Positions 1-48,117 of a stretch of DNA of 48,117 bases are shown in pieces (the first letter of the stretch is position 1; the number at the start of each line of letters is the position of its first letter). The DNA comes from Bacteroidales bacterium (GTDB taxonomy: Bacteria > Bacteroidota > Bacteroidia > Bacteroidales > UBA932): the NCBI GenBank assembly GCA_017447815.1, contig JAFSMS010000043.1, forward strand, positions 1 through 48,117. The letters run 5' to 3'. Both the position numbers and the translations under genes were made by a program. The notes under the pieces were generated by a model. It did not search any database and was not told the DNA's origin. It saw nothing but the letters and a program-made list of their open reading frames with translations.

Positions 1-21
1 AGCGATTTATATTTGGTTCGA

Positions 22-312
22 TTATTTACTCGCCGAAAGGTATTCTTTAAGCGCTTCCACATATTTACCAAAGGCTTCCTGGCCCGCGGGAGTAATCCTG
101 CAGGTAGTACGGGGCATCTTGCCCTTGAAGCCCTTCTCCATGGTGATATATCCGGCAGTGGTGAGTTTGTCTATCTGCACGCTGAGGTTACCTGAGGTGG
201 CCCCTGTCTGCCTTTTCAGATAGGTGAAATCGGCTTCATCCACTCCGGCCAGGATGCTCATCACCGCCAGCCGGAGTTCAGAATGAAGGAGCGGATCTAA
301 CTTGGGAAACAT
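22..312 (-). CDS. Winged-helix transcriptional regulator (MarR/HTH_34-like)
   Basis: A 96-residue protein made almost entirely of one winged helix-turn-helix. The helices run from about residue 10 to 55 (a stretch reading GNLSVQIDKLTTAGYI is the recognition-helix region) and a wing follows with the pattern KGKMPRTTCRITPAG. This is the layout of the small PF13601-type regulators, which bind DNA as dimers and lack a separate ligand domain. It starts 3 bases after the stop of the upstream membrane-protein gene, so the two are very probably one transcript from the promoter at 999-1030. Such regulator/membrane pairs often repress their own operon; that is inference here. The target and signal are unknown. 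Confidence 0.85.
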   Translation of the reverse strand: MFPKLDPLLHSELRLAVMSILAGVDEADFTYLKRQTGATSGNLSVQIDKLTTAGYITMEKGFKGKMPRTTCRITPAGQEAFGKYVEALKEYLSASK

Positions 313-315
313 AGG

Positions 316-933
316 CTACTTGTACTGTTGTTTTACAATAAGCCCTGTGGCTGCCAGGACGATCCCAGCAAATGTGAAGATGAACAATTGTTCGGCTTCT
401 GCCTGGGCGATATAAAATATGGCCAGGCCTCCGATGCCGGTAATCCATCCGGCAATCTTTATCGTCCAGTTCTTGAGGACAATGCCGCTGATAGTTTCTG
501 CTATTCCGAAGAGAAGGACAATCTGCGCTGTCAGAGTAGCCCCAAGGACAATTGCGGTAAGTTGACTGTCGCCAAGCAGGCTGTAAAGAACCGTGAACAG
601 GGCGATAGAGCAGGCAAACACCCCGAATGATCCCCAGATGCCGCCGTTGATACGGCTGATGTAGTTCTCTGCGCGAGGTGCGGCGTCCTTGATTTTAATC
701 CACCTGGCAAGGGGATAACCGATGGCGGGAAGCGCAAACCATAGATTGTTCCATACCGCCTTTCCAGTGGTTTTCCAGAGGGTGAAGACAAGAAGTGAGA
801 ATACTGTGAGCAGAATTCCCCACAAAACGAAGTATTTTCCGCTGCTACGAACAATATCTTTGCGGTTGTTGTTCATTGTTTCAGTGATGAGCGCCAGGCT
901 TTCCTGAGCTGTCATTTCTTTGTTTTGTTCCAT
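316..933 (-). CDS. Multi-pass membrane protein, function unknown
   Basis: A 205-residue protein with a soluble N-terminal stretch of about 30 residues, then roughly six hydrophobic segments (for example around residues 35-55, 65-80, 100-125, 128-150, 155-175 and 180-200). I do not recognise a named family. It is the first gene of a two-gene unit with the winged-helix regulator directly downstream, so it may be the protein that regulator controls. A well-formed Bacteroidetes promoter lies 66 bases upstream of its start. No catalytic motif is visible. Confidence 0.8.
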   Translation of the reverse strand: MEQNKEMTAQESLALITETMNNNRKDIVRSSGKYFVLWGILLTVFSLLVFTLWKTTGKAVWNNLWFALPAIGYPLARWIKIKDAAPRAENYISRINGGIWGSFGVFACSIALFTVLYSLLGDSQLTAIVLGATLTAQIVLLFGIAETISGIVLKNWTIKIAGWITGIGGLAIFYIAQAEAEQLFIFTFAGIVLAATGLIVKQQYK

Positions 934-998
934 TGTATCAATTGTTTAACCATTATTTGCGGATGGACGAAGCTGCGCAGTCTTCCCCTTCCACTGTG

Positions 999-1030
999 CA
1001 AATATAAACAAGTTTACAATATTAACCAAA
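999..1030 (-). promoter_or_regulatory. Bacteroidetes-type promoter for the membrane protein/regulator pair
   Basis: On the minus strand the sequence reads TTTG (1027-1030), a 20-base spacer, then TATATTTG (999-1006). This matches the Bacteroidetes primary sigma consensus TTTG-N19-21-TAnnTTTG exactly. It leaves a 5' untranslated region of roughly 60 bases before the start at 933. Confidence 0.75.
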
Positions 1031-1158
1031 TTTTTGCAGTTTTAGTTGTATGGAGTAATGATTACCTTTAAGGGTTAGATAAATCGAGATTTGTCGATGC
1101 AAGAAATCAATATACTGTGTATTTTAGAAATGTTAGAAAACGAAATAACAATAATATT

Positions 1159-1518
1159 ATGAGGGACAAAATCATTGCAATTGTTTTGGCAGTCTTAGCG
1201 TTGTCGTCGTGCCAAAAGGCTTTCAATGTCTCATCTGTAAGGTTTTCCAAAGATGGTGGCACGCAAATAATCGAAGTGACTACCTATGATGGCGTGGGTA
1301 TAAATGACGGTAATGCAAATTATGGTAAGGGCGAATATGATGAAACCGCCGGAGTGAGTAGGACAACAATGGATTGGCTTAGTGTAAAATATAACCCAGC
1401 CACTAAAGAATGTACTGTTACTGCCACCAAGAACGATTCTGGAAAAAAACGGACACTATATCTTGAAGCAATGTACGGAGATATTAAGACTATGATACCC
1501 GTAATACAAGATAGATAA
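1159..1518 (+). CDS. Small lipoprotein with BACON-like domain
   Basis: A 119-residue secreted protein. I place the start at 1159, where MRDKIIAIVLAVLALSSC forms a complete lipoprotein signal with the lipidated cysteine at residue 18; a longer reading frame opens at 1117 but adds only a charged stretch before the signal. The mature part is a beta-rich domain: it has the pattern of a Bacteroidetes BACON or Ig-like domain (VRFSKDGGTQIIEVTT, then WLSVKY, then TVTATKNDSGKKRT and a final IPVIQ strand). BACON domains usually accompany carbohydrate-binding proteins, but this one stands alone. No neighbour suggests a substrate. It is slightly AT-richer than the surrounding genes. Confidence 0.75.
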   Translation: MRDKIIAIVLAVLALSSCQKAFNVSSVRFSKDGGTQIIEVTTYDGVGINDGNANYGKGEYDETAGVSRTTMDWLSVKYNPATKECTVTATKNDSGKKRTLYLEAMYGDIKTMIPVIQDR

Positions 1519-1700
1519 ATTCCTGTTTATCGGTCTCCCGGTTCTTCAGCCGGGGAGAAAATAGTGACCAAAAGTGACCAAATTTGGGGGATACAAAAAA
1601 CAAGACTCTGTAAAGAGTTTGTAATGAAGATTCGGAGGCCGAAGGCCGACCCAGGGGGTCTAGGGGATTAGGCCCCCAGTCTATCGAAGATATTAGGCGC
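1519..1700. other. Non-coding stretch between lipoprotein and tRNA terminator
   Basis: About 180 bases without a credible gene. It contains two tandem copies of the word gtgacca (1563-1579), a GGAGGCCGAAGGCCGACCC inverted-repeat stretch near 1634, and a GGGGGTCTAGGGGATTAGGCCCCC hairpin-like stretch near 1655. Short repeats of this sort next to a tRNA can be left by an integrated element, but no integrase is present, so this is only a possibility. Confidence 0.3.
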
Positions 1701-1730
1701 AAAAAGAGCTGCGATGTCGCAGCTCTTTTT
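1701..1730. terminator. Bidirectional intrinsic terminator
   Basis: A perfect 14-bp inverted repeat, AAAAAGAGCTGCGA and TCGCAGCTCTTTTT, separated by two bases. It has an A-run on one side and a T-run on the other, so it can end transcription from either strand. It lies one base beyond the 3' end of tRNA-Leu on the minus strand and also closes the lipoprotein gene on the plus strand. Confidence 0.85.
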
Positions 1731-1731
1731 G

Positions 1732-1816
1732 TGCCCCGGGCGGGAATCGAACCCGCACGGCCGTTTCGGGCCAAGGGATTTTAAGTCCCTCGTGTCTACC
1801 ATTCCACCACCAGGGC
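1732..1816 (-). tRNA. tRNA-Leu (anticodon UAA)
   Basis: An 85-base gene that folds as a type II tRNA with a long variable arm. The acceptor stem GCCCTGG pairs with CCGGGGC (one G-U pair) and is followed by the discriminator A. The anticodon stem AGGGA/TCCCT encloses the loop with TAA, reading Leu codon TTA/TTG. The T arm holds the usual GTTCGAATC. The CCA end is not encoded. It has its own promoter at 1831-1862, inside the end of the dehydrogenase gene, and a terminator immediately downstream. Confidence 0.97.
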
Positions 1817-1830
1817 AGATGTGGGGGATG

Positions 1831-1862
1831 CAAAGATAGGGATTTTATAACTTTTCTGCAAA
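1831..1862 (-). promoter_or_regulatory. Promoter for tRNA-Leu
   Basis: The minus strand carries TTTG (1859-1862), a 20-base spacer, then TATCTTTG (1831-1838), a full match to the Bacteroidetes consensus. The upstream part overlaps the last codons of the dehydrogenase gene, which ends at 1845. Transcription would begin a few bases before the tRNA 5' end at 1816. Confidence 0.8.
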
Positions 1863-2681
1863 CCGGGCCAGCCAGGGGGAGGCCAGTTGCCGGACAATGC
1901 CGTCCCACCAGCGGTCGGGAAGGACGGCGTGCCAGAATACCATCGAGCCGGAGCCGGTGGAAACCCGGTAACGGGTGCGGGGATGGCGCGAACACACGGC
2001 CTTGACGATGGCGCGCGTAACCACCGAAGGAGCCGACAGGAACTTCACATCCGGGGAGAAGCCCTTCTTCATGACAAACGCCTGCCGGAGGGCGGGGGCT
2101 TCATAGGCTGTGCCCTTGGAGGATTCTTCCAGATGCCTGGCGGCAATCAACCCCCAGTCGGTGCGGGTGGCGCCGGGCTCAATGAGCACGACATCTATCC
2201 CGAGTGGCTGCATTTCCATGCGCAGGCAGTCGCTGAAGGCCTCTACCGCATACTTGGAGACATGGTACCATCCGCCGAAGTACAAGCATCCCTTTCCCGC
2301 CACGGAACTGATGTTGACGATGCGCCCGCGCCCGCGTTTGCGCATGCCGGGCAGAACCAACTGGCAAAGCCGGGCCAGGCCGAAGAGGTTCACTTCCAAT
2401 TGCCGCCGGGCCTCCTCCAGGGGGACATTTTCGATGGCGCCGAACGATCCGTATCCGGCACAGTTTACCAGGACATCCACCTCTCCCACCTGCGCCAGGC
2501 AAGACTGAATGGACGGCTCATCAGTGACATCCAAAAACACGGGGGTGACGCCAAAGGGGCGCAGCGGTTCCATTTGGGAAACCCGCCGGGCAGCGGCAAA
2601 AACCGTAAAGCCCTTCTGGGCCAGTGTCTTGGCGGCATCGTACCCAATGCCGCTGCTGGCTCCGGTAACAAGAATCTTCAT
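1845..2681 (-). CDS. Short-chain dehydrogenase/reductase
   Basis: A 278-residue classical SDR oxidoreductase. The Rossmann glycine motif TGASSGIG is at residues 6-13, NCAG at 73-76, the structural Asn at 98, and the catalytic Ser (about 126), Tyr-139 and Lys-143 (YHVSK) are all present. The start of the fold with AARR after the second strand suggests NADP preference. The substrate cannot be told; the hydrophobic C-terminal tail of about 80 residues resembles those of lipid- or retinol-type SDRs. It lies 4 bases downstream of the S41 protease gene and is the last gene of the minus-strand array that begins with mreB, so it is probably cotranscribed with it. Confidence 0.9.
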   Translation of the reverse strand: MKILVTGASSGIGYDAAKTLAQKGFTVFAAARRVSQMEPLRPFGVTPVFLDVTDEPSIQSCLAQVGEVDVLVNCAGYGSFGAIENVPLEEARRQLEVNLFGLARLCQLVLPGMRKRGRGRIVNISSVAGKGCLYFGGWYHVSKYAVEAFSDCLRMEMQPLGIDVVLIEPGATRTDWGLIAARHLEESSKGTAYEAPALRQAFVMKKGFSPDVKFLSAPSVVTRAIVKAVCSRHPRTRYRVSTGSGSMVFWHAVLPDRWWDGIVRQLASPWLARFAEKL

Positions 2682-2685
2682 AGGA

Positions 2686-4125
2686 TCAATAAATCAGGGC
2701 TCCGGCCCCCGGTTTTTCAAAGGGAAGTTGCTCCCACGAGGCCGATTTGGTGGGCTTTGCCCCGTGGATATAATTGCCGCTGATATAGTGCAGCGTGGCC
2801 GAGAGCATGGTTTCGGAAGGGTCTCCCAGTTGATAGCCGTCCCTCGGGGTGTCCTCGGCGAGGATATCGGCCGGGATGCCGGAAGGCATGCTCAGGGTGA
2901 CGCCGTTGCAGTCGGCATAGCGGGAGGCGATTACGTAAATGCCCCAGCCGGCGGTGGCCTTTTTCCCGGCGGCGCAGTCCGTTTCCGTTTTCTGCAGGGC
3001 CAGGCGGTCATAGAAGTCGCCGGCCTTGAACAGATAGCCGCCGCAGAACTTTCCGTAGGTGTTGCTGCCCACCAGCGTCACATCCATGTAGGGGGCCAGG
3101 CCGCAGATGAGGGCTTCCGAGGCCGATGCCGTCTGCCCGGTGACAATGAACCACACGCGCTTGAGGTCCGGGTTCGCTTCCAGGGTGTTCAGCGTGGTCT
3201 TTTCGTCGTGGAGGGTGAGCGTGAAACTTTTGGCAAAGCGCGTTTCCGCTTCGGACTCCGAGGCCGGCGTAAGGTTGGCATTGAAGACATCCTTGTTGAA
3301 GACGGCTTCGGAAGACACCACGGACGCCGGCGCAATCAGGGAGCCGAGCACCGTGGCCGTAGTGACATATCCGCCGGTGTTATAGCGGAGATCCACCACC
3401 AGTTCGTCAATCCCGTTCGCTTTGAAGGTCCGGAAGGCTTCCACCAGGTCTTCGCAGGCATTCAGGGTGAAGTTGGTGAAATGCAGGTATCCCACCTTCT
3501 TGCCTTCGACGTCCAGCACCTGCGTCACATGCACCGGGTTGGAATACATCTGGGCGGCCGTCATGGTAAGGGTGCGTCCGTCCATCATCCCCATCTTCAG
3601 GGTCCCGGGGAAGTCGTAGATTTTCTCCGTGAGGAGGCTCGAATAATTGCTCCGGGTCAGTTCCGTTCCGTCGAAGTAGTTGGCCACATCTCCCCGCCGG
3701 AGGCCGGCCTGCTGGGCCGGAGACTGGTCATAGACGTATGTCACGACCATGGAGACATGCTCTCCGTTGGCGGTGAGGACGAAATCGAAGCCGAAACTTT
3801 TCCCGTTGCCGGAGACGCTGCTTTCGAACGACGAGCAGTCCTCCATCAGGGCCGTCCATTTGTCCACGAGCCGGCTGTCGGCGTTGTACCGGCAGGCTTT
3901 CACCTTCTCGATGGGGTCGTCACCGTATTTCCAGCGGTCGATTTCAGCAGCCATCTCGTCGGCCCAAAGATAATAGGCCTTCATGTGGTTGAAGGCGAAC
4001 AGGTTGGCGTAATAGGTGGTGGGGTCCAGCCCGCCCAGCGGGTCGTCGGTCCCGGTTTGGTCCGTCGCCGGCTTGTTGCAGGCGAGGGGCAGCAGCATCA
4101 GCAAAAGAGGAAGAATTCGTTTCAT
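2686..4125 (-). CDS. S41-family carboxy-terminal processing protease, lipoprotein
   Basis: A 479-residue protein with a lipoprotein signal (LLMLLPLAC, Cys at about 16). Next come a PDZ-like segment (QAGLRRGDVANYFDGTEL, about residues 140-160) and the S41 catalytic core. The core shows VGYLHFTNF, then the strand DELVVDLRYNTGG, the nucleophile region TASASEALICGL and the catalytic-lysine loop GSNTYGKFCGG. All the expected elements for a Ser-Lys protease are present, so it should be active at the periplasmic face of a membrane. Three bases separate it from rodA and four from the dehydrogenase. Its place behind the elongasome genes suggests, but does not prove, a role in envelope protein processing. 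Confidence 0.9.
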   Translation of the reverse strand: MKRILPLLLMLLPLACNKPATDQTGTDDPLGGLDPTTYYANLFAFNHMKAYYLWADEMAAEIDRWKYGDDPIEKVKACRYNADSRLVDKWTALMEDCSSFESSVSGNGKSFGFDFVLTANGEHVSMVVTYVYDQSPAQQAGLRRGDVANYFDGTELTRSNYSSLLTEKIYDFPGTLKMGMMDGRTLTMTAAQMYSNPVHVTQVLDVEGKKVGYLHFTNFTLNACEDLVEAFRTFKANGIDELVVDLRYNTGGYVTTATVLGSLIAPASVVSSEAVFNKDVFNANLTPASESEAETRFAKSFTLTLHDEKTTLNTLEANPDLKRVWFIVTGQTASASEALICGLAPYMDVTLVGSNTYGKFCGGYLFKAGDFYDRLALQKTETDCAAGKKATAGWGIYVIASRYADCNGVTLSMPSGIPADILAEDTPRDGYQLGDPSETMLSATLHYISGNYIHGAKPTKSASWEQLPFEKPGAGALIY

Positions 4126-4128
4126 ATC

Positions 4129-5652
4129 CTAAAAATACTTCTTTTCGTCCCGATACAAAGATAAGAAAATAAATATCAGGATGGTAAAGGCCCAAAGCGA
4201 AGAGCCTCCATAGGAGAGCAGCGGCAGGGGAATGCCGATGACCGGCATCAGGCCCACCGTCATGCCCACATTGATGAAAAGGTGCATGAAAATACAGGCC
4301 GCCACACAGTACCCGTAGGTCCGGGTGAATTTGTCCCGGCAGGACTCCGCGTCCAGCGTGATCCGGGCAATCAGGAACACATACAGGCCGATTACCAGCA
4401 GGCAGCCCAGGAAGCCCCATTCTTCGCCGACGGTGCAGAAAATGAAGTCCGTGGCCTGCTCGGGGACAAAGCCGAAGGTGGTCTGCGTCCCTTGCAGGAA
4501 GCCTTTGCCGGTGAGCCCGCCGGAGCCGATGGCAATCTTGGACTGGTTCACGTTGTAGCCCATGCCGGCGGGGTCTTCCCGCATGCCCAGCAGCACTTCG
4601 ATGCGGCCCCGCTGGTGCGGCTGCAGCACGTTCTCGAAAATATAGTCCGTGGAGAACACCAGCACGACGCCGGCCAGGAACACCGCCAGCGAAATGGCCA
4701 GGAATACATCACGGTCCTTATACGCCCGCCAGCCCAGCCAGGGGATTGCCAGGGCGCACAGTCCCAGAAAGACATAAAGGGGATTCACCTTCGGGAGGAA
4801 ACTCCAGAAATAGTGGTAATCCTCGTCCGGAGCAGGCACCCACACACGGGCCGACAGCCAGTCCATCCGGGCATTCACCAGCGAGCACAGCCAGTCGTGC
4901 AAAAGGGGCATCAGGCTCATCAGCAGCACGAAACCTCCGCCTATGAGAAGGCGTTTCGAGCGGTGGCCGGAAGGACCCATCGCCACGTTGCAGAGGACCA
5001 GGAACCCCAGCAGGATCAGGACGGACCAGTAAGGCCCCAGGGTCAGGGTGCTGATAAACAGGACGATGACCAGGCCGATTCCGCCGAGCCACCAGCCCGA
5101 AAGGCCTTCCCGGTACAGGACGAGGATGAACCCGGCATAGACCAGGGCGCTGCCGGTCTCGCTCTCCGCGACAATCACCAGCATGGGAAGGCCTATCACG
5201 AAGACCGCGGTCCAGAAGTCTTTCCAGCGGGAGATCTTGAAGTTCTGCTGGCTCAGGACAAACGACAGCAGCAGGGACGTGGAAATCTTGGAAATCTCGG
5301 CCGGCTGGAAGCGGACGGGGCCCAGGTCGAACCACGAGTGGGAGCCTTTCACGTCGCTGGAAACGAAGATCACGAGCACCAGCAGCCCCACGACAAGGGC
5401 ATAGAAGGGAATGCACACCGCTTCCCACAAACGGGGCGGAATCAGGTATAGGATGGCGGCGGCGAGGCCCACGGACGTGAGAATCCAGACAAACTGCTTG
5501 CCGGCCCGGGACCCCCAGTCCAGGAGCGAACCCGGCTCGGAGGTATGGGTGGCGGCAAAGATATTCACCCAGCCGATGAGCACCAGCAACACGTAGGTGC
5601 CGATGAGCCACCAGTCCACGGACTGCCTGGTATGAGCCCTTCCGTCAGTCAT
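4129..5652 (-). CDS. rodA: Rod-shape SEDS peptidoglycan glycosyltransferase RodA
   Basis: A 507-residue SEDS polymerase with about ten membrane segments. It polymerises lipid II into glycan strands during side-wall growth, working with the transpeptidase PBP2. The SEDS signature is near the middle-to-end: GYNVNQSKIAIGSGGLTGKGF followed by FVPEQATDFIFCTVGEEWG, then a GIPLPLLSYGGSS loop near the C-terminus. It is longer than the usual 370-420 residues because of an extended periplasmic/linker region around residues 230-300 with DEDYHYFWSFLPKVNP. Its start overlaps the end of mrdA by 8 bases, consistent with translational coupling of partner enzymes. Confidence 0.95.
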   Translation of the reverse strand: MTDGRAHTRQSVDWWLIGTYVLLVLIGWVNIFAATHTSEPGSLLDWGSRAGKQFVWILTSVGLAAAILYLIPPRLWEAVCIPFYALVVGLLVLVIFVSSDVKGSHSWFDLGPVRFQPAEISKISTSLLLSFVLSQQNFKISRWKDFWTAVFVIGLPMLVIVAESETGSALVYAGFILVLYREGLSGWWLGGIGLVIVLFISTLTLGPYWSVLILLGFLVLCNVAMGPSGHRSKRLLIGGGFVLLMSLMPLLHDWLCSLVNARMDWLSARVWVPAPDEDYHYFWSFLPKVNPLYVFLGLCALAIPWLGWRAYKDRDVFLAISLAVFLAGVVLVFSTDYIFENVLQPHQRGRIEVLLGMREDPAGMGYNVNQSKIAIGSGGLTGKGFLQGTQTTFGFVPEQATDFIFCTVGEEWGFLGCLLVIGLYVFLIARITLDAESCRDKFTRTYGYCVAACIFMHLFINVGMTVGLMPVIGIPLPLLSYGGSSLWAFTILIFIFLSLYRDEKKYF

Positions 5653-7489
5653 GCTTTACGCGGGCCATCAGATCGGCCTTTTTCATTCTTTCTTCCAGGT
5701 CGGTGCGGCGGACCTGGCCTTTGAGGTATTTCTCCACCATCAGGGAGGCGATGGGAGCGGCGTACGTGGCCCCGAATCCGCCGTTTTCCACGTAGGCGGC
5801 GATGGCGATCTTCGGGTTGTCCATGGGGGCGAAACAGATGAACACGGAGTTGTCGGCCCCGCGGGGATTCTGCGCCGTTCCGGTTTTGCCGCAGATGTTC
5901 AGGGAGTCCACATGCGCAACCCAGGCCGTCCCGCCCATTCCGGGGCCGGAATTCACGGCGCGCCACATCCCCTTGATGAGTTTGGGGAAGTGTACGGTGT
6001 CCACTTTCGTGTACTGCGGCTCGTAGAAACGCTTTTCGATTTCAATGCCTTCCGAGGCTTTGATGATGTGCGGGATAAAGTAGTGTCCGCGGTTGGCGAT
6101 GGTGGCGCAGAGGTTGGCCAGATGCATGGGCGTAGCCAGGATCTCGCCCTGGCCGATGGAAAGCGAAATCACGGTGGTGGAATTCCACCGCCCGCGGCCA
6201 TAGGCGCGGTTGTAGGTCTTGGAAGTAGGGATGCTGCCGGAAAGTTCGGCCGGGAAATCGCTGCCCAGTTTGCGTCCGAAGCCGAAACTCTCCACATACT
6301 CATGCCAGGCATCGAGGCCGTCGGCCACGGAGTCGTATTTCCGGTTGTCCAGGATGTTCTTGAGCACGTAGCAGTAGTAGGCGTTGCAGGACATCATGAT
6401 GCTCTCCTCCATGTTGATGGGGCTCTTGTGCCCGTGGCAGCCCAGTTTGTGCCCGGCACCGAAATGATAGCCGTGCGAGCACGGATACATCATCTCCGGC
6501 CGAAGGACGCCCTCCTGCAGGCCGATGAGCCCGTTCACCAACTTGAAGACAGACCCCGGAGGGTAGGAAGCCTGCACCGCCCGGTTGTACATGGGCTTGT
6601 AGGGATTCTGGGCGATTTCCGCGTAGTGCTTACCGATATCGGCCAGTTGGTCCACGTCGATGCCGGGAGAGGAGACCAGGGCCAGGATTTCTCCGGTGGA
6701 AGGTTCGATGGCCACCACGCTCCCCACCTTGTTCTGCATGAGTTCCTGCCCGTACTGCTGGAGGGTGGCGTCGATGGTGGTGGTGATGTTTTTCCCGGGG
6801 ATGGCTTCCTTGTCTTCCGCTCCGTCCTTGTAGGGTTGCTCAATCTGGTTCCGGGAGTTCCGCAGGTAGATGTGATACCCTTTCTCGCCGCGGAGATCGG
6901 CCTCGCGGGCCGCCTCGATGCCGGTCATGCCGGCATAGTCTCCGCTGCGGTACTCGCCGGGATGGCGGCTGATGTAATCCTGATCCACCTCCGAGACATA
7001 GCCCAGGAGGTTTCCGCCGGCGTTCACGGGGTAGTACCGGATTCCGCGAACCTGCCCCCGGAAGCCCGGGAATCGGTATTTCACTTCGTCGAAGCGCATG
7101 TAGGTTTCGGCCGGAACCATGCGGAGCATCGTCACGCCCTGCGAGCCGATGGAAGAGCGCCGCTTGCGGTATTCCTGCAGGCGGCCGCGGATGAATTCCG
7201 GCGTTACGCCCAGCACGGTGGCCAGCGCCACGGTGTCGAAGGCCTGCACCTCGCGGGGATTCACCAGGATGTCGTAGGCGACTTTGTTGCCCACCAGGAT
7301 TTCTCCGTTCCGGTCATAGATGACGCCGCGGGTGGGGTAGATGGTTTCGTAGATGGTGGAGTTGCGGTCGGCGTCCTCCTTGTACTGGTCGTCCAGGACC
7401 TGCAATGAAAAAATCTTGCCTAGGAGCAGGACAGCCGCCACTCCCAGGCCGATCAAAAGACGGATATGACGTCCGTCCGCACTCATCAT
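5645..7489 (-). CDS. mrdA: Penicillin-binding protein 2 (elongation transpeptidase)
   Basis: A 614-residue class B penicillin-binding protein, the D,D-transpeptidase of the elongasome. A single N-terminal membrane anchor (about residues 9-25) is followed by the dimerisation domain (YPTRGVIYDRNGEILVGNKVAYDI) and the transpeptidase domain. Active-site motifs are present: SVFK (SxxK) in SYPPGSVFKL, SCN (SxN) in MMSCNAYYCY and KTGT in CGKTGTAQNP. The reading frame begins with two adjacent Met codons. It overlaps mreD by 4 bases upstream and rodA by 8 bases downstream, so the whole mre-mrdA-rodA set reads as one operon. Confidence 0.95.
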   Translation of the reverse strand: MMSADGRHIRLLIGLGVAAVLLLGKIFSLQVLDDQYKEDADRNSTIYETIYPTRGVIYDRNGEILVGNKVAYDILVNPREVQAFDTVALATVLGVTPEFIRGRLQEYRKRRSSIGSQGVTMLRMVPAETYMRFDEVKYRFPGFRGQVRGIRYYPVNAGGNLLGYVSEVDQDYISRHPGEYRSGDYAGMTGIEAAREADLRGEKGYHIYLRNSRNQIEQPYKDGAEDKEAIPGKNITTTIDATLQQYGQELMQNKVGSVVAIEPSTGEILALVSSPGIDVDQLADIGKHYAEIAQNPYKPMYNRAVQASYPPGSVFKLVNGLIGLQEGVLRPEMMYPCSHGYHFGAGHKLGCHGHKSPINMEESIMMSCNAYYCYVLKNILDNRKYDSVADGLDAWHEYVESFGFGRKLGSDFPAELSGSIPTSKTYNRAYGRGRWNSTTVISLSIGQGEILATPMHLANLCATIANRGHYFIPHIIKASEGIEIEKRFYEPQYTKVDTVHFPKLIKGMWRAVNSGPGMGGTAWVAHVDSLNICGKTGTAQNPRGADNSVFICFAPMDNPKIAIAAYVENGGFGATYAAPIASLMVEKYLKGQVRRTDLEERMKKADLMARVKHD

Positions 7490-7998
7490 TTGCCGGATTC
7501 AGAGGCCAGCACGTTCAGGGTGAAGAGAGACACCACGAAGCCGGCCCCCAGCGAGGCGAGGAACCGGTACAGGTTGAACAGCGGCGGACGCATGCCGGCG
7601 CCGTCGGCCCAGATATAGACCGCCAGGAACAGGGCCTGCGCCAGCAAAAGGGCCAGTCCCACCTGGGCGAAACCGCTGCTGCGGAGGGTGAAATCCTCCT
7701 TCCGGGCGAAGAGTTCCTTGCCGAAGATGAGCTGGATGATGGCGTTTCTCAGGAAGGCCACGGGAACGATGGCCAGGGCGTTGAGGCCCAGGACGCCTTC
7801 GGACAGCAGATCTACGACAAGACCGCTGGCAAAGGCGATCAGCATGGTCCAGAAGGTGTTGATCCGGGTGGAGATGCACAGCACCATGACGGGGAGGATG
7901 CTGAGCATGACATAGGGAGTAACCCGGAAGAAGTTACTGATTACCAGCTGTGCCACCAGCAGCAGGAGATAGGCTATCCAGAACGTTCTGTTTCTCAT
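7486..7998 (-). CDS. mreD: Rod shape-determining membrane protein MreD
   Basis: A 170-residue hydrophobic protein with five or six membrane helices, of the size and position expected for MreD, the membrane linker of the elongasome. Sequence conservation in this family is low, so the call rests mainly on its position between mreC and mrdA. Overlaps of 4 bases (ATGA type) with both neighbours indicate coupled translation. Confidence 0.88.
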   Translation of the reverse strand: MRNRTFWIAYLLLLVAQLVISNFFRVTPYVMLSILPVMVLCISTRINTFWTMLIAFASGLVVDLLSEGVLGLNALAIVPVAFLRNAIIQLIFGKELFARKEDFTLRSSGFAQVGLALLLAQALFLAVYIWADGAGMRPPLFNLYRFLASLGAGFVVSLFTLNVLASESGK

Positions 7999-8804
7999 GG
8001 CTCGAACTGTTCTATTTCGTCAAAGGCGTCATTGTGGACGACGCTCACGTAGCGGATGGCGCTGAAATCCTGGAACAGGCGTACGGCAATCTCGTTGGTG
8101 GCACCGTTCACCACCTTGGCTTCCCCGGCGATGCCCAGCGGGATGTCCGGCGGGAACAGCAGCGAATGGCCGCTGGTATAGACCGTGTCCCCTTTCTGGA
8201 AGCGGTACTGCAGGGGAATCTCCTTGAGAACGGCCCCGTTGGAGCGGATTCCGTCCCAGACGAGGAGCCCGCTGCCTCCCTCGTCTCCCAGCCGGGCGCT
8301 GATGGAAATGTCGCTGTTCTGGAAAGAGAAGGCGAAGGCATGATGCGCGCTCACGGCGTCGATGATTCCCACCACCCCGTTGGGGGTGATGATTCCGGAT
8401 TTCTCCTGGATGCCGTCTTCGAATCCGCGGTTGAGGATCAGATAGTTATGCTGTTTGTTGCGGCTCACTTTCACCACTTCTGCCGCTACCATGGAAAAGC
8501 CGGGCCGACGCAGGGTGTCCAGGCCTTCGACGCGGGCCTCCCGCAGGCGTTCCCGGGTTTTCTCCAGTTCCTGCATCAGGCGGAAGTTCTCTTCAGAGAG
8601 TTCCTGGTTGGTGGCGGAAAGCGAAAAATAGGAGCGGATATTCTGGGAGGCGCCCCAGACCTTTCCCATGAACACGTGGGCTCCCCGGGCCACCCAGACC
8701 CGCTGCAGGTCGGCATTGTGGGTGACCATTTGCAACGCCGCGATCTCCAGGACAATGAAGACCGCGAGGTTGAGAAATCTGGGAAGAAGCCGCTGCCGCT
8801 TCAT
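7995..8804 (-). CDS. mreC: Rod shape-determining protein MreC
   Basis: A 269-residue protein with one N-terminal membrane helix (about residues 10-28), a coiled coil (SATNQELSEENFRLMQELEKTRERL, about residues 62-88) and two small beta-barrel domains. The core motifs NYLILNRGFEDGIQEKSGIITPNGVVGII and KGDTVYTSGHSLLFPPDIPLGI are typical of MreC. It scaffolds PBP2 and RodA in the periplasm and connects them to MreB. It starts 3 bases after mreB and overlaps mreD by 4. Confidence 0.93.
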   Translation of the reverse strand: MKRQRLLPRFLNLAVFIVLEIAALQMVTHNADLQRVWVARGAHVFMGKVWGASQNIRSYFSLSATNQELSEENFRLMQELEKTRERLREARVEGLDTLRRPGFSMVAAEVVKVSRNKQHNYLILNRGFEDGIQEKSGIITPNGVVGIIDAVSAHHAFAFSFQNSDISISARLGDEGGSGLLVWDGIRSNGAVLKEIPLQYRFQKGDTVYTSGHSLLFPPDIPLGIAGEAKVVNGATNEIAVRLFQDFSAIRYVSVVHNDAFDEIEQFEP

Positions 8805-8807
8805 GGT

Positions 8808-9833
8808 TTAACGCATGAGGAAGGAGTAGTTCTCGGTGTTCTTGAGGGCGATGCAAGTGCCGCGTGCCACGGCGCGAAGCGGGTCTTCGGCCACGTGGAA
8901 CGGGATGTTCACCTTTTCGGCAAGGCGTTTGTCCAGACCGCGCAGGAGCGCGCCGCCGCCGCTCAGGAAAATACCGTTTTCCACGATGTCCGAGTACAGT
9001 TCCGGCGGGGTTTGCTCCAGCACCTGCTGGATGGAGGCCTCCAGGCGGGCGATGGACTTGTCCAGGCAGTGGGCGATCTCCTGATAGGGGATCAGGGCCT
9101 CGACCGGGTGGCCGGTCATCAGGTTGGGACCGCGGACCAGGAACGGTTCGGGCTCTTCCCCGTCCAGGTTGGGAATGACGGCACCCACGGCGATCTTGAT
9201 TTTTTCGGCCGTGGTTTCACCCACCTTGATCACGTGCTGCTGGCGGAGGTAGTTCTGGATGTCGGCGGTGAATACGTCACCGGCGACGCGGATGGATTCC
9301 TGCTGGACGATGCCGCCCAGGGAGATGACGGCGATTTCCGTGGTGCCGCCTCCGATGTCCACCACCATGTTGCCCTTGGGGGCTTCCACATCCAGGCCGA
9401 TACCCAGGGCGGCCGCCATGGGCTCGTAGATCAGATAGACATCCCGGCCGCCGGCATGCTCGGACGAGTCGCGGACGGCGCGGATTTCCACTTCGGTGGA
9501 GCCGGAAGGGATGCCCACCACCAGTTTGAGGTTGGGGGCGAAGAGGCTGTGGTGACGGGAATTCACCTGCTTGATGAATCCGCGGATCATCATTTCCGCG
9601 GCGTTGAAGTCGGCAATGACGCCGTCCCGGAGCGGACGCACCGTCTTGATGCCGGGATTGGTCTTTTCGTGCATCAACTTGGCCTTCTGGCCCAGGGCAA
9701 TGCACTTGCCGGTATGGTTGTCGATGGCTACGATGGACGGTTCGTCCAGGGCAATCTGGTCATTCTGGAAAATGACGGTGTTGGCGGTCCCCAGGTCGAT
9801 AGCCAGTTCTTGGTTAAGAAAACGAAAAGCCAT
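8808..9833 (-). CDS. mreB: Rod shape-determining actin homologue MreB
   Basis: A 341-residue cytoplasmic actin-like ATPase that forms membrane-bound filaments guiding side-wall synthesis. The phosphate-1 loop (DLGTANTVI, residues 13-21), the phosphate-2 loop (VVDIGGGTTEIAVISL) and the adenosine region (FLSGGGALLRGLDKRL) are intact, and the length is normal. It opens the operon mreB-mreC-mreD-mrdA-rodA. The start codon at 9833 is supported by the conserved opening MAFRFLNQELAIDLGTAN and by the promoter at 9865-9896. Confidence 0.97.
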   Translation of the reverse strand: MAFRFLNQELAIDLGTANTVIFQNDQIALDEPSIVAIDNHTGKCIALGQKAKLMHEKTNPGIKTVRPLRDGVIADFNAAEMMIRGFIKQVNSRHHSLFAPNLKLVVGIPSGSTEVEIRAVRDSSEHAGGRDVYLIYEPMAAALGIGLDVEAPKGNMVVDIGGGTTEIAVISLGGIVQQESIRVAGDVFTADIQNYLRQQHVIKVGETTAEKIKIAVGAVIPNLDGEEPEPFLVRGPNLMTGHPVEALIPYQEIAHCLDKSIARLEASIQQVLEQTPPELYSDIVENGIFLSGGGALLRGLDKRLAEKVNIPFHVAEDPLRAVARGTCIALKNTENYSFLMR

Positions 9834-9864
9834 TATGCTGAATTGTTTTTATTCTAATAACCTC

Positions 9865-9896
9865 CAAAATTACAAAAAATTATTATATTCGCGAAA
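9865..9896 (-). promoter_or_regulatory. Probable promoter of the mre operon
   Basis: The minus strand has TTTC (9893-9896), 20 bases, then TAATTTTG (9865-9872). The second box is a full TAnnTTTG match and the first has one mismatch. It lies in the 76-base divergent gap between mreB and ispD. Confidence 0.55.
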
Positions 9897-9909
9897 AGAA
9901 GTTTGTCGG

Positions 9910-10626
9910 ATGGACGGAAAAAAATATCTGATTGTTTCGGCGGGAGGAACCGGGACCCGGATGGGTTCGGCCCTTCCCAAACAGTTCCTGCTGCTGGACG
10001 GGGTGCCCATTTTGCGTCGAACCATCGAGGTTTTCTTGTCGGCAATCCCTGATATTCAGGTGGTTACCGTGCTGCCGGAGGCCCATGTCGATTACTGGCG
10101 GGACTATTGTATCCGGGAGAATTTCTTTTGTCCGCAGCGCCTGGTCAAGGGAGGCTTTACGCGGTTCCATTCGGTGAAAAATGCGCTGAAGCACGTCCCG
10201 GCCGATGCCGTGGTGGCCGTCCATGACGGCGTGCGTCCGCTTGTCACCCCCGGGAAAATCCGGGAACTTTTCGCCGCCGCCCAGGACGCTCCGGCCGTTA
10301 TCCCCGTACTGCCGGTGACCGATACGCTCAAGGTGATCGACCGGAAAGACGGGAAACTGGTGAGCGCCGGCACGCAGATAGACCGAAGCCGCATTTTCGG
10401 CGCGCAGACCCCGCAGGTTTTCCAGGCGGCATCCCTCAAGGCCGCCTACGGGCAGCAGTTTGACACGCTGTTCACCGACGACGCTTCCGTGGCCGAGCGA
10501 TACGGTATACCGCTCACCTTCGTGGAAGGAGAGCGGTTCAATCTCAAAATCACCACCCCGGAAGACCTGATCCTCGCAAAGGCGATCCTGGAGGCTAGTC
10601 GCGTCCCGTGTATGTCGTCGATTTGA
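9910..10626 (+). CDS. ispD: 2-C-methyl-D-erythritol 4-phosphate cytidylyltransferase
   Basis: A 238-residue nucleotidyltransferase of the non-mevalonate isoprenoid pathway; it joins CTP and methylerythritol phosphate. The CTP-binding loop SAGGTGTRMGSALPKQF (about residues 9-25), the HDGVRPLVT segment near residue 100 and the closing FNLKITTPEDLILA are all characteristic. The reading frame is open much further upstream inside mreB on the other strand, but 9910 gives the family N-terminus (MDGKKYLIVSAGG). Its last 32 bases overlap the 3' end of the convergent Lrp-type gene. Confidence 0.95.
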   Translation: MDGKKYLIVSAGGTGTRMGSALPKQFLLLDGVPILRRTIEVFLSAIPDIQVVTVLPEAHVDYWRDYCIRENFFCPQRLVKGGFTRFHSVKNALKHVPADAVVAVHDGVRPLVTPGKIRELFAAAQDAPAVIPVLPVTDTLKVIDRKDGKLVSAGTQIDRSRIFGAQTPQVFQAASLKAAYGQQFDTLFTDDASVAERYGIPLTFVEGERFNLKITTPEDLILAKAILEASRVPCMSSI

Positions 10627-11089
10627 ATTCTTTCACCCAGACCTGGCGCTCGATGGGCTCGTCCAGGGAAATCATGGTGTCCGTGGACTGGATGTAGGGA
10701 ATCTTCTGGATTGTGTTCAGGAGCACTTCCATGAGGTGGTCATTGTCCAGGCAGTAAAGTTTGGCCAGGATGGCGTATTTGCCGGTTACAAAATGACACT
10801 CCACGATTTCCGGAATCTTTTTCAGGTTGGCGATCACCTCCGGATACTTGGTGGATTCGGACAGGGAAATGCTGACGTAGGCGCATACGTTGAGGCCCAG
10901 GGCCTGCGGCTTCACCTGCAGACGGGACCCTGTAATGACGCCGTTGGCTTCCAGTCTTTTGTACCGCTGATGGATTGCGGCACCGGATACGCCGCACTCC
11001 CTGGCAATCTCCAGAAACGGCATGCGGGCATTCTTTACCAGGAACGAGAGAATTTTCTGGTCGATCTGGTCGATGTGATAAGTTGCCAT
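10595..11089 (-). CDS. Lrp/AsnC-family transcriptional regulator
   Basis: A 164-residue regulator: an N-terminal helix-turn-helix (about residues 5-60, with DQKILSFLVKNARMPFLEIARECGVSGAAIHQRYKRLEANGVI) and a C-terminal RAM domain (about 70-150) that binds amino acids and forms octamers. Family members respond to leucine, asparagine or other amino acids. Which one applies here cannot be read from sequence. A TACATTTG box (11117-11124, minus strand) sits 28 bases upstream of the start and may be its -7 element. The gene runs into the end of ispD by 32 bases. Confidence 0.93.
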   Translation of the reverse strand: MATYHIDQIDQKILSFLVKNARMPFLEIARECGVSGAAIHQRYKRLEANGVITGSRLQVKPQALGLNVCAYVSISLSESTKYPEVIANLKKIPEIVECHFVTGKYAILAKLYCLDNDHLMEVLLNTIQKIPYIQSTDTMISLDEPIERQVWVKEFKSTTYTGRD

Positions 11090-11134
11090 TCGCTTTCAGT
11101 TTTTAACTAACCGATACAAATGTACAATTTTTTT

Positions 11135-13444
11135 TTAATTTTTACGCTTCCCTTTAAATTTTTTTGTAGGGCTCGAAGCGGCGATAATCGCTTGACAGTC
11201 AGCCTCGGTCAAGTTTTCGGCAACGGTCCCTTTGGGTATCTTATAATTAGAAACCCCTTGTTTGATATAGGGGCCGAACCTTCCGTCGATCACTTTGATG
11301 TCTCCGAATTCGGCGATATAGGAAGGCCCTGCAGCGGCTTCTGAGACCGCTTCCCGGACGAGTCCGGTGCATTCCTCCAGGGTCACCTTGAGCGGGTCCA
11401 TTCCCTTGGGAAGTTTCACATTTTTATCTCCGTACTTGAGATAAGGGCCGAACCGGCCGCGCGTAGCCACGATGTCAATCCCGTCCAACTGTCCTACGGT
11501 GCGGGGGAGTTCCAGCAGTTTCAGGGCCTCTTCCAGCGTAAGGGTTTCGATGAGTTGTCCCTTCCCCAGGGAAGTGCTCTGGCGGTTTTCACCCTCGCCC
11601 TTTTGCACGTAGGGGCCGAACTTGCCGAAGGCGGCGATCACCTTCTGTCCGTCCGGCGCGATGCCGATTTCCCGGCTGATCTTGCTGTAGTTGCGGTCGG
11701 CCAGGACTTGCTCCACGTGGGCGTGGAAGGGTTTGTAGAAAGAGGCGATGGTTTCGTTCCACACCTTCCGGCCTTCGGCCACTTCGTCGAAGTCGGCCTC
11801 CACGTTGGCGGTGAAGTCGTAGTCCAGGATGTCGGTGAAATTCTCCACGAGGTAGTCGGTTACGATCAGGCCGATTTCCTGCGGCAGGAGTTTGCCTTTT
11901 TCGGCTCCGGAGACCTCCGTTTTCTGGCTGGTTTTGATGCTGCCGCCCTTGAGCGTCAAGTTGGTGACTTTGAAAGATATCCCTTCCTTGTCTCCCTTGA
12001 CGGCATACCCTCTTCCGCGGGTGAGCGTATCCACCGTGGCCGCATAGGTGGAGGGCCGGCCGATGCCCAGTTCTTCCAGTTTCTTCACCAGCGTGGCTTC
12101 CGAATAGCGGGCCGGCGGCGCCGTATATTTGCACAGGGCCGACACCCCGTTTTCGAGCATCAGGCTTCCGGCGGGAAGGTCCGGCAGCAGGATTTCCTCC
12201 GAGTCCGGTTCTTCCTCGTCACGGCTTTCCAGATACACTTTCATGAAGCCGTCGAACAGGAGTTGGACCGATTGCAGGCCATAGAGTTCGGGCCGTTTGT
12301 CGGAGGCGATCTTGAGGTTGGTGTTCAGCACCCGGCTCTCGGCCATCTGCGAGGCGACCGTCCGCTTCCAGATGAGTTCGTAGAGTTTCTTTTCCTGGGC
12401 GGTGCCTTCTATGGAGACATTCTCGATATAGGTGGGGCGGATGGCTTCGTGGGCTTCCTGTGCCCCCTTGGACTTGGTGCGGTACTGGCGCGGGTGGGAA
12501 TAGGCCTCCCCGAAATTCTCCAGGATGAACTTCTTGGCGGTTCCGAGGGCCAGGGCGGAGAGGTTGGTGGAGTCGGTTCTCATATAGGTAATGAGACCGC
12601 GCTCATACAGCGTCTGGGCCACCCGCATGGTGGTGGAAACCGGGAAATGGAGTTTCCGGGCAGCTTCCTGCTGGAGGGTGGAGGTGGTGAAAGGGGCCGC
12701 AGGGACGCGGACGCCGTCCTTCTTTTCCACGGAACTGACGCGGTAGGTGGCGCCGATGCTGTCCTGAAGGAAGGCGCGCGCCTGGTCTTCCGTGGAGAAG
12801 CGGGTGTCCAGGGTGGCTTTCACTTTGACGGCGGTTCCTTCCGGCTGGAAGGTGGCTTCTACCCGGTAGAACGGTTCCGGGGTGAAGGCCATGATCTCCT
12901 TTTCGCGGTCCACGATCAGGCGGAGGGCGACGCTCTGCACCCGGCCGGCGCTCAGTTTGGGCTGGATTTTCCTCCAGAGGATGGGGGACAGTTCAAAGCC
13001 GACCAGACGGTCCAGCACGCGGCGGGCCTGCTGGGCGTTCACCAGGTTCATGTCGATGCTGCGGGGGTGCTCGATGGCTTCCAGAATGGCGTTTTTCGTA
13101 ATTTCATGGAAGACGATACGGCGGGTCTTGGCCTCGGAAAGGTCCAGTGTCTGAAGCAGATGCCAGGAGATGGCTTCTCCTTCCCGGTCTTCATCGGAGG
13201 CCAGCCAGACGGTGGAAGCGGAATCGGCCAGTTTCTTCAGTTCGGCGACCACCTTTTTCTTTTCGGCCGGAATGACATATTCGGGCGTAAAGCCATGCTC
13301 AACGTCCACGCTCAGTTTATGCTCTTCCAAATCCCGGATATGGCCGATGGATGCCTTGACCAGATAATCCTTTCCCAGATACTGCTGAATGGTTCTCACC
13401 TTGCCGGGAGACTCCACGATCACTAAATTTTTGTTTCCCTCCAT
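11135..13444 (-). CDS. topA: DNA topoisomerase I
   Basis: A 769-residue type IA topoisomerase, which relaxes negative supercoils through a transient 5'-phosphotyrosine link. The Toprim domain opens the protein (NLVIVESPGK, then SDEDREGEAISWHL). The catalytic Tyr is in GLITYMRTDSTNLS. The C-terminus has no zinc ribbons but three topoisomerase C-terminal repeats built around GKFGPYVQKG, GRFGPYLKYG and GRFGPYIKQG, ending in a lysine-rich tail. The frame is open upstream to 14008, but that part lies opposite the PBP1A gene and is not coding; MEGNKNLVIVESPGK at 13444 is the family start. Confidence 0.96.
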   Translation of the reverse strand: MEGNKNLVIVESPGKVRTIQQYLGKDYLVKASIGHIRDLEEHKLSVDVEHGFTPEYVIPAEKKKVVAELKKLADSASTVWLASDEDREGEAISWHLLQTLDLSEAKTRRIVFHEITKNAILEAIEHPRSIDMNLVNAQQARRVLDRLVGFELSPILWRKIQPKLSAGRVQSVALRLIVDREKEIMAFTPEPFYRVEATFQPEGTAVKVKATLDTRFSTEDQARAFLQDSIGATYRVSSVEKKDGVRVPAAPFTTSTLQQEAARKLHFPVSTTMRVAQTLYERGLITYMRTDSTNLSALALGTAKKFILENFGEAYSHPRQYRTKSKGAQEAHEAIRPTYIENVSIEGTAQEKKLYELIWKRTVASQMAESRVLNTNLKIASDKRPELYGLQSVQLLFDGFMKVYLESRDEEEPDSEEILLPDLPAGSLMLENGVSALCKYTAPPARYSEATLVKKLEELGIGRPSTYAATVDTLTRGRGYAVKGDKEGISFKVTNLTLKGGSIKTSQKTEVSGAEKGKLLPQEIGLIVTDYLVENFTDILDYDFTANVEADFDEVAEGRKVWNETIASFYKPFHAHVEQVLADRNYSKISREIGIAPDGQKVIAAFGKFGPYVQKGEGENRQSTSLGKGQLIETLTLEEALKLLELPRTVGQLDGIDIVATRGRFGPYLKYGDKNVKLPKGMDPLKVTLEECTGLVREAVSEAAAGPSYIAEFGDIKVIDGRFGPYIKQGVSNYKIPKGTVAENLTEADCQAIIAASSPTKKFKGKRKN

Positions 13445-13482
13445 ATCGATGCTTTTTAAGGTCCGAGGACCGTAATTTTCTG

Positions 13483-13515
13483 CAAAGTAAAGCAGAATCC
13501 GGGGAATTTTCCAAA
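13483..13515 (-). promoter_or_regulatory. Probable topA promoter
   Basis: On the minus strand TTTG (13512-13515) is followed by 21 bases and TTACTTTG (13483-13490), one base off the consensus second box. It lies 39 bases before the topA start and supports that start over the longer open frame. Confidence 0.6.
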
Positions 13516-13588
13516 TTTTCTGCTTATTTTTGTAAACTGAACTTTGGCCAAGACCTAAGGTCTTGCGCCCACGTGAAATTTTGAAGAC

Positions 13589-15913
13589 ATGACGGACAGT
13601 ACTAAGAAAAAAATAACCAAGTGGTTCTGGATCCTTCTCATCGCTCCGGTGCTGCTTGTGGCGCTGCTGCTCTGCCTCGTGTGGGCTTTCGCAGATATTC
13701 CCTCCATCGAAGAACTGGAAAACCCGGATTCCAAACTGGCCACCCAGGTCATCGCGGAAGAGGGGGAGATCCTTACCACTTATCATATAGAGAACCGTAC
13801 ATACGTCTCCTATGAGGAACTGGCCCCTTCGCTGATCCAGGCCGCCGTCGCTACGGAAGACAAGCGCTTCTACAAACATTCCGGCGTGGACCTCCAGTCG
13901 CTCGGCCGCGTGCTTTTCCGCACCCTCCTGTCGCGGGATTCTTCCCAGGGCGGCGGTTCCACCATCACCCAGCAGCTGGCCAAGACGCTCTATCCCCGCG
14001 TCTCCCATCCGAACAAACTGGAAATGGTTTGGATCAAACTCAAGGAATGGATTACCGCCGTCAAGTTGGAACGCAACTACACCAAGGACGAAATCATGGT
14101 CATGTACCTCAACGCGGTGTTCTTCGGCTCCAATTCCTATGGCATCTCATCGGCCGCCAACCAGTTTTTCGGAAAACGCCCGTCGGAACTCCTCACCGAG
14201 GAAAGCGCCGTGCTGGTGGGCATGGTGAACAAGCCCACCCGCTACAATCCGTCCCTGAACCCCGAACATGCCCTCCGCCGCCGCAATGTGGTACTGGAGC
14301 GCATGGAATCCATGGATTACCTCACCCGCGCGGAATGTGATTCGCTCAAGGCCATTCCCATCACCCTGCACGCCCGCCAGGGAGACCGCACCACCGGCGT
14401 GGGTCCCTATTTCCGGGATATGCTCCGCCGCATCATGAGCGCGGAAAAGCCCAGGAAATCGGCCTATCCCGTCGTGGAGGATTACCAGGCCGACTCCCTT
14501 CTCTGGGCCGACGACCCCCTCTACGGCTGGCTCAACAAGAATACCAAGAGCGACGGCTCCAAGTACGACCTGGACCAGGACGGCCTCCGCATCTATACCA
14601 CCATCAATTACAAGATGCAGCGCTATGCCGAGGAAGCCATCGCCGAACACCTGGGCAAAGACCTCCAGAAGGCATTCTTCCGTGAACTGAAGTACCGCAA
14701 GAACCCGCCGTTCTCTTCCGATACGGAGCCTTCCGTGATCGAGACCACCCTCAAGCAGGCCCGCCGCTGGAGCGACCGCACCCGCATGATGAAGGCCTCC
14801 GGCCACTCGCAGTCGGAGATTGACAAGAGTTTCACCGAGCCGGCCAAGATGCGCGTATTCACCTGGGAGAAGCCCGGCTACCGCGACACGGTAATGACCC
14901 CGGACGATTCCATCCGCTACTACAAGTCCTTCTTCCGGGCCGCATTCATGGCCATCGAGCCGGGAACCGGCCACGTGAAAGCCTATGTGGGCGGTCCCGA
15001 CTACCGTTACTTCAAGTATGACAACGTCCGCCAGGGCCGCCGGCAGGTGGGTTCCACCGTGAAGCCGTTCATCTACACCCTGGCCATGGAATCCGGCATG
15101 ACCCCGTGCGACCCCGTGCGCAACTCCCCGGTGGTCATCGTCGTGAACGGGGACCAGACCTGGACCCCGCAGGACACGCATGCCGACGGCACCATGGTAA
15201 ACCTCACCTGGGGCCTCTCGCACAGTTCCAACTCGGTGGCCGCCTATCTGATGCAGCAGTTGGGCCCGGCCGCCATGGTGTCCATGATGCGCAACATGGG
15301 CATCAGCGGCTATATCGATCCGGTCGCCTCCCTCTGCGTAGGCGCGGCCGATTTGTCCGTCTATGACATGGTGACGGCGTACAACACCTTCCCTTCCGGC
15401 GGCACGTACACCTATCCGCTCTTTGTCACGCGGATCGAAGACAGCGAAGGCAATATCCTGGGCCAGTTCCGGGGCCGCAAGCGGGAAGCCCTTTCCCAGC
15501 GGGCCACCGGAGCCATGATCCAGATGATGCGTGCGGTGGTGGACGGCGGTACCGGCATCCGGCTGCGTCTCAAATACGGCATCAAGGGGGAAGTGGCCGG
15601 CAAGACCGGCACCACCAACGACAACTCCGACGGATGGTTCATCGGCTACACGCCCACCATCACGGCCGGCGTCTGGGTCGGGGCCGAAGACCGCTATGTC
15701 CATTTTTCCAACAACAGCCTGGGCCAGGGAGCCAACATGGCCCTGCCCATCTGGGGCCTCTGGCTGCAGAAGGTGGTGAAGGACGGAACGCTGGGCGTAT
15801 CGGCTTCGGACGTGTTCCCGGAGTCGCTCAAGGGCAATTATTGCGATCCCGGCGCGTCCGGGGAGAACGCAGCCCCGGAAAAGATAGATTTGGAGAATTA
15901 TTATTTCGAATAA
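13589..15913 (+). CDS. Class A penicillin-binding protein 1A (bifunctional)
   Basis: A 774-residue peptidoglycan synthase. It has a cytoplasmic tail and membrane helix (about residues 11-32), then the GT51 glycosyltransferase domain with EDKRFYKHSGVD and GGSTITQQLAKTLYP (about residues 90-140). The transpeptidase domain has STVK (GSTVKPFIY), SSN (SHSSNSVAAYL) and KTGTTNDNSDGWFIGYTP. It polymerises and cross-links lipid II at the outer face of the inner membrane. Ddl follows after 1 base and prmC after that, so the three form an operon. The divergent 144-base gap to topA holds a TATTTTTG box at 13525-13532 that may be its -7 element, though no good -33 box is at the right distance. Confidence 0.95.
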   Translation: MTDSTKKKITKWFWILLIAPVLLVALLLCLVWAFADIPSIEELENPDSKLATQVIAEEGEILTTYHIENRTYVSYEELAPSLIQAAVATEDKRFYKHSGVDLQSLGRVLFRTLLSRDSSQGGGSTITQQLAKTLYPRVSHPNKLEMVWIKLKEWITAVKLERNYTKDEIMVMYLNAVFFGSNSYGISSAANQFFGKRPSELLTEESAVLVGMVNKPTRYNPSLNPEHALRRRNVVLERMESMDYLTRAECDSLKAIPITLHARQGDRTTGVGPYFRDMLRRIMSAEKPRKSAYPVVEDYQADSLLWADDPLYGWLNKNTKSDGSKYDLDQDGLRIYTTINYKMQRYAEEAIAEHLGKDLQKAFFRELKYRKNPPFSSDTEPSVIETTLKQARRWSDRTRMMKASGHSQSEIDKSFTEPAKMRVFTWEKPGYRDTVMTPDDSIRYYKSFFRAAFMAIEPGTGHVKAYVGGPDYRYFKYDNVRQGRRQVGSTVKPFIYTLAMESGMTPCDPVRNSPVVIVVNGDQTWTPQDTHADGTMVNLTWGLSHSSNSVAAYLMQQLGPAAMVSMMRNMGISGYIDPVASLCVGAADLSVYDMVTAYNTFPSGGTYTYPLFVTRIEDSEGNILGQFRGRKREALSQRATGAMIQMMRAVVDGGTGIRLRLKYGIKGEVAGKTGTTNDNSDGWFIGYTPTITAGVWVGAEDRYVHFSNNSLGQGANMALPIWGLWLQKVVKDGTLGVSASDVFPESLKGNYCDPGASGENAAPEKIDLENYYFE

Positions 15914-15914
15914 A

Positions 15915-16934
15915 ATGGCCAAGTATCAATCTGTTGCCGTGATTTACGGCAGTGATTCCTCCGAATGGGAGGTGGCATGCCGCAGTGGAGAATTCACTGC
16001 GTCCCGTATCGATGAGTTCCAGTACGACGTTTATGAGATTTTCGCCCGTTTCGGAAAGTGGAAACTGGTTGCCATGCGAAAAGCCAACTCCATGCGCCAG
16101 GCCTTCCCGGAAGGCGCCCAGCCGGAGGTGGACAAGAGTGACTTCTCCGTCATGGTGCTCGGGGAAAAGATCAAGTTCGACTTCGCCTATATCATGCAGC
16201 ACGGAGCGCCCGGAGAAACCGGCCTCCTGCAGGGCTACCTGGAAATGCTGGGCATCCCGCATTCCAGTTGCAGCGCTTTCGTGACCACGGTGGCTTTCGA
16301 CAAGTATTCCTGCAAGAGTTATCTGCGCACGGCCGATTATGTGAAACTGGCCCCGGATGCCTTTATCCGGGAAGGGGACGATGTGGAAGCCTTCAGCAAA
16401 AAGGCCGTGGAAAAACTGGGCCTGCCCCTTTTCGTGAAACCCACCAGCGCGGGCTCCAGTTTCGGCATCAGCAAGGTGTATAACCCGGAAGACCTTCCGG
16501 CCGCCATCCGCTATGCTTTCACGGAAGGGCCCACCGTCATTGTGGAATCGGCCATCCCGTGCGAACATGAACTCACCTGCGCCGTCTATTTTGACGGGAA
16601 GGAGGTCAGCGCCCTGCCGGTCATCGAAATCCTCTCCGACACGGGCTGGTTCGACTACGACGCCAAGTACAACGGCTTCAGCCGCGAAGTGTGCCCGGCC
16701 GAGATTCCGGACAGTCTCCGGGACCAGATCCAGTCCATCTCCAAGCGCATCTACCGCCACCTGGGCTGCAAGGGCCTGGTGCGGATGGACTACATATCGG
16801 CCCCCGACGGCATCTACTTCCTGGAAGTGAACATTATCCCGGGAATGACCAACGCCTCGCTGGTCCCCAAGATGGTCCGCGCCGCCGGAATCGGCATTAC
16901 GGATTTCCTGACCACGATCATAGAGAATTCATAG
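15915..16934 (+). CDS. ddl: D-alanine--D-alanine ligase
   Basis: A 339-residue ATP-grasp ligase that makes the D-Ala-D-Ala end of the peptidoglycan precursor. The ATP-grasp features are present: FVKPTSAGSSFGISKV, EHELTCAVYFDG, then the metal-binding EVNIIPGMTNASLVPKM. The N-terminal domain is less conserved but of normal length. It begins 1 base after the PBP1A stop and ends 3 bases before prmC. A cell-wall precursor enzyme following a cell-wall polymerase makes functional sense. Confidence 0.95.
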   Translation: MAKYQSVAVIYGSDSSEWEVACRSGEFTASRIDEFQYDVYEIFARFGKWKLVAMRKANSMRQAFPEGAQPEVDKSDFSVMVLGEKIKFDFAYIMQHGAPGETGLLQGYLEMLGIPHSSCSAFVTTVAFDKYSCKSYLRTADYVKLAPDAFIREGDDVEAFSKKAVEKLGLPLFVKPTSAGSSFGISKVYNPEDLPAAIRYAFTEGPTVIVESAIPCEHELTCAVYFDGKEVSALPVIEILSDTGWFDYDAKYNGFSREVCPAEIPDSLRDQIQSISKRIYRHLGCKGLVRMDYISAPDGIYFLEVNIIPGMTNASLVPKMVRAAGIGITDFLTTIIENS

Positions 16935-16937
16935 GGG

Positions 16938-17840
16938 ATGCTGCTGGTAGATTTTCTGAAGAAAGGGATTGCGGCGCTGGAACCTTTGTATCCCACGGCG
17001 GAGGCACGGAACATCGTGCTCATGCTGTGCGAGGAGGTGATCGGCACCAAGAATTACACGCATATCGTAGAGCCGGGCTATCAGATTGACAAGAAGGGGG
17101 AAAAACCGTTGGCCGAGGCGCTTGTGCGCCTGCAGGCGGGAGAGCCCATCCAGTATGTGATCGGCAGCACGGAGTTCTGCGGCAGGCGTTTCCGCGTCAA
17201 TGCCGATGTCCTGATTCCCCGTCCGGAAACGGAACTGCTGGTCCGGGAGGCCATCAAATTGGCCGGCCGTGTCAAGCGGATGCGGGCGGCTTACGGAAAA
17301 TCGGCCGACCCGGTGCGTGTCCTGGACCTCTGCACCGGCTCCGGCAACATCGCCTGGTCGGTGGCCCTGTCGGTCCCGGGCGCCCGTGTCGTGGGCGTGG
17401 ACATTTCGGAAGGGGCCCTTCAGGTGGCCAGGAGCCAGAATTTTTCGGCCGAACTCAAGTCCAGCGGCGCCCTCGCCCCTACTTTTGTCGCGGCCGACGT
17501 CCTGGACCCCGAGCAGGAGTTCAATTACGGCCCCTTCGACCTCATCCTCTCCAATCCCCCCTACATCATGGAGAAGGAGAAGGACCTGATGCGCCGGAAC
17601 GTGCTGGATTACGAGCCGGCCGGGGCGCTTTTTGTCAGTGACGATGATCCGCTGGTCTTTTACCGGGCCATCGCCCGCTGGTCGCACCGCTTCCTTTCTC
17701 CGGAGGGGAAGGGCCTTACGGAGATCAACGAGGTGCTGGGATCGGAAACGGAGGCCGTTTTCCGCGAATCCGGCTTTTCCGAGACATCGCTCGTAACGGA
17801 TTTTTACGACAAAAACCGCTTCGTTTTTTACATGAAATAG
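16938..17840 (+). CDS. prmC: Peptide chain release factor N5-glutamine methyltransferase
   Basis: A 300-residue SAM-dependent methyltransferase that methylates the GGQ glutamine of release factors. The N-terminal helical substrate domain (about residues 1-80) precedes the catalytic domain, which has the RPETELLVREA segment, the SAM loop DLCTGSGNIAWSVAL and the catalytic NPPY motif (LILSNPPYI, about residues 204-212). Three bases separate it from ddl. The gene is closed by an intrinsic terminator that starts at its stop codon. Confidence 0.94.
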   Translation: MLLVDFLKKGIAALEPLYPTAEARNIVLMLCEEVIGTKNYTHIVEPGYQIDKKGEKPLAEALVRLQAGEPIQYVIGSTEFCGRRFRVNADVLIPRPETELLVREAIKLAGRVKRMRAAYGKSADPVRVLDLCTGSGNIAWSVALSVPGARVVGVDISEGALQVARSQNFSAELKSSGALAPTFVAADVLDPEQEFNYGPFDLILSNPPYIMEKEKDLMRRNVLDYEPAGALFVSDDDPLVFYRAIARWSHRFLSPEGKGLTEINEVLGSETEAVFRESGFSETSLVTDFYDKNRFVFYMK

Positions 17841-17870
17841 GCCTCTCGCCCTCGCAGGAGGCCTTTTTTG
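17839..17870 (+). terminator. Intrinsic terminator after prmC
   Basis: AGGCCTC and GAGGCCT pair across a 12-base loop and are followed directly by a T-run. It ends the PBP1A-ddl-prmC operon; the hairpin begins within the prmC stop codon. Confidence 0.85.
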
Positions 17871-17888
17871 AAAATAAACGTTTAAACC

Positions 17889-17919
17889 TTTCTTACACGC
17901 TATCTGTTTCCGTACTTTG
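17889..17919 (+). promoter_or_regulatory. Candidate promoter placed right at a start codon
   Basis: TTTC (17889-17892), 19 bases, then GTACTTTG (17912-17919). The box ends only four bases before the ATG at 17924, so a transcript from it would have almost no 5' untranslated region. The match is imperfect in both boxes. Confidence 0.45.
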
Positions 17920-17923
17920 CACC

Positions 17924-19111
17924 ATGAAGTACGGAAATTTTTTTGGGGGCGCCCTGGGGGTCCTTGTCGTCCTGCTGGTGGCAGGCTGCGACAAAATGGT
18001 AGAAGGAAAGGAGAATGTGCCGGCCGGACACATCTCCTTGGAAGAGGTGGCGGCCGTGCTGTCCGGAATCTCGCTGGGTCCGGAGCAGATGGCGGAAGTG
18101 CGGGAAGCCACGGGAACATCGGCCGGAAACGGCTATGACGAGGAATACCGGATGAAGGACCTGTTCGCCGCACCGGGCTGCGGGGTCGGGGAGGATGCCG
18201 CCACCAAGGCCGGCTCGTACTCCCGTCCCCTGAGAGACCTTCTCCGGGAGGCGGTCCTGGCGGGACAGACCAAGGCGGCCGCCATGGACCCGGAAGCGTG
18301 GCTCGATTCGCTGGCGGCCTCCGACGTGCAAATCTATTGGCCCTTCTCCGCCTCCTGGGACGGCGAAACCCTGCCGGTCATCACGTACGACCCCGGAGAC
18401 AATGCCGAGGAGAATGAGGGTTTTCTCCTGAAGGCCGACGGAAGCATCGAGAAGGTCCTGGTGGACGAGGAAACGGCCCGGGAACGTCCTGTATGGGTGG
18501 TGAACCGAAACTCCGACGCCGACTACAAATCCCTGGAACTGCAGCGCCGGGAAGACCCTTCCTGGGGGTCGGGCGGGGGAGAGATCATTGTCCATCCCCA
18601 GACCACCAAGGCGACGGACGATGCCCGGACCCTCATCCTGCGCTCATTCAAGGCCAAACGGCAGTTCGACAGTTGGCTCTCCGGAGGTTCGGAATTCTGG
18701 ATCCGCTGCGCCGGCGTGGACGACTATACGGTTTCCACCGAGGCCGAAATGCGCATATACGAGCCCCGGATTACGGATTTCATGATTGTGGTCCGCCGGA
18801 ATCAGGTGGGCGAAGAACTGGATGTGAACACGGTCCTGGTGTCGGACTGGGTAGAGGAGATGGAGAGCGGTGCGCTCATGATTGTGGAGGACGATGGCGG
18901 CACAAGGACAAGCTGGAAGGCCAACGCCGTGGTCAAATACAATTCGAAGGCCTACGGCGTCGAGGTGGAATTCCCTATCAATACCCGTGACGACATTGTC
19001 TGGAGAGGCGCTCTTTCGTACAGTTTCATCGAAAAGGCTCTCAGGAAGGAAAAAGCCGCCGACCGGTGGATCGGGCTGGGCGAAGCGGAAATATTGCTGG
19101 ATTTTATATAG
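17924..19111 (+). CDS. Lipoprotein of unknown function
   Basis: A 395-residue protein with a lipoprotein signal (GALGVLVVLLVAGC, Cys at residue 25). The mature part has an acidic helical segment (about 35-60), a helix-rich part with RPLRDLLREAVLAG (about 100-120), then a beta-rich half with YWPFSASWDGETLPVITYDPGD and repeated V-x-V strands. I know similar uncharacterised Bacteroidetes lipoproteins but no function. The start at 17924 is fixed by the signal peptide. It ends in an 8-base overlap with the convergent U32-family gene. Confidence 0.75.
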   Translation: MKYGNFFGGALGVLVVLLVAGCDKMVEGKENVPAGHISLEEVAAVLSGISLGPEQMAEVREATGTSAGNGYDEEYRMKDLFAAPGCGVGEDAATKAGSYSRPLRDLLREAVLAGQTKAAAMDPEAWLDSLAASDVQIYWPFSASWDGETLPVITYDPGDNAEENEGFLLKADGSIEKVLVDEETARERPVWVVNRNSDADYKSLELQRREDPSWGSGGGEIIVHPQTTKATDDARTLILRSFKAKRQFDSWLSGGSEFWIRCAGVDDYTVSTEAEMRIYEPRITDFMIVVRRNQVGEELDVNTVLVSDWVEEMESGALMIVEDDGGTRTSWKANAVVKYNSKAYGVEVEFPINTRDDIVWRGALSYSFIEKALRKEKAADRWIGLGEAEILLDFI

Positions 19112-20825
19112 GAAGCACCGTCATTTCGCAGGCGGCGCAGTCGAATTCCAGGCGGAGCCGCTGCCTGCCGTTGACGAGGAAAAGCGGTTCGGCCTTTTTG
19201 GCCTTGCCCTGTTTGGGGCACAGGCCGAGTTCGTGGCGGACACAGTATTTGCTGCGCATGAGTTGCCCGCCGGAGGAATAAGTTAGTTGGAAGGCGCTGT
19301 CCTGGGAAGGCGTTCCCCGCTGCAGGGGGAGCGCTTTCACGGGCAGCCGGTCCAGTTGTTCCGCGAGTTGGCGGCGGATTCCGTTGACGGCCGAGGTGGG
19401 GAGGAAAGGGACGGGGCCTTCGATGCTCACGGAGGGCTTCCGAAAGGCGTACAGGCCGCTTTTTTTGGCCAGTTGCTCCTGCAGGGAAAGCAGCATGCGC
19501 TCCGGGTCCCGGGCCGTGTCGGCCGGCAGGGGCTGGCTCATCCGGGCTTCCCGGCCGTCTTCTGACACCGCCGTCGCGGTGAGCCGGCCGTCTTTCAGGG
19601 CCACGTCCAGGCTGACGCTTATTTCCCGACGGGGCTTGTCGGCCTCCAGTTGGCGTTCGAAGGCGGCGCTGATGTTGCGGTACAGCCGCATCCCTTCGCG
19701 CAGTCCGTCCGGCCGGCGGCAGCGGACGGAGAGGCCGTCGCACACATCGGCCCGGAAACCGGTGATACCCCCTTCGGGGTTCACGAAGGCAAAGCCGTCT
19801 CCGTTGGAGAGCCACAGGTCCCCGGACGCCGCCTGGAGGACAAAGCCGTCAGGCCGCAGGCTGCGGACGGTTCCCACGTATTCCCCCATGGATTTGGGGG
19901 CGTCCAGCGAGGCCCATTCTCCGCGTTTTCCGTCCAGGAACAACTGCGTGTAACCGCGGTTGAAGGTTTTGTTCAGGTTCGGTGTGAAGCCGCCCTGTAT
20001 TTTTCCGAAGGAAGCGCGGCAATATTTTTGGGGATACTTCTCCACAAGGGCGTCCAGGGCTTCGGAATAAGCCTTGACCACATTGCGGACATAGGATTCG
20101 CTTTTGAGCCGGCCTTCAATCTTGAAGGAACAGACACCGGCATCGGCCAATTCTTCCAGGCGGTCCAGGAGGTTGAAGTCCTTGAGGGAGAGAAGGGCCT
20201 TGTTCCTGGCCAGCACTTTTCCGGAGGCGTCTTCGAGGTCGTAGAGGCTTCGGCAGGGCTGGGCGCATTCTCCGCGGTTGGCGCTGCGTCCGGTGAGGTA
20301 TTCCGAGAGGTAGCATTGTCCGCTGTACCCCACGCACAGGGCCCCGTGTACGAAACATTCGATTTCCGTGTGGACGGATTGGGCAATGCGCCGGATTTGT
20401 TTCAGGGACAGTTCCCGCTCCAGGACCAGCCGCCCGAAGCCCAGGCTTTCCAGTCCGCGGGCTTTCTCGACGGTTCGGATGGCGCACTGGGTGGAGGCGT
20501 GCATGACGAGGTTTCGGCTCATGCCGAGAACGGCGGGGTCCTGGACGATGAGGGCATCTACGCCGGCCTCTTCCAGGGCGCTGACCATTTCCTGTGCGCG
20601 GGGGCGCTCCTGCTCCTGGAGGAGCGTATTGACGGTGGCGAAGATGCGCACGCCGAAGCGGTGGGCATATTCGCAGAGTTGCCGGATATCCTCGATGCTG
20701 TTTCCGGCGGCGTGCCGGGCGCCGAAGGCCGGTCCGGCAATATAAACGGCATCGGCCCCGCAGTCAATGGCTGCCAGGCCGATGTCTTTTCCTCTGGCTG
20801 GAGCCAGCAGTTCCAGCGCTTTCAA
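19104..20825 (-). CDS. Peptidase U32-family protein (RlhA-like)
   Basis: A 573-residue U32-family protein. The family N-terminus LELLAPARGKDIGLAAIDCGADAVYIAG begins 3 residues after a TTG codon at 20825, which I take as the start; the nearest upstream ATG (20867) lies inside the TPR gene. The U32 core has ECFVHGALCVGYSGQCYLS followed by GECAQPCR, cysteines that in this family can hold an iron-sulfur cluster. Family members thought to be peptidases turn out to include RNA hydroxylation enzymes such as RlhA (23S rRNA C2501) and TrhP (tRNA). The length fits the RlhA branch, but the exact substrate is inferred. The gene starts 4 bases after the TPR gene. Confidence 0.85.
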   Translation of the reverse strand: MKALELLAPARGKDIGLAAIDCGADAVYIAGPAFGARHAAGNSIEDIRQLCEYAHRFGVRIFATVNTLLQEQERPRAQEMVSALEEAGVDALIVQDPAVLGMSRNLVMHASTQCAIRTVEKARGLESLGFGRLVLERELSLKQIRRIAQSVHTEIECFVHGALCVGYSGQCYLSEYLTGRSANRGECAQPCRSLYDLEDASGKVLARNKALLSLKDFNLLDRLEELADAGVCSFKIEGRLKSESYVRNVVKAYSEALDALVEKYPQKYCRASFGKIQGGFTPNLNKTFNRGYTQLFLDGKRGEWASLDAPKSMGEYVGTVRSLRPDGFVLQAASGDLWLSNGDGFAFVNPEGGITGFRADVCDGLSVRCRRPDGLREGMRLYRNISAAFERQLEADKPRREISVSLDVALKDGRLTATAVSEDGREARMSQPLPADTARDPERMLLSLQEQLAKKSGLYAFRKPSVSIEGPVPFLPTSAVNGIRRQLAEQLDRLPVKALPLQRGTPSQDSAFQLTYSSGGQLMRSKYCVRHELGLCPKQGKAKKAEPLFLVNGRQRLRLEFDCAACEMTVLPI

Positions 20826-20829
20826 GGGA

Positions 20830-21753
20830 TTACAGGCTCTTGAGTTGTGCCTCTGCCTGGGCCGCATACTTGCTGCCGGCGAGTTTCTTGTAATACTCTT
20901 TTGCGGTAGCTTTGTCTCCGGCCTTCTGGGCGGTGGCGGCAATGGTGAACTGGATGTCAGCGGCGTCCTTGGCGTTGGGGGAGATTTCCAAGTACTTCTT
21001 GTAGGCTTCGATGGCCTTGGCGCTCTTGCCGCTCTTGGTGTAGGCGCTGGCGATGAGTTTGTAGGCGTTGGCGTTCTCTGAATAACTGTTGGACTTCTCC
21101 AGGGCTTCGATGGCATCGGCACTCTTGCCGGCCTTTACGAGGGCCATGCCTTTCTTGAGGTAGGTGTTGGAGAGGAGTTTGCCGGCCTGCTCTTCACCCA
21201 GTTCGTGAGCCTTGGTGAAGGCGGTGATGGCGTCGTCGGTCTTGCCGCCCTGGAGGAGGGCCTGACCCAGCAGGAGGTTGGCCTGGCCGTCTTCGGGAGT
21301 GAGTTTGAGCACTTCACCGAAGGCGAGGGTTGCCCCTTCAAAGTTCTTTTCCTTGAGCAAGGTGGTACCCTTGCGCATATAGGTATTGGGGATGAGGCTG
21401 CCGGCTTCTTCGATGGCGTCGGCGATGTTGTATTCCGTGGCGACGGATTTGGCCTCGGCGAGGGTTACGAGGGCTTCGTCATAAGCGGCTTCGTTGATCT
21501 GCTCCTTGGCGATGGAGAGGAGGGTGTTCGGAATGATTTCCTTGCACTTGGCAACGAGGTCTGCGGCTTCTTCGCCTTCGCAGGCGGAGGCTTCGGTGAG
21601 CGCAGTCCGGAACTGGGCCAGGGCTTCTGTCTTGTTGGTCTCCAGAGCCTGGGCTCCGGCATTGAATGCGTCAACAGCTGCGTTGAAATCTTGAGCGCTG
21701 GCCACAGTGGCGGCGAGCCCGAGGGCGGCAATTGCTACAAAAAATCTTTTCAT
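20830..21753 (-). CDS. Exported TPR-repeat protein
   Basis: A 307-residue protein with a Sec signal peptide (MKRFFVAIAALGLAATVASAQ). It is followed by helical hairpins of TPR type through most of its length, for example GTTLLKEKNFEGATLAFGEVLKLTPEDGQANLLLGQALLQGGKTDDAITAF and two further copies. TPR arrays bind partner proteins; here the partner is unknown and the location would be periplasmic. I choose the Met at 21753 over the one ten codons upstream because it begins the signal peptide. It is the upstream gene of a pair with the U32-family gene. Confidence 0.88.
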   Translation of the reverse strand: MKRFFVAIAALGLAATVASAQDFNAAVDAFNAGAQALETNKTEALAQFRTALTEASACEGEEAADLVAKCKEIIPNTLLSIAKEQINEAAYDEALVTLAEAKSVATEYNIADAIEEAGSLIPNTYMRKGTTLLKEKNFEGATLAFGEVLKLTPEDGQANLLLGQALLQGGKTDDAITAFTKAHELGEEQAGKLLSNTYLKKGMALVKAGKSADAIEALEKSNSYSENANAYKLIASAYTKSGKSAKAIEAYKKYLEISPNAKDAADIQFTIAATAQKAGDKATAKEYYKKLAGSKYAAQAEAQLKSL

Positions 21754-21796
21754 TGTCTTTTCCTTTATTGTTAAGTTATACATTCTTGGCTCACAA

Positions 21797-21829
21797 ATTG
21801 CAAAAATAGCAAAAATAGTTGTAATTTTG
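21797..21829 (+). promoter_or_regulatory. Probable promoter for the M16-like gene
   Basis: ATTG (21797-21800), 21 bases, then TAATTTTG (21822-21829). The second box matches the consensus fully and the first has one mismatch. It lies 17 bases before the start at 21847. Confidence 0.55.
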
Positions 21830-21846
21830 CACGAAATAGGGTTAAA

Positions 21847-24369
21847 ATGAACTTATCCAAGCTCAAATATCTGTTTCTGACGATATCGGCCCTCTGCTCT
21901 TTTTCAAGAATAGTGCCAGCCCAGACACAATTGCCGTCACTTCCTGTCGATTCTCGCATCCAGAAAGGGACGCTGGGCAGCGGCGTTACGTTTTATATGG
22001 TCACGAACCCCTCCGAGAAGGGGTATGCCGATATTGCCATCGTCCAGCGGGACGAACCCCTCTCCGCCGCCAAGCGGGAAGGGCTGAAGTCGGCCTTCCT
22101 GGGCAGGATGGAAATCGCTCCGGGCCCGGACGGTTTCCTCTCGGATGTGGACGGCTCCACCGTTTACCGTTTCGGCAGGGTGCCTTTTTACCGTCCCGAT
22201 GTGTTGGATTCCACCATGCTGTACACCTTTGCGCTGGTGGCGCAGTCCAAGGCCCAGCAGGCCGTCATCGTGAGCGGTGACATCGACGCGCCGGAACTCA
22301 GGAAGAAGATGGACATTTTTTCCATGTTGGTGCCCCGCATGCTGGTGAAGGAAAACCATCGGCCGGACTATGTGTGGGAGCCTTCGCCGGCGCCGTCCGT
22401 CCAGTTCCACGAAGGGAAGGAAGCGGAAGTCTCCGTCACGTATTCCAGTTCCCGCATTCCTTTTCCGTATATGAACACGGCGCAGGCCCTCGTGACCGAC
22501 CTTTTCGGACTCGAGTTCAAGGTCCTGCTTCAGCACCGGCTGGAACGGAATCTCCGCGAGGCCGGCATCGCCTACGGTGACATCTCTTTCCATGCGCTCC
22601 GCAGTGAAGACTACGGAGGCGACGAGCGTTACACCGTGCGGGTGACGGTGGCTCCGGACCAGCATAACGCCGCCATGCGCGTGATCTCCTTCACCCTGGC
22701 GGAGATGGATTCCCACGGCGTGGCCACCGATGAATTCGTGGAGGCCAAGAAGGTGCTTCTGCCTGCCATCCACCGCAAATCGGAGGGGATTCCGACACCT
22801 TCGGAATATGTCTCCCGCTGCATCGCCAACTTCCTGTACGGGGCCAACATGGCGCCCTATTCCGAGACGCTCCGCCTGTTTGCGCGCAAGAACGTGGCCG
22901 ACAGCACGGAAACCCGCCTGTTCAACAATTTCTCCGGCGCCCTGCTGGACCAACTCGGCAACCTCACGCTGGAATACACGGCGGCTCCGGATTCGCTGGA
23001 CAAGGATCAGGAACTCTTCTATTATAATCTCTCGTACCTTTACGGCTCGGTCATTCCCAGCGGGAACGATTATAGTTGGCGCGGGGCCGACACGCTGGGC
23101 TTCCATGCCGCCAGTTCCAAAGTCAAGATCAGGAGTGAGAAAAAAGAGCCTGTTACCGGCTCCACGCTCTGGACCTTCTCCAACGGGATGCGGGTGTGCT
23201 ACAAGGAGGTTCGCGGCAGCGGAATCTTCCACTATGCCCTTCAACTGAACGGCGGCCTGTCGCAGATTGAGGGTATCCGGGAAGGAGAGGGCGGATATAT
23301 CGGAGAATTGCTGCCCCTTTACGATGCGGCAGGGCTCCGTGCCTGGCATTTCCGCGAAGTGCTGGAGGCGGCGGGTATCAGCATGGACGCCCGGGTGGAC
23401 CTGAACGGCATGTCCATCCAGGGAGCGGCCCCTTCCCAGCAGTTCCCGCTGCTTCTGAAAGCCCTGCTGGAACTGGCCAACAACCGGACGCCCAACCGGA
23501 GTGAATTCGACGCCTATTGCCGCCGGGAGGGCGTGCGCGGGGTAAGCGTGCAAACCGAACTCGAAAAACGCCTTACGCCGGATTACAGTTTCGCCACCCG
23601 GAAAGACCCTTCCGTCCTGGGCCCCGAAACCTGGGAAAAGGCCGAGAAATACTTCGCCGCCCGTTTCTCCCGCATGAACGACGGCATCCTGATCATTGCC
23701 GGAGACTTGGAAACCGACGTGGTCAAGAGAATGCTGTGCCGCTATCTGGGCGGTTTCCGGGTGCTCAAAGGCACCACCCCCAGAAAGCAGGTCGATTACC
23801 GTCCCCGCAGCGGAACGGTCACCTTCATGGAAGAAGGAGGCCCTGAGCCGGGCATCCATATCCTCATGGATGCGGAGTATGCCATCACTTCCGACCATTA
23901 CTACACGGCCCGTATCGGCGCCGAGGCGCTTCGCCAGGAACTGGTCCGTCAACTTGCCGGCTACGGTTTCACCTGCGATGTGCGCGTGAGCGAGCAGCCG
24001 CAGCCGCAGGAGCGGTTCCAACTGTGGATAACCTGCCTTCCCGCTTCGCTTCAGGGGCTTCCGGCCGATGTGCAGGACGTATCGGCCGAAAGGGCCCTTT
24101 CCGCCGTGCGGAAGGCCATCCGGGAGGTGTCCAAGCGGGAGATCGCCCCGGCCGACCTGGCGCTCTGGAAGGCCCGGCTGGAGGGCGATGTGCGCAGCAA
24201 AGTGGCCAGCCCGTCAGGCTTTGTGCAAACGCTCTTCAACAGGTATGCCTTGAACAAGGATGTAACCAGCCGTTTCCATGAAAGCATTTCCGGAATCACG
24301 CAGGACAAAGTGAAGGCATTCCTCGGGACCATTGCAGCCGGCGGATGCATTGAATATGTCGTTTTATGA
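21847..24369 (+). CDS. M16 (insulinase)-family protein lacking the zinc motif
   Basis: An 840-residue exported protein with a signal peptide (about residues 1-27). Its opening, RIQKGTLGSGVTFYMVTNPSEKGYADIAIVQ, is the usual start of an M16 peptidase, and the later halves show M16 features (GSTLWTFSNGMRVCYKE, then LNGGLSQIEG, and DGILIIAGDLETDVVKRML). The HxxEH zinc-binding motif that should follow the N-terminal strands is absent: where it belongs the protein reads DEPLSAAKREGL. Related Bacteroidetes proteins also lack it. It is therefore probably a non-catalytic M16 protein, a chaperone-like or partner subunit by analogy with other inactive M16 subunits. It overlaps DUF3109 by 4 bases. Confidence 0.85.
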   Translation: MNLSKLKYLFLTISALCSFSRIVPAQTQLPSLPVDSRIQKGTLGSGVTFYMVTNPSEKGYADIAIVQRDEPLSAAKREGLKSAFLGRMEIAPGPDGFLSDVDGSTVYRFGRVPFYRPDVLDSTMLYTFALVAQSKAQQAVIVSGDIDAPELRKKMDIFSMLVPRMLVKENHRPDYVWEPSPAPSVQFHEGKEAEVSVTYSSSRIPFPYMNTAQALVTDLFGLEFKVLLQHRLERNLREAGIAYGDISFHALRSEDYGGDERYTVRVTVAPDQHNAAMRVISFTLAEMDSHGVATDEFVEAKKVLLPAIHRKSEGIPTPSEYVSRCIANFLYGANMAPYSETLRLFARKNVADSTETRLFNNFSGALLDQLGNLTLEYTAAPDSLDKDQELFYYNLSYLYGSVIPSGNDYSWRGADTLGFHAASSKVKIRSEKKEPVTGSTLWTFSNGMRVCYKEVRGSGIFHYALQLNGGLSQIEGIREGEGGYIGELLPLYDAAGLRAWHFREVLEAAGISMDARVDLNGMSIQGAAPSQQFPLLLKALLELANNRTPNRSEFDAYCRREGVRGVSVQTELEKRLTPDYSFATRKDPSVLGPETWEKAEKYFAARFSRMNDGILIIAGDLETDVVKRMLCRYLGGFRVLKGTTPRKQVDYRPRSGTVTFMEEGGPEPGIHILMDAEYAITSDHYYTARIGAEALRQELVRQLAGYGFTCDVRVSEQPQPQERFQLWITCLPASLQGLPADVQDVSAERALSAVRKAIREVSKREIAPADLALWKARLEGDVRSKVASPSGFVQTLFNRYALNKDVTSRFHESISGITQDKVKAFLGTIAAGGCIEYVVL

Positions 24370-24962
24370 GCAGGAATTCGGCATTCGGAACCCTTATCGA
24401 GATAGGTGACATCCTGGTTTCCGAGGATGTGGTCTTGGAATATTTCGCCTGTGACTATGCGGTCTGCAAGGGGAAGTGCTGCATCATCGGCGACAGCGGC
24501 GCGCCCCTGAAAGAAGAGGAACTGGAGCCCATCGAGGCCAATTACAAGGCATTCAGCCCCCTCATGCGGGCCGAGGGACGGGCCGCAGTAGCGGCCAAGG
24601 GTTTTTTCGAGATCGACCGTGACGGCGACCTGGTGACCCCGCTGGTGCCCGGAAGCGAGGAATGCGCCTATTGCCTTTTCGAGGGCGACAACTGCTTCTG
24701 CGCCATCGAACGCCAGTTCTGCAAAGGGCTGTCCTCATTCAAAAAGCCCATCTCCTGCTCCCTGTACCCCATCCGCGTAGTCGAATTGGGCGGGGGCCGA
24801 TTGGGCCTGAACCTCCATCGCTGGCATATCTGCAAGGAGGCCTATGAAAAAGGGCGCCGCGAAGGAATCCGGGTGTACCAGTTCCTCCGCGGGCCGCTCA
24901 CGGATGCCTTTGGCGAGGAGTTTTATTCGGCCTTGTCGGCCGCTGCCGGAATTGTTCGTTAA
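24366..24962 (+). CDS. DUF3109 cysteine-rich protein
   Basis: A 198-residue protein of the DUF3109 family, common in Bacteroidetes and of unknown function. It has many conserved cysteines: FACDYAVCKGKCCI near residues 28-40, then EECAYCLFEGDNCFCAIERQFC (about 97-118) and SCSLYPIRV. The pattern suggests a metal or iron-sulfur site and resembles YkgJ-type zinc/iron chelating proteins. It overlaps the M16-like gene by 4 bases. Its last ~33 codons are repeated, diverged, at 40077-40174, which marks the far end of the accessory block. Confidence 0.88.
   Translation: MSRNSAFGTLIEIGDILVSEDVVLEYFACDYAVCKGKCCIIGDSGAPLKEEELEPIEANYKAFSPLMRAEGRAAVAAKGFFEIDRDGDLVTPLVPGSEECAYCLFEGDNCFCAIERQFCKGLSSFKKPISCSLYPIRVVELGGGRLGLNLHRWHICKEAYEKGRREGIRVYQFLRGPLTDAFGEEFYSALSAAAGIVR
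24853..24950 (+). repeat. Left copy of the flanking direct repeat
   Basis: Ninety-eight bases at the 3' end of DUF3109 that recur at 40077-40174, ungapped, with about 17 mismatches (roughly 82% identity). On the minus strand the left copy still spells the end of the DUF2007 gene (codons for ADKAE and a stop at 24923-24925), although the rest of that gene is only on the right. The repeat is therefore a copy of the convergent DUF3109/DUF2007 3' junction. Confidence 0.85.
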
Positions 24963-25053
24963 TTCCTTCCTCTCCCCGGCCTTGGTCCACTAAAGTCACA
25001 AAATAGTATTTTTCCTCTTTTTCCTATTTTGATTCCTATTTGCGTTCTGATTT

Positions 25054-25083
25054 TTTTCGGAATTCCTTCCGGCGTTCCGAAAA
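25054..25083 (+). terminator. Inverted repeat after DUF3109, possible terminator
   Basis: TTTTCGGAA (25054-25062) and TTCCGAAAA (25075-25083) pair perfectly around 12 bases, in the 195-base gap between DUF3109 and the RHS gene. There is a T-run on one side and an A-run on the other. The rest of the gap shows no gene and no convincing promoter for the RHS gene. Confidence 0.4.
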
Positions 25084-25157
25084 GGGGCGTTTGATTGTTG
25101 TTCCGAAACTCTTGAGATACCTTCGTTCCGGAGGGAAAAAACACCCTCTGGAAAACA

Positions 25158-28100
25158 ATGAAAAACTATTTCAAGAAAATCCTGGTAGCCACGGTGCTAG
25201 GCATCGTGTCATCAGGTCTCCGGGCCCAAAGCCTGGAGCCGTACAACCCTTATTCCTCCGTTTCTCCTTCCGTAGAGACTTATTCGATGACGAAGTTCGG
25301 AGGGCTTTCTCCTTCGCTCTATACCGGAGCGATGACGTACTCTGTTCCTATTTTCACCTATTCGGATCCGGACTTCACCCTGCCGATAAGCCTGGAGTAC
25401 AATTTCGACGGGTTCCGCCCTTCGCAGCACTCCGGAACAATCGGATATGGATGGCATCTCGAATGCGGTGGCGCCATCACGCGGGAGGTGCGCGGACTTG
25501 CCGATGATGATGTTTACTACGGCCCCGCCGACAGACCTCAGTACGGTTATTGGTGGTCTGTCCAGGATGGCTTTTCTTCCGTGTCTGACACTTTTGACTC
25601 CGATGCCTATTGGGGAACCTTCTGCAATACCATGAGTACGCCCACTCCGACTCCGGAGATGGCTCGGAAAATCAACCCTTTCAGTCAAATCCCCATTCAA
25701 ATTAATGCTCAGATTCAAAATGGGACACTTGTCATTCTAGATAATAAATGTTATGATATGGTTCCAGACATCTACCATTTCAGTTTCCTGGGCCATCACG
25801 GGGATTTCATGCTGATGTCCGACGGGTCATTCAGGGTTTTCAACTCTGACCTGTCTTCAGGAGAAGTTGACATTGAGTTCCTTGCCCCGACGGGAATCCG
25901 TTACCCGGGCTATATCAACACCCCGGGGTTCGTCATTACTCTGGGCGATGGGATGAAATACACTTTCGGAGGTTCGGTCGCAGGAATCGAGTATAGCAGC
26001 TCTTACAACACCGCCAGCCAGTCAACATCTTCTCTCTCCGGATCGGCCACCGCATTCCGCCTTGTCAGGATAGAAGCGCCAAACGGGCGGTACATCAACC
26101 TGAATTATTCTTATAACAAGCAGGCAAGCCACAGACCGGAACTGTATTATTCCCTGGCCTATAGTGACGGATTCACCCAGGCATCCCAGCAGTACCAGGC
26201 CTATAACTCCGTGTATTTCTCCGTTTTGGAGTCCATTTCCGTAGGGACCAGACAGGTGGTATCATTCAGCTATTCGGCAAAGACCAGCGATGAGAATGCT
26301 TCCACCTGGTTTGATTCAGCCTATGCCGAGGCCCCTACTACTCCATCCGGCATAAACAAGGCTGCATCCAGTTTGATGCTCACCGGTATAACTGTTACCA
26401 ATGAAGATAACGATACCGTAGAAAACGCGGTCTTCACCCAATCATTTGCGTCATCGGGAACGCCCAAGATGTTCCTGGACACAGTCACTACTATGCATGG
26501 AGGGAAGCACTCGTTTGACTATAATGTGTCCGGTGTTTACTTTCCGCATAACGATACCCGCAGCACGGATCACTGGGGGTGGTGGAACGGACAGACCGCC
26601 CAGGATATCAGGAATATCGTCACTTTCAGCGGAAGCCGGTACAACCAGATTAGTGGTAACTCCAAAAATCCTTCATTCAACAAGTCTTACGCAGGAGCAC
26701 TTACCAAGATTACCTATCCGACTGGCGGGACGACCTCAATAGAATACGAAGGAAACGAGGCTGAGGAATGCCTCGATGAGGAAGGAGTGATTTACACTCC
26801 GAATTCCGGTTCTTTCGCAGTTGGCGGTGTGCGGGTCAAGAAGCTTTTGGATAAGGAATCAACTACTGCGACCGCAAAGGAAACCACCTATACCTATGAT
26901 GACGGTTTTCTTTTTCACATGCCAAGATATTGCATGCAGGTTCCCATCTCCTATATTTGTCTGATTACCGGGAACACGTCTTCCATTTCTTTCACCGCGA
27001 CAGCATATAATAGCGACAGCAACTACAGCGTATGCCGGGACGGCATAATCGGCTATGGAACAGTTACTTCAACGAGTCCCGATGGCTCGAAGACGGTAAC
27101 ACTGTTCAGTTCATATTCCGGCACCAACGCCGATTCTTACCAGGACGGTGGAACATATGATCTCATAACTAAAAGAGGCGTTATAAGCCATAACGACTTG
27201 ATTGACTGCGGTAGTGAAACCGGTGGTGGCGTATATATCGCCATGCCCATCTCGGACAGGAAGAACATGAGAGGCCTGCCGCTTACCGTCAGCGTGTACC
27301 ACTCCAACAATTCCTTGAGAAAAAAGACGGAATACACTTATTCAAGCGACGTGGTCGGATTGAATTGGATTTACTACAACAATCTGGACTCCTTTGTCCG
27401 GACCCCGTGGGAGTGCAAAAGCCCCCTTCTTCTCACCGAGACCGTCAAGGATTATACAAGCGACGGCACTTATCGTACAACCGTTCACTCCTTTGAAAGA
27501 AACACTTCCGGTCAGGTAATAAAGGAGACTTTCAGCAGTTCGAACTGCCCTGGAGATGTGATCAAGTTGTACAGGAAATACTATCATGAGTCTGGAGAGT
27601 CTGGTGCGTCAGCAGCACTAAAAGGAGCCATCCATTCGATAGCCCGGACCAGGACCTCCGGCGGGACCGAGTATCTGACGGATGGAGAAAAATACGCCTA
27701 TTCTTCGCCATCCGTACACATCAAGCCGTCATCTGTAACAAACTACGCCTTCAATACGCCACTAGGAATTTCTTCTTCCAGTTCTGCCCTGAATGCCATA
27801 ACCCAGGGGACGGCCACCGTAACAAACTTCCAGTACAGCACTTCGACATACTATTTGACCAGGATTGATCGCCCCGGCGGCGGTTGGACAACTTGTTCTT
27901 GGAACGGTACACATCTGGTGTCCCGTACTGACAATGCTTCGGGGAATGTCACATCTTTTACCTGGAAGGATCTTGTCGGTCTCTCCAGCGTGACATATCC
28001 TTCCGGTATGTCTGAAACATATCAGTACGACTCCAACAACAGATTGTACAGGATTCTCGATTCGGATGGCAACCCTGTCACGCAATACCAGTATAATCTT

Positions 28101-31100
28101 GCCGCAGCTCCGACCGGAGTCACGGGATTGACATCAACCCAAAGTTTCATTCTGCAAACCACATTCCTGTCTTCTGGCGCCGCTACTTCCCTGAAGGATG
28201 TGACTTATTACGACGGGTTGGGGTATCCCAATCAGATGAACGCGATGGGGGCCAGCCCGCTTGGGCGAAGCATCGTCACTCCTATCGTCTATGACAACAT
28301 GAGAAGAGGTGATGCAACATCCTACCTTCCGTACACCCTTTCTTCCGCTGCCGCCACATACATCTCGAATCCGTTCTCTGACCAAGCCACTTTCCATTCA
28401 AGCTGGAATCAGGACTCCAGAGCCTTTTCGGTGAAAGAGTATGAGACGTCTTATCTTGGCAGACCAGTATCCTTCCAGAAAGAAGGGACGCAATGGAACA
28501 ATGGTGGAGGGCATAAGATATCGATGTCTTACAGGGGGTATTCCGCTGCCAATGACAATATCATGAAGTTCTCTTTCCTCCCCGGGACTTCGCCCAAGGC
28601 GGTCTATTCTTCCTCCAACCAATACGCCAACGGCGACCTCCAGGTCACGACCACAATTGACGAAGAGGGGGACATGGTCAGTGTTTTCACCGACTCTTGG
28701 GGCAGGGATGTCTGCGTCAGAAAGGTCAACGGTTCCATCAAAGCCGACACCTACAGCGTATATGACCTGCGTGACAGCCTCGTGCTGGTTATCCAGCCGG
28801 AGGGTGCCGCAGCACTTGCCGGCAGAACCAACAGGACCATAACCCTTGTTGACAATGCATCAGCCGCAAACAATGACATCTACAAGGATTACTGCTTCAG
28901 CTGGAACTATGACGGTTGGGGTGGGCTCATCGAAAAACACACTCCCGGTTGCGGAATCGAGGAATACGCCTATGATGCAAGGGGCCGCGAGGTGCTTATG
29001 ACCAACTCCCTGATGAGTCCTTCCGGAACCACCGTCAACAGGCTCCGCTTTACCGTCTATGACAGTTGTGACAGGTTAACGGGAGTCAGATACGTCAACA
29101 GTACTTCCAAACTGGCGGCACTAAGATCTTTGACCAGAGGCTCTACCGCAAGCACCTTGCCCGTTACAATTACGAGCAAATTCACGATCTTGTGTACGGC
29201 CTTGACCAGAGAGTATTTCCCGTTCACTTCTTTTACTTACCCGAGCACCTTTGTGGCGGATGCAAACGTGGTTGCTGCTACCGATGTCAACAAGACCAAG
29301 GTCAGGGGTATGCTCAAAAGCGAGACGGTCTATCCGGCACCCAATGCCGATGGCTCCGCTCCGTCATCGTCCTCTCCCACATTGACAAGGGGTTACCATT
29401 ACGACTCCAAGGGAAGGGCGATACAGGTCATCGAATCTTTCTCCGACAATCATGCTGTCCGGTATTCGACGATGTACAACTTTGCCGGGGATGTCATGGC
29501 AAAGAAGGAAACCCACTCCGGGGCCGTTTCCACTTACATTATCACTACTTACACCCGCGACAACCGAGGCCGGACATTGTCTGCAGCAAGGAATGTCGGA
29601 GGAACGGTCATGGCCCCCGTTACATATGCTTACGATGAACTGGGCAGGCTCCTTTCCATGTCAATCGGGTCTTCTGCATCCCAATCCTTGAAGTATGACA
29701 TCCATAATTGGACATTATCCCTATCCGCTTCCATCAGTGGCTCTCCGGTTTTCAGCGATACGCTACGTTATGCCAGCGCTTTGAAGGAGACCTCCGCGGC
29801 ACGGTTTGACGGCAACATTTCGGAGATTCGGGTCATTCATAACGGCATTTCCGATAACACCTATGCCTATCAATACGATGGTCTGAAGAGACTGACCGGA
29901 GCGAACAGGTACATCGGATCTGCCACCACCAGTTCTGCTACCCGCACGGAAAAGGATATGGCATATGACCGTAACGGCAACCTTACTGCGCTTAAGCGCT
30001 ATGGGGACACCGGTCTCGAGAACAATCTTTCTTTCACTCACTCGGGAAATAGAATGACGGGGCTGTCCGATGCCGGTTCTTCTGGAGGAAACTTCACTTT
30101 TGCCTATGATGCCCTGGGCAATATGACCCAAGACGGCCGAAAAGGTTTGGTTTTCTCGTACAATATTCTTAACTTGCCGAGGGAAGTGACCTCAGGCGCT
30201 TCCGGCTCATTGACATATACCTATCTGTCGGACGGAACCAAGGTGTCGGCCATCAAGTCTGACGGGTCCGGGGAGCGTTACATCGGCTCATTCGTGTATA
30301 CTGTCCCTTCTAGCGGCAGTGAGACCTTGGAAAGCGCAGCCTGGGACGAGGGCCGGATTACCTTTACAAAGTCAGGTTCCACGTACACCAAGACGGACCT
30401 TTGGTTCGTGAGGGACCATTTGGGGAACGTGAGGACGGTGGTGAACATCACTCCAGACCTAAGTGCTCCACTGGTGGTTGAGAGGAATGACTATCTTCCT
30501 TTCGGCACCAGGATAAGCGCCGGCACCGCAGTTCTTGCCTCGAACCGCTTCCGTCTTGGAGGCAAGGAGAGCCAGACCTTCGGCAGCCTTGACCTCGGCA
30601 AAGTGGACTTCGGTGCCAGAATGTATGACCCGTTCGTAGCAGGTTGGACGACCGCGGATCCGATGGCGGCGAAGTATCAGAAACTAAGTCCGTATGCATT
30701 TTGTGATAATAACCCAATTAATATAATCGATGCTCAAGGAGATAGTCTGATATTAGATATTCATGGCGGAATACTTCGTGAAGAAGGAGGTAATAATCAT
30801 GTTTATTATCAAAATGGGAACGACCTTGTATTCATCGGGGAGTTAGGTGGTATGATAAATGTTTCGGTTATTTTTAGTAATCTACTCAAAAAGAATATCG
30901 ATTACGCAGAGAAAATACATAACCCAATGACGTTAATTAATTTGGTTAAGCCAAAAGGTCCTTGGGATTATAAGAATCGGATGGGGACAATATGGGGAAG
31001 AGCTAATTATACAAGAAATACCGAATTCTCTTTTATGGGGACTATTATGAGTCCTGATGACATAGGAAATTTCCATTTCGGCGCCGTTTCGAAAGCAACT

Positions 31101-31310
31101 GGCATGATTCCTGAAGAATTGGGGTTATTCGGTGCCGGGATTGTCCAAGTTCTTTCTGGGACGTCTAGAAAAGAATTTATAAATCTTGTCATCCTGCCAA
31201 ACCCATTATGTGCTGGATTTTATATTCAAGTAAAAAGGCCCTATGGAGATGACCCTAAAGATCAAGAACAAATACTAAAGGGATATGAGTATTACAAAAA
31301 CAAAAGATAA
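25158..31310 (+). CDS. RHS/YD-repeat polymorphic toxin with toxin-44-like tip
   Basis: A 2050-residue exported protein. A Sec signal peptide (residues 1-24, ending GLRAQ) leads into a Bacteroidetes-type N-terminal region (TYSVPIFTYSDPDFTLPISLEYNFDG and similar), then YD repeats across about residues 930-1750, such as YDSNNRLYRILDSDGNPVTQYQYN. The RHS core ends at about 1800-1865 with FGARMYDPFVAGWTTADPM and SPYAFCDNNPINIIDAQG, the cleavage-site motif. The last ~183 residues form the variable tip, in visibly AT-richer DNA. The tip carries KPKGPWDYKN and DDIGNFHFGAVSKATG, which resemble the bacterial toxin 44 family (predicted RNase). The shell would encapsulate the tip for delivery to rival cells. 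The next gene, overlapping by 26 bases, is the expected immunity gene. Confidence 0.88.
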   Translation: MKNYFKKILVATVLGIVSSGLRAQSLEPYNPYSSVSPSVETYSMTKFGGLSPSLYTGAMTYSVPIFTYSDPDFTLPISLEYNFDGFRPSQHSGTIGYGWHLECGGAITREVRGLADDDVYYGPADRPQYGYWWSVQDGFSSVSDTFDSDAYWGTFCNTMSTPTPTPEMARKINPFSQIPIQINAQIQNGTLVILDNKCYDMVPDIYHFSFLGHHGDFMLMSDGSFRVFNSDLSSGEVDIEFLAPTGIRYPGYINTPGFVITLGDGMKYTFGGSVAGIEYSSSYNTASQSTSSLSGSATAFRLVRIEAPNGRYINLNYSYNKQASHRPELYYSLAYSDGFTQASQQYQAYNSVYFSVLESISVGTRQVVSFSYSAKTSDENASTWFDSAYAEAPTTPSGINKAASSLMLTGITVTNEDNDTVENAVFTQSFASSGTPKMFLDTVTTMHGGKHSFDYNVSGVYFPHNDTRSTDHWGWWNGQTAQDIRNIVTFSGSRYNQISGNSKNPSFNKSYAGALTKITYPTGGTTSIEYEGNEAEECLDEEGVIYTPNSGSFAVGGVRVKKLLDKESTTATAKETTYTYDDGFLFHMPRYCMQVPISYICLITGNTSSISFTATAYNSDSNYSVCRDGIIGYGTVTSTSPDGSKTVTLFSSYSGTNADSYQDGGTYDLITKRGVISHNDLIDCGSETGGGVYIAMPISDRKNMRGLPLTVSVYHSNNSLRKKTEYTYSSDVVGLNWIYYNNLDSFVRTPWECKSPLLLTETVKDYTSDGTYRTTVHSFERNTSGQVIKETFSSSNCPGDVIKLYRKYYHESGESGASAALKGAIHSIARTRTSGGTEYLTDGEKYAYSSPSVHIKPSSVTNYAFNTPLGISSSSSALNAITQGTATVTNFQYSTSTYYLTRIDRPGGGWTTCSWNGTHLVSRTDNASGNVTSFTWKDLVGLSSVTYPSGMSETYQYDSNNRLYRILDSDGNPVTQYQYNLAAAPTGVTGLTSTQSFILQTTFLSSGAATSLKDVTYYDGLGYPNQMNAMGASPLGRSIVTPIVYDNMRRGDATSYLPYTLSSAAATYISNPFSDQATFHSSWNQDSRAFSVKEYETSYLGRPVSFQKEGTQWNNGGGHKISMSYRGYSAANDNIMKFSFLPGTSPKAVYSSSNQYANGDLQVTTTIDEEGDMVSVFTDSWGRDVCVRKVNGSIKADTYSVYDLRDSLVLVIQPEGAAALAGRTNRTITLVDNASAANNDIYKDYCFSWNYDGWGGLIEKHTPGCGIEEYAYDARGREVLMTNSLMSPSGTTVNRLRFTVYDSCDRLTGVRYVNSTSKLAALRSLTRGSTASTLPVTITSKFTILCTALTREYFPFTSFTYPSTFVADANVVAATDVNKTKVRGMLKSETVYPAPNADGSAPSSSSPTLTRGYHYDSKGRAIQVIESFSDNHAVRYSTMYNFAGDVMAKKETHSGAVSTYIITTYTRDNRGRTLSAARNVGGTVMAPVTYAYDELGRLLSMSIGSSASQSLKYDIHNWTLSLSASISGSPVFSDTLRYASALKETSAARFDGNISEIRVIHNGISDNTYAYQYDGLKRLTGANRYIGSATTSSATRTEKDMAYDRNGNLTALKRYGDTGLENNLSFTHSGNRMTGLSDAGSSGGNFTFAYDALGNMTQDGRKGLVFSYNILNLPREVTSGASGSLTYTYLSDGTKVSAIKSDGSGERYIGSFVYTVPSSGSETLESAAWDEGRITFTKSGSTYTKTDLWFVRDHLGNVRTVVNITPDLSAPLVVERNDYLPFGTRISAGTAVLASNRFRLGGKESQTFGSLDLGKVDFGARMYDPFVAGWTTADPMAAKYQKLSPYAFCDNNPINIIDAQGDSLILDIHGGILREEGGNNHVYYQNGNDLVFIGELGGMINVSVIFSNLLKKNIDYAEKIHNPMTLINLVKPKGPWDYKNRMGTIWGRANYTRNTEFSFMGTIMSPDDIGNFHFGAVSKATGMIPEELGLFGAGIVQVLSGTSRKEFINLVILPNPLCAGFYIQVKRPYGDDPKDQEQILKGYEYYKNKR

Positions 31311-31626
31311 GAATATAACAATTAGTCGCTTTTTCTACATTGTTATGATTATTGTCTTAGCTTTGGTTTTATTGATTTGGATGCTTGGGCGCACCTTTAT
31401 TGAAACAGAGACAGTGTTGAAAATGAACTACCAGGCGGATAAAATTAAGGTTACGAGAGTATATACTCCTTTTGATAAAACAACTCTTAAGATCAGAATA
31501 AATGGAGATAACCATGTTGTCTCAACGGCAAGAATACCTGAAGGTTTCACTATTAATCAGGATAAGTTTATCATTTATTTTGATAGTAAGAATAATGCGG
31601 ATTCCCTATCTTTCCATCTCCATTAA
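31285..31626 (+). CDS. Small membrane protein, probable immunity protein for the RHS toxin
   Basis: A 113-residue protein with one strong membrane helix (about residues 14-36) and a small beta-rich domain of about 70 residues after it. I do not recognise its family. Its start lies inside the end of the RHS gene (26-base overlap), it is AT-rich like the toxin tip, and it directly follows the tip. That is the standard position of a cognate immunity gene. Membrane location would suit neutralising a toxin as it enters, but this is inference. Confidence 0.7.
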   Translation: MSITKTKDKNITISRFFYIVMIIVLALVLLIWMLGRTFIETETVLKMNYQADKIKVTRVYTPFDKTTLKIRINGDNHVVSTARIPEGFTINQDKFIIYFDSKNNADSLSFHLH

Positions 31627-31669
31627 CAATGCGGTGTCAAGCGTCGTGAGTATTATGAATTAAGCAAGT

Positions 31670-31736
31670 TTGCTGTGGTGGCGCCTAGGTTTCTCTGTCG
31701 CCACCATCTTTTTAATTGCGCACGCCACCACAGCAA
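31670..31736. repeat. Inverted repeat between the first cassette and the RHS remnant
   Basis: TTGCTGTGGTGGCG (31670-31683) and CGCCACCACAGCAA (31723-31736) are perfect 14-bp inverted repeats. A third partial copy, GTCGCCACCA (31697-31706), can pair with the left arm instead. It marks the border between the first immunity gene and foreign DNA. No transposase is near, so it may be a terminator or the scar of an element. Confidence 0.6.
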
Positions 31737-31925
31737 GCATACGAAGAGGTACGCAAAAAAAGAGAATTGTGGTCCAGAGATCGATATTTCTTGCCCGGGG
31801 CCTTAAAACGGGCACGGATACTTGCAAAGTCATTTGACTTCTTCGGATCAATCTCGCGGTATTTTTGCATATCCTGGTCTATCTTCTTTGCATCGCCCGC
31901 CTTAGGACAAACGGCTGAAACAATC
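31712..31925 (-). pseudogene. Unidentified minus-strand coding fragment
   Basis: On the minus strand this stretch reads as a plausible protein C-terminus: KAGDAKKIDQDMQKYREIDP, then KKSNDFASIRARFKAPGKKY and RSLDHNSLFLRTSSYACCGG, ending in a stop at 31712-31714. Its charged, protein-like composition differs from the RHS-derived sequence that abuts it on the opposite strand at about 31930. There is no start and nothing of the rest of the gene. I do not recognise it. It looks like a piece of another gene joined to the RHS remnant by recombination. Confidence 0.4.
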
Positions 31926-31929
31926 CTTG

Positions 31930-32466
31930 GGGACACAGGTATTGGGAATAACCTTTCTTTCACCCGGTCGGGCAACAGGTTGACCGGACTGTCCGATACC
32001 GGTTCTCCGGGAGGGACCTTCACGTTTGCCTATGACGCGCTGGGTAACCTTGCCAGTGATGGTCGCAAAGGTTTGGTTTTCTCCTACAATGTTTGTAACT
32101 TGCTCAGGGAAGTGACCTCGAGCGCTTCCGGCTCATTGACATATACCTATCTGTCGGACGGCACAAACACTGCGCTTCAGTTTAGAAACAGGGATTATTA
32201 TGGTGGCACTCTCAGTGCAGTGGGCGTGCTCCCTTATTTGGGGGAGCTTGCCAAAGTTGGGAGGATTGGAAGAACCGTTAGGGAGAAAGGGGATAAACGT
32301 CCATGATCCCAAGTATGGCAGATGGGTTAATCATTCAAAGCACAATAAAACTGCACAACGTTATAACCAGGATTTTGAACATTTTTTGAAGAGCAATGAG
32401 TTCGTGTCAGAGAAGGATATAGTTAATTATGCAGAATCATTAATGAATAAATATGGCTTGTACTGA
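31930..32466 (+). pseudogene. Orphan RHS core fragment with frameshifted second toxin tip
   Basis: The first part repeats the intact RHS gene at about 30005-30240: LSFTRSGNRLTGLSDTG and then DGRKGLVFSYN and GSLTYTYLSDGT match it closely. The sequence then departs into a different tip (GGTLSAVGVLPYLGELAKVG). At a GGGG run near 32290 the frame shifts by one base; the second frame continues with GINVHDPKYGRWVNHSKHNK and ends at 32466 in AESLMNKYGLY. The HDPKYG...W...H pattern resembles the C-terminal toxin domains that pair with Imm11-type immunity proteins. It has no start or signal peptide, so it is a silent, broken toxin cassette unless recombined back. Its stop overlaps the next gene by 14 bases. 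Confidence 0.75.
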
Positions 32467-33070
32467 TTTCTATCGTTTTCGGAGTCGCGCATATGGAACG
32501 ACTTTTACCGCTAGGCCTGATATCTTTGAAAAGGCACTGAAAGAAGGGAGAAATGATTTTGATCTCCACTGTCACAAGTTTCTTTTCCATGGAGATTATG
32601 AATACTATCGCTTCCCTATTATTTTTCATCAGTATGATGGGAAATACCTCAGAGATTTCCTCGACTTGGGGGATCCTCCTGTTTATCTGGTGTCAAATAG
32701 AGTCATTGAACTTCTTAGAGAGAATACTATAACAGGATGGAAGAACTATCCAATCTCTCTTTTTGATAAAAAAGGGAATGTTATCGAGGGCTATTCTGGC
32801 TTTTCTGTAATTGGAGAAGGAGGAAAATTTACTCAATTTTGGGATTATGGATACATTCCGGAATCAAACAAAAGCTATATCAGACGTCGTGGCATTTATG
32901 ACATAAGTCAATGGGATGGGTCTGATATCTTTTTGGTTCATAATTACATTGTGATTACGGAACGTGTGATGGAATTGATGAAATCAATAAAAGTCACAGC
33001 TGTTGAATATGAAAGGCTCTCTGATGATACTGACATAATAGGTGAGCCTCGATTCTCGCTCAAATTGTGA
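32453..33070 (+). CDS. Imm11-like (DUF1629) immunity protein
   Basis: A 205-residue cytoplasmic protein without membrane segments. The middle has the pattern YLRDFLDLGDPPVYLVSNRVIELLRENTITGWKNYPISLFDKKG, which is the hallmark of Imm11/DUF1629 immunity proteins (a strand, S-x-R-V, then L-x-x-x-x-I-T-G and P-I). The C-terminal half, with SQWDGSDIFLVHNYIVITERVMELMKSIKVTAVEYE, also fits. It overlaps the second toxin tip by 14 bases and would be its antidote. It appears intact although its toxin is broken, as expected if it still protects against kin toxins. Confidence 0.75.
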   Translation: MACTDFYRFRSRAYGTTFTARPDIFEKALKEGRNDFDLHCHKFLFHGDYEYYRFPIIFHQYDGKYLRDFLDLGDPPVYLVSNRVIELLRENTITGWKNYPISLFDKKGNVIEGYSGFSVIGEGGKFTQFWDYGYIPESNKSYIRRRGIYDISQWDGSDIFLVHNYIVITERVMELMKSIKVTAVEYERLSDDTDIIGEPRFSLKL

Positions 33071-33190
33071 AATCATTTAAATGCGGTGGTGGCTGGAGAG
33101 GAAGGATATGATATTGAGTATAACCCTAAATTCGTAGCCTTCTACAAATTCTTGAATAACCTTGTTCCAACCTCGAAAGGCCAAATATAA
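33071..33190 (+). pseudogene. Remnant of a third toxin tip
   Basis: After a stop at 33068-33070 there is a short open stretch with no start codon that reads NHLNAVVAGEEGYDIEYNPK, then FVAFYKFLNNLVPTSKGQI and a stop at 33188-33190. It looks like the last ~40 residues of a protein, not random sequence. The DUF3997-like gene follows 32 bases later, the same tip-then-antidote order seen twice upstream. I do not recognise the toxin family. Confidence 0.5.
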
Positions 33191-33222
33191 TTGCGGATAT
33201 AGTTACATTTATCATTAAAAAG

Positions 33223-33663
33223 ATGAGTGGAAAAACGAAAGTTGTGCTAATTGCCGTCGTATGTATTCTCTTGGTGATGGTGTTTTTGTGTCATACTGTA
33301 TTCAGTACTGCATTACGCGTAGGCATCAGGATGGATGATAGCTTTAGTTTGGGGGATAAGTATCGTTATAGTCGAGATAGCCCGCAAGTGATTGTTGATA
33401 ACGAGAATACTGTAATTGTAGAAGGCTATTTGCTTTCATACGGATTCGATGATAATTTCGTTATTGCGCTTATGCAAGATCATCAGACGAGAGATTCAGT
33501 TTATTGGATTATTACGAAGAAAGATAATGAATGTCTTGCCTTTGCTGATTCAGCATTGTTTCTTGATGCAATGAATGATCATGGAATTAATCTTTCTCTC
33601 AAGGAGTTTCCAAGATATTATAAGAATTTAGGTTCAAGAGAATTATGGCATCGCCGTAAATAA
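33223..33663 (+). CDS. DUF3997-like membrane-anchored protein, candidate immunity
   Basis: A 146-residue protein with an N-terminal membrane helix or uncleaved signal (about residues 5-28). The exported part has YLLSYGFDDNFVIALMQD and later SVYWIITKKDNE, the order of motifs of the DUF3997 family as I know it. That family has no proven function but is often next to polymorphic toxin tips. It stands between two toxin-tip remnants, so I infer it is an orphan immunity gene. The DNA is clearly AT-richer than the core genome. Confidence 0.6.
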   Translation: MSGKTKVVLIAVVCILLVMVFLCHTVFSTALRVGIRMDDSFSLGDKYRYSRDSPQVIVDNENTVIVEGYLLSYGFDDNFVIALMQDHQTRDSVYWIITKKDNECLAFADSALFLDAMNDHGINLSLKEFPRYYKNLGSRELWHRRK

Positions 33664-33667
33664 ATAG

Positions 33668-33745
33668 GAATATCGAAATCCAGATAATTATCACCCACAA
33701 TCTCGTAATTCAAATAGAAGTAGAAAGTATGAGCAAGACCAATAA
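33668..33745 (+). pseudogene. Remnant of a fourth toxin tip
   Basis: A 25-codon stretch without a start, EYRNPDNYHPQSRNSNRSRK then YEQDQ and a stop at 33743-33745. The Arg/Asn/Ser-rich tail is like the basic C-terminal ends of many RHS nuclease tips. It overlaps the start of the ankyrin gene by 17 bases, the same arrangement as the other tip/antidote pairs. It is short, so it could be chance. Confidence 0.4.
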
Positions 33746-34259
33746 TAATGCTTTATGGAATGCTATAACGAAAGATGATTATAATGATTATCTCTCTGCC
33801 ATTTCAGATGCAGACATCAATGAGGAGATCGACTCGGCTAACCTTTTAGAAATTGCCATTTCATATGGCGCAAACGATATTGCTTTAAATCTTATCTCCC
33901 GGGGGATAGATATTAATCATCGTGGCAAGAATGGGATGACACCTCTTCATGTTTGTGCATGGTACTACAATCAATATGATTGTATTGAATTAGCAAAATC
34001 ATTAGTTTCACTGAGCAAGAATATCGATGTGACGGATGATTATGGAAACACCCCACTTTGGTATGCTACTCACTTCTCCTCTTTATTAAAATATAAAGAC
34101 AATCCTTCAAGATATGATCTTGTTAAGCTTCTCGTTTCCAAGGGCGCCGATCCGTTACATCCCAACAAGGTTAATCGTTCACCTTATGACTTTGCGACTA
34201 TTCATGAGGATCCCATATTGCTCCGTTTGCTTGGGATAGATTGTAAAACTGAAGAGTAA
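33729..34259 (+). CDS. Ankyrin-repeat protein, candidate immunity
   Basis: A 176-residue cytoplasmic protein with three to four ankyrin repeats: ISYGANDIALNLISRGIDIN, NGMTPLHVCAWYYNQYDCIE, YGNTPLWYATHF and VKLLVSKGADPLHPNKVNRSPYDFA. Ankyrin proteins are a recognised class of immunity protein in polymorphic toxin loci, where they bind the toxin directly. It is the last gene of the plus-strand array and is followed by a strong terminator. Its assignment as an antidote rests on position. Confidence 0.75.
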   Translation: MSKTNNNALWNAITKDDYNDYLSAISDADINEEIDSANLLEIAISYGANDIALNLISRGIDINHRGKNGMTPLHVCAWYYNQYDCIELAKSLVSLSKNIDVTDDYGNTPLWYATHFSSLLKYKDNPSRYDLVKLLVSKGADPLHPNKVNRSPYDFATIHEDPILLRLLGIDCKTEE

Positions 34260-34281
34260 GTTATAAGCATCTTCTAGATTT

Positions 34282-34320
34282 GCACCGCGATTCCAATATG
34301 GGGGGCGCGGTGCCTTTTTT
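34282..34320 (+). terminator. Intrinsic terminator closing the toxin/immunity array
   Basis: GCACCGCG (34282-34289) pairs with CGCGGTGC (34306-34313) and is followed by a run of T. Just beyond it GGTCAC...GTGACC (34322-34343) forms a second small inverted repeat. Confidence 0.85.
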
Positions 34321-34396
34321 AGGTCACTTGGTCATCGGTGACCAGGGTCTGGTCTGCAATTTAAGGAATGAAAATCTTATTCTCTGGTGAAATGAT

Positions 34397-34948
34397 TTAA
34401 AAATGTTTCCATTTTTCAGGCTGCCTATTAAAAGAAGATATGTCTTTTTTTTGGTACTTTCTCAAATCTTCTTTACAAAATAGATAAACGGTTCCGGCTT
34501 CGTTATCATTTACAACTCCGCCTACAATTTCGGGGAGATCAGAATAGCGATAGTCTATGTTGTTGTATTTCTCTAAAACTTCAAACAAATCCTTTGATAC
34601 TGTTTGCGAAGGATCGTTCCAATAAAATAACTTCCCTTCCACTTCGATAAAACTTGTCGGGAAAAATGGATCATAAGACCCTATTCGAGTATTTAATGAA
34701 GGGCGCGCATCGTCATCTGCTACTTTAATTGTCACCATGATAGCACTATCCGATAGTTGATCAGAAAACAATACCATAAACACACTATCCTTGCTGCTCC
34801 ATTTGGAAGTATTCACAAAATCCAAAATGGCATTAGTTATCGCCGCGTTTGAGCCTCCCTGACGAAGCAGCGAGTTGTTCCATTTATTGATGGAACAACT
34901 CGCTGCTCCTAAAAAGAGTAGAAGGCACAAAAAAGTATATGTTTTCAT
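34397..34948 (-). CDS. Lipoprotein of unknown function
   Basis: A 183-residue protein with a clear lipoprotein signal (MKTYTFLCLLLFLGAASC, Cys at residue 18). An in-frame Met three codons earlier (34957) is an equally possible start. The mature domain alternates strands and helices (DSAIMVTIKVADDDARPSLN, FIEVEGKLFYWND, GTVYLFCKEDL) and I do not recognise it. It is AT-rich like the toxin array. A short coding remnant on the same strand ends 25 bases upstream, so this may be an immunity lipoprotein of a cassette in the opposite direction. Confidence 0.7.
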   Translation of the reverse strand: MKTYTFLCLLLFLGAASCSINKWNNSLLRQGGSNAAITNAILDFVNTSKWSSKDSVFMVLFSDQLSDSAIMVTIKVADDDARPSLNTRIGSYDPFFPTSFIEVEGKLFYWNDPSQTVSKDLFEVLEKYNNIDYRYSDLPEIVGGVVNDNEAGTVYLFCKEDLRKYQKKDISSFNRQPEKWKHF

Positions 34949-34972
34949 CTCTTTCATAAAACAGTATCTGAA

Positions 34973-35107
34973 TTAATATTCGATAGGAGGATAACCTCTA
35001 GTCAATATGACAATTATGCTGTATGTCACCTCGGTCGTCACTCCTACCGGAAGGTTGTAATCTATTACTATCGGCAAAGAGAGAAAGATGTGTGTGAAAA
35101 ACCACAT
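34973..35107 (-). CDS. Possible 44-residue small protein or coding remnant
   Basis: The 191-base gap between the lipoprotein and the glycosidase has a 44-codon open frame on the minus strand: MWFFTHIFLSLPIVIDYNLP, then VGVTTEVTYSIIVILTRGYP and PIEY. It could encode a small two-helix membrane protein, but the second half also looks like a tail cut from a larger protein. No promoter is evident. Its stop lies 25 bases from the lipoprotein start. Confidence 0.25.
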   Translation of the reverse strand: MWFFTHIFLSLPIVIDYNLPVGVTTEVTYSIIVILTRGYPPIEY

Positions 35108-35148
35108 GAAAACTTACCTCATAGGGCATGACCCCCGCGAAGGAATCG

Positions 35149-38100
35149 TTAATGCACGAAGACCCTGCCTTCGGGAAGGGCTTTTTCGTCGGCATTCTTT
35201 CCCAGCCATACCTCAAACCATCCCTCCTCGACACCGAAGTGCAAGTCTTTGTCCCACATGCCGAAGCGCCGGTAAGGTACCTCGATCTCCACTTCCTTGC
35301 TTTCGCCGGGCTTCAGCGAAACCCGCTTGAAAGCGGCGAGTTCCTTCATGGGACGGACAACGGAGGCGAGCTGGTCATGGATATAAACCTGAACCACTTC
35401 GTCGCCCTCTACATCCCCCGTGTTCTTCACGGTGACGGTTACCTTCAGGGCTTCGTCTTTCCCAAGCTGCTCGGGAATGCGTAAGTTGCTGTATTCAAAG
35501 GAGGTATAACTTAAACCGTAGCCGAAGGGATAGAGCGGCTTCCCGTCGTTTTCAATGTAGCCGTACCCGCGTCCGCTGGGCTTGATTGCATAGTACATCG
35601 GCGTCTGGCCGATATCCTTGGACCAACTGACGGGCAGGCGTCCTCCGGGGGTCACGGCGCCGGTGATCACATCGGCGATAGCCCTTCCGCCCTGCTCTCC
35701 GGGATACCAGGCTTCAAGGACGGCGGCCGCGCCATCCACCCAGTCGGTGATGTCGATGATGCCTCCGTTCTGCAGGACGACGATCACGGGTTTCCCGGTG
35801 GCGATCAGGTCTCTGACCAGCTTCTCCTGGTCAATCGTAATGGTCTGGTCCTGCTGGGCATCCACGACCAGTCCGCCGCTCTCATCCCGGTCACGGACCT
35901 TCGTGGAAGGGAGTTTGAAACTGCTCCGGTCGCGGCCTTCATCCTCGATGATCGAAGGGAAGAAAAGCAGTGCGTCGCAGGTGGCCGCCAGTGCCCTGAC
36001 ATTCTTTCCGCCTTTGTCCAGGACAACTTGGGCAGACCCTTCAAAAGCCTTCCGGAGACCATCCAGCGGTGTCACGCCGTCTCCTTCCCAGCGTCCTCCG
36101 GGACGTCTGTAATTGCCAAGGCTCAAGTCGTCGGCGGCAGGGCCGAAAACACCTATCTTCTTGACACTTCCCGGTTTAAGGGGAAGCGTTCCGTCGTTCT
36201 TGAGCAGCGTCATGACCTTGCAGGCAGCCTCATAAGCAAGTTGCTGATGCTCCTCGGTGTGGACGATGGAAGCCGCCTTGTCTGGATCCACGTAGGGATC
36301 GTCGAAGAGCCCGAGTTCGAACTTCAGGCGCAGGACCCGGCGCACAGCCTCGTCCAGGGTCTTCCCGCTCACCTTCCCTTCCTGTACAAGGTCCAGAAGG
36401 CCGAGGGACGTGATATGCAGTTCCACGTCAAGACCGTTTTCCATGCAGAGGGCGAGCGCCTCGTCCTCCGTTTCCGCCAGACCGTGATGGCGTCGGACGA
36501 TGTCCACGGCGTCATAGTCGGTGACCACGATTCCCTTGAATCCCCATTCTTTCTTGAGGATGTCGTTGAGCAGCACACCGTTGCAACTGGAGGGAACACC
36601 GTCCACCGAGTTGTAGGACGACATGATTCCCCGGGCGCCTCCTTCCTGAACGCATGCCCTGAACGGTTCCAGATAGACTTCCCGGAGCACCCTCCAGGAG
36701 TTGGTGGAGGCGTAGGAATCACGGCCTCCTTCGCCGTAATTGTCCACATAGTGCTTGGGAGTGGTGACGATGCCTCCCTGTTCCAGGGCCTTCACGAAAG
36801 CCACGCCCATCGCGGAATTCAGCAGCACATCCTCCCCATATCCTTCCTGGGTTCTGCCCCAACGCGGGTCCCTGGAGATGTTGACCACGGGCGACAAAAC
36901 CTGTCGCACGCCCACTGCCCTGACCTCCTTGGCAATCACCTGGGCGACGCGGTTGTAGAACGCATCGTCGAAAGTGGCGGCCATCGCTATGCTCTGGGGG
37001 AAACTGGTGGCTTTGCCCCACATCGCCCCGTGAAGGGCCTCGCAGTGTTGCAGCACGGGGATTCCCCAGCGGTTCGAAAGGATGGAAAGGCGGGTGTCCT
37101 CGTTGATGACCTCGGCCACCGATTTGGGATCGTTCGGAAGGTTCCAACTCGGGAAGAAATGAACAAGGGTACGGACGAGTCCCTTGGTATAGTCCCTCTT
37201 GTCCCATTCATCGACATTGACAAGTTCGGCGCTGACCTGGCTCACTTTCTCTTCCAGGGACATCCTGCCAAGCAGGTCCTCCACCCTTTTCTCCACGGGC
37301 TGGTTCTTGTCCCGGTACAGGAAGTTCCCCTCCTCGAAGACCGGGCCGTTCCCCAGGTCAAGGCTGTATTTGCCCGGGCCGAGGTTCCTGATATAATCCG
37401 CCCAGGGGATGTTGACGTGGGCCAGAGAACCTTCCGGCACCTCGACATCCATGTGGATGGCTTTCCCGTTGCGCTTGAAGGACACCGCCACCGTTCCCTT
37501 GACGGTGGGGAAGGAAAGGCTGCACTCGTTGAAGATATGCTTGTCGGGGGAGATCGAGAACCTTCTCCAACCGGCCTGGATCGGCACGATGCCGAACATT
37601 TTCGCCGGCAGCACGGCCAGGGGACCGCCGCTCCAGGCGTGGTTCACGCTTCCGCAGTTCCAGTCGCCGTCCACGCCCACGTTCCAGCCTTCGAACAAGG
37701 TGTCGTAGTCGGGATGGTTGACCATGAAATCGTACCGCTTGCGCTCGCGCTCCAGGGCATAGTCGCCATGTCCCATGCGGAACAGGGCTTCCATCACATA
37801 TTTCTCCATGTAGGGGCTGGCATGCTCCTCTTTCTTGAGGACCTCGAAAATCGCGTCATACTTGTCTTTCCACGCGATTTCGGCCACCACCGCGAGCGCC
37901 TGCACCCGGTCGTCTGTCTCGCCCTTGTAGTCCGGGTGGCGGTAGCAGGTGCCGGTCCAGGCGACCCGGTTGATTGCGTCCTTGAGCCGGTTCATGCGCC
38001 CACGGTAAACCCTGCCGGTGACAATCTCGCCCAGCATGTCTTCCATGTTCGTAACCGACTGGAGGGCAAGGATGTACCACATGTTCTGAAGCAGGCGCAT

Positions 38101-39573
38101 GTCTTTGTTGTCACCCCAGTCGCCCCAGTTCCAGTCGCCGTTGTGCCACTCCAGGAGTCCGTCTTCGCCCACTTCGTATGTCTCCAGGTATTTCTTGATC
38201 GCGGGCAGGACATATTCGATGGTGGCCCTGTCGCCGGTGTTCATGTAGTAGTTCCAGAAACCGTACACGCCGATAGCGGCCAGCATCTGGCAGGGAAGTT
38301 CTGCGCCGTAGTTGCCCGGAATCGGGGAAAAGAGAATATCGTCAGGCCGCTGCCAGTCGGCCAGTTCCCGGATGCCTTTACGGATAAGGGCATGCAGCGA
38401 AGGAGTGTAGGTGTAGAAACTCTCGCCGGAGATGGTCACGATGTCCCCCCACCACTGGCCTCTCTCCCGGTCGGGACAGTCGAAGAAATTGTCGCGGGCA
38501 TTGACATATATCGTACGCAACCCCTTCTCCCAGAACTTGTTGAAGAAGGGATCATCGCAGTGGAAGCGGCCTTCGGCAGCGGTGTCATACCCCGTCTCGC
38601 GGTACTTCACTCCGGTGACTTTCGCGCCATGTTCCACCGTCAGGATGATCCGCATGCCGTTGAGCCATCCGAGGGACTCATATTCCTGGGATCCCGCTTT
38701 CGTGATATACTCGGCCCTGAGGCATTCCACGCCCACATGGGCATGGTCGGTCTCGATCAGGATCCGGTGACCTCCGGAGGCATCATCAACGGTAATGATG
38801 GGAGTCATCTGCATGTTGTAAGGGAGTTTGGCGATCACGGTGTCGGCCTCCGCCCCGGGACGGGTTTCGAAAGCGGCCTCCTTGATGCCGTAATCCTTCC
38901 AAAACGGGATGGGACGGCTGTGCAGTTTGCCCAAAGAGCCTTCAAGGATGACGGAGGGCGCGAAACCTTCGGCGGAACCAGTCTGCCAACCTTCCATGTC
39001 TTTGCGCGCGTCGAAGGAAATGCTGCTTTCCGAAAGCCGGTAATTCGGTTCGGGACAGTCGGCCTTGCCGTATGACGGATGGACCCGGCTGAGCCAACTC
39101 TCATCACTCTGCAGCCCTATGGACGGACAACTGAACCAGAGTTGGGCTTCTGAACTGCTTTTGTGGGAGAATCCATCCTTGCCGAAGTACCAAAGCAGCA
39201 ATGCGAGTTTGTTCTCTCCCTTTTTGAGATAAGGGGCAAGGTCCACCTCGTCGAAATAACTGTCGGAGGGATTCGGGCCTCTCTTGAGCTGCCCTTCGAA
39301 CACAACCGTTTCGCCGTTAATCCACAGCCAGTATTTGCTGTCAACGGCAATCCTTGCCGGGACGCTGCGGGGAACGCTCTTCAGTTTGAAATCCTTCCTG
39401 AAGGCAATCCATTTGTTGGGTGCGTCCGGACCGGAATCGGCCGATGTGATCGTCGCCTGGGAATCCAGCACGATGTCTTGGGGAGTGAAAACGGCTTCCA
39501 TTTCGGCAGCCTTCTTGTGCTGGCCGCAGGAAACCGCAGCCACGAGCGCCACAATCAGGATTGTCTTTTTCAT
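35149..39573 (-). CDS. GH78-GH3 fusion glycosidase, lipoprotein
   Basis: A 1474-residue exported enzyme with two complete glycosidase halves. After a lipoprotein signal (MKKTILIVALVAAVSC, Cys 16), residues ~30-745 resemble GH78 alpha-L-rhamnosidases. They show a beta-sandwich binding part (PYLKKGENKLALLLWYFGKDG) and then an alpha/alpha barrel with DCPDRERGQWWGD, HNGDWNWGDWGD and the C-terminal VNHAWSGGP segment. Residues ~755-1474 are GH3: LQHCEALHG, TPKHYVDNYGEGGRDS, the nucleophile Asp in GIVVTDYDAV, the acid/base Glu region IEDEGRDRSSFKLP and a C-terminal Fn3-like domain. The pair would take rhamnose and then glucose off rhamnosyl-glucosides such as plant flavonoid or saponin sugars; that substrate is inferred. 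No SusCD pair is nearby. It is a separate passenger in the accessory block. Confidence 0.88.
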   Translation of the reverse strand: MKKTILIVALVAAVSCGQHKKAAEMEAVFTPQDIVLDSQATITSADSGPDAPNKWIAFRKDFKLKSVPRSVPARIAVDSKYWLWINGETVVFEGQLKRGPNPSDSYFDEVDLAPYLKKGENKLALLLWYFGKDGFSHKSSSEAQLWFSCPSIGLQSDESWLSRVHPSYGKADCPEPNYRLSESSISFDARKDMEGWQTGSAEGFAPSVILEGSLGKLHSRPIPFWKDYGIKEAAFETRPGAEADTVIAKLPYNMQMTPIITVDDASGGHRILIETDHAHVGVECLRAEYITKAGSQEYESLGWLNGMRIILTVEHGAKVTGVKYRETGYDTAAEGRFHCDDPFFNKFWEKGLRTIYVNARDNFFDCPDRERGQWWGDIVTISGESFYTYTPSLHALIRKGIRELADWQRPDDILFSPIPGNYGAELPCQMLAAIGVYGFWNYYMNTGDRATIEYVLPAIKKYLETYEVGEDGLLEWHNGDWNWGDWGDNKDMRLLQNMWYILALQSVTNMEDMLGEIVTGRVYRGRMNRLKDAINRVAWTGTCYRHPDYKGETDDRVQALAVVAEIAWKDKYDAIFEVLKKEEHASPYMEKYVMEALFRMGHGDYALERERKRYDFMVNHPDYDTLFEGWNVGVDGDWNCGSVNHAWSGGPLAVLPAKMFGIVPIQAGWRRFSISPDKHIFNECSLSFPTVKGTVAVSFKRNGKAIHMDVEVPEGSLAHVNIPWADYIRNLGPGKYSLDLGNGPVFEEGNFLYRDKNQPVEKRVEDLLGRMSLEEKVSQVSAELVNVDEWDKRDYTKGLVRTLVHFFPSWNLPNDPKSVAEVINEDTRLSILSNRWGIPVLQHCEALHGAMWGKATSFPQSIAMAATFDDAFYNRVAQVIAKEVRAVGVRQVLSPVVNISRDPRWGRTQEGYGEDVLLNSAMGVAFVKALEQGGIVTTPKHYVDNYGEGGRDSYASTNSWRVLREVYLEPFRACVQEGGARGIMSSYNSVDGVPSSCNGVLLNDILKKEWGFKGIVVTDYDAVDIVRRHHGLAETEDEALALCMENGLDVELHITSLGLLDLVQEGKVSGKTLDEAVRRVLRLKFELGLFDDPYVDPDKAASIVHTEEHQQLAYEAACKVMTLLKNDGTLPLKPGSVKKIGVFGPAADDLSLGNYRRPGGRWEGDGVTPLDGLRKAFEGSAQVVLDKGGKNVRALAATCDALLFFPSIIEDEGRDRSSFKLPSTKVRDRDESGGLVVDAQQDQTITIDQEKLVRDLIATGKPVIVVLQNGGIIDITDWVDGAAAVLEAWYPGEQGGRAIADVITGAVTPGGRLPVSWSKDIGQTPMYYAIKPSGRGYGYIENDGKPLYPFGYGLSYTSFEYSNLRIPEQLGKDEALKVTVTVKNTGDVEGDEVVQVYIHDQLASVVRPMKELAAFKRVSLKPGESKEVEIEVPYRRFGMWDKDLHFGVEEGWFEVWLGKNADEKALPEGRVFVH

Positions 39574-39621
39574 ATAGATATTATCTAAGTTACTTAAACC
39601 TGTTCATTATCTGTGCAATCC

Positions 39622-39641
39622 GTTCGAAACGATCATCGAAC
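39622..39641. promoter_or_regulatory. Interrupted palindrome upstream of the glycosidase
   Basis: GTTCGA (39622-39627) and TCGAAC (39636-39641) are inverted repeats 8 bases apart, 49 bases before the glycosidase start. It could be an operator for a dimeric regulator, but no regulator gene is linked. Confidence 0.3.
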
Positions 39642-39654
39642 ATTCTCTGCAAGT

Positions 39655-39793
39655 TAAGAACATTGTACGAGAAAACCAAACCTTTGCGGCCGTCTTGGGT
39701 CAGATTGACCAAGGTGTCATAGTGGAACGTGAGGGGGCCTCAAGAAGAACCGGCATCGGACAGCCCCGTCATTCTGTTTCCCGAATCCGGGGA
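39655..39793 (-). pseudogene. Inverted RHS core fragment
   Basis: The minus strand here matches the intact RHS gene at about 30046-30172: GGGAAACAGAATGACGGGGC, then GATGCCGGTTCTTCT and GACCCAAGACGGCCG, with near-identical runs. It has internal differences that break the frame (TTCTTGAGG where the intact gene has TTCTGGAGG). It is the piece of a second RHS gene in the opposite direction, with both ends lost. Confidence 0.8.
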
Positions 39794-39795
39794 TG

Positions 39796-40065
39796 GTTTT
39801 CGACAACGTCGTGCACGAAAAGGGGTGTTTTGGTGCACGGGGGCATGTTTTCGGTGGCGTCGTGCACGAAAAGGGGTGTTTTGGTGCACGGGGGCATGTT
39901 TTCGGTGGCGTCGTGCACGAAAAAGGGGGTTTTGGTGCACGAGGGCATGTTTTCGGCGGCGTCGTGCACGAAAAAGGGTGTTTTGGTGCACGGGGGCATG
40001 TTTTCGGCGCTGTCGTGCACGAAAAAGGGTGTTTTGGTGCACGGGGCCATGTTTTCGGCGGCGTC
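39796..40065. repeat. 51-bp tandem repeat array (5.3 copies)
   Basis: Five full copies of a 51-base unit (39796-39846, 39847-39897, 39898-39948, 39949-39999, 40000-40050) and a 15-base partial sixth. Each unit opens GTTTTCGG and holds two GTGCAC palindromes with start points 22 bases apart. Copies differ by a few bases only. Because 51 is a multiple of three and no stop occurs, all three plus frames and two minus frames stay open, so predicted proteins here are artefacts unless shown otherwise. The array lies directly between the inverted RHS piece and the right flanking repeat. Confidence 0.95.
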
Positions 40066-40076
40066 TATGGGTAAAA

Positions 40077-40195
40077 GGCGCCGCGAAGGAATCCGGATGT
40101 ACGAATTCCTCCGCGGGCCGCCGGAAGATGCTTTTGGCGAGGGGTTTTACTCCGCCTTGCCGGCTGCGGCCAGGATGCTCATGGCCGCCTCGTAA
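40077..40195 (+). pseudogene. Duplicated 3' end of DUF3109 (right flanking repeat)
   Basis: The frame reads KRRREGIRMYEFLRGPPEDA then FGEGFYSALPAAAR, aligned over 33 codons with the end of the intact DUF3109 gene (KGRREGIRVYQFLRGPLTDA, FGEEFYSALSAAAG). The matching DNA is 40077-40174. Nothing of the first 160 codons is present. The copy overlaps the end of the DUF2007 gene on the other strand, so it is the original right-hand partner of a convergent gene pair now separated by 15 kb. Confidence 0.85.
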
Positions 40196-40374
40196 TCATT
40201 TTCGTTCACTTTCACTTCGATGGGCTTCGCAAACCCCAGGGAAGGATAGGAAGAGTCGGCGCCGAAGACGCCGGCCGGGATACCGTTGTCTCCCAGGAGG
40301 GCGGCGACGATATCGGCTTGGACCTTCTCGTTGAAGGTGGCCACGGTTTTGAATTTTTGGGTATCAGTTGCCAT
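40147..40374 (-). CDS. DUF2007-type small protein
   Basis: A 75-residue protein of the DUF2007 type (putative signal transducing protein, ferredoxin-like fold), with KTVATFNEKVQADIVAALLGDNGIPAGVFG and then EVKVNENDYEAAMSILA. Such proteins are usually single-domain and uncharacterised. The Met at 40374 gives the family start; the open frame upstream is inside the neighbouring gene, which it overlaps by 11 bases. Its end runs through the DUF3109 remnant. Confidence 0.85.
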   Translation of the reverse strand: MATDTQKFKTVATFNEKVQADIVAALLGDNGIPAGVFGADSSYPSLGFAKPIEVKVNENDYEAAMSILAAAGKAE

Positions 40375-40834
40375 AGTCGTTGATTTTATGGTCGATTGCC
40401 ATGACGATGCGCGACAAATCCCGTACCAAACCTTCGGCCTGGAAGCCACCCAGGATGGGCTGGAGAGTGATGGTGTCCTCCCACAGCCGCATGGCACGCG
40501 CAAAGGCCGATGAAAGGTGATACTTGTGTCCTCCGTCCTCCGTCTCGCCGGCTTTCTCATAGCCCCGGGAAGCCATGGCCGCGTCGATGGCGCTCCACTG
40601 CCCGGCAGGGTCTCCCTGCGCCCGGATATTGCGTTTGCCGTAGCCGAAGAACGGGTAGGCGAAACTCATTACCAGAAAGAGGCCGAAGATGTAGCCGATG
40701 GATGTCCAGCCTTGCTGGAAAGCCACGGCGATATCCTTGGAGATGAAGCCCGTAAGCATGAGGGCCCCGATGATGAGCACGAAAAGGATGGTGATCTGAA
40801 GGAAGTATTTGAGGGCTCTTCTAAGGTAGGTCAT
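40364..40834 (-). CDS. Membrane protein of unknown function
   Basis: A 156-residue protein with two N-terminal membrane helices (about residues 10-30 and 42-62) and a cytoplasmic domain of about 90 residues (DAAMASRGYEKAGETEDGGHKYHLSS, then ITLQPILGGFQAEGLVRDLSRIVMAIDHKI). I do not recognise the family. It overlaps hemW by 4 bases and DUF2007 by 11, so the genes are translated together. The linkage gives no clear functional hint. Confidence 0.8.
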   Translation of the reverse strand: MTYLRRALKYFLQITILFVLIIGALMLTGFISKDIAVAFQQGWTSIGYIFGLFLVMSFAYPFFGYGKRNIRAQGDPAGQWSAIDAAMASRGYEKAGETEDGGHKYHLSSAFARAMRLWEDTITLQPILGGFQAEGLVRDLSRIVMAIDHKINDYGN

Positions 40835-41907
40835 ACAAGTTCTCTAATAATTTCGTCGGAAACAAAGAAATGGTCTTCCGGGATGCGGTAGCGCCGGCCC
40901 ACCTGGCACAGGGCTCCCTGGCCGATGAGGCGTTTCACATCCTCTTCCCTGCAGTTGGCCAGCAGGAACTCTCCGTCGATGCCTTTGGCTGTGCGAAGGG
41001 CCAGCATGAGGGTTTCCACCTTCTCATCTTCCAGGCTCAGGGCCTCGCTGGTGAGCGTGTAGCCTTCCAGGGTGGCACTGTTCCAACTGCGGCCGCGGCC
41101 GCTGAAGGAGTGGGCCGAGGGCCCCAGCCCCACATAGGGCCGACGGGCCCAGTAACCGCCGTTGTGGACAGCCTCGAAACCGGGCTGCGCGAAATTGGAA
41201 ATCTCGTAATGGTGGAATCCGGCGACCGCCATCTTGCGGCAGAGGATGTCGTACTGGTGACGGCACGTCTCTTCGGAAGCCTCTTCGTATTCTCCGTTTT
41301 CCAGCCGCATGGTCAGGACATTGTCGCCCTCCACGGTGAGTTGGTAGCAGGAAATGTGCTCGGGCCCGAGCGCGACGGCCTGGTCGATGGTCTTTTCCCA
41401 GACTTCGTCCGACAGGTTGGACAGGCCGAAGATAAGGTCTATGCTCACATTCTCGAAACCGGCCTTGCGGACCAGGCGGAAGGCTTCCTTGGCGCCCTCC
41501 GCGCTATGGCGGCGGTTCATCCAGCGGAGCAGGACGTCGTCGAAGGACTGGATGCCCATGCTCATGCGGTTCACGCCCAGTTGACGGAGGCTTTCCACAT
41601 AGGGAAGGCCTTTTTCCACGATGTCTTCCGGATTGGCTTCCAGCGTGAATTCCGTGTAGGGGCCGCCGTGGCCGCATTCTTCCAGCGTCAGGAGAATGCG
41701 CGTCAGATGAGACAGGGGCAGCACGGAAGGTGTGCCGCCCCCGAAATACAGGGTCTTGAGTTCATCGCTCATTTCTGCCGCCCGCCGGCGGATTTCCGCG
41801 CACACCTGGTCGGTGTAACTGTCGAACATGCCGCCGCCCGGGATCTCGGAGTAGAAATCGCAATAGGTGCAAAAACTCTTGCAGAAAGGAACGTGGATGT
41901 AAATCAT
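40831..41907 (-). CDS. hemW: Radical SAM protein HemW
   Basis: A 358-residue radical SAM protein. The cluster cysteines CxxxCxxC are residues 9, 13 and 16 (HVPFCKSFCTYCDFY), and GGGTPSVLP and the HemW C-terminal domain follow (GLGPSAHSF, then LMLALRTAKGIDGEFL). HemW proteins are related to coproporphyrinogen III dehydrogenase but act in heme handling; the older name oxygen-independent coproporphyrinogen oxidase is often wrong. I choose the Met at 41907, one base after the upstream stop, over the Met eight codons earlier, which lies within that gene. It overlaps the next gene by 4 bases. Confidence 0.92.
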   Translation of the reverse strand: MIYIHVPFCKSFCTYCDFYSEIPGGGMFDSYTDQVCAEIRRRAAEMSDELKTLYFGGGTPSVLPLSHLTRILLTLEECGHGGPYTEFTLEANPEDIVEKGLPYVESLRQLGVNRMSMGIQSFDDVLLRWMNRRHSAEGAKEAFRLVRKAGFENVSIDLIFGLSNLSDEVWEKTIDQAVALGPEHISCYQLTVEGDNVLTMRLENGEYEEASEETCRHQYDILCRKMAVAGFHHYEISNFAQPGFEAVHNGGYWARRPYVGLGPSAHSFSGRGRSWNSATLEGYTLTSEALSLEDEKVETLMLALRTAKGIDGEFLLANCREEDVKRLIGQGALCQVGRRYRIPEDHFFVSDEIIRELV

Positions 41908-41908
41908 A

Positions 41909-42820
41909 TTATCTGAGCATGCATTCTGCACGGCCCAGGAGGCCTTTCTCCGTGTACACCTCCAGGGTATAGACGCCCTTGGAGAATTCTCCGGTGTCGT
42001 TGATGTAGATGGAAAGATCTACTTCGCTGCCCTCGTAGTCCACCTCACGGGAAGCGGTGGCCTGCAGGGGGACGCCGTTGGCCATGAAGTCCACGGACTC
42101 GTTGTTGATGAGCAGGAGCCCTTCCGGATCCTTCACCCGCACATACACGCGGACGGGACCGCGGTCGGCCAGGGAGTTCTCCACCAGCGACAGGTTGGCG
42201 ACCATGTAGCGTACGCGGCTGTGGCGGTCTCCGGCCTTGTCGTTGCCATAGTGACCCACGAGGGAGATGGCACGGGCCTTGAGAACCTTGCCGGCGTTCA
42301 CCTGCGAGGAGAGGTTCTCGACCTGGGCGGTGAGTTCTTCGTTGGCCCGGCGGCTTTCGGCGGCTTCCTTTCGGGCGGCGGCCGCGTCGGCGGTGAGGCG
42401 CTTGTTGAGGGTGTTCAGGGAATCAATCTGGACGATGTAGCCCTTCATGATGGCGCGCAGGGTGCCCAGTTCCTTTTCGTACTGGCGGATTTTGGCGCGG
42501 TTGGTGGCTTCTGTCTTGGACAGTTTGTCGATGAGCATGGCCACCTGTTCGCGGGAGGTGTCCAGTTGGTGGTTGATGCTCTCGTAGTCCGAGTTCAGGG
42601 TGTTGAAGTCGTTCTGGAGATCTACCATTTGCTGGGCCAGTTCGGCCTTCTCACCTTCCAGGTCCTTGACCAGGGCGTTGCGCTGGTACAGCATGTAGCC
42701 CAGGATGCCGGCCAGCACCAGGGCGATGGCAGCCAGGATGGTCATCAGGGTGCGGGGACCCTTTTTCTCTTTTCTTTCGCGTTCTTCACGCTCTATTCTT
42801 TCGAGGGGATCTTCTACCAT
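41909..42820 (-). CDS. Membrane-anchored coiled-coil protein
   Basis: A 303-residue protein: a charged N-terminus (RIEREERERKEKKG), one membrane helix (about residues 25-45), a long coiled coil (about 48-195 with heptads such as LVKDLEGEKAELAQQMVDLQ) and a C-terminal beta domain of about 100 residues. The last has RYMVANLSLVENSLADRGPVRVYVRVKDPEG and VYTLEVYTEKGLLG. It resembles envelope-spanning coiled-coil proteins of Bacteroidetes but has no assigned role. It is the first gene of the operon with hemW and has a promoter box overlapping that of the divergent aminopeptidase gene. Confidence 0.8.
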   Translation of the reverse strand: MVEDPLERIEREERERKEKKGPRTLMTILAAIALVLAGILGYMLYQRNALVKDLEGEKAELAQQMVDLQNDFNTLNSDYESINHQLDTSREQVAMLIDKLSKTEATNRAKIRQYEKELGTLRAIMKGYIVQIDSLNTLNKRLTADAAAARKEAAESRRANEELTAQVENLSSQVNAGKVLKARAISLVGHYGNDKAGDRHSRVRYMVANLSLVENSLADRGPVRVYVRVKDPEGLLLINNESVDFMANGVPLQATASREVDYEGSEVDLSIYINDTGEFSKGVYTLEVYTEKGLLGRAECMLR

Positions 42821-42830
42821 AGTGCTTCAG

Positions 42831-42861
42831 TTTATTATTTTGACAAATATAGTTATATTTG
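42831..42861 (+). promoter_or_regulatory. Promoter for Xaa-Pro aminopeptidase, overlapping a divergent box
   Basis: TTTA (42831-42834), 19 bases, TATATTTG (42854-42861) on the plus strand. On the minus strand a second TATATTTG occupies 42844-42851, ahead of the coiled-coil gene. The two boxes face each other as a palindrome, two bases apart. Confidence 0.55.
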
Positions 42862-42884
42862 TGCAAATAACATGCTAATCGGCC

Positions 42885-44681
42885 ATGGAAAATGTCAATT
42901 ACGCCCGTGTGGAAGCCCTCCGCACCCTCATGCAGGAGAACGGATGGGACATCGTCATCCTGACAGGCAGCGACCCTCATGCCAGCGAATATCCGGCCGC
43001 CCGCTGGAAACAGGTGGAGTGGCTTTCCGGCTTTACCGGGGAAGCCGGTGACATCGTCGTCACCCGGGACCATGCCGGACTGTGGACCGACACCCGGTAT
43101 TTCATTCAGGCCGTCAAGCAGTTGGAGGGCACCGGAATCGTGCTCCACAAGATGCGTGTTCCGGAGCAGGTCCCCATCCCGGAGTGGATCGCCTCGCTGG
43201 AAATGGACGAACCGGTCATCGCCGTGGACGGCCTTTGCCAGACCGTGGGGGCCGTCGAGACGCTCCGGGCGGCGGTGCCGTCGGCCGTTGTCGTGGCGGT
43301 GCCGGATCTGCTGTCGGCCCTGTGGGAGAACCGGCCGTCAATCCCCTCCACGCCCATCATCACCCTCGGGGAAGACCTGAGCGGAGAAAGCCGTGAGGTG
43401 CGTCTCCGATGGCTTCGCAAATGGCTGATCCGCCAGGGGGCCGATGCCATCCTTCTCACCGCCCTGGACGAAATCGCCTGGCTCCTGAACGTCCGCGGGC
43501 AGGATATCGACTACAATCCGCTGGTCATCTCCTACCTCCTCGTCACCATGGACGATGCGTTCTGGTTTGTCCGGAAGGACGCCTATGAAGACCCCGACTC
43601 CGAAACGGCCGACAGTTTCCGCGAACTCCGGGCCGACGGCGTCACCATCTGCGACTATACGGATGTCCACTTCAACCTTTCCTCTCTCAGGGAAAGCGGC
43701 GTGGACCGTATCTGCGTGGACCTTTCCACCCTCAATGTCACGGTGCGCGGCGCCTTGGACGACGGGCCGGAAGTGATTCCGGTCACTTCGCCGGTTTCCC
43801 TGAGGAAAGCCGTGAAAAACAGCGTCGAGATCGATGGGATGCGGGAAGCACATCTGGAAGACGGTTTGGTGATGGAGCAGTTCCTGTACTGGGTTTCCCG
43901 GCACGCCGGGATGGTGAACGAATGGGAGGCCGCCCGGTATCTGGGCAGCCTGCGGGCAAAGGTATCCGGGTACCGTGGAGACAGTTTCGAGACGATTTCG
44001 GCCTATGGGCCTTCGGCAGCCCTGCCGCACTATGTGACACCGCGCAGCGGGTCGGCCCTTCTGGAAGCACGGGGGCTCTATCTCTGCGACTCCGGCGGAC
44101 AGTATCTTTTTGGCACGACGGATATTACGCGCACCGTTCCGCTGGGGCCCTGCACTCCGCTGGAGCGGGAAGACTATACGCTGGCCCTCAGAGGGCATAT
44201 CGGCCTTGCCATGGCCGTTTTCCCGCGCGGAACGGCCGGCTGCCAGATAGACGTCCTGGCCCGTGAACCCCTCTGGAAGGCCAAGCGCAATTTCGGCCAC
44301 GGGACGGGCCACGGAGTGGGCTTTTTCCTGGGCGTCCACGAAGGGCCGCAGGATATCCGCCAGAACTTCAATTCCGTGGCTTTGGAACCCGGGATGATCT
44401 GTTCCGACGAGCCCGGCATCTACCGGGAAGGCATGCATGGAATCCGGCACGAGAACCTGCTGCTGTGCCGCGCCGTGGGCGACAATGAATTTGGCTCCTG
44501 GCTGGGATTCGAACCGCTCACCCTCTGCCACTTCGACACATCCTGTCTGGAGGTCTCGCTCCTGACGGCCGATGAGCGGGATTGGCTCAACGCCTACAAC
44601 GAGCGCGTTTACCGGACGCTCAGTTCCCGCCTTCCGGCCGATGTGACCGCCTGGCTGCGCAACCAGACCTTACCGGTCTGA
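42885..44681 (+). CDS. Xaa-Pro aminopeptidase (M24B)
   Basis: A 598-residue metallopeptidase that removes an N-terminal residue linked to proline. Two creatinase-like N-terminal domains (to about residue 310) precede the pita-bread catalytic domain. The metal ligands are present: Asp in LCDSGGQY and Asp in GTTDITRT, His in GHGTGHGVGFFLGVHEGP, Glu in CSDEPGIYREG and Glu in HGIRHENLLL. The three-domain architecture and length match the XPNPEP1-type enzymes, not the shorter E. coli PepP. It has no signal peptide, so it is cytoplasmic. It is a single-gene unit. Confidence 0.94.
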   Translation: MENVNYARVEALRTLMQENGWDIVILTGSDPHASEYPAARWKQVEWLSGFTGEAGDIVVTRDHAGLWTDTRYFIQAVKQLEGTGIVLHKMRVPEQVPIPEWIASLEMDEPVIAVDGLCQTVGAVETLRAAVPSAVVVAVPDLLSALWENRPSIPSTPIITLGEDLSGESREVRLRWLRKWLIRQGADAILLTALDEIAWLLNVRGQDIDYNPLVISYLLVTMDDAFWFVRKDAYEDPDSETADSFRELRADGVTICDYTDVHFNLSSLRESGVDRICVDLSTLNVTVRGALDDGPEVIPVTSPVSLRKAVKNSVEIDGMREAHLEDGLVMEQFLYWVSRHAGMVNEWEAARYLGSLRAKVSGYRGDSFETISAYGPSAALPHYVTPRSGSALLEARGLYLCDSGGQYLFGTTDITRTVPLGPCTPLEREDYTLALRGHIGLAMAVFPRGTAGCQIDVLAREPLWKAKRNFGHGTGHGVGFFLGVHEGPQDIRQNFNSVALEPGMICSDEPGIYREGMHGIRHENLLLCRAVGDNEFGSWLGFEPLTLCHFDTSCLEVSLLTADERDWLNAYNERVYRTLSSRLPADVTAWLRNQTLPV

Positions 44682-44716
44682 TTCCCCTGGCCGACAAGCT
44701 CCTGATACACAGCTAG

Positions 44717-44761
44717 ATACGTACAATCCTCTGCGCAAAAAGCGCAGAGGATTGTACGTAT
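44717..44761. terminator. Perfect 20-bp hairpin between convergent genes
   Basis: A 20-base arm (44717-44736) and its exact complement (44742-44761) enclose an A5 loop. It lies between the ends of the aminopeptidase gene and trpB, so it may terminate both. There is no T-run on either side, so it could instead be a processing or RNA-stabilising structure. Confidence 0.65.
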
Positions 44762-44800
44762 TGTGTTGATAGGCAATTACTTATCAGCCACCGGGAGAGG

Positions 44801-46165
44801 CTACTGATTCAGGACATCGGCGCTTTGGATGTACTTGGCCAGTTCCTGGTCGGAAATCTTGTAATCCTGCAGTTCTCCGGAGATGTACTGGTCATAGGCC
44901 GACATGTCCACGAGGCCGTGGCCGGAGAGATTGAAAAGGATGGTCTTCTGCTCGCCGGTTTCCTTGCACTTCAGGGCTTCCCGGATGGTGGCGGCGATGG
45001 CGTGGCAACTTTCCGGAGCGGGGATGATGCCCTCGGTCTGGGCAAAGAGTATGCCGGCTTTGAAGGTCTCGGTCTGGGCCAGGTCGATGGCCTCCATGTA
45101 GCCGTCCTTCATGAGTTGGGACAGGATGACGCCGGCACCGTGATAGCGCAGGCCGCCGGCATGGATGGTGGCGGGCTTGAAGGTGTGACCCAGCGTGAAC
45201 ATGGGGAGAAGCGGGGTCATTCCGGCCTCATCGGCAAAGTCGTACTCGAACTTGCCGCGGGTGAGTTTGGGGCAACTGGCCGGTTCGGCGGCGATGAAGC
45301 GGGTCTTCTTGCCGTCCTGAATGTTGTGGCGCATGAAGGGGAAGGCAATGCCGGAGAAGTTGGAACCGCCTCCGAAGCAGCCGATGACGATGTCCGGATA
45401 TTCGCCGGTGAGGGCCATCTGCTTTTCCGCCTCCAGGCCGATCACCGTCTGGTGCATGCACACATGGTTGAGCACGGAGCCCAGGGTGTACTTGCAGTTG
45501 GGTGTGGTCAGGGCCAGTTCCATGGCTTCCGAAATGGCGCATCCCAGGGAGCCCTGGTCGTTGGGATTCCGGGTGAGGATATCCTTGCCGGCACGGGTGC
45601 TCATGGACGGGGACGGGGTGATGGCTGCACCGAAGGTTTGCATGATGCTGCGGCGGTAGGGCTTCTGGTTGTAACTGACCTTCACCATATAAACGGCGCA
45701 GTCCAGGCCGAACTTCTTGGCCGCGTAACTGAGGGCACCGCCCCACTGGCCGGCTCCCGTCTCGGTGGTGATATTCGTGATTCCCTGCTCCTTGGCATAA
45801 TAGGCCTGGGCCAGGGCCGAATTGAGCTTGTGGCTGCCGGCAGGGCTGACGCTCTCGTTCTTGAAGAAAATATGGGCGGGGGTTCCCAGGGCTTCTTCCA
45901 GTTCGTAGGCCCGCACGAGCGGGGTGCAACGGTAGGCGGCGTACTGCTGGCGCACCGGCTCCGGGATGGGGATCCACTCATCGGTCTGGTTGAGTTCCTG
46001 ACGGGCGCACTCCTCAACGAAAACGGGGTACAGGTCTTCCGCTTTGAGGGGTTCTTTGGTGGCGGGATTCAGGAAAGGCAGCGGCTTGTTGGGCATCACG
46101 GCCTGGATGTTGAAATAATGGGTGGGAATCTCGGATTCCGGCAGGAGGTACTTTTTCTGTTTCAT
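44801..46165 (-). CDS. trpB: Tryptophan synthase beta chain, TrpB2 type
   Basis: A 454-residue PLP enzyme that makes tryptophan from indole and serine. The PLP lysine is Lys-113 in AGSHKLNSA, and the phosphate cradle is GCFGGGSNF (about residue 262). The longer N-terminus (residues 1-75, FLNPATKEPL and then PIPEPVRQQYAAYRCTPL) and the length mark the TrpB2 branch, which usually works without the alpha subunit and may scavenge free indole. No trpA is nearby, which agrees. It is preceded by a leader peptide and attenuator (46204-46320) that would match expression to tryptophan supply, evidence that tryptophan synthesis is its real role. Confidence 0.94.
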   Translation of the reverse strand: MKQKKYLLPESEIPTHYFNIQAVMPNKPLPFLNPATKEPLKAEDLYPVFVEECARQELNQTDEWIPIPEPVRQQYAAYRCTPLVRAYELEEALGTPAHIFFKNESVSPAGSHKLNSALAQAYYAKEQGITNITTETGAGQWGGALSYAAKKFGLDCAVYMVKVSYNQKPYRRSIMQTFGAAITPSPSMSTRAGKDILTRNPNDQGSLGCAISEAMELALTTPNCKYTLGSVLNHVCMHQTVIGLEAEKQMALTGEYPDIVIGCFGGGSNFSGIAFPFMRHNIQDGKKTRFIAAEPASCPKLTRGKFEYDFADEAGMTPLLPMFTLGHTFKPATIHAGGLRYHGAGVILSQLMKDGYMEAIDLAQTETFKAGILFAQTEGIIPAPESCHAIAATIREALKCKETGEQKTILFNLSGHGLVDMSAYDQYISGELQDYKISDQELAKYIQSADVLNQ

Positions 46166-46203
46166 GTTGTTATTTTGTTAAGTGTTGAAAATTCACAAAA
46201 AAA

Positions 46204-46228
46204 TGGCCTGCTGTAAGTCAGCAGGCCA
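46204..46228 (-). terminator. Attenuator terminator before trpB
   Basis: Ten-base-pair stem with an ACTTA loop, followed on the minus strand by ATTTTTTTG. It is 39 bases upstream of the trpB start. Confidence 0.9.
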
Positions 46229-46284
46229 CCTGTATATGTATGGAATAGCAACGGTGAAGCGACTTACAGGACTGAACTGCAAGT
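46204..46284 (-). promoter_or_regulatory. trp-type translation-coupled attenuator
   Basis: Three exclusive pairings can be drawn on the minus-strand RNA. Segment 1 ACTTGCAG (46277-46284) pairs with segment 2 CTGTAAGT (46262-46269, one G-U pair). Segment 2 CTGTAAGTC (46261-46269) pairs with GACTTACAG (46211-46219), nine perfect pairs. The terminator arms TGGCCTGCTG and CAGCAGGCCA (46204-46228) pair and are followed by seven U. A ribosome stalled at the tandem Trp codons would cover segment 1 and free segment 2, disrupting the terminator. A ribosome reaching the stop codon would cover segment 2, letting the terminator form. This is the logic of the classical trp attenuator. Confidence 0.85.
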
Positions 46285-46320
46285 GCGCCACCAGAAGTTA
46301 TTGACCATGTTTGTTCTCAT
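46264..46320 (-). CDS. trpL: trp leader peptide (Trp-Trp)
   Basis: An 18-codon open frame, MRTNMVNNFWWRTCSSVL, with two adjacent Trp codons (TGG TGG) at positions 10-11 and a TAA stop that lies inside attenuator segment 2. A second Met at codon 5 could also start it. The peptide has no expected function of its own; its translation senses charged tRNA-Trp. Tandem Trp codons at this place in front of a tryptophan synthase gene are very unlikely by chance. Confidence 0.85.
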   Translation of the reverse strand: MRTNMVNNFWWRTCSSVL

Positions 46321-46328
46321 ATCTGCCA

Positions 46329-46360
46329 CAAAGATGTGGAATAAAAATTACAAATGCAAG
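46329..46360 (-). promoter_or_regulatory. Candidate promoter for the trp leader
   Basis: CTTG (46357-46360), 20 bases, then CATCTTTG (46329-46336), one mismatch in each box. Transcription would start only a few bases before the leader peptide ATG at 46320, giving a nearly leaderless message. Confidence 0.5.
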
Positions 46361-46376
46361 ATAATTTTCAAATTTT

Positions 46377-47150
46377 TTACAATCCGGCCTGAATTCTTTC
46401 CAGAAGCGGAGCCGTCCACTGATGGGACGCCGTGACGGTGTGGGCCTCGACATAGGCATTGACAGCCGTGCAAATGAACAGGAGGATAATGAGGGTGGCC
46501 ACGATGGTGCCGATCACCTTCAGTCTCTTCAGCCACTTCTTGTTGTTCCAGCCGATGGTCTGGAACATGCTCCAGAAACCGTGGTTCAGGTGCAGCCAGA
46601 TGGCGACGAACCAAACGATGTACAGAGCCAGCACCCACCAGTGACGGAAGGTATTAATCAGCAGATAATAGGGATTTTCGGCCTCTCCGCCCATGAATTC
46701 CTGCAGTTGCATCTTGGCCCAGAAGTGGGTGAGGTGGAAGCAGAGGAAGCCCAGGACGACAATGCCCAGAACCGCCATGTTCTTGGCGCTCCAACTGTCG
46801 TTTTTGGCTTTGGAAGGCACCTCGTACCGCTTGAGGCCGCCGCGGCGCCTGAGGTTGTCATAACTGAGCCAGCAGCCGTAGAGGATATGGATCAAGAAAC
46901 CCAGGGCCAGGATGGGAACCATGATGTCGATCACGGGCGAGGACATGAAGTCGCAGCCCAACTGGAACCAGCCGTCTCCGTGGGTGTAAGGCATGTTGTC
47001 GGCCGCTACTTTGCCGAAATTGCCGTTCAGGGAGTCGATGACCGAGAAGAAGTTGATGGTACCGTGCAGGAGCAGGAAGATGATAAGGAATGCACCAGAG
47101 ACACTCTGGATGAACTTCTTGCCGATGGAGGAGGTTAGAAAATTAGCCAT
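46377..47150 (-). CDS. sdhC: Succinate dehydrogenase/fumarate reductase cytochrome b subunit
   Basis: A 257-residue membrane protein with five helices, the fused di-heme cytochrome b subunit of Bacteroidetes/epsilonproteobacterial-type succinate:quinone reductases. Candidate heme histidines lie in FLLLHGTINFFS, LGFLIHILYG, LCFHLTHFWAK and WLHLNHGFWSMF. It anchors the flavoprotein and iron-sulfur subunits and handles quinone. Those genes (sdhA, sdhB) normally follow directly, but here the next gene is trpB. A TATATTTG box (47180-47187, minus strand) may be its -7 element. Confidence 0.93.
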   Translation of the reverse strand: MANFLTSSIGKKFIQSVSGAFLIIFLLLHGTINFFSVIDSLNGNFGKVAADNMPYTHGDGWFQLGCDFMSSPVIDIMVPILALGFLIHILYGCWLSYDNLRRRGGLKRYEVPSKAKNDSWSAKNMAVLGIVVLGFLCFHLTHFWAKMQLQEFMGGEAENPYYLLINTFRHWWVLALYIVWFVAIWLHLNHGFWSMFQTIGWNNKKWLKRLKVIGTIVATLIILLFICTAVNAYVEAHTVTASHQWTAPLLERIQAGL

Positions 47151-47196
47151 TATCGTTGTTTAATTGTTGTTCAAGTATGCAAATATAGGAATCTTT

Positions 47197-47228
47197 CTTG
47201 GAATTTTCCCACTATTTGGGTACTTTTG
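47197..47228 (+). promoter_or_regulatory. Probable pyrH promoter
   Basis: CTTG (47197-47200), 20 bases, TACTTTTG (47221-47228); the second box matches TAnnTTTG fully. It ends 19 bases before the start at 47248. Confidence 0.6.
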
Positions 47229-47247
47229 TTTCAAATCTGAAGACAAT

Positions 47248-47952
47248 ATGTATAAGCGCGTTCTACTCAAACTGTCAGGTGAGAGCCTGGGCGGGCCTGT
47301 GGGAAAAGGCCTGGATACTGTGTGGCTGGAAAAATATGCCAAGGAAATCGCCGCTGCGGCCAAAGCCGGCCTGCAGATCGCCATCGTCAACGGGGGCGGC
47401 AACATCTTCCGAGGCCTGCAGGGCGTAGGCAAGGGCTTCGACCGGGTGGACGGGGACAAGATGGGCATGCTGGCCACCGTCATCAACTCCCTGGCCCTTT
47501 CCATGTTCATCAAGGCCGAAGGTATTGAAGCCGTGGTCTTTACCTCCACCCCCATGGAGCCGTACGCAAAATACTATATGAGAGACGATGCCGTGGCCGT
47601 ACTGGAGCGCGGCGGCGTGGCCCTGATCGCCGGCGGCACCGGCAATCCCTTCTTCACCACCGACAGCGGTGCAGCCCTGCGGGCCCTGGAAATCGGCGCG
47701 GACGCCCTTCTGAAAGGCACCCGCGTGGACGGTGTGTACACCGCAGACCCGGAGAAGGACCCCTCGGCCGTCAAGTACGACCAACTGTCCTTCGACGAGG
47801 CCATTTCCAAGCATCTGAAAGTGATGGACCAGACGGCCTATGCCCTGTGCAGTGACGGCGGCATGCCCATCATCGTGTTTGACATGAATGCCACCGGCAA
47901 CCTCACCAAACTGATTGCCGGAGAAAAAGTGGGCACATTGGTCCATCCCTGA
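47248..47952 (+). CDS. pyrH: UMP kinase
   Basis: A 234-residue hexameric bacterial UMP kinase of the amino-acid kinase fold, which makes UDP from UMP and ATP. Features in order: KLSGESLGG (residues 8-16), AIVNGGGNIFRG, the UMP-binding TGNPFFTTDSGAALRA and KGTRVDGVYTADP, then FDMNATGNL near the end. The open frame extends upstream to 47164, but 47248 gives the family N-terminus and lies just after the promoter. Confidence 0.96.
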   Translation: MYKRVLLKLSGESLGGPVGKGLDTVWLEKYAKEIAAAAKAGLQIAIVNGGGNIFRGLQGVGKGFDRVDGDKMGMLATVINSLALSMFIKAEGIEAVVFTSTPMEPYAKYYMRDDAVAVLERGGVALIAGGTGNPFFTTDSGAALRALEIGADALLKGTRVDGVYTADPEKDPSAVKYDQLSFDEAISKHLKVMDQTAYALCSDGGMPIIVFDMNATGNLTKLIAGEKVGTLVHP

Positions 47953-48004
47953 TGCAAGATTCCGCTCCATCCCGGATTTAGTAATGTGTAAAAAATAAGT
48001 TGCA

Positions 48005-48117
48005 TCAGTTGGCCGGTTTGACGAGGTAGTTCCACTTGCCGAGTTCCGGAGCGAAGACGACCTGCCTGGCAAGTCTCTTCTGGTACGATTCTTCAATCGG
48101 TCGCTTGATGTCATAAG
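48005..48117 (-). CDS. C-terminal end of an unidentified protein (cut by window edge)
   Basis: Thirty-six codons on the minus strand running off the end of the window, with YDIKRPIEESYQKRLARQVV then FAPELGKWNYLVKPAN and a TGA stop at 48005-48007. The composition and the GC-rich third positions are those of a real gene. Too little is present for me to name it. Confidence 0.6.
   Translation of the reverse strand, partial: YDIKRPIEESYQKRLARQVVFAPELGKWNYLVKPAN

What the first reader, a model, noticed from the sequence alone, without database searches (positions are those of the whole stretch)
25158..34259. RHS toxin followed by a row of displaced toxin tips, each with its own antidote
Seen: one intact RHS gene with a toxin-44-like tip and overlapping small gene, then an orphan RHS-core piece with another tip followed by an Imm11-like gene, a short tip tail followed by a DUF3997-like gene, and another tail followed by an ankyrin gene. 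The whole row is AT-richer than the core genome. Established: RHS loci swap tips through their conserved core and keep old tip/immunity pairs downstream. Inference: this is a four-layer archive of past toxins, with immunity genes kept while toxins decayed.
Basis: partly seen in the sequence, partly recalled or inferred. Interest (0 to 1): 0.82.

Follow-up and report, generated by a model that had tools for sequence, protein, structure and literature searches.

The report
RHS toxin island hoarding old antidotes
A gut-type bacterium carries a large contact-toxin gene followed by the remains of an earlier toxin end and several antidote-type genes, and in relatives some of these displaced modules begin at one sharply defined short DNA sequence hidden inside the toxin gene, which may be where the ends are swapped.

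Summary
Partly confirmed. The window holds a 10.2-kb AT-rich island: an intact RHS gene with an Ntox44 tip, an overlapping small gene, then displaced material. Layer 2 is confirmed: a dead AHH-nuclease tip beside an intact Imm11-family gene; the same pair ends RHS ORFs in G003 and G215 and an RHS core at a contig edge in G091. Layer 3 was misread: the 'tip tail' at 33094-33190 is the C-terminus of an immunity-type lipoprotein, whole elsewhere in this genome, with relatives directly behind RHS tips in G112 and G119. The next gene has relatives in a row of small genes bearing an RHS scar. Layer 4 (ankyrin) is untested: no relative found. A further lipoprotein gene (34397-34957, minus) belongs to the row. 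A near relative (G150) lacks the island.

It is the exact left border of 10 of 31 element-bearing core fragments; 6 of these 10 follow directly on a strong hairpin. Published RHS core fragments have variable length. I propose a cassette border; the mechanism is unproven.

The parts
25158..31310 (+). Intact RHS/YD polymorphic toxin gene, 2050 aa, with DUF6443 and RHS core and a C-terminal Ntox44 tip
   Evidence: core relatives in 28 of 61 genomes, own included
30147..30177 (+). 31-nt element inside the RHS core (TTG-N10-ACAAT-N5-TAACTTGC), silent-site constrained; left border of some orphan fragments in relatives
30933..31301 (+). Ntox44 toxin domain of the attached tip
   Evidence: Pfam PF15607 E 3.2e-15
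31285..31626 (+). 113-aa membrane-type ORF overlapping the tip, presumed immunity gene of the attached tip (no relative in 249 other genus genomes)
   Evidence: position only
31675..31707 (+). Terminator-like hairpin followed by a T run, after the presumed immunity gene
   Evidence: fold z -3.9; not listed by the simple terminator scan
31787..31927 (-). 3' scrap of a 272-aa gene of unknown function that lies beside the RHS array of G107
   Evidence: tblastn 53% over 47 aa, E 5e-9
31928..32167 (+). Displaced RHS core fragment with its own copy of the element (32073-32103)
   Evidence: 82% to 30002-30241; element copy
32160..32466 (+). Decayed tip of the AHH-nuclease type: pretoxin piece and toxin C-terminus in two frames; the stretch holding the AHH motif in intact relatives is absent
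32453..33070 (+). Intact Imm11-family immunity gene, 205 aa
   Evidence: 67% to the gene beside the tip of G003; 94% to G178; Imm11 hits in 5 of 7 alignment members
33094..33190 (+). 3' remnant of an immunity-type lipoprotein gene (not a toxin tail)
   Evidence: 94.6% DNA identity over 92 bp to L083 8371-8462 and L115 6374-6283
33223..33663 (+). 146-aa membrane-anchored orphan, immunity-type by context
   Evidence: 35-37% relatives in G107 and G117 beside a 32-bp RHS scar
33668..33745 (+). 25-codon open frame overlapping the ankyrin gene start; possible toxin tail, unsupported
   Evidence: no relative among fetched loci
33729..34259 (+). 176-aa ankyrin-repeat gene, possible immunity gene
   Evidence: Pfam Ank_2 4e-19; no relative in 249 other genus genomes, none confirmed in a scan of genome contigs
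34282..34313 (+). Terminator-like hairpin with T run after the ankyrin gene
   Evidence: fold z -2.8; not listed by the simple terminator scan
34397..34957 (-). 186-aa lipoprotein, immunity-type by context, inverted at the end of the row
   Evidence: relative in G094 directly before an RHS core fragment with tip
39649..39791 (-). Isolated RHS core scrap upstream of a glycosidase gene, shared with G150
   Evidence: 87% identity over 140 bp to the intact core, 77% to the displaced copy; G150 counterpart

Best explanation
The island is an RHS polymorphic-toxin locus that has been re-tipped. New tip-plus-immunity modules join the conserved RHS core, and older modules are pushed downstream. The displaced toxin has lost pieces and frame, while most small genes of the row stay open, so the cell carries an Ntox44 weapon plus a partial stock of old antidotes (Imm11 type, a broken lipoprotein with a whole copy elsewhere, a 146-aa membrane protein, an inverted lipoprotein, and perhaps an ankyrin protein). 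Shown: anatomy, loss of the AHH stretch, the same pair at the end of RHS ORFs in relatives, absence of the island in G150. Inferred: that the small genes neutralise the named toxins and still protect. Also inferred: in this genus some displaced modules begin at one 31-nt element inside the RHS core, directly after a hairpin or another foreign neighbour, so one exchanged unit may be element - core tail - tip - immunity gene - hairpin.
For: Layer 2 pair at the end of RHS ORFs in G003 and G215 and behind a core at a contig edge in G091:C32, with AHH and Imm11 family matches. Lipoprotein family directly behind RHS tips in G112 (core at contig edge) and G119 (short, frame-broken core piece), 2 of the 6 genomes that have it out of 151 searched. 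Scar beside the relatives of the 146-aa gene. Lipoprotein 34397-34957: relative directly before an RHS core fragment in G094. G150 aligns to both flanks (window 20001-24956 at 88%, 35148-39810 at 98%) but lacks the 10.2 kb between, holding about 320 bp with an inverted core scrap. G107:C32 and C14 show such series: RHS core end at the contig edge with tip, small gene, join, core fragment plus second tip in one open frame, small gene. Composition.
Against: No relative of the 113-aa gene or the ankyrin gene was found (250 genomes each, own included), so their pairing is by position only. The toxin tail of layer 2 also has a low dN/dS, so retention of immunity by selection is not shown. One immunity-type gene of the row (33094-33190) has itself decayed. 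Some relatives of the small genes lie with no RHS core match in the fetched stretch (G091:C13 and C17, G072, G150:C148). In G003 the RHS region is in two ORFs. The assembly is a draft of 118 contigs, 86% complete.
Confidence: 0.8

Rival explanations
1. The small genes were captured one by one as an acquired-immunity island (orphan immunity, as described for gut Bacteroidales), and the RHS pieces are incidental.
For: Relatives of the Imm11, lipoprotein and 146-aa genes occur without RHS genes beside them in G091:C13, G091:C17, G072, G150:C148 and G107/G117; one lipoprotein family sits at the presumed lysS site in G000 and G150.
Against: Layer 2 keeps an RHS core fragment and its own toxin remains; G178 keeps RHS leader, core scrap and toxin tail beside the gene; the G107/G117 cluster keeps the RHS scar.
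Confidence: 0.15
2. The 31-nt element is only a well-conserved stretch used in ordinary homologous recombination; shared left borders descend from a few old joins.
For: 21 of 31 element-bearing fragments have core-like sequence left of the element, up to about 310 nt; hairpins in G107/G117 share a stem and may descend from one join; recombination through circular intermediates is the published model for RHS (PMC2935791, passages read).
Against: Conservation falls on particular silent bases while amino acids inside the element vary; left neighbours differ in G191, G178 and G150.
Confidence: 0.5
3. The element is an internal promoter for the downstream immunity gene, kept in scars because it drives orphan immunity genes.
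For: TTG, 20 nt, then TAACTTG resembles the -33 and -7 layout of Bacteroidota promoters (consensus recalled); TTG-to-TAnnTTTG distances of 19-21 are among the commonest in these loci, though counts are small.
Against: TAnnTTTG is enriched upstream of ORFs (69 of 292, 21 expected) but TAnnTTG is not (54, 66 expected); some scars precede no gene on their strand nearby (L073@4499, L071@7160).
Confidence: 0.1

Closest known systems
C-terminal displacement of RHS tips in Enterobacteria (Jackson 2009, PMC2935791; passages read)
   Same: Intact RHS gene followed by GC-poor strings of dissociated core/tip pieces; circular intermediates proposed.
   Different: There core fragments are described as of variable length set by the breakpoint; here 10 of 31 element-bearing fragments share one left border at a silent-site-conserved element, the others vary.
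Orphan rhs toxin/immunity pair of Salmonella LT2 (Koskiniemi 2014, PMC3967940; passages read)
   Same: Displaced tip with immunity gene downstream of the main rhs and sharing a stretch of core (522 bp there).
   Different: There the orphan toxin is functional and can be fused to the main gene; in the window the one recognised displaced toxin is broken.
Immunity-gene arrays of Vibrio cholerae T6SS clusters (Kirchberger 2017, PMC5361080; abstract and two sections read)
   Same: Effectors replaced, old immunity genes retained in a row.
   Different: Recombination there was not confined to specific sites; different delivery system.
Polymorphic toxin cassettes and polyimmunity loci (Zhang 2012, PMC3482391; passages read)
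   Same: Tox-AHH listed with Imm11 and ankyrin-type immunity; strings of immunity genes read as relics of tip replacement.
   Different: Immunity genes in polyimmunity loci are said never to be interrupted by toxin genes or cassettes; here a toxin remnant lies among them.

Membership tests
RHS polymorphic toxin | Long ORF with RHS/YD repeats and RHS-associated core before a variable C-terminal tip | tested here: met
   PF05593, DUF6443, TIGR03696
Ntox44 toxin | Match above Pfam's gathering score at the C-terminus | tested here: met
   56.8 bits against a cut-off of 24
Ntox44 toxin | Toxic activity blocked by the overlapping 113-aa gene | not testable with these tools
   No assay; no relative in 249 other genus genomes
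AHH nuclease (layer 2) | AHH motif and family match | tested here: not met
   Relatives: L103 reaches PF14412 above cut-off (25.5 against 22.3), L105 below it (18.6), L042 shows the motif without a PF14412 match. The window copy lacks the motif stretch: a dead relative, not a working member
Imm11 immunity family | Profile match | tested here: met
   5 of 7 alignment members match PF07791; the window protein belongs only through them, it has no match itself
Displaced RHS tip array | Displaced tip is the attached tip in a relative | tested here: met
   Layer 2 only: G215 and G003 ORFs, G091:C32 at a contig edge
Displaced RHS tip array | Layer 3 tail is a toxin tail | tested here: not met
   It is the remnant of an immunity-type lipoprotein gene
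Displaced RHS tip array | Layer 4 tail is a toxin tail with an ankyrin immunity gene | tested here: inconclusive
   No relative of either
Site-specific cassette system (integron-like) | Defined recombination site at cassette borders | tested here: inconclusive
   Shared left border in 10 of 31 fragments and silent-site constraint; no right-border site shown
Site-specific cassette system (integron-like) | Linked recombinase | not tested
   Neighbours were not screened for recombinases; an integrase-like ORF (by eye) was seen beside one RHS array, of the class without the element (L105)
Bacteroidota promoter | -7 box TAnnTTTG (recalled consensus, enriched here) | tested here: not met
   Element has TAACTTG

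The most novel reading that the evidence does not exclude
In this bacterial genus a 31-nt sequence hidden in the coding region of a subset of RHS genes is a dedicated exchange site. Tip-immunity cassettes, running from this site to the hairpin behind the immunity gene, are inserted at the same site in the RHS gene, in frame, by a recombinase or another site-directed process, pushing the old cassette downstream: an integron-like system whose attachment site is part of the toxin's own reading frame.
Probability: 0.2. Interest if true: 0.8.

Novelty: new variant of a known kind. Interest (0 to 1): 0.53.

Why it matters
RHS loci swap toxin ends, but how the exchanged DNA is cut and joined is unsettled; the 2009 model left open how circular intermediates arise. 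A silent-site-constrained element that marks the start of a good part of the displaced modules gives a concrete sequence to test. The island also shows that a short tail in such a row can be the remnant of an immunity gene and need not be a toxin tail, which matters for counting toxin archives.

Tried and rejected
Internal-promoter reading of the element: weakened (and scars that precede no gene). DUF3997 for the 146-aa gene: no Pfam or NCBIfam support. Toxin-tail reading of 33094-33190: rejected. Purifying selection on immunity after toxin death: dN/dS of the Imm11 gene between window and G178 is 0.16 (20 synonymous, 13 nonsynonymous changes), but the neighbouring dead-toxin tail is more diverged at both kinds of site (14.5 of 28.5 synonymous, 13.5 of 130.5 nonsynonymous), so its ratio is low too and most change may predate decay. 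Lipoprotein dN/dS 0.25 rests on six changes. Ankyrin gene: no relative in 249 other genus genomes, none confirmed in genome contigs. RHS core scan of genome contigs gave 3 loci, a Prevotellaceae MAG and Thermoflexibacter ruber, 30-39% alike. Solved structures: nothing significant for the Imm11 alignment or the Ntox44 tip. Structure prediction could not be run.

Caveats on the element. The thinned sets were defined by codons inside the element (TTG at 1664 and AAC at 1672; AAC at 1672 and TTG or TTA at 1673); only the other codons are independent evidence. Among 26 cores matched on both sides of the element (25 from protein searches plus the window's own) 5 have the full element and 21 do not. 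A first count of left borders took only the 15 fragments closest to the window's core (9 of 15 at the element); on checking, all 34 distinct element instances were measured: 3 in long RHS ORFs, 31 in fragments, 10 of the 31 beginning at the element (L072@5395 was placed by DNA as because tblastn joined an RHS 5' piece, and L170@1157 and L085@862, 0 by tblastn, were placed by eye as core-like). Where cores are diverged, tblastn may lose the true border. The 10 are not all independent: two share upstream sequence, and the G107/G117 hairpins share a stem. The binomial value rests on the first count, on independence and on a uniform 300-nt null, and I do not use it. In one search only two candidates per genome were scored, so fragments are undercounted.

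Slips: one search gave no matches because of a slicing error, redone; two element patterns had a wrong gap and matched nothing, the third counted 3 in the window; the border measure failed (an invalid option gave zeros) and was redone.

Full report
Setting. The window is contig C27 of a draft genome of 2.51 Mb in 118 contigs. No name is given; the nearest named RHS relatives found are a Prevotellaceae MAG and Thermoflexibacter, and ORFs in the fetched loci carry the TAnnTTTG promoter box upstream, so I infer a Bacteroidota bacterium, probably Bacteroidales.

The observation. The RHS gene 25158-31310 is intact and ends in Ntox44. The 113-aa ORF 31285-31626 overlaps its end and is followed by a terminator-like hairpin (z -3.9; the simple terminator scan did not list it). 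A second core copy, 31928-32167, is 82% identical to 30002-30241. Tip and small genes have GC 0.32-0.38 and the core copy 0.53, against 0.59-0.60 in the flanks. In G150 both flanks align at 88-98% but the 10.2 kb between window 24956 and 35148 are missing; about 320 bp stand there, with an inverted core scrap. The row is therefore an island that a near relative lacks.

Layer 2. The tip remains lie in two frames. An intact version ends a 2073-aa RHS ORF in G215 and a 1234-aa RHS ORF in G003 (which follows a separate 997-aa RHS ORF), and stands behind an RHS core at a contig edge in G091:C32; each is followed by a relative of the window's 205-aa gene (41%, 67%, 40%). The intact versions carry an AHH motif; L103 (G091) reaches Pfam AHH above its cut-off, L105 (G215) stays below it and L042 (G003) has only a weak DUF2380 match. 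The window copy lacks that stretch. Members of the 205-aa family match Imm11 in 5 of 7 cases. Of 250 genus genomes, own included, 6 have the gene. In G178 a 94% identical gene stands behind a differently deleted RHS gene: leader, a 5' piece, a 47-bp core scrap, toxin tail, immunity gene. Two genomes thus lost the toxin in different ways and have the gene open.

Layer 3. The piece 33094-33185 matches the 3' end of a 176-aa lipoprotein gene at 94.6% DNA identity, in contig C9 of this genome and in G150. Members of this family stand directly behind RHS tips in G112 (core at the contig edge) and G119 (short, frame-broken core piece), and without RHS matches beside them in G150:C148, G091:C17 and G072; 6 of 151 genomes, own included, have it. 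In C9 the gene follows a core scrap and a DMP19-family gene. So the 'tail' is the rest of an immunity-type gene. The following 146-aa gene has relatives in 2 further genomes of 250. In both, the relative lies in a row of small membrane and lipoprotein genes, with no RHS gene or tip in the fetched stretch but a 32-bp RHS scar directly behind it.

Layer 4 and beyond. The ankyrin gene has no relative in 249 other genus genomes. The 25-codon frame before it has none among fetched loci. The inverted lipoprotein gene 34397-34957 has a relative in G094 that stands directly before an RHS core fragment with a tip; 3 of 41 chosen genomes, own included, gave a match.

The border element. A search of 400 genus genomes with 259 bp of core DNA found 14 with matches, two candidates scored per genome. 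Looking at DNA around these hits, I saw that 9 of the 15 orphan fragments closest to the window's core begin at the same 1-3 bases, equivalent to window 30145-30147, while six begin elsewhere, the two in the window among them. Measured over all 34 distinct element instances in the fetched loci, 3 lie in long RHS ORFs and 31 in fragments; 10 of the 31 begin at the element and 21 have core-like sequence to its left, from a few codons to about 310 nt. So the sharp border is a common case, not the rule. Six of the ten follow directly on a strong hairpin (fold z -4.0 to -7.2) and a seventh on a doubtful one (-1.1); the other three follow a gene fragment (G150), an RHS 5' piece and other sequence (both G178). 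Of ten flanks with core-like sequence none folds with z below -1.5; two fragments with another border also follow hairpins, one strong (-4.6), one weak (-1.7). A pattern search found the element in 9 of 260 genomes, 18 matches, with 0 for the reversed control pattern in each listed row.

Silent-site constraint. Among 16 RHS cores less than 80% alike that carry TTG at residue 1664 and AAC at 1672, the codons not used to choose them are also nearly fixed: AAT 16 of 16 at 1669, CTT 12 of 12 at 1671, TTG 15 of 16 at 1673; conserved residues elsewhere mostly vary in codon, with a few exceptions such as 1753 and 1796. In a set of 12 less than 70% alike (pairwise 19-65%, mostly 30-55%), codon identity where residues agree is 0.81 inside and 0.45 outside, with 0.41 expected from codon usage. 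Codons inside that set's own definition inflate the inside figure; the independent columns 1664 and 1671 give 0.83 and 0.80 against 0.24 expected. Among 26 cores matched on both sides and chosen without regard to codons, 5 have the full element: it marks a subset of RHS genes.

Reading. Known RHS displacement explains the island. A left border shared to the base by a third of the fragments is not expected from that model, in which core fragments are described as of variable length (PMC2935791, passages read), and recombination in Vibrio T6SS clusters was not confined to specific sites (PMC5361080). Either the element is a true exchange site, or a few old joins have been copied around by homologous recombination. 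I hold the second more likely. A search of the held papers for Rhs with synonymous or recombination-site terms returned none with four of five terms; an earlier one for site-specific toxin cassettes listed 14, of which I saw only the listing apart from papers cited here.

Noticed in passing
window 31787-31927 (-) and 39593-39646 (-); L083 8457-8624; L073 2687-4456: Scraps of two unknown genes (272 and 291 aa, whole beside the RHS array of G107:C32, no Pfam or PADLOC match) lie beside RHS scraps at three places of this genome.
   Followed up: partly
window 39800-40060; L083 8640-8777; L115 5855-6094: Tandem repeats of about 51 bp stand beside RHS scraps in the window; related repeats (about 71-81% alike) stand beside the lipoprotein gene on contig C9 and at the corresponding site in G150.
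   Followed up: no
window 24848-24947 and 40071-40171; L071 6805-6904, 7165-7229 and 11903-12002: The 3' end of the gene upstream of the RHS gene is repeated beside RHS core scraps, as if a longer segment had been copied and inverted.
   Followed up: partly
L072, L083 and L115 beside a gene I take for lysS; L069 beside a gene I take for argS (names recalled): Shrunken RHS loci or orphan immunity-type genes sit next to aminoacyl-tRNA synthetase genes in G178, G000, G150 and G146; G178 and G146 keep the RHS leader sequence (window 25015-25072).
   Followed up: partly
L072 6275-7729: A HipB/HipA-like toxin-antitoxin set (names recalled) follows the orphan Imm11 gene in G178.
   Followed up: no
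L004 738-1517: A DMP19-family gene (E 5.8e-17) whose last codons run into an RHS core scrap.
   Followed up: no
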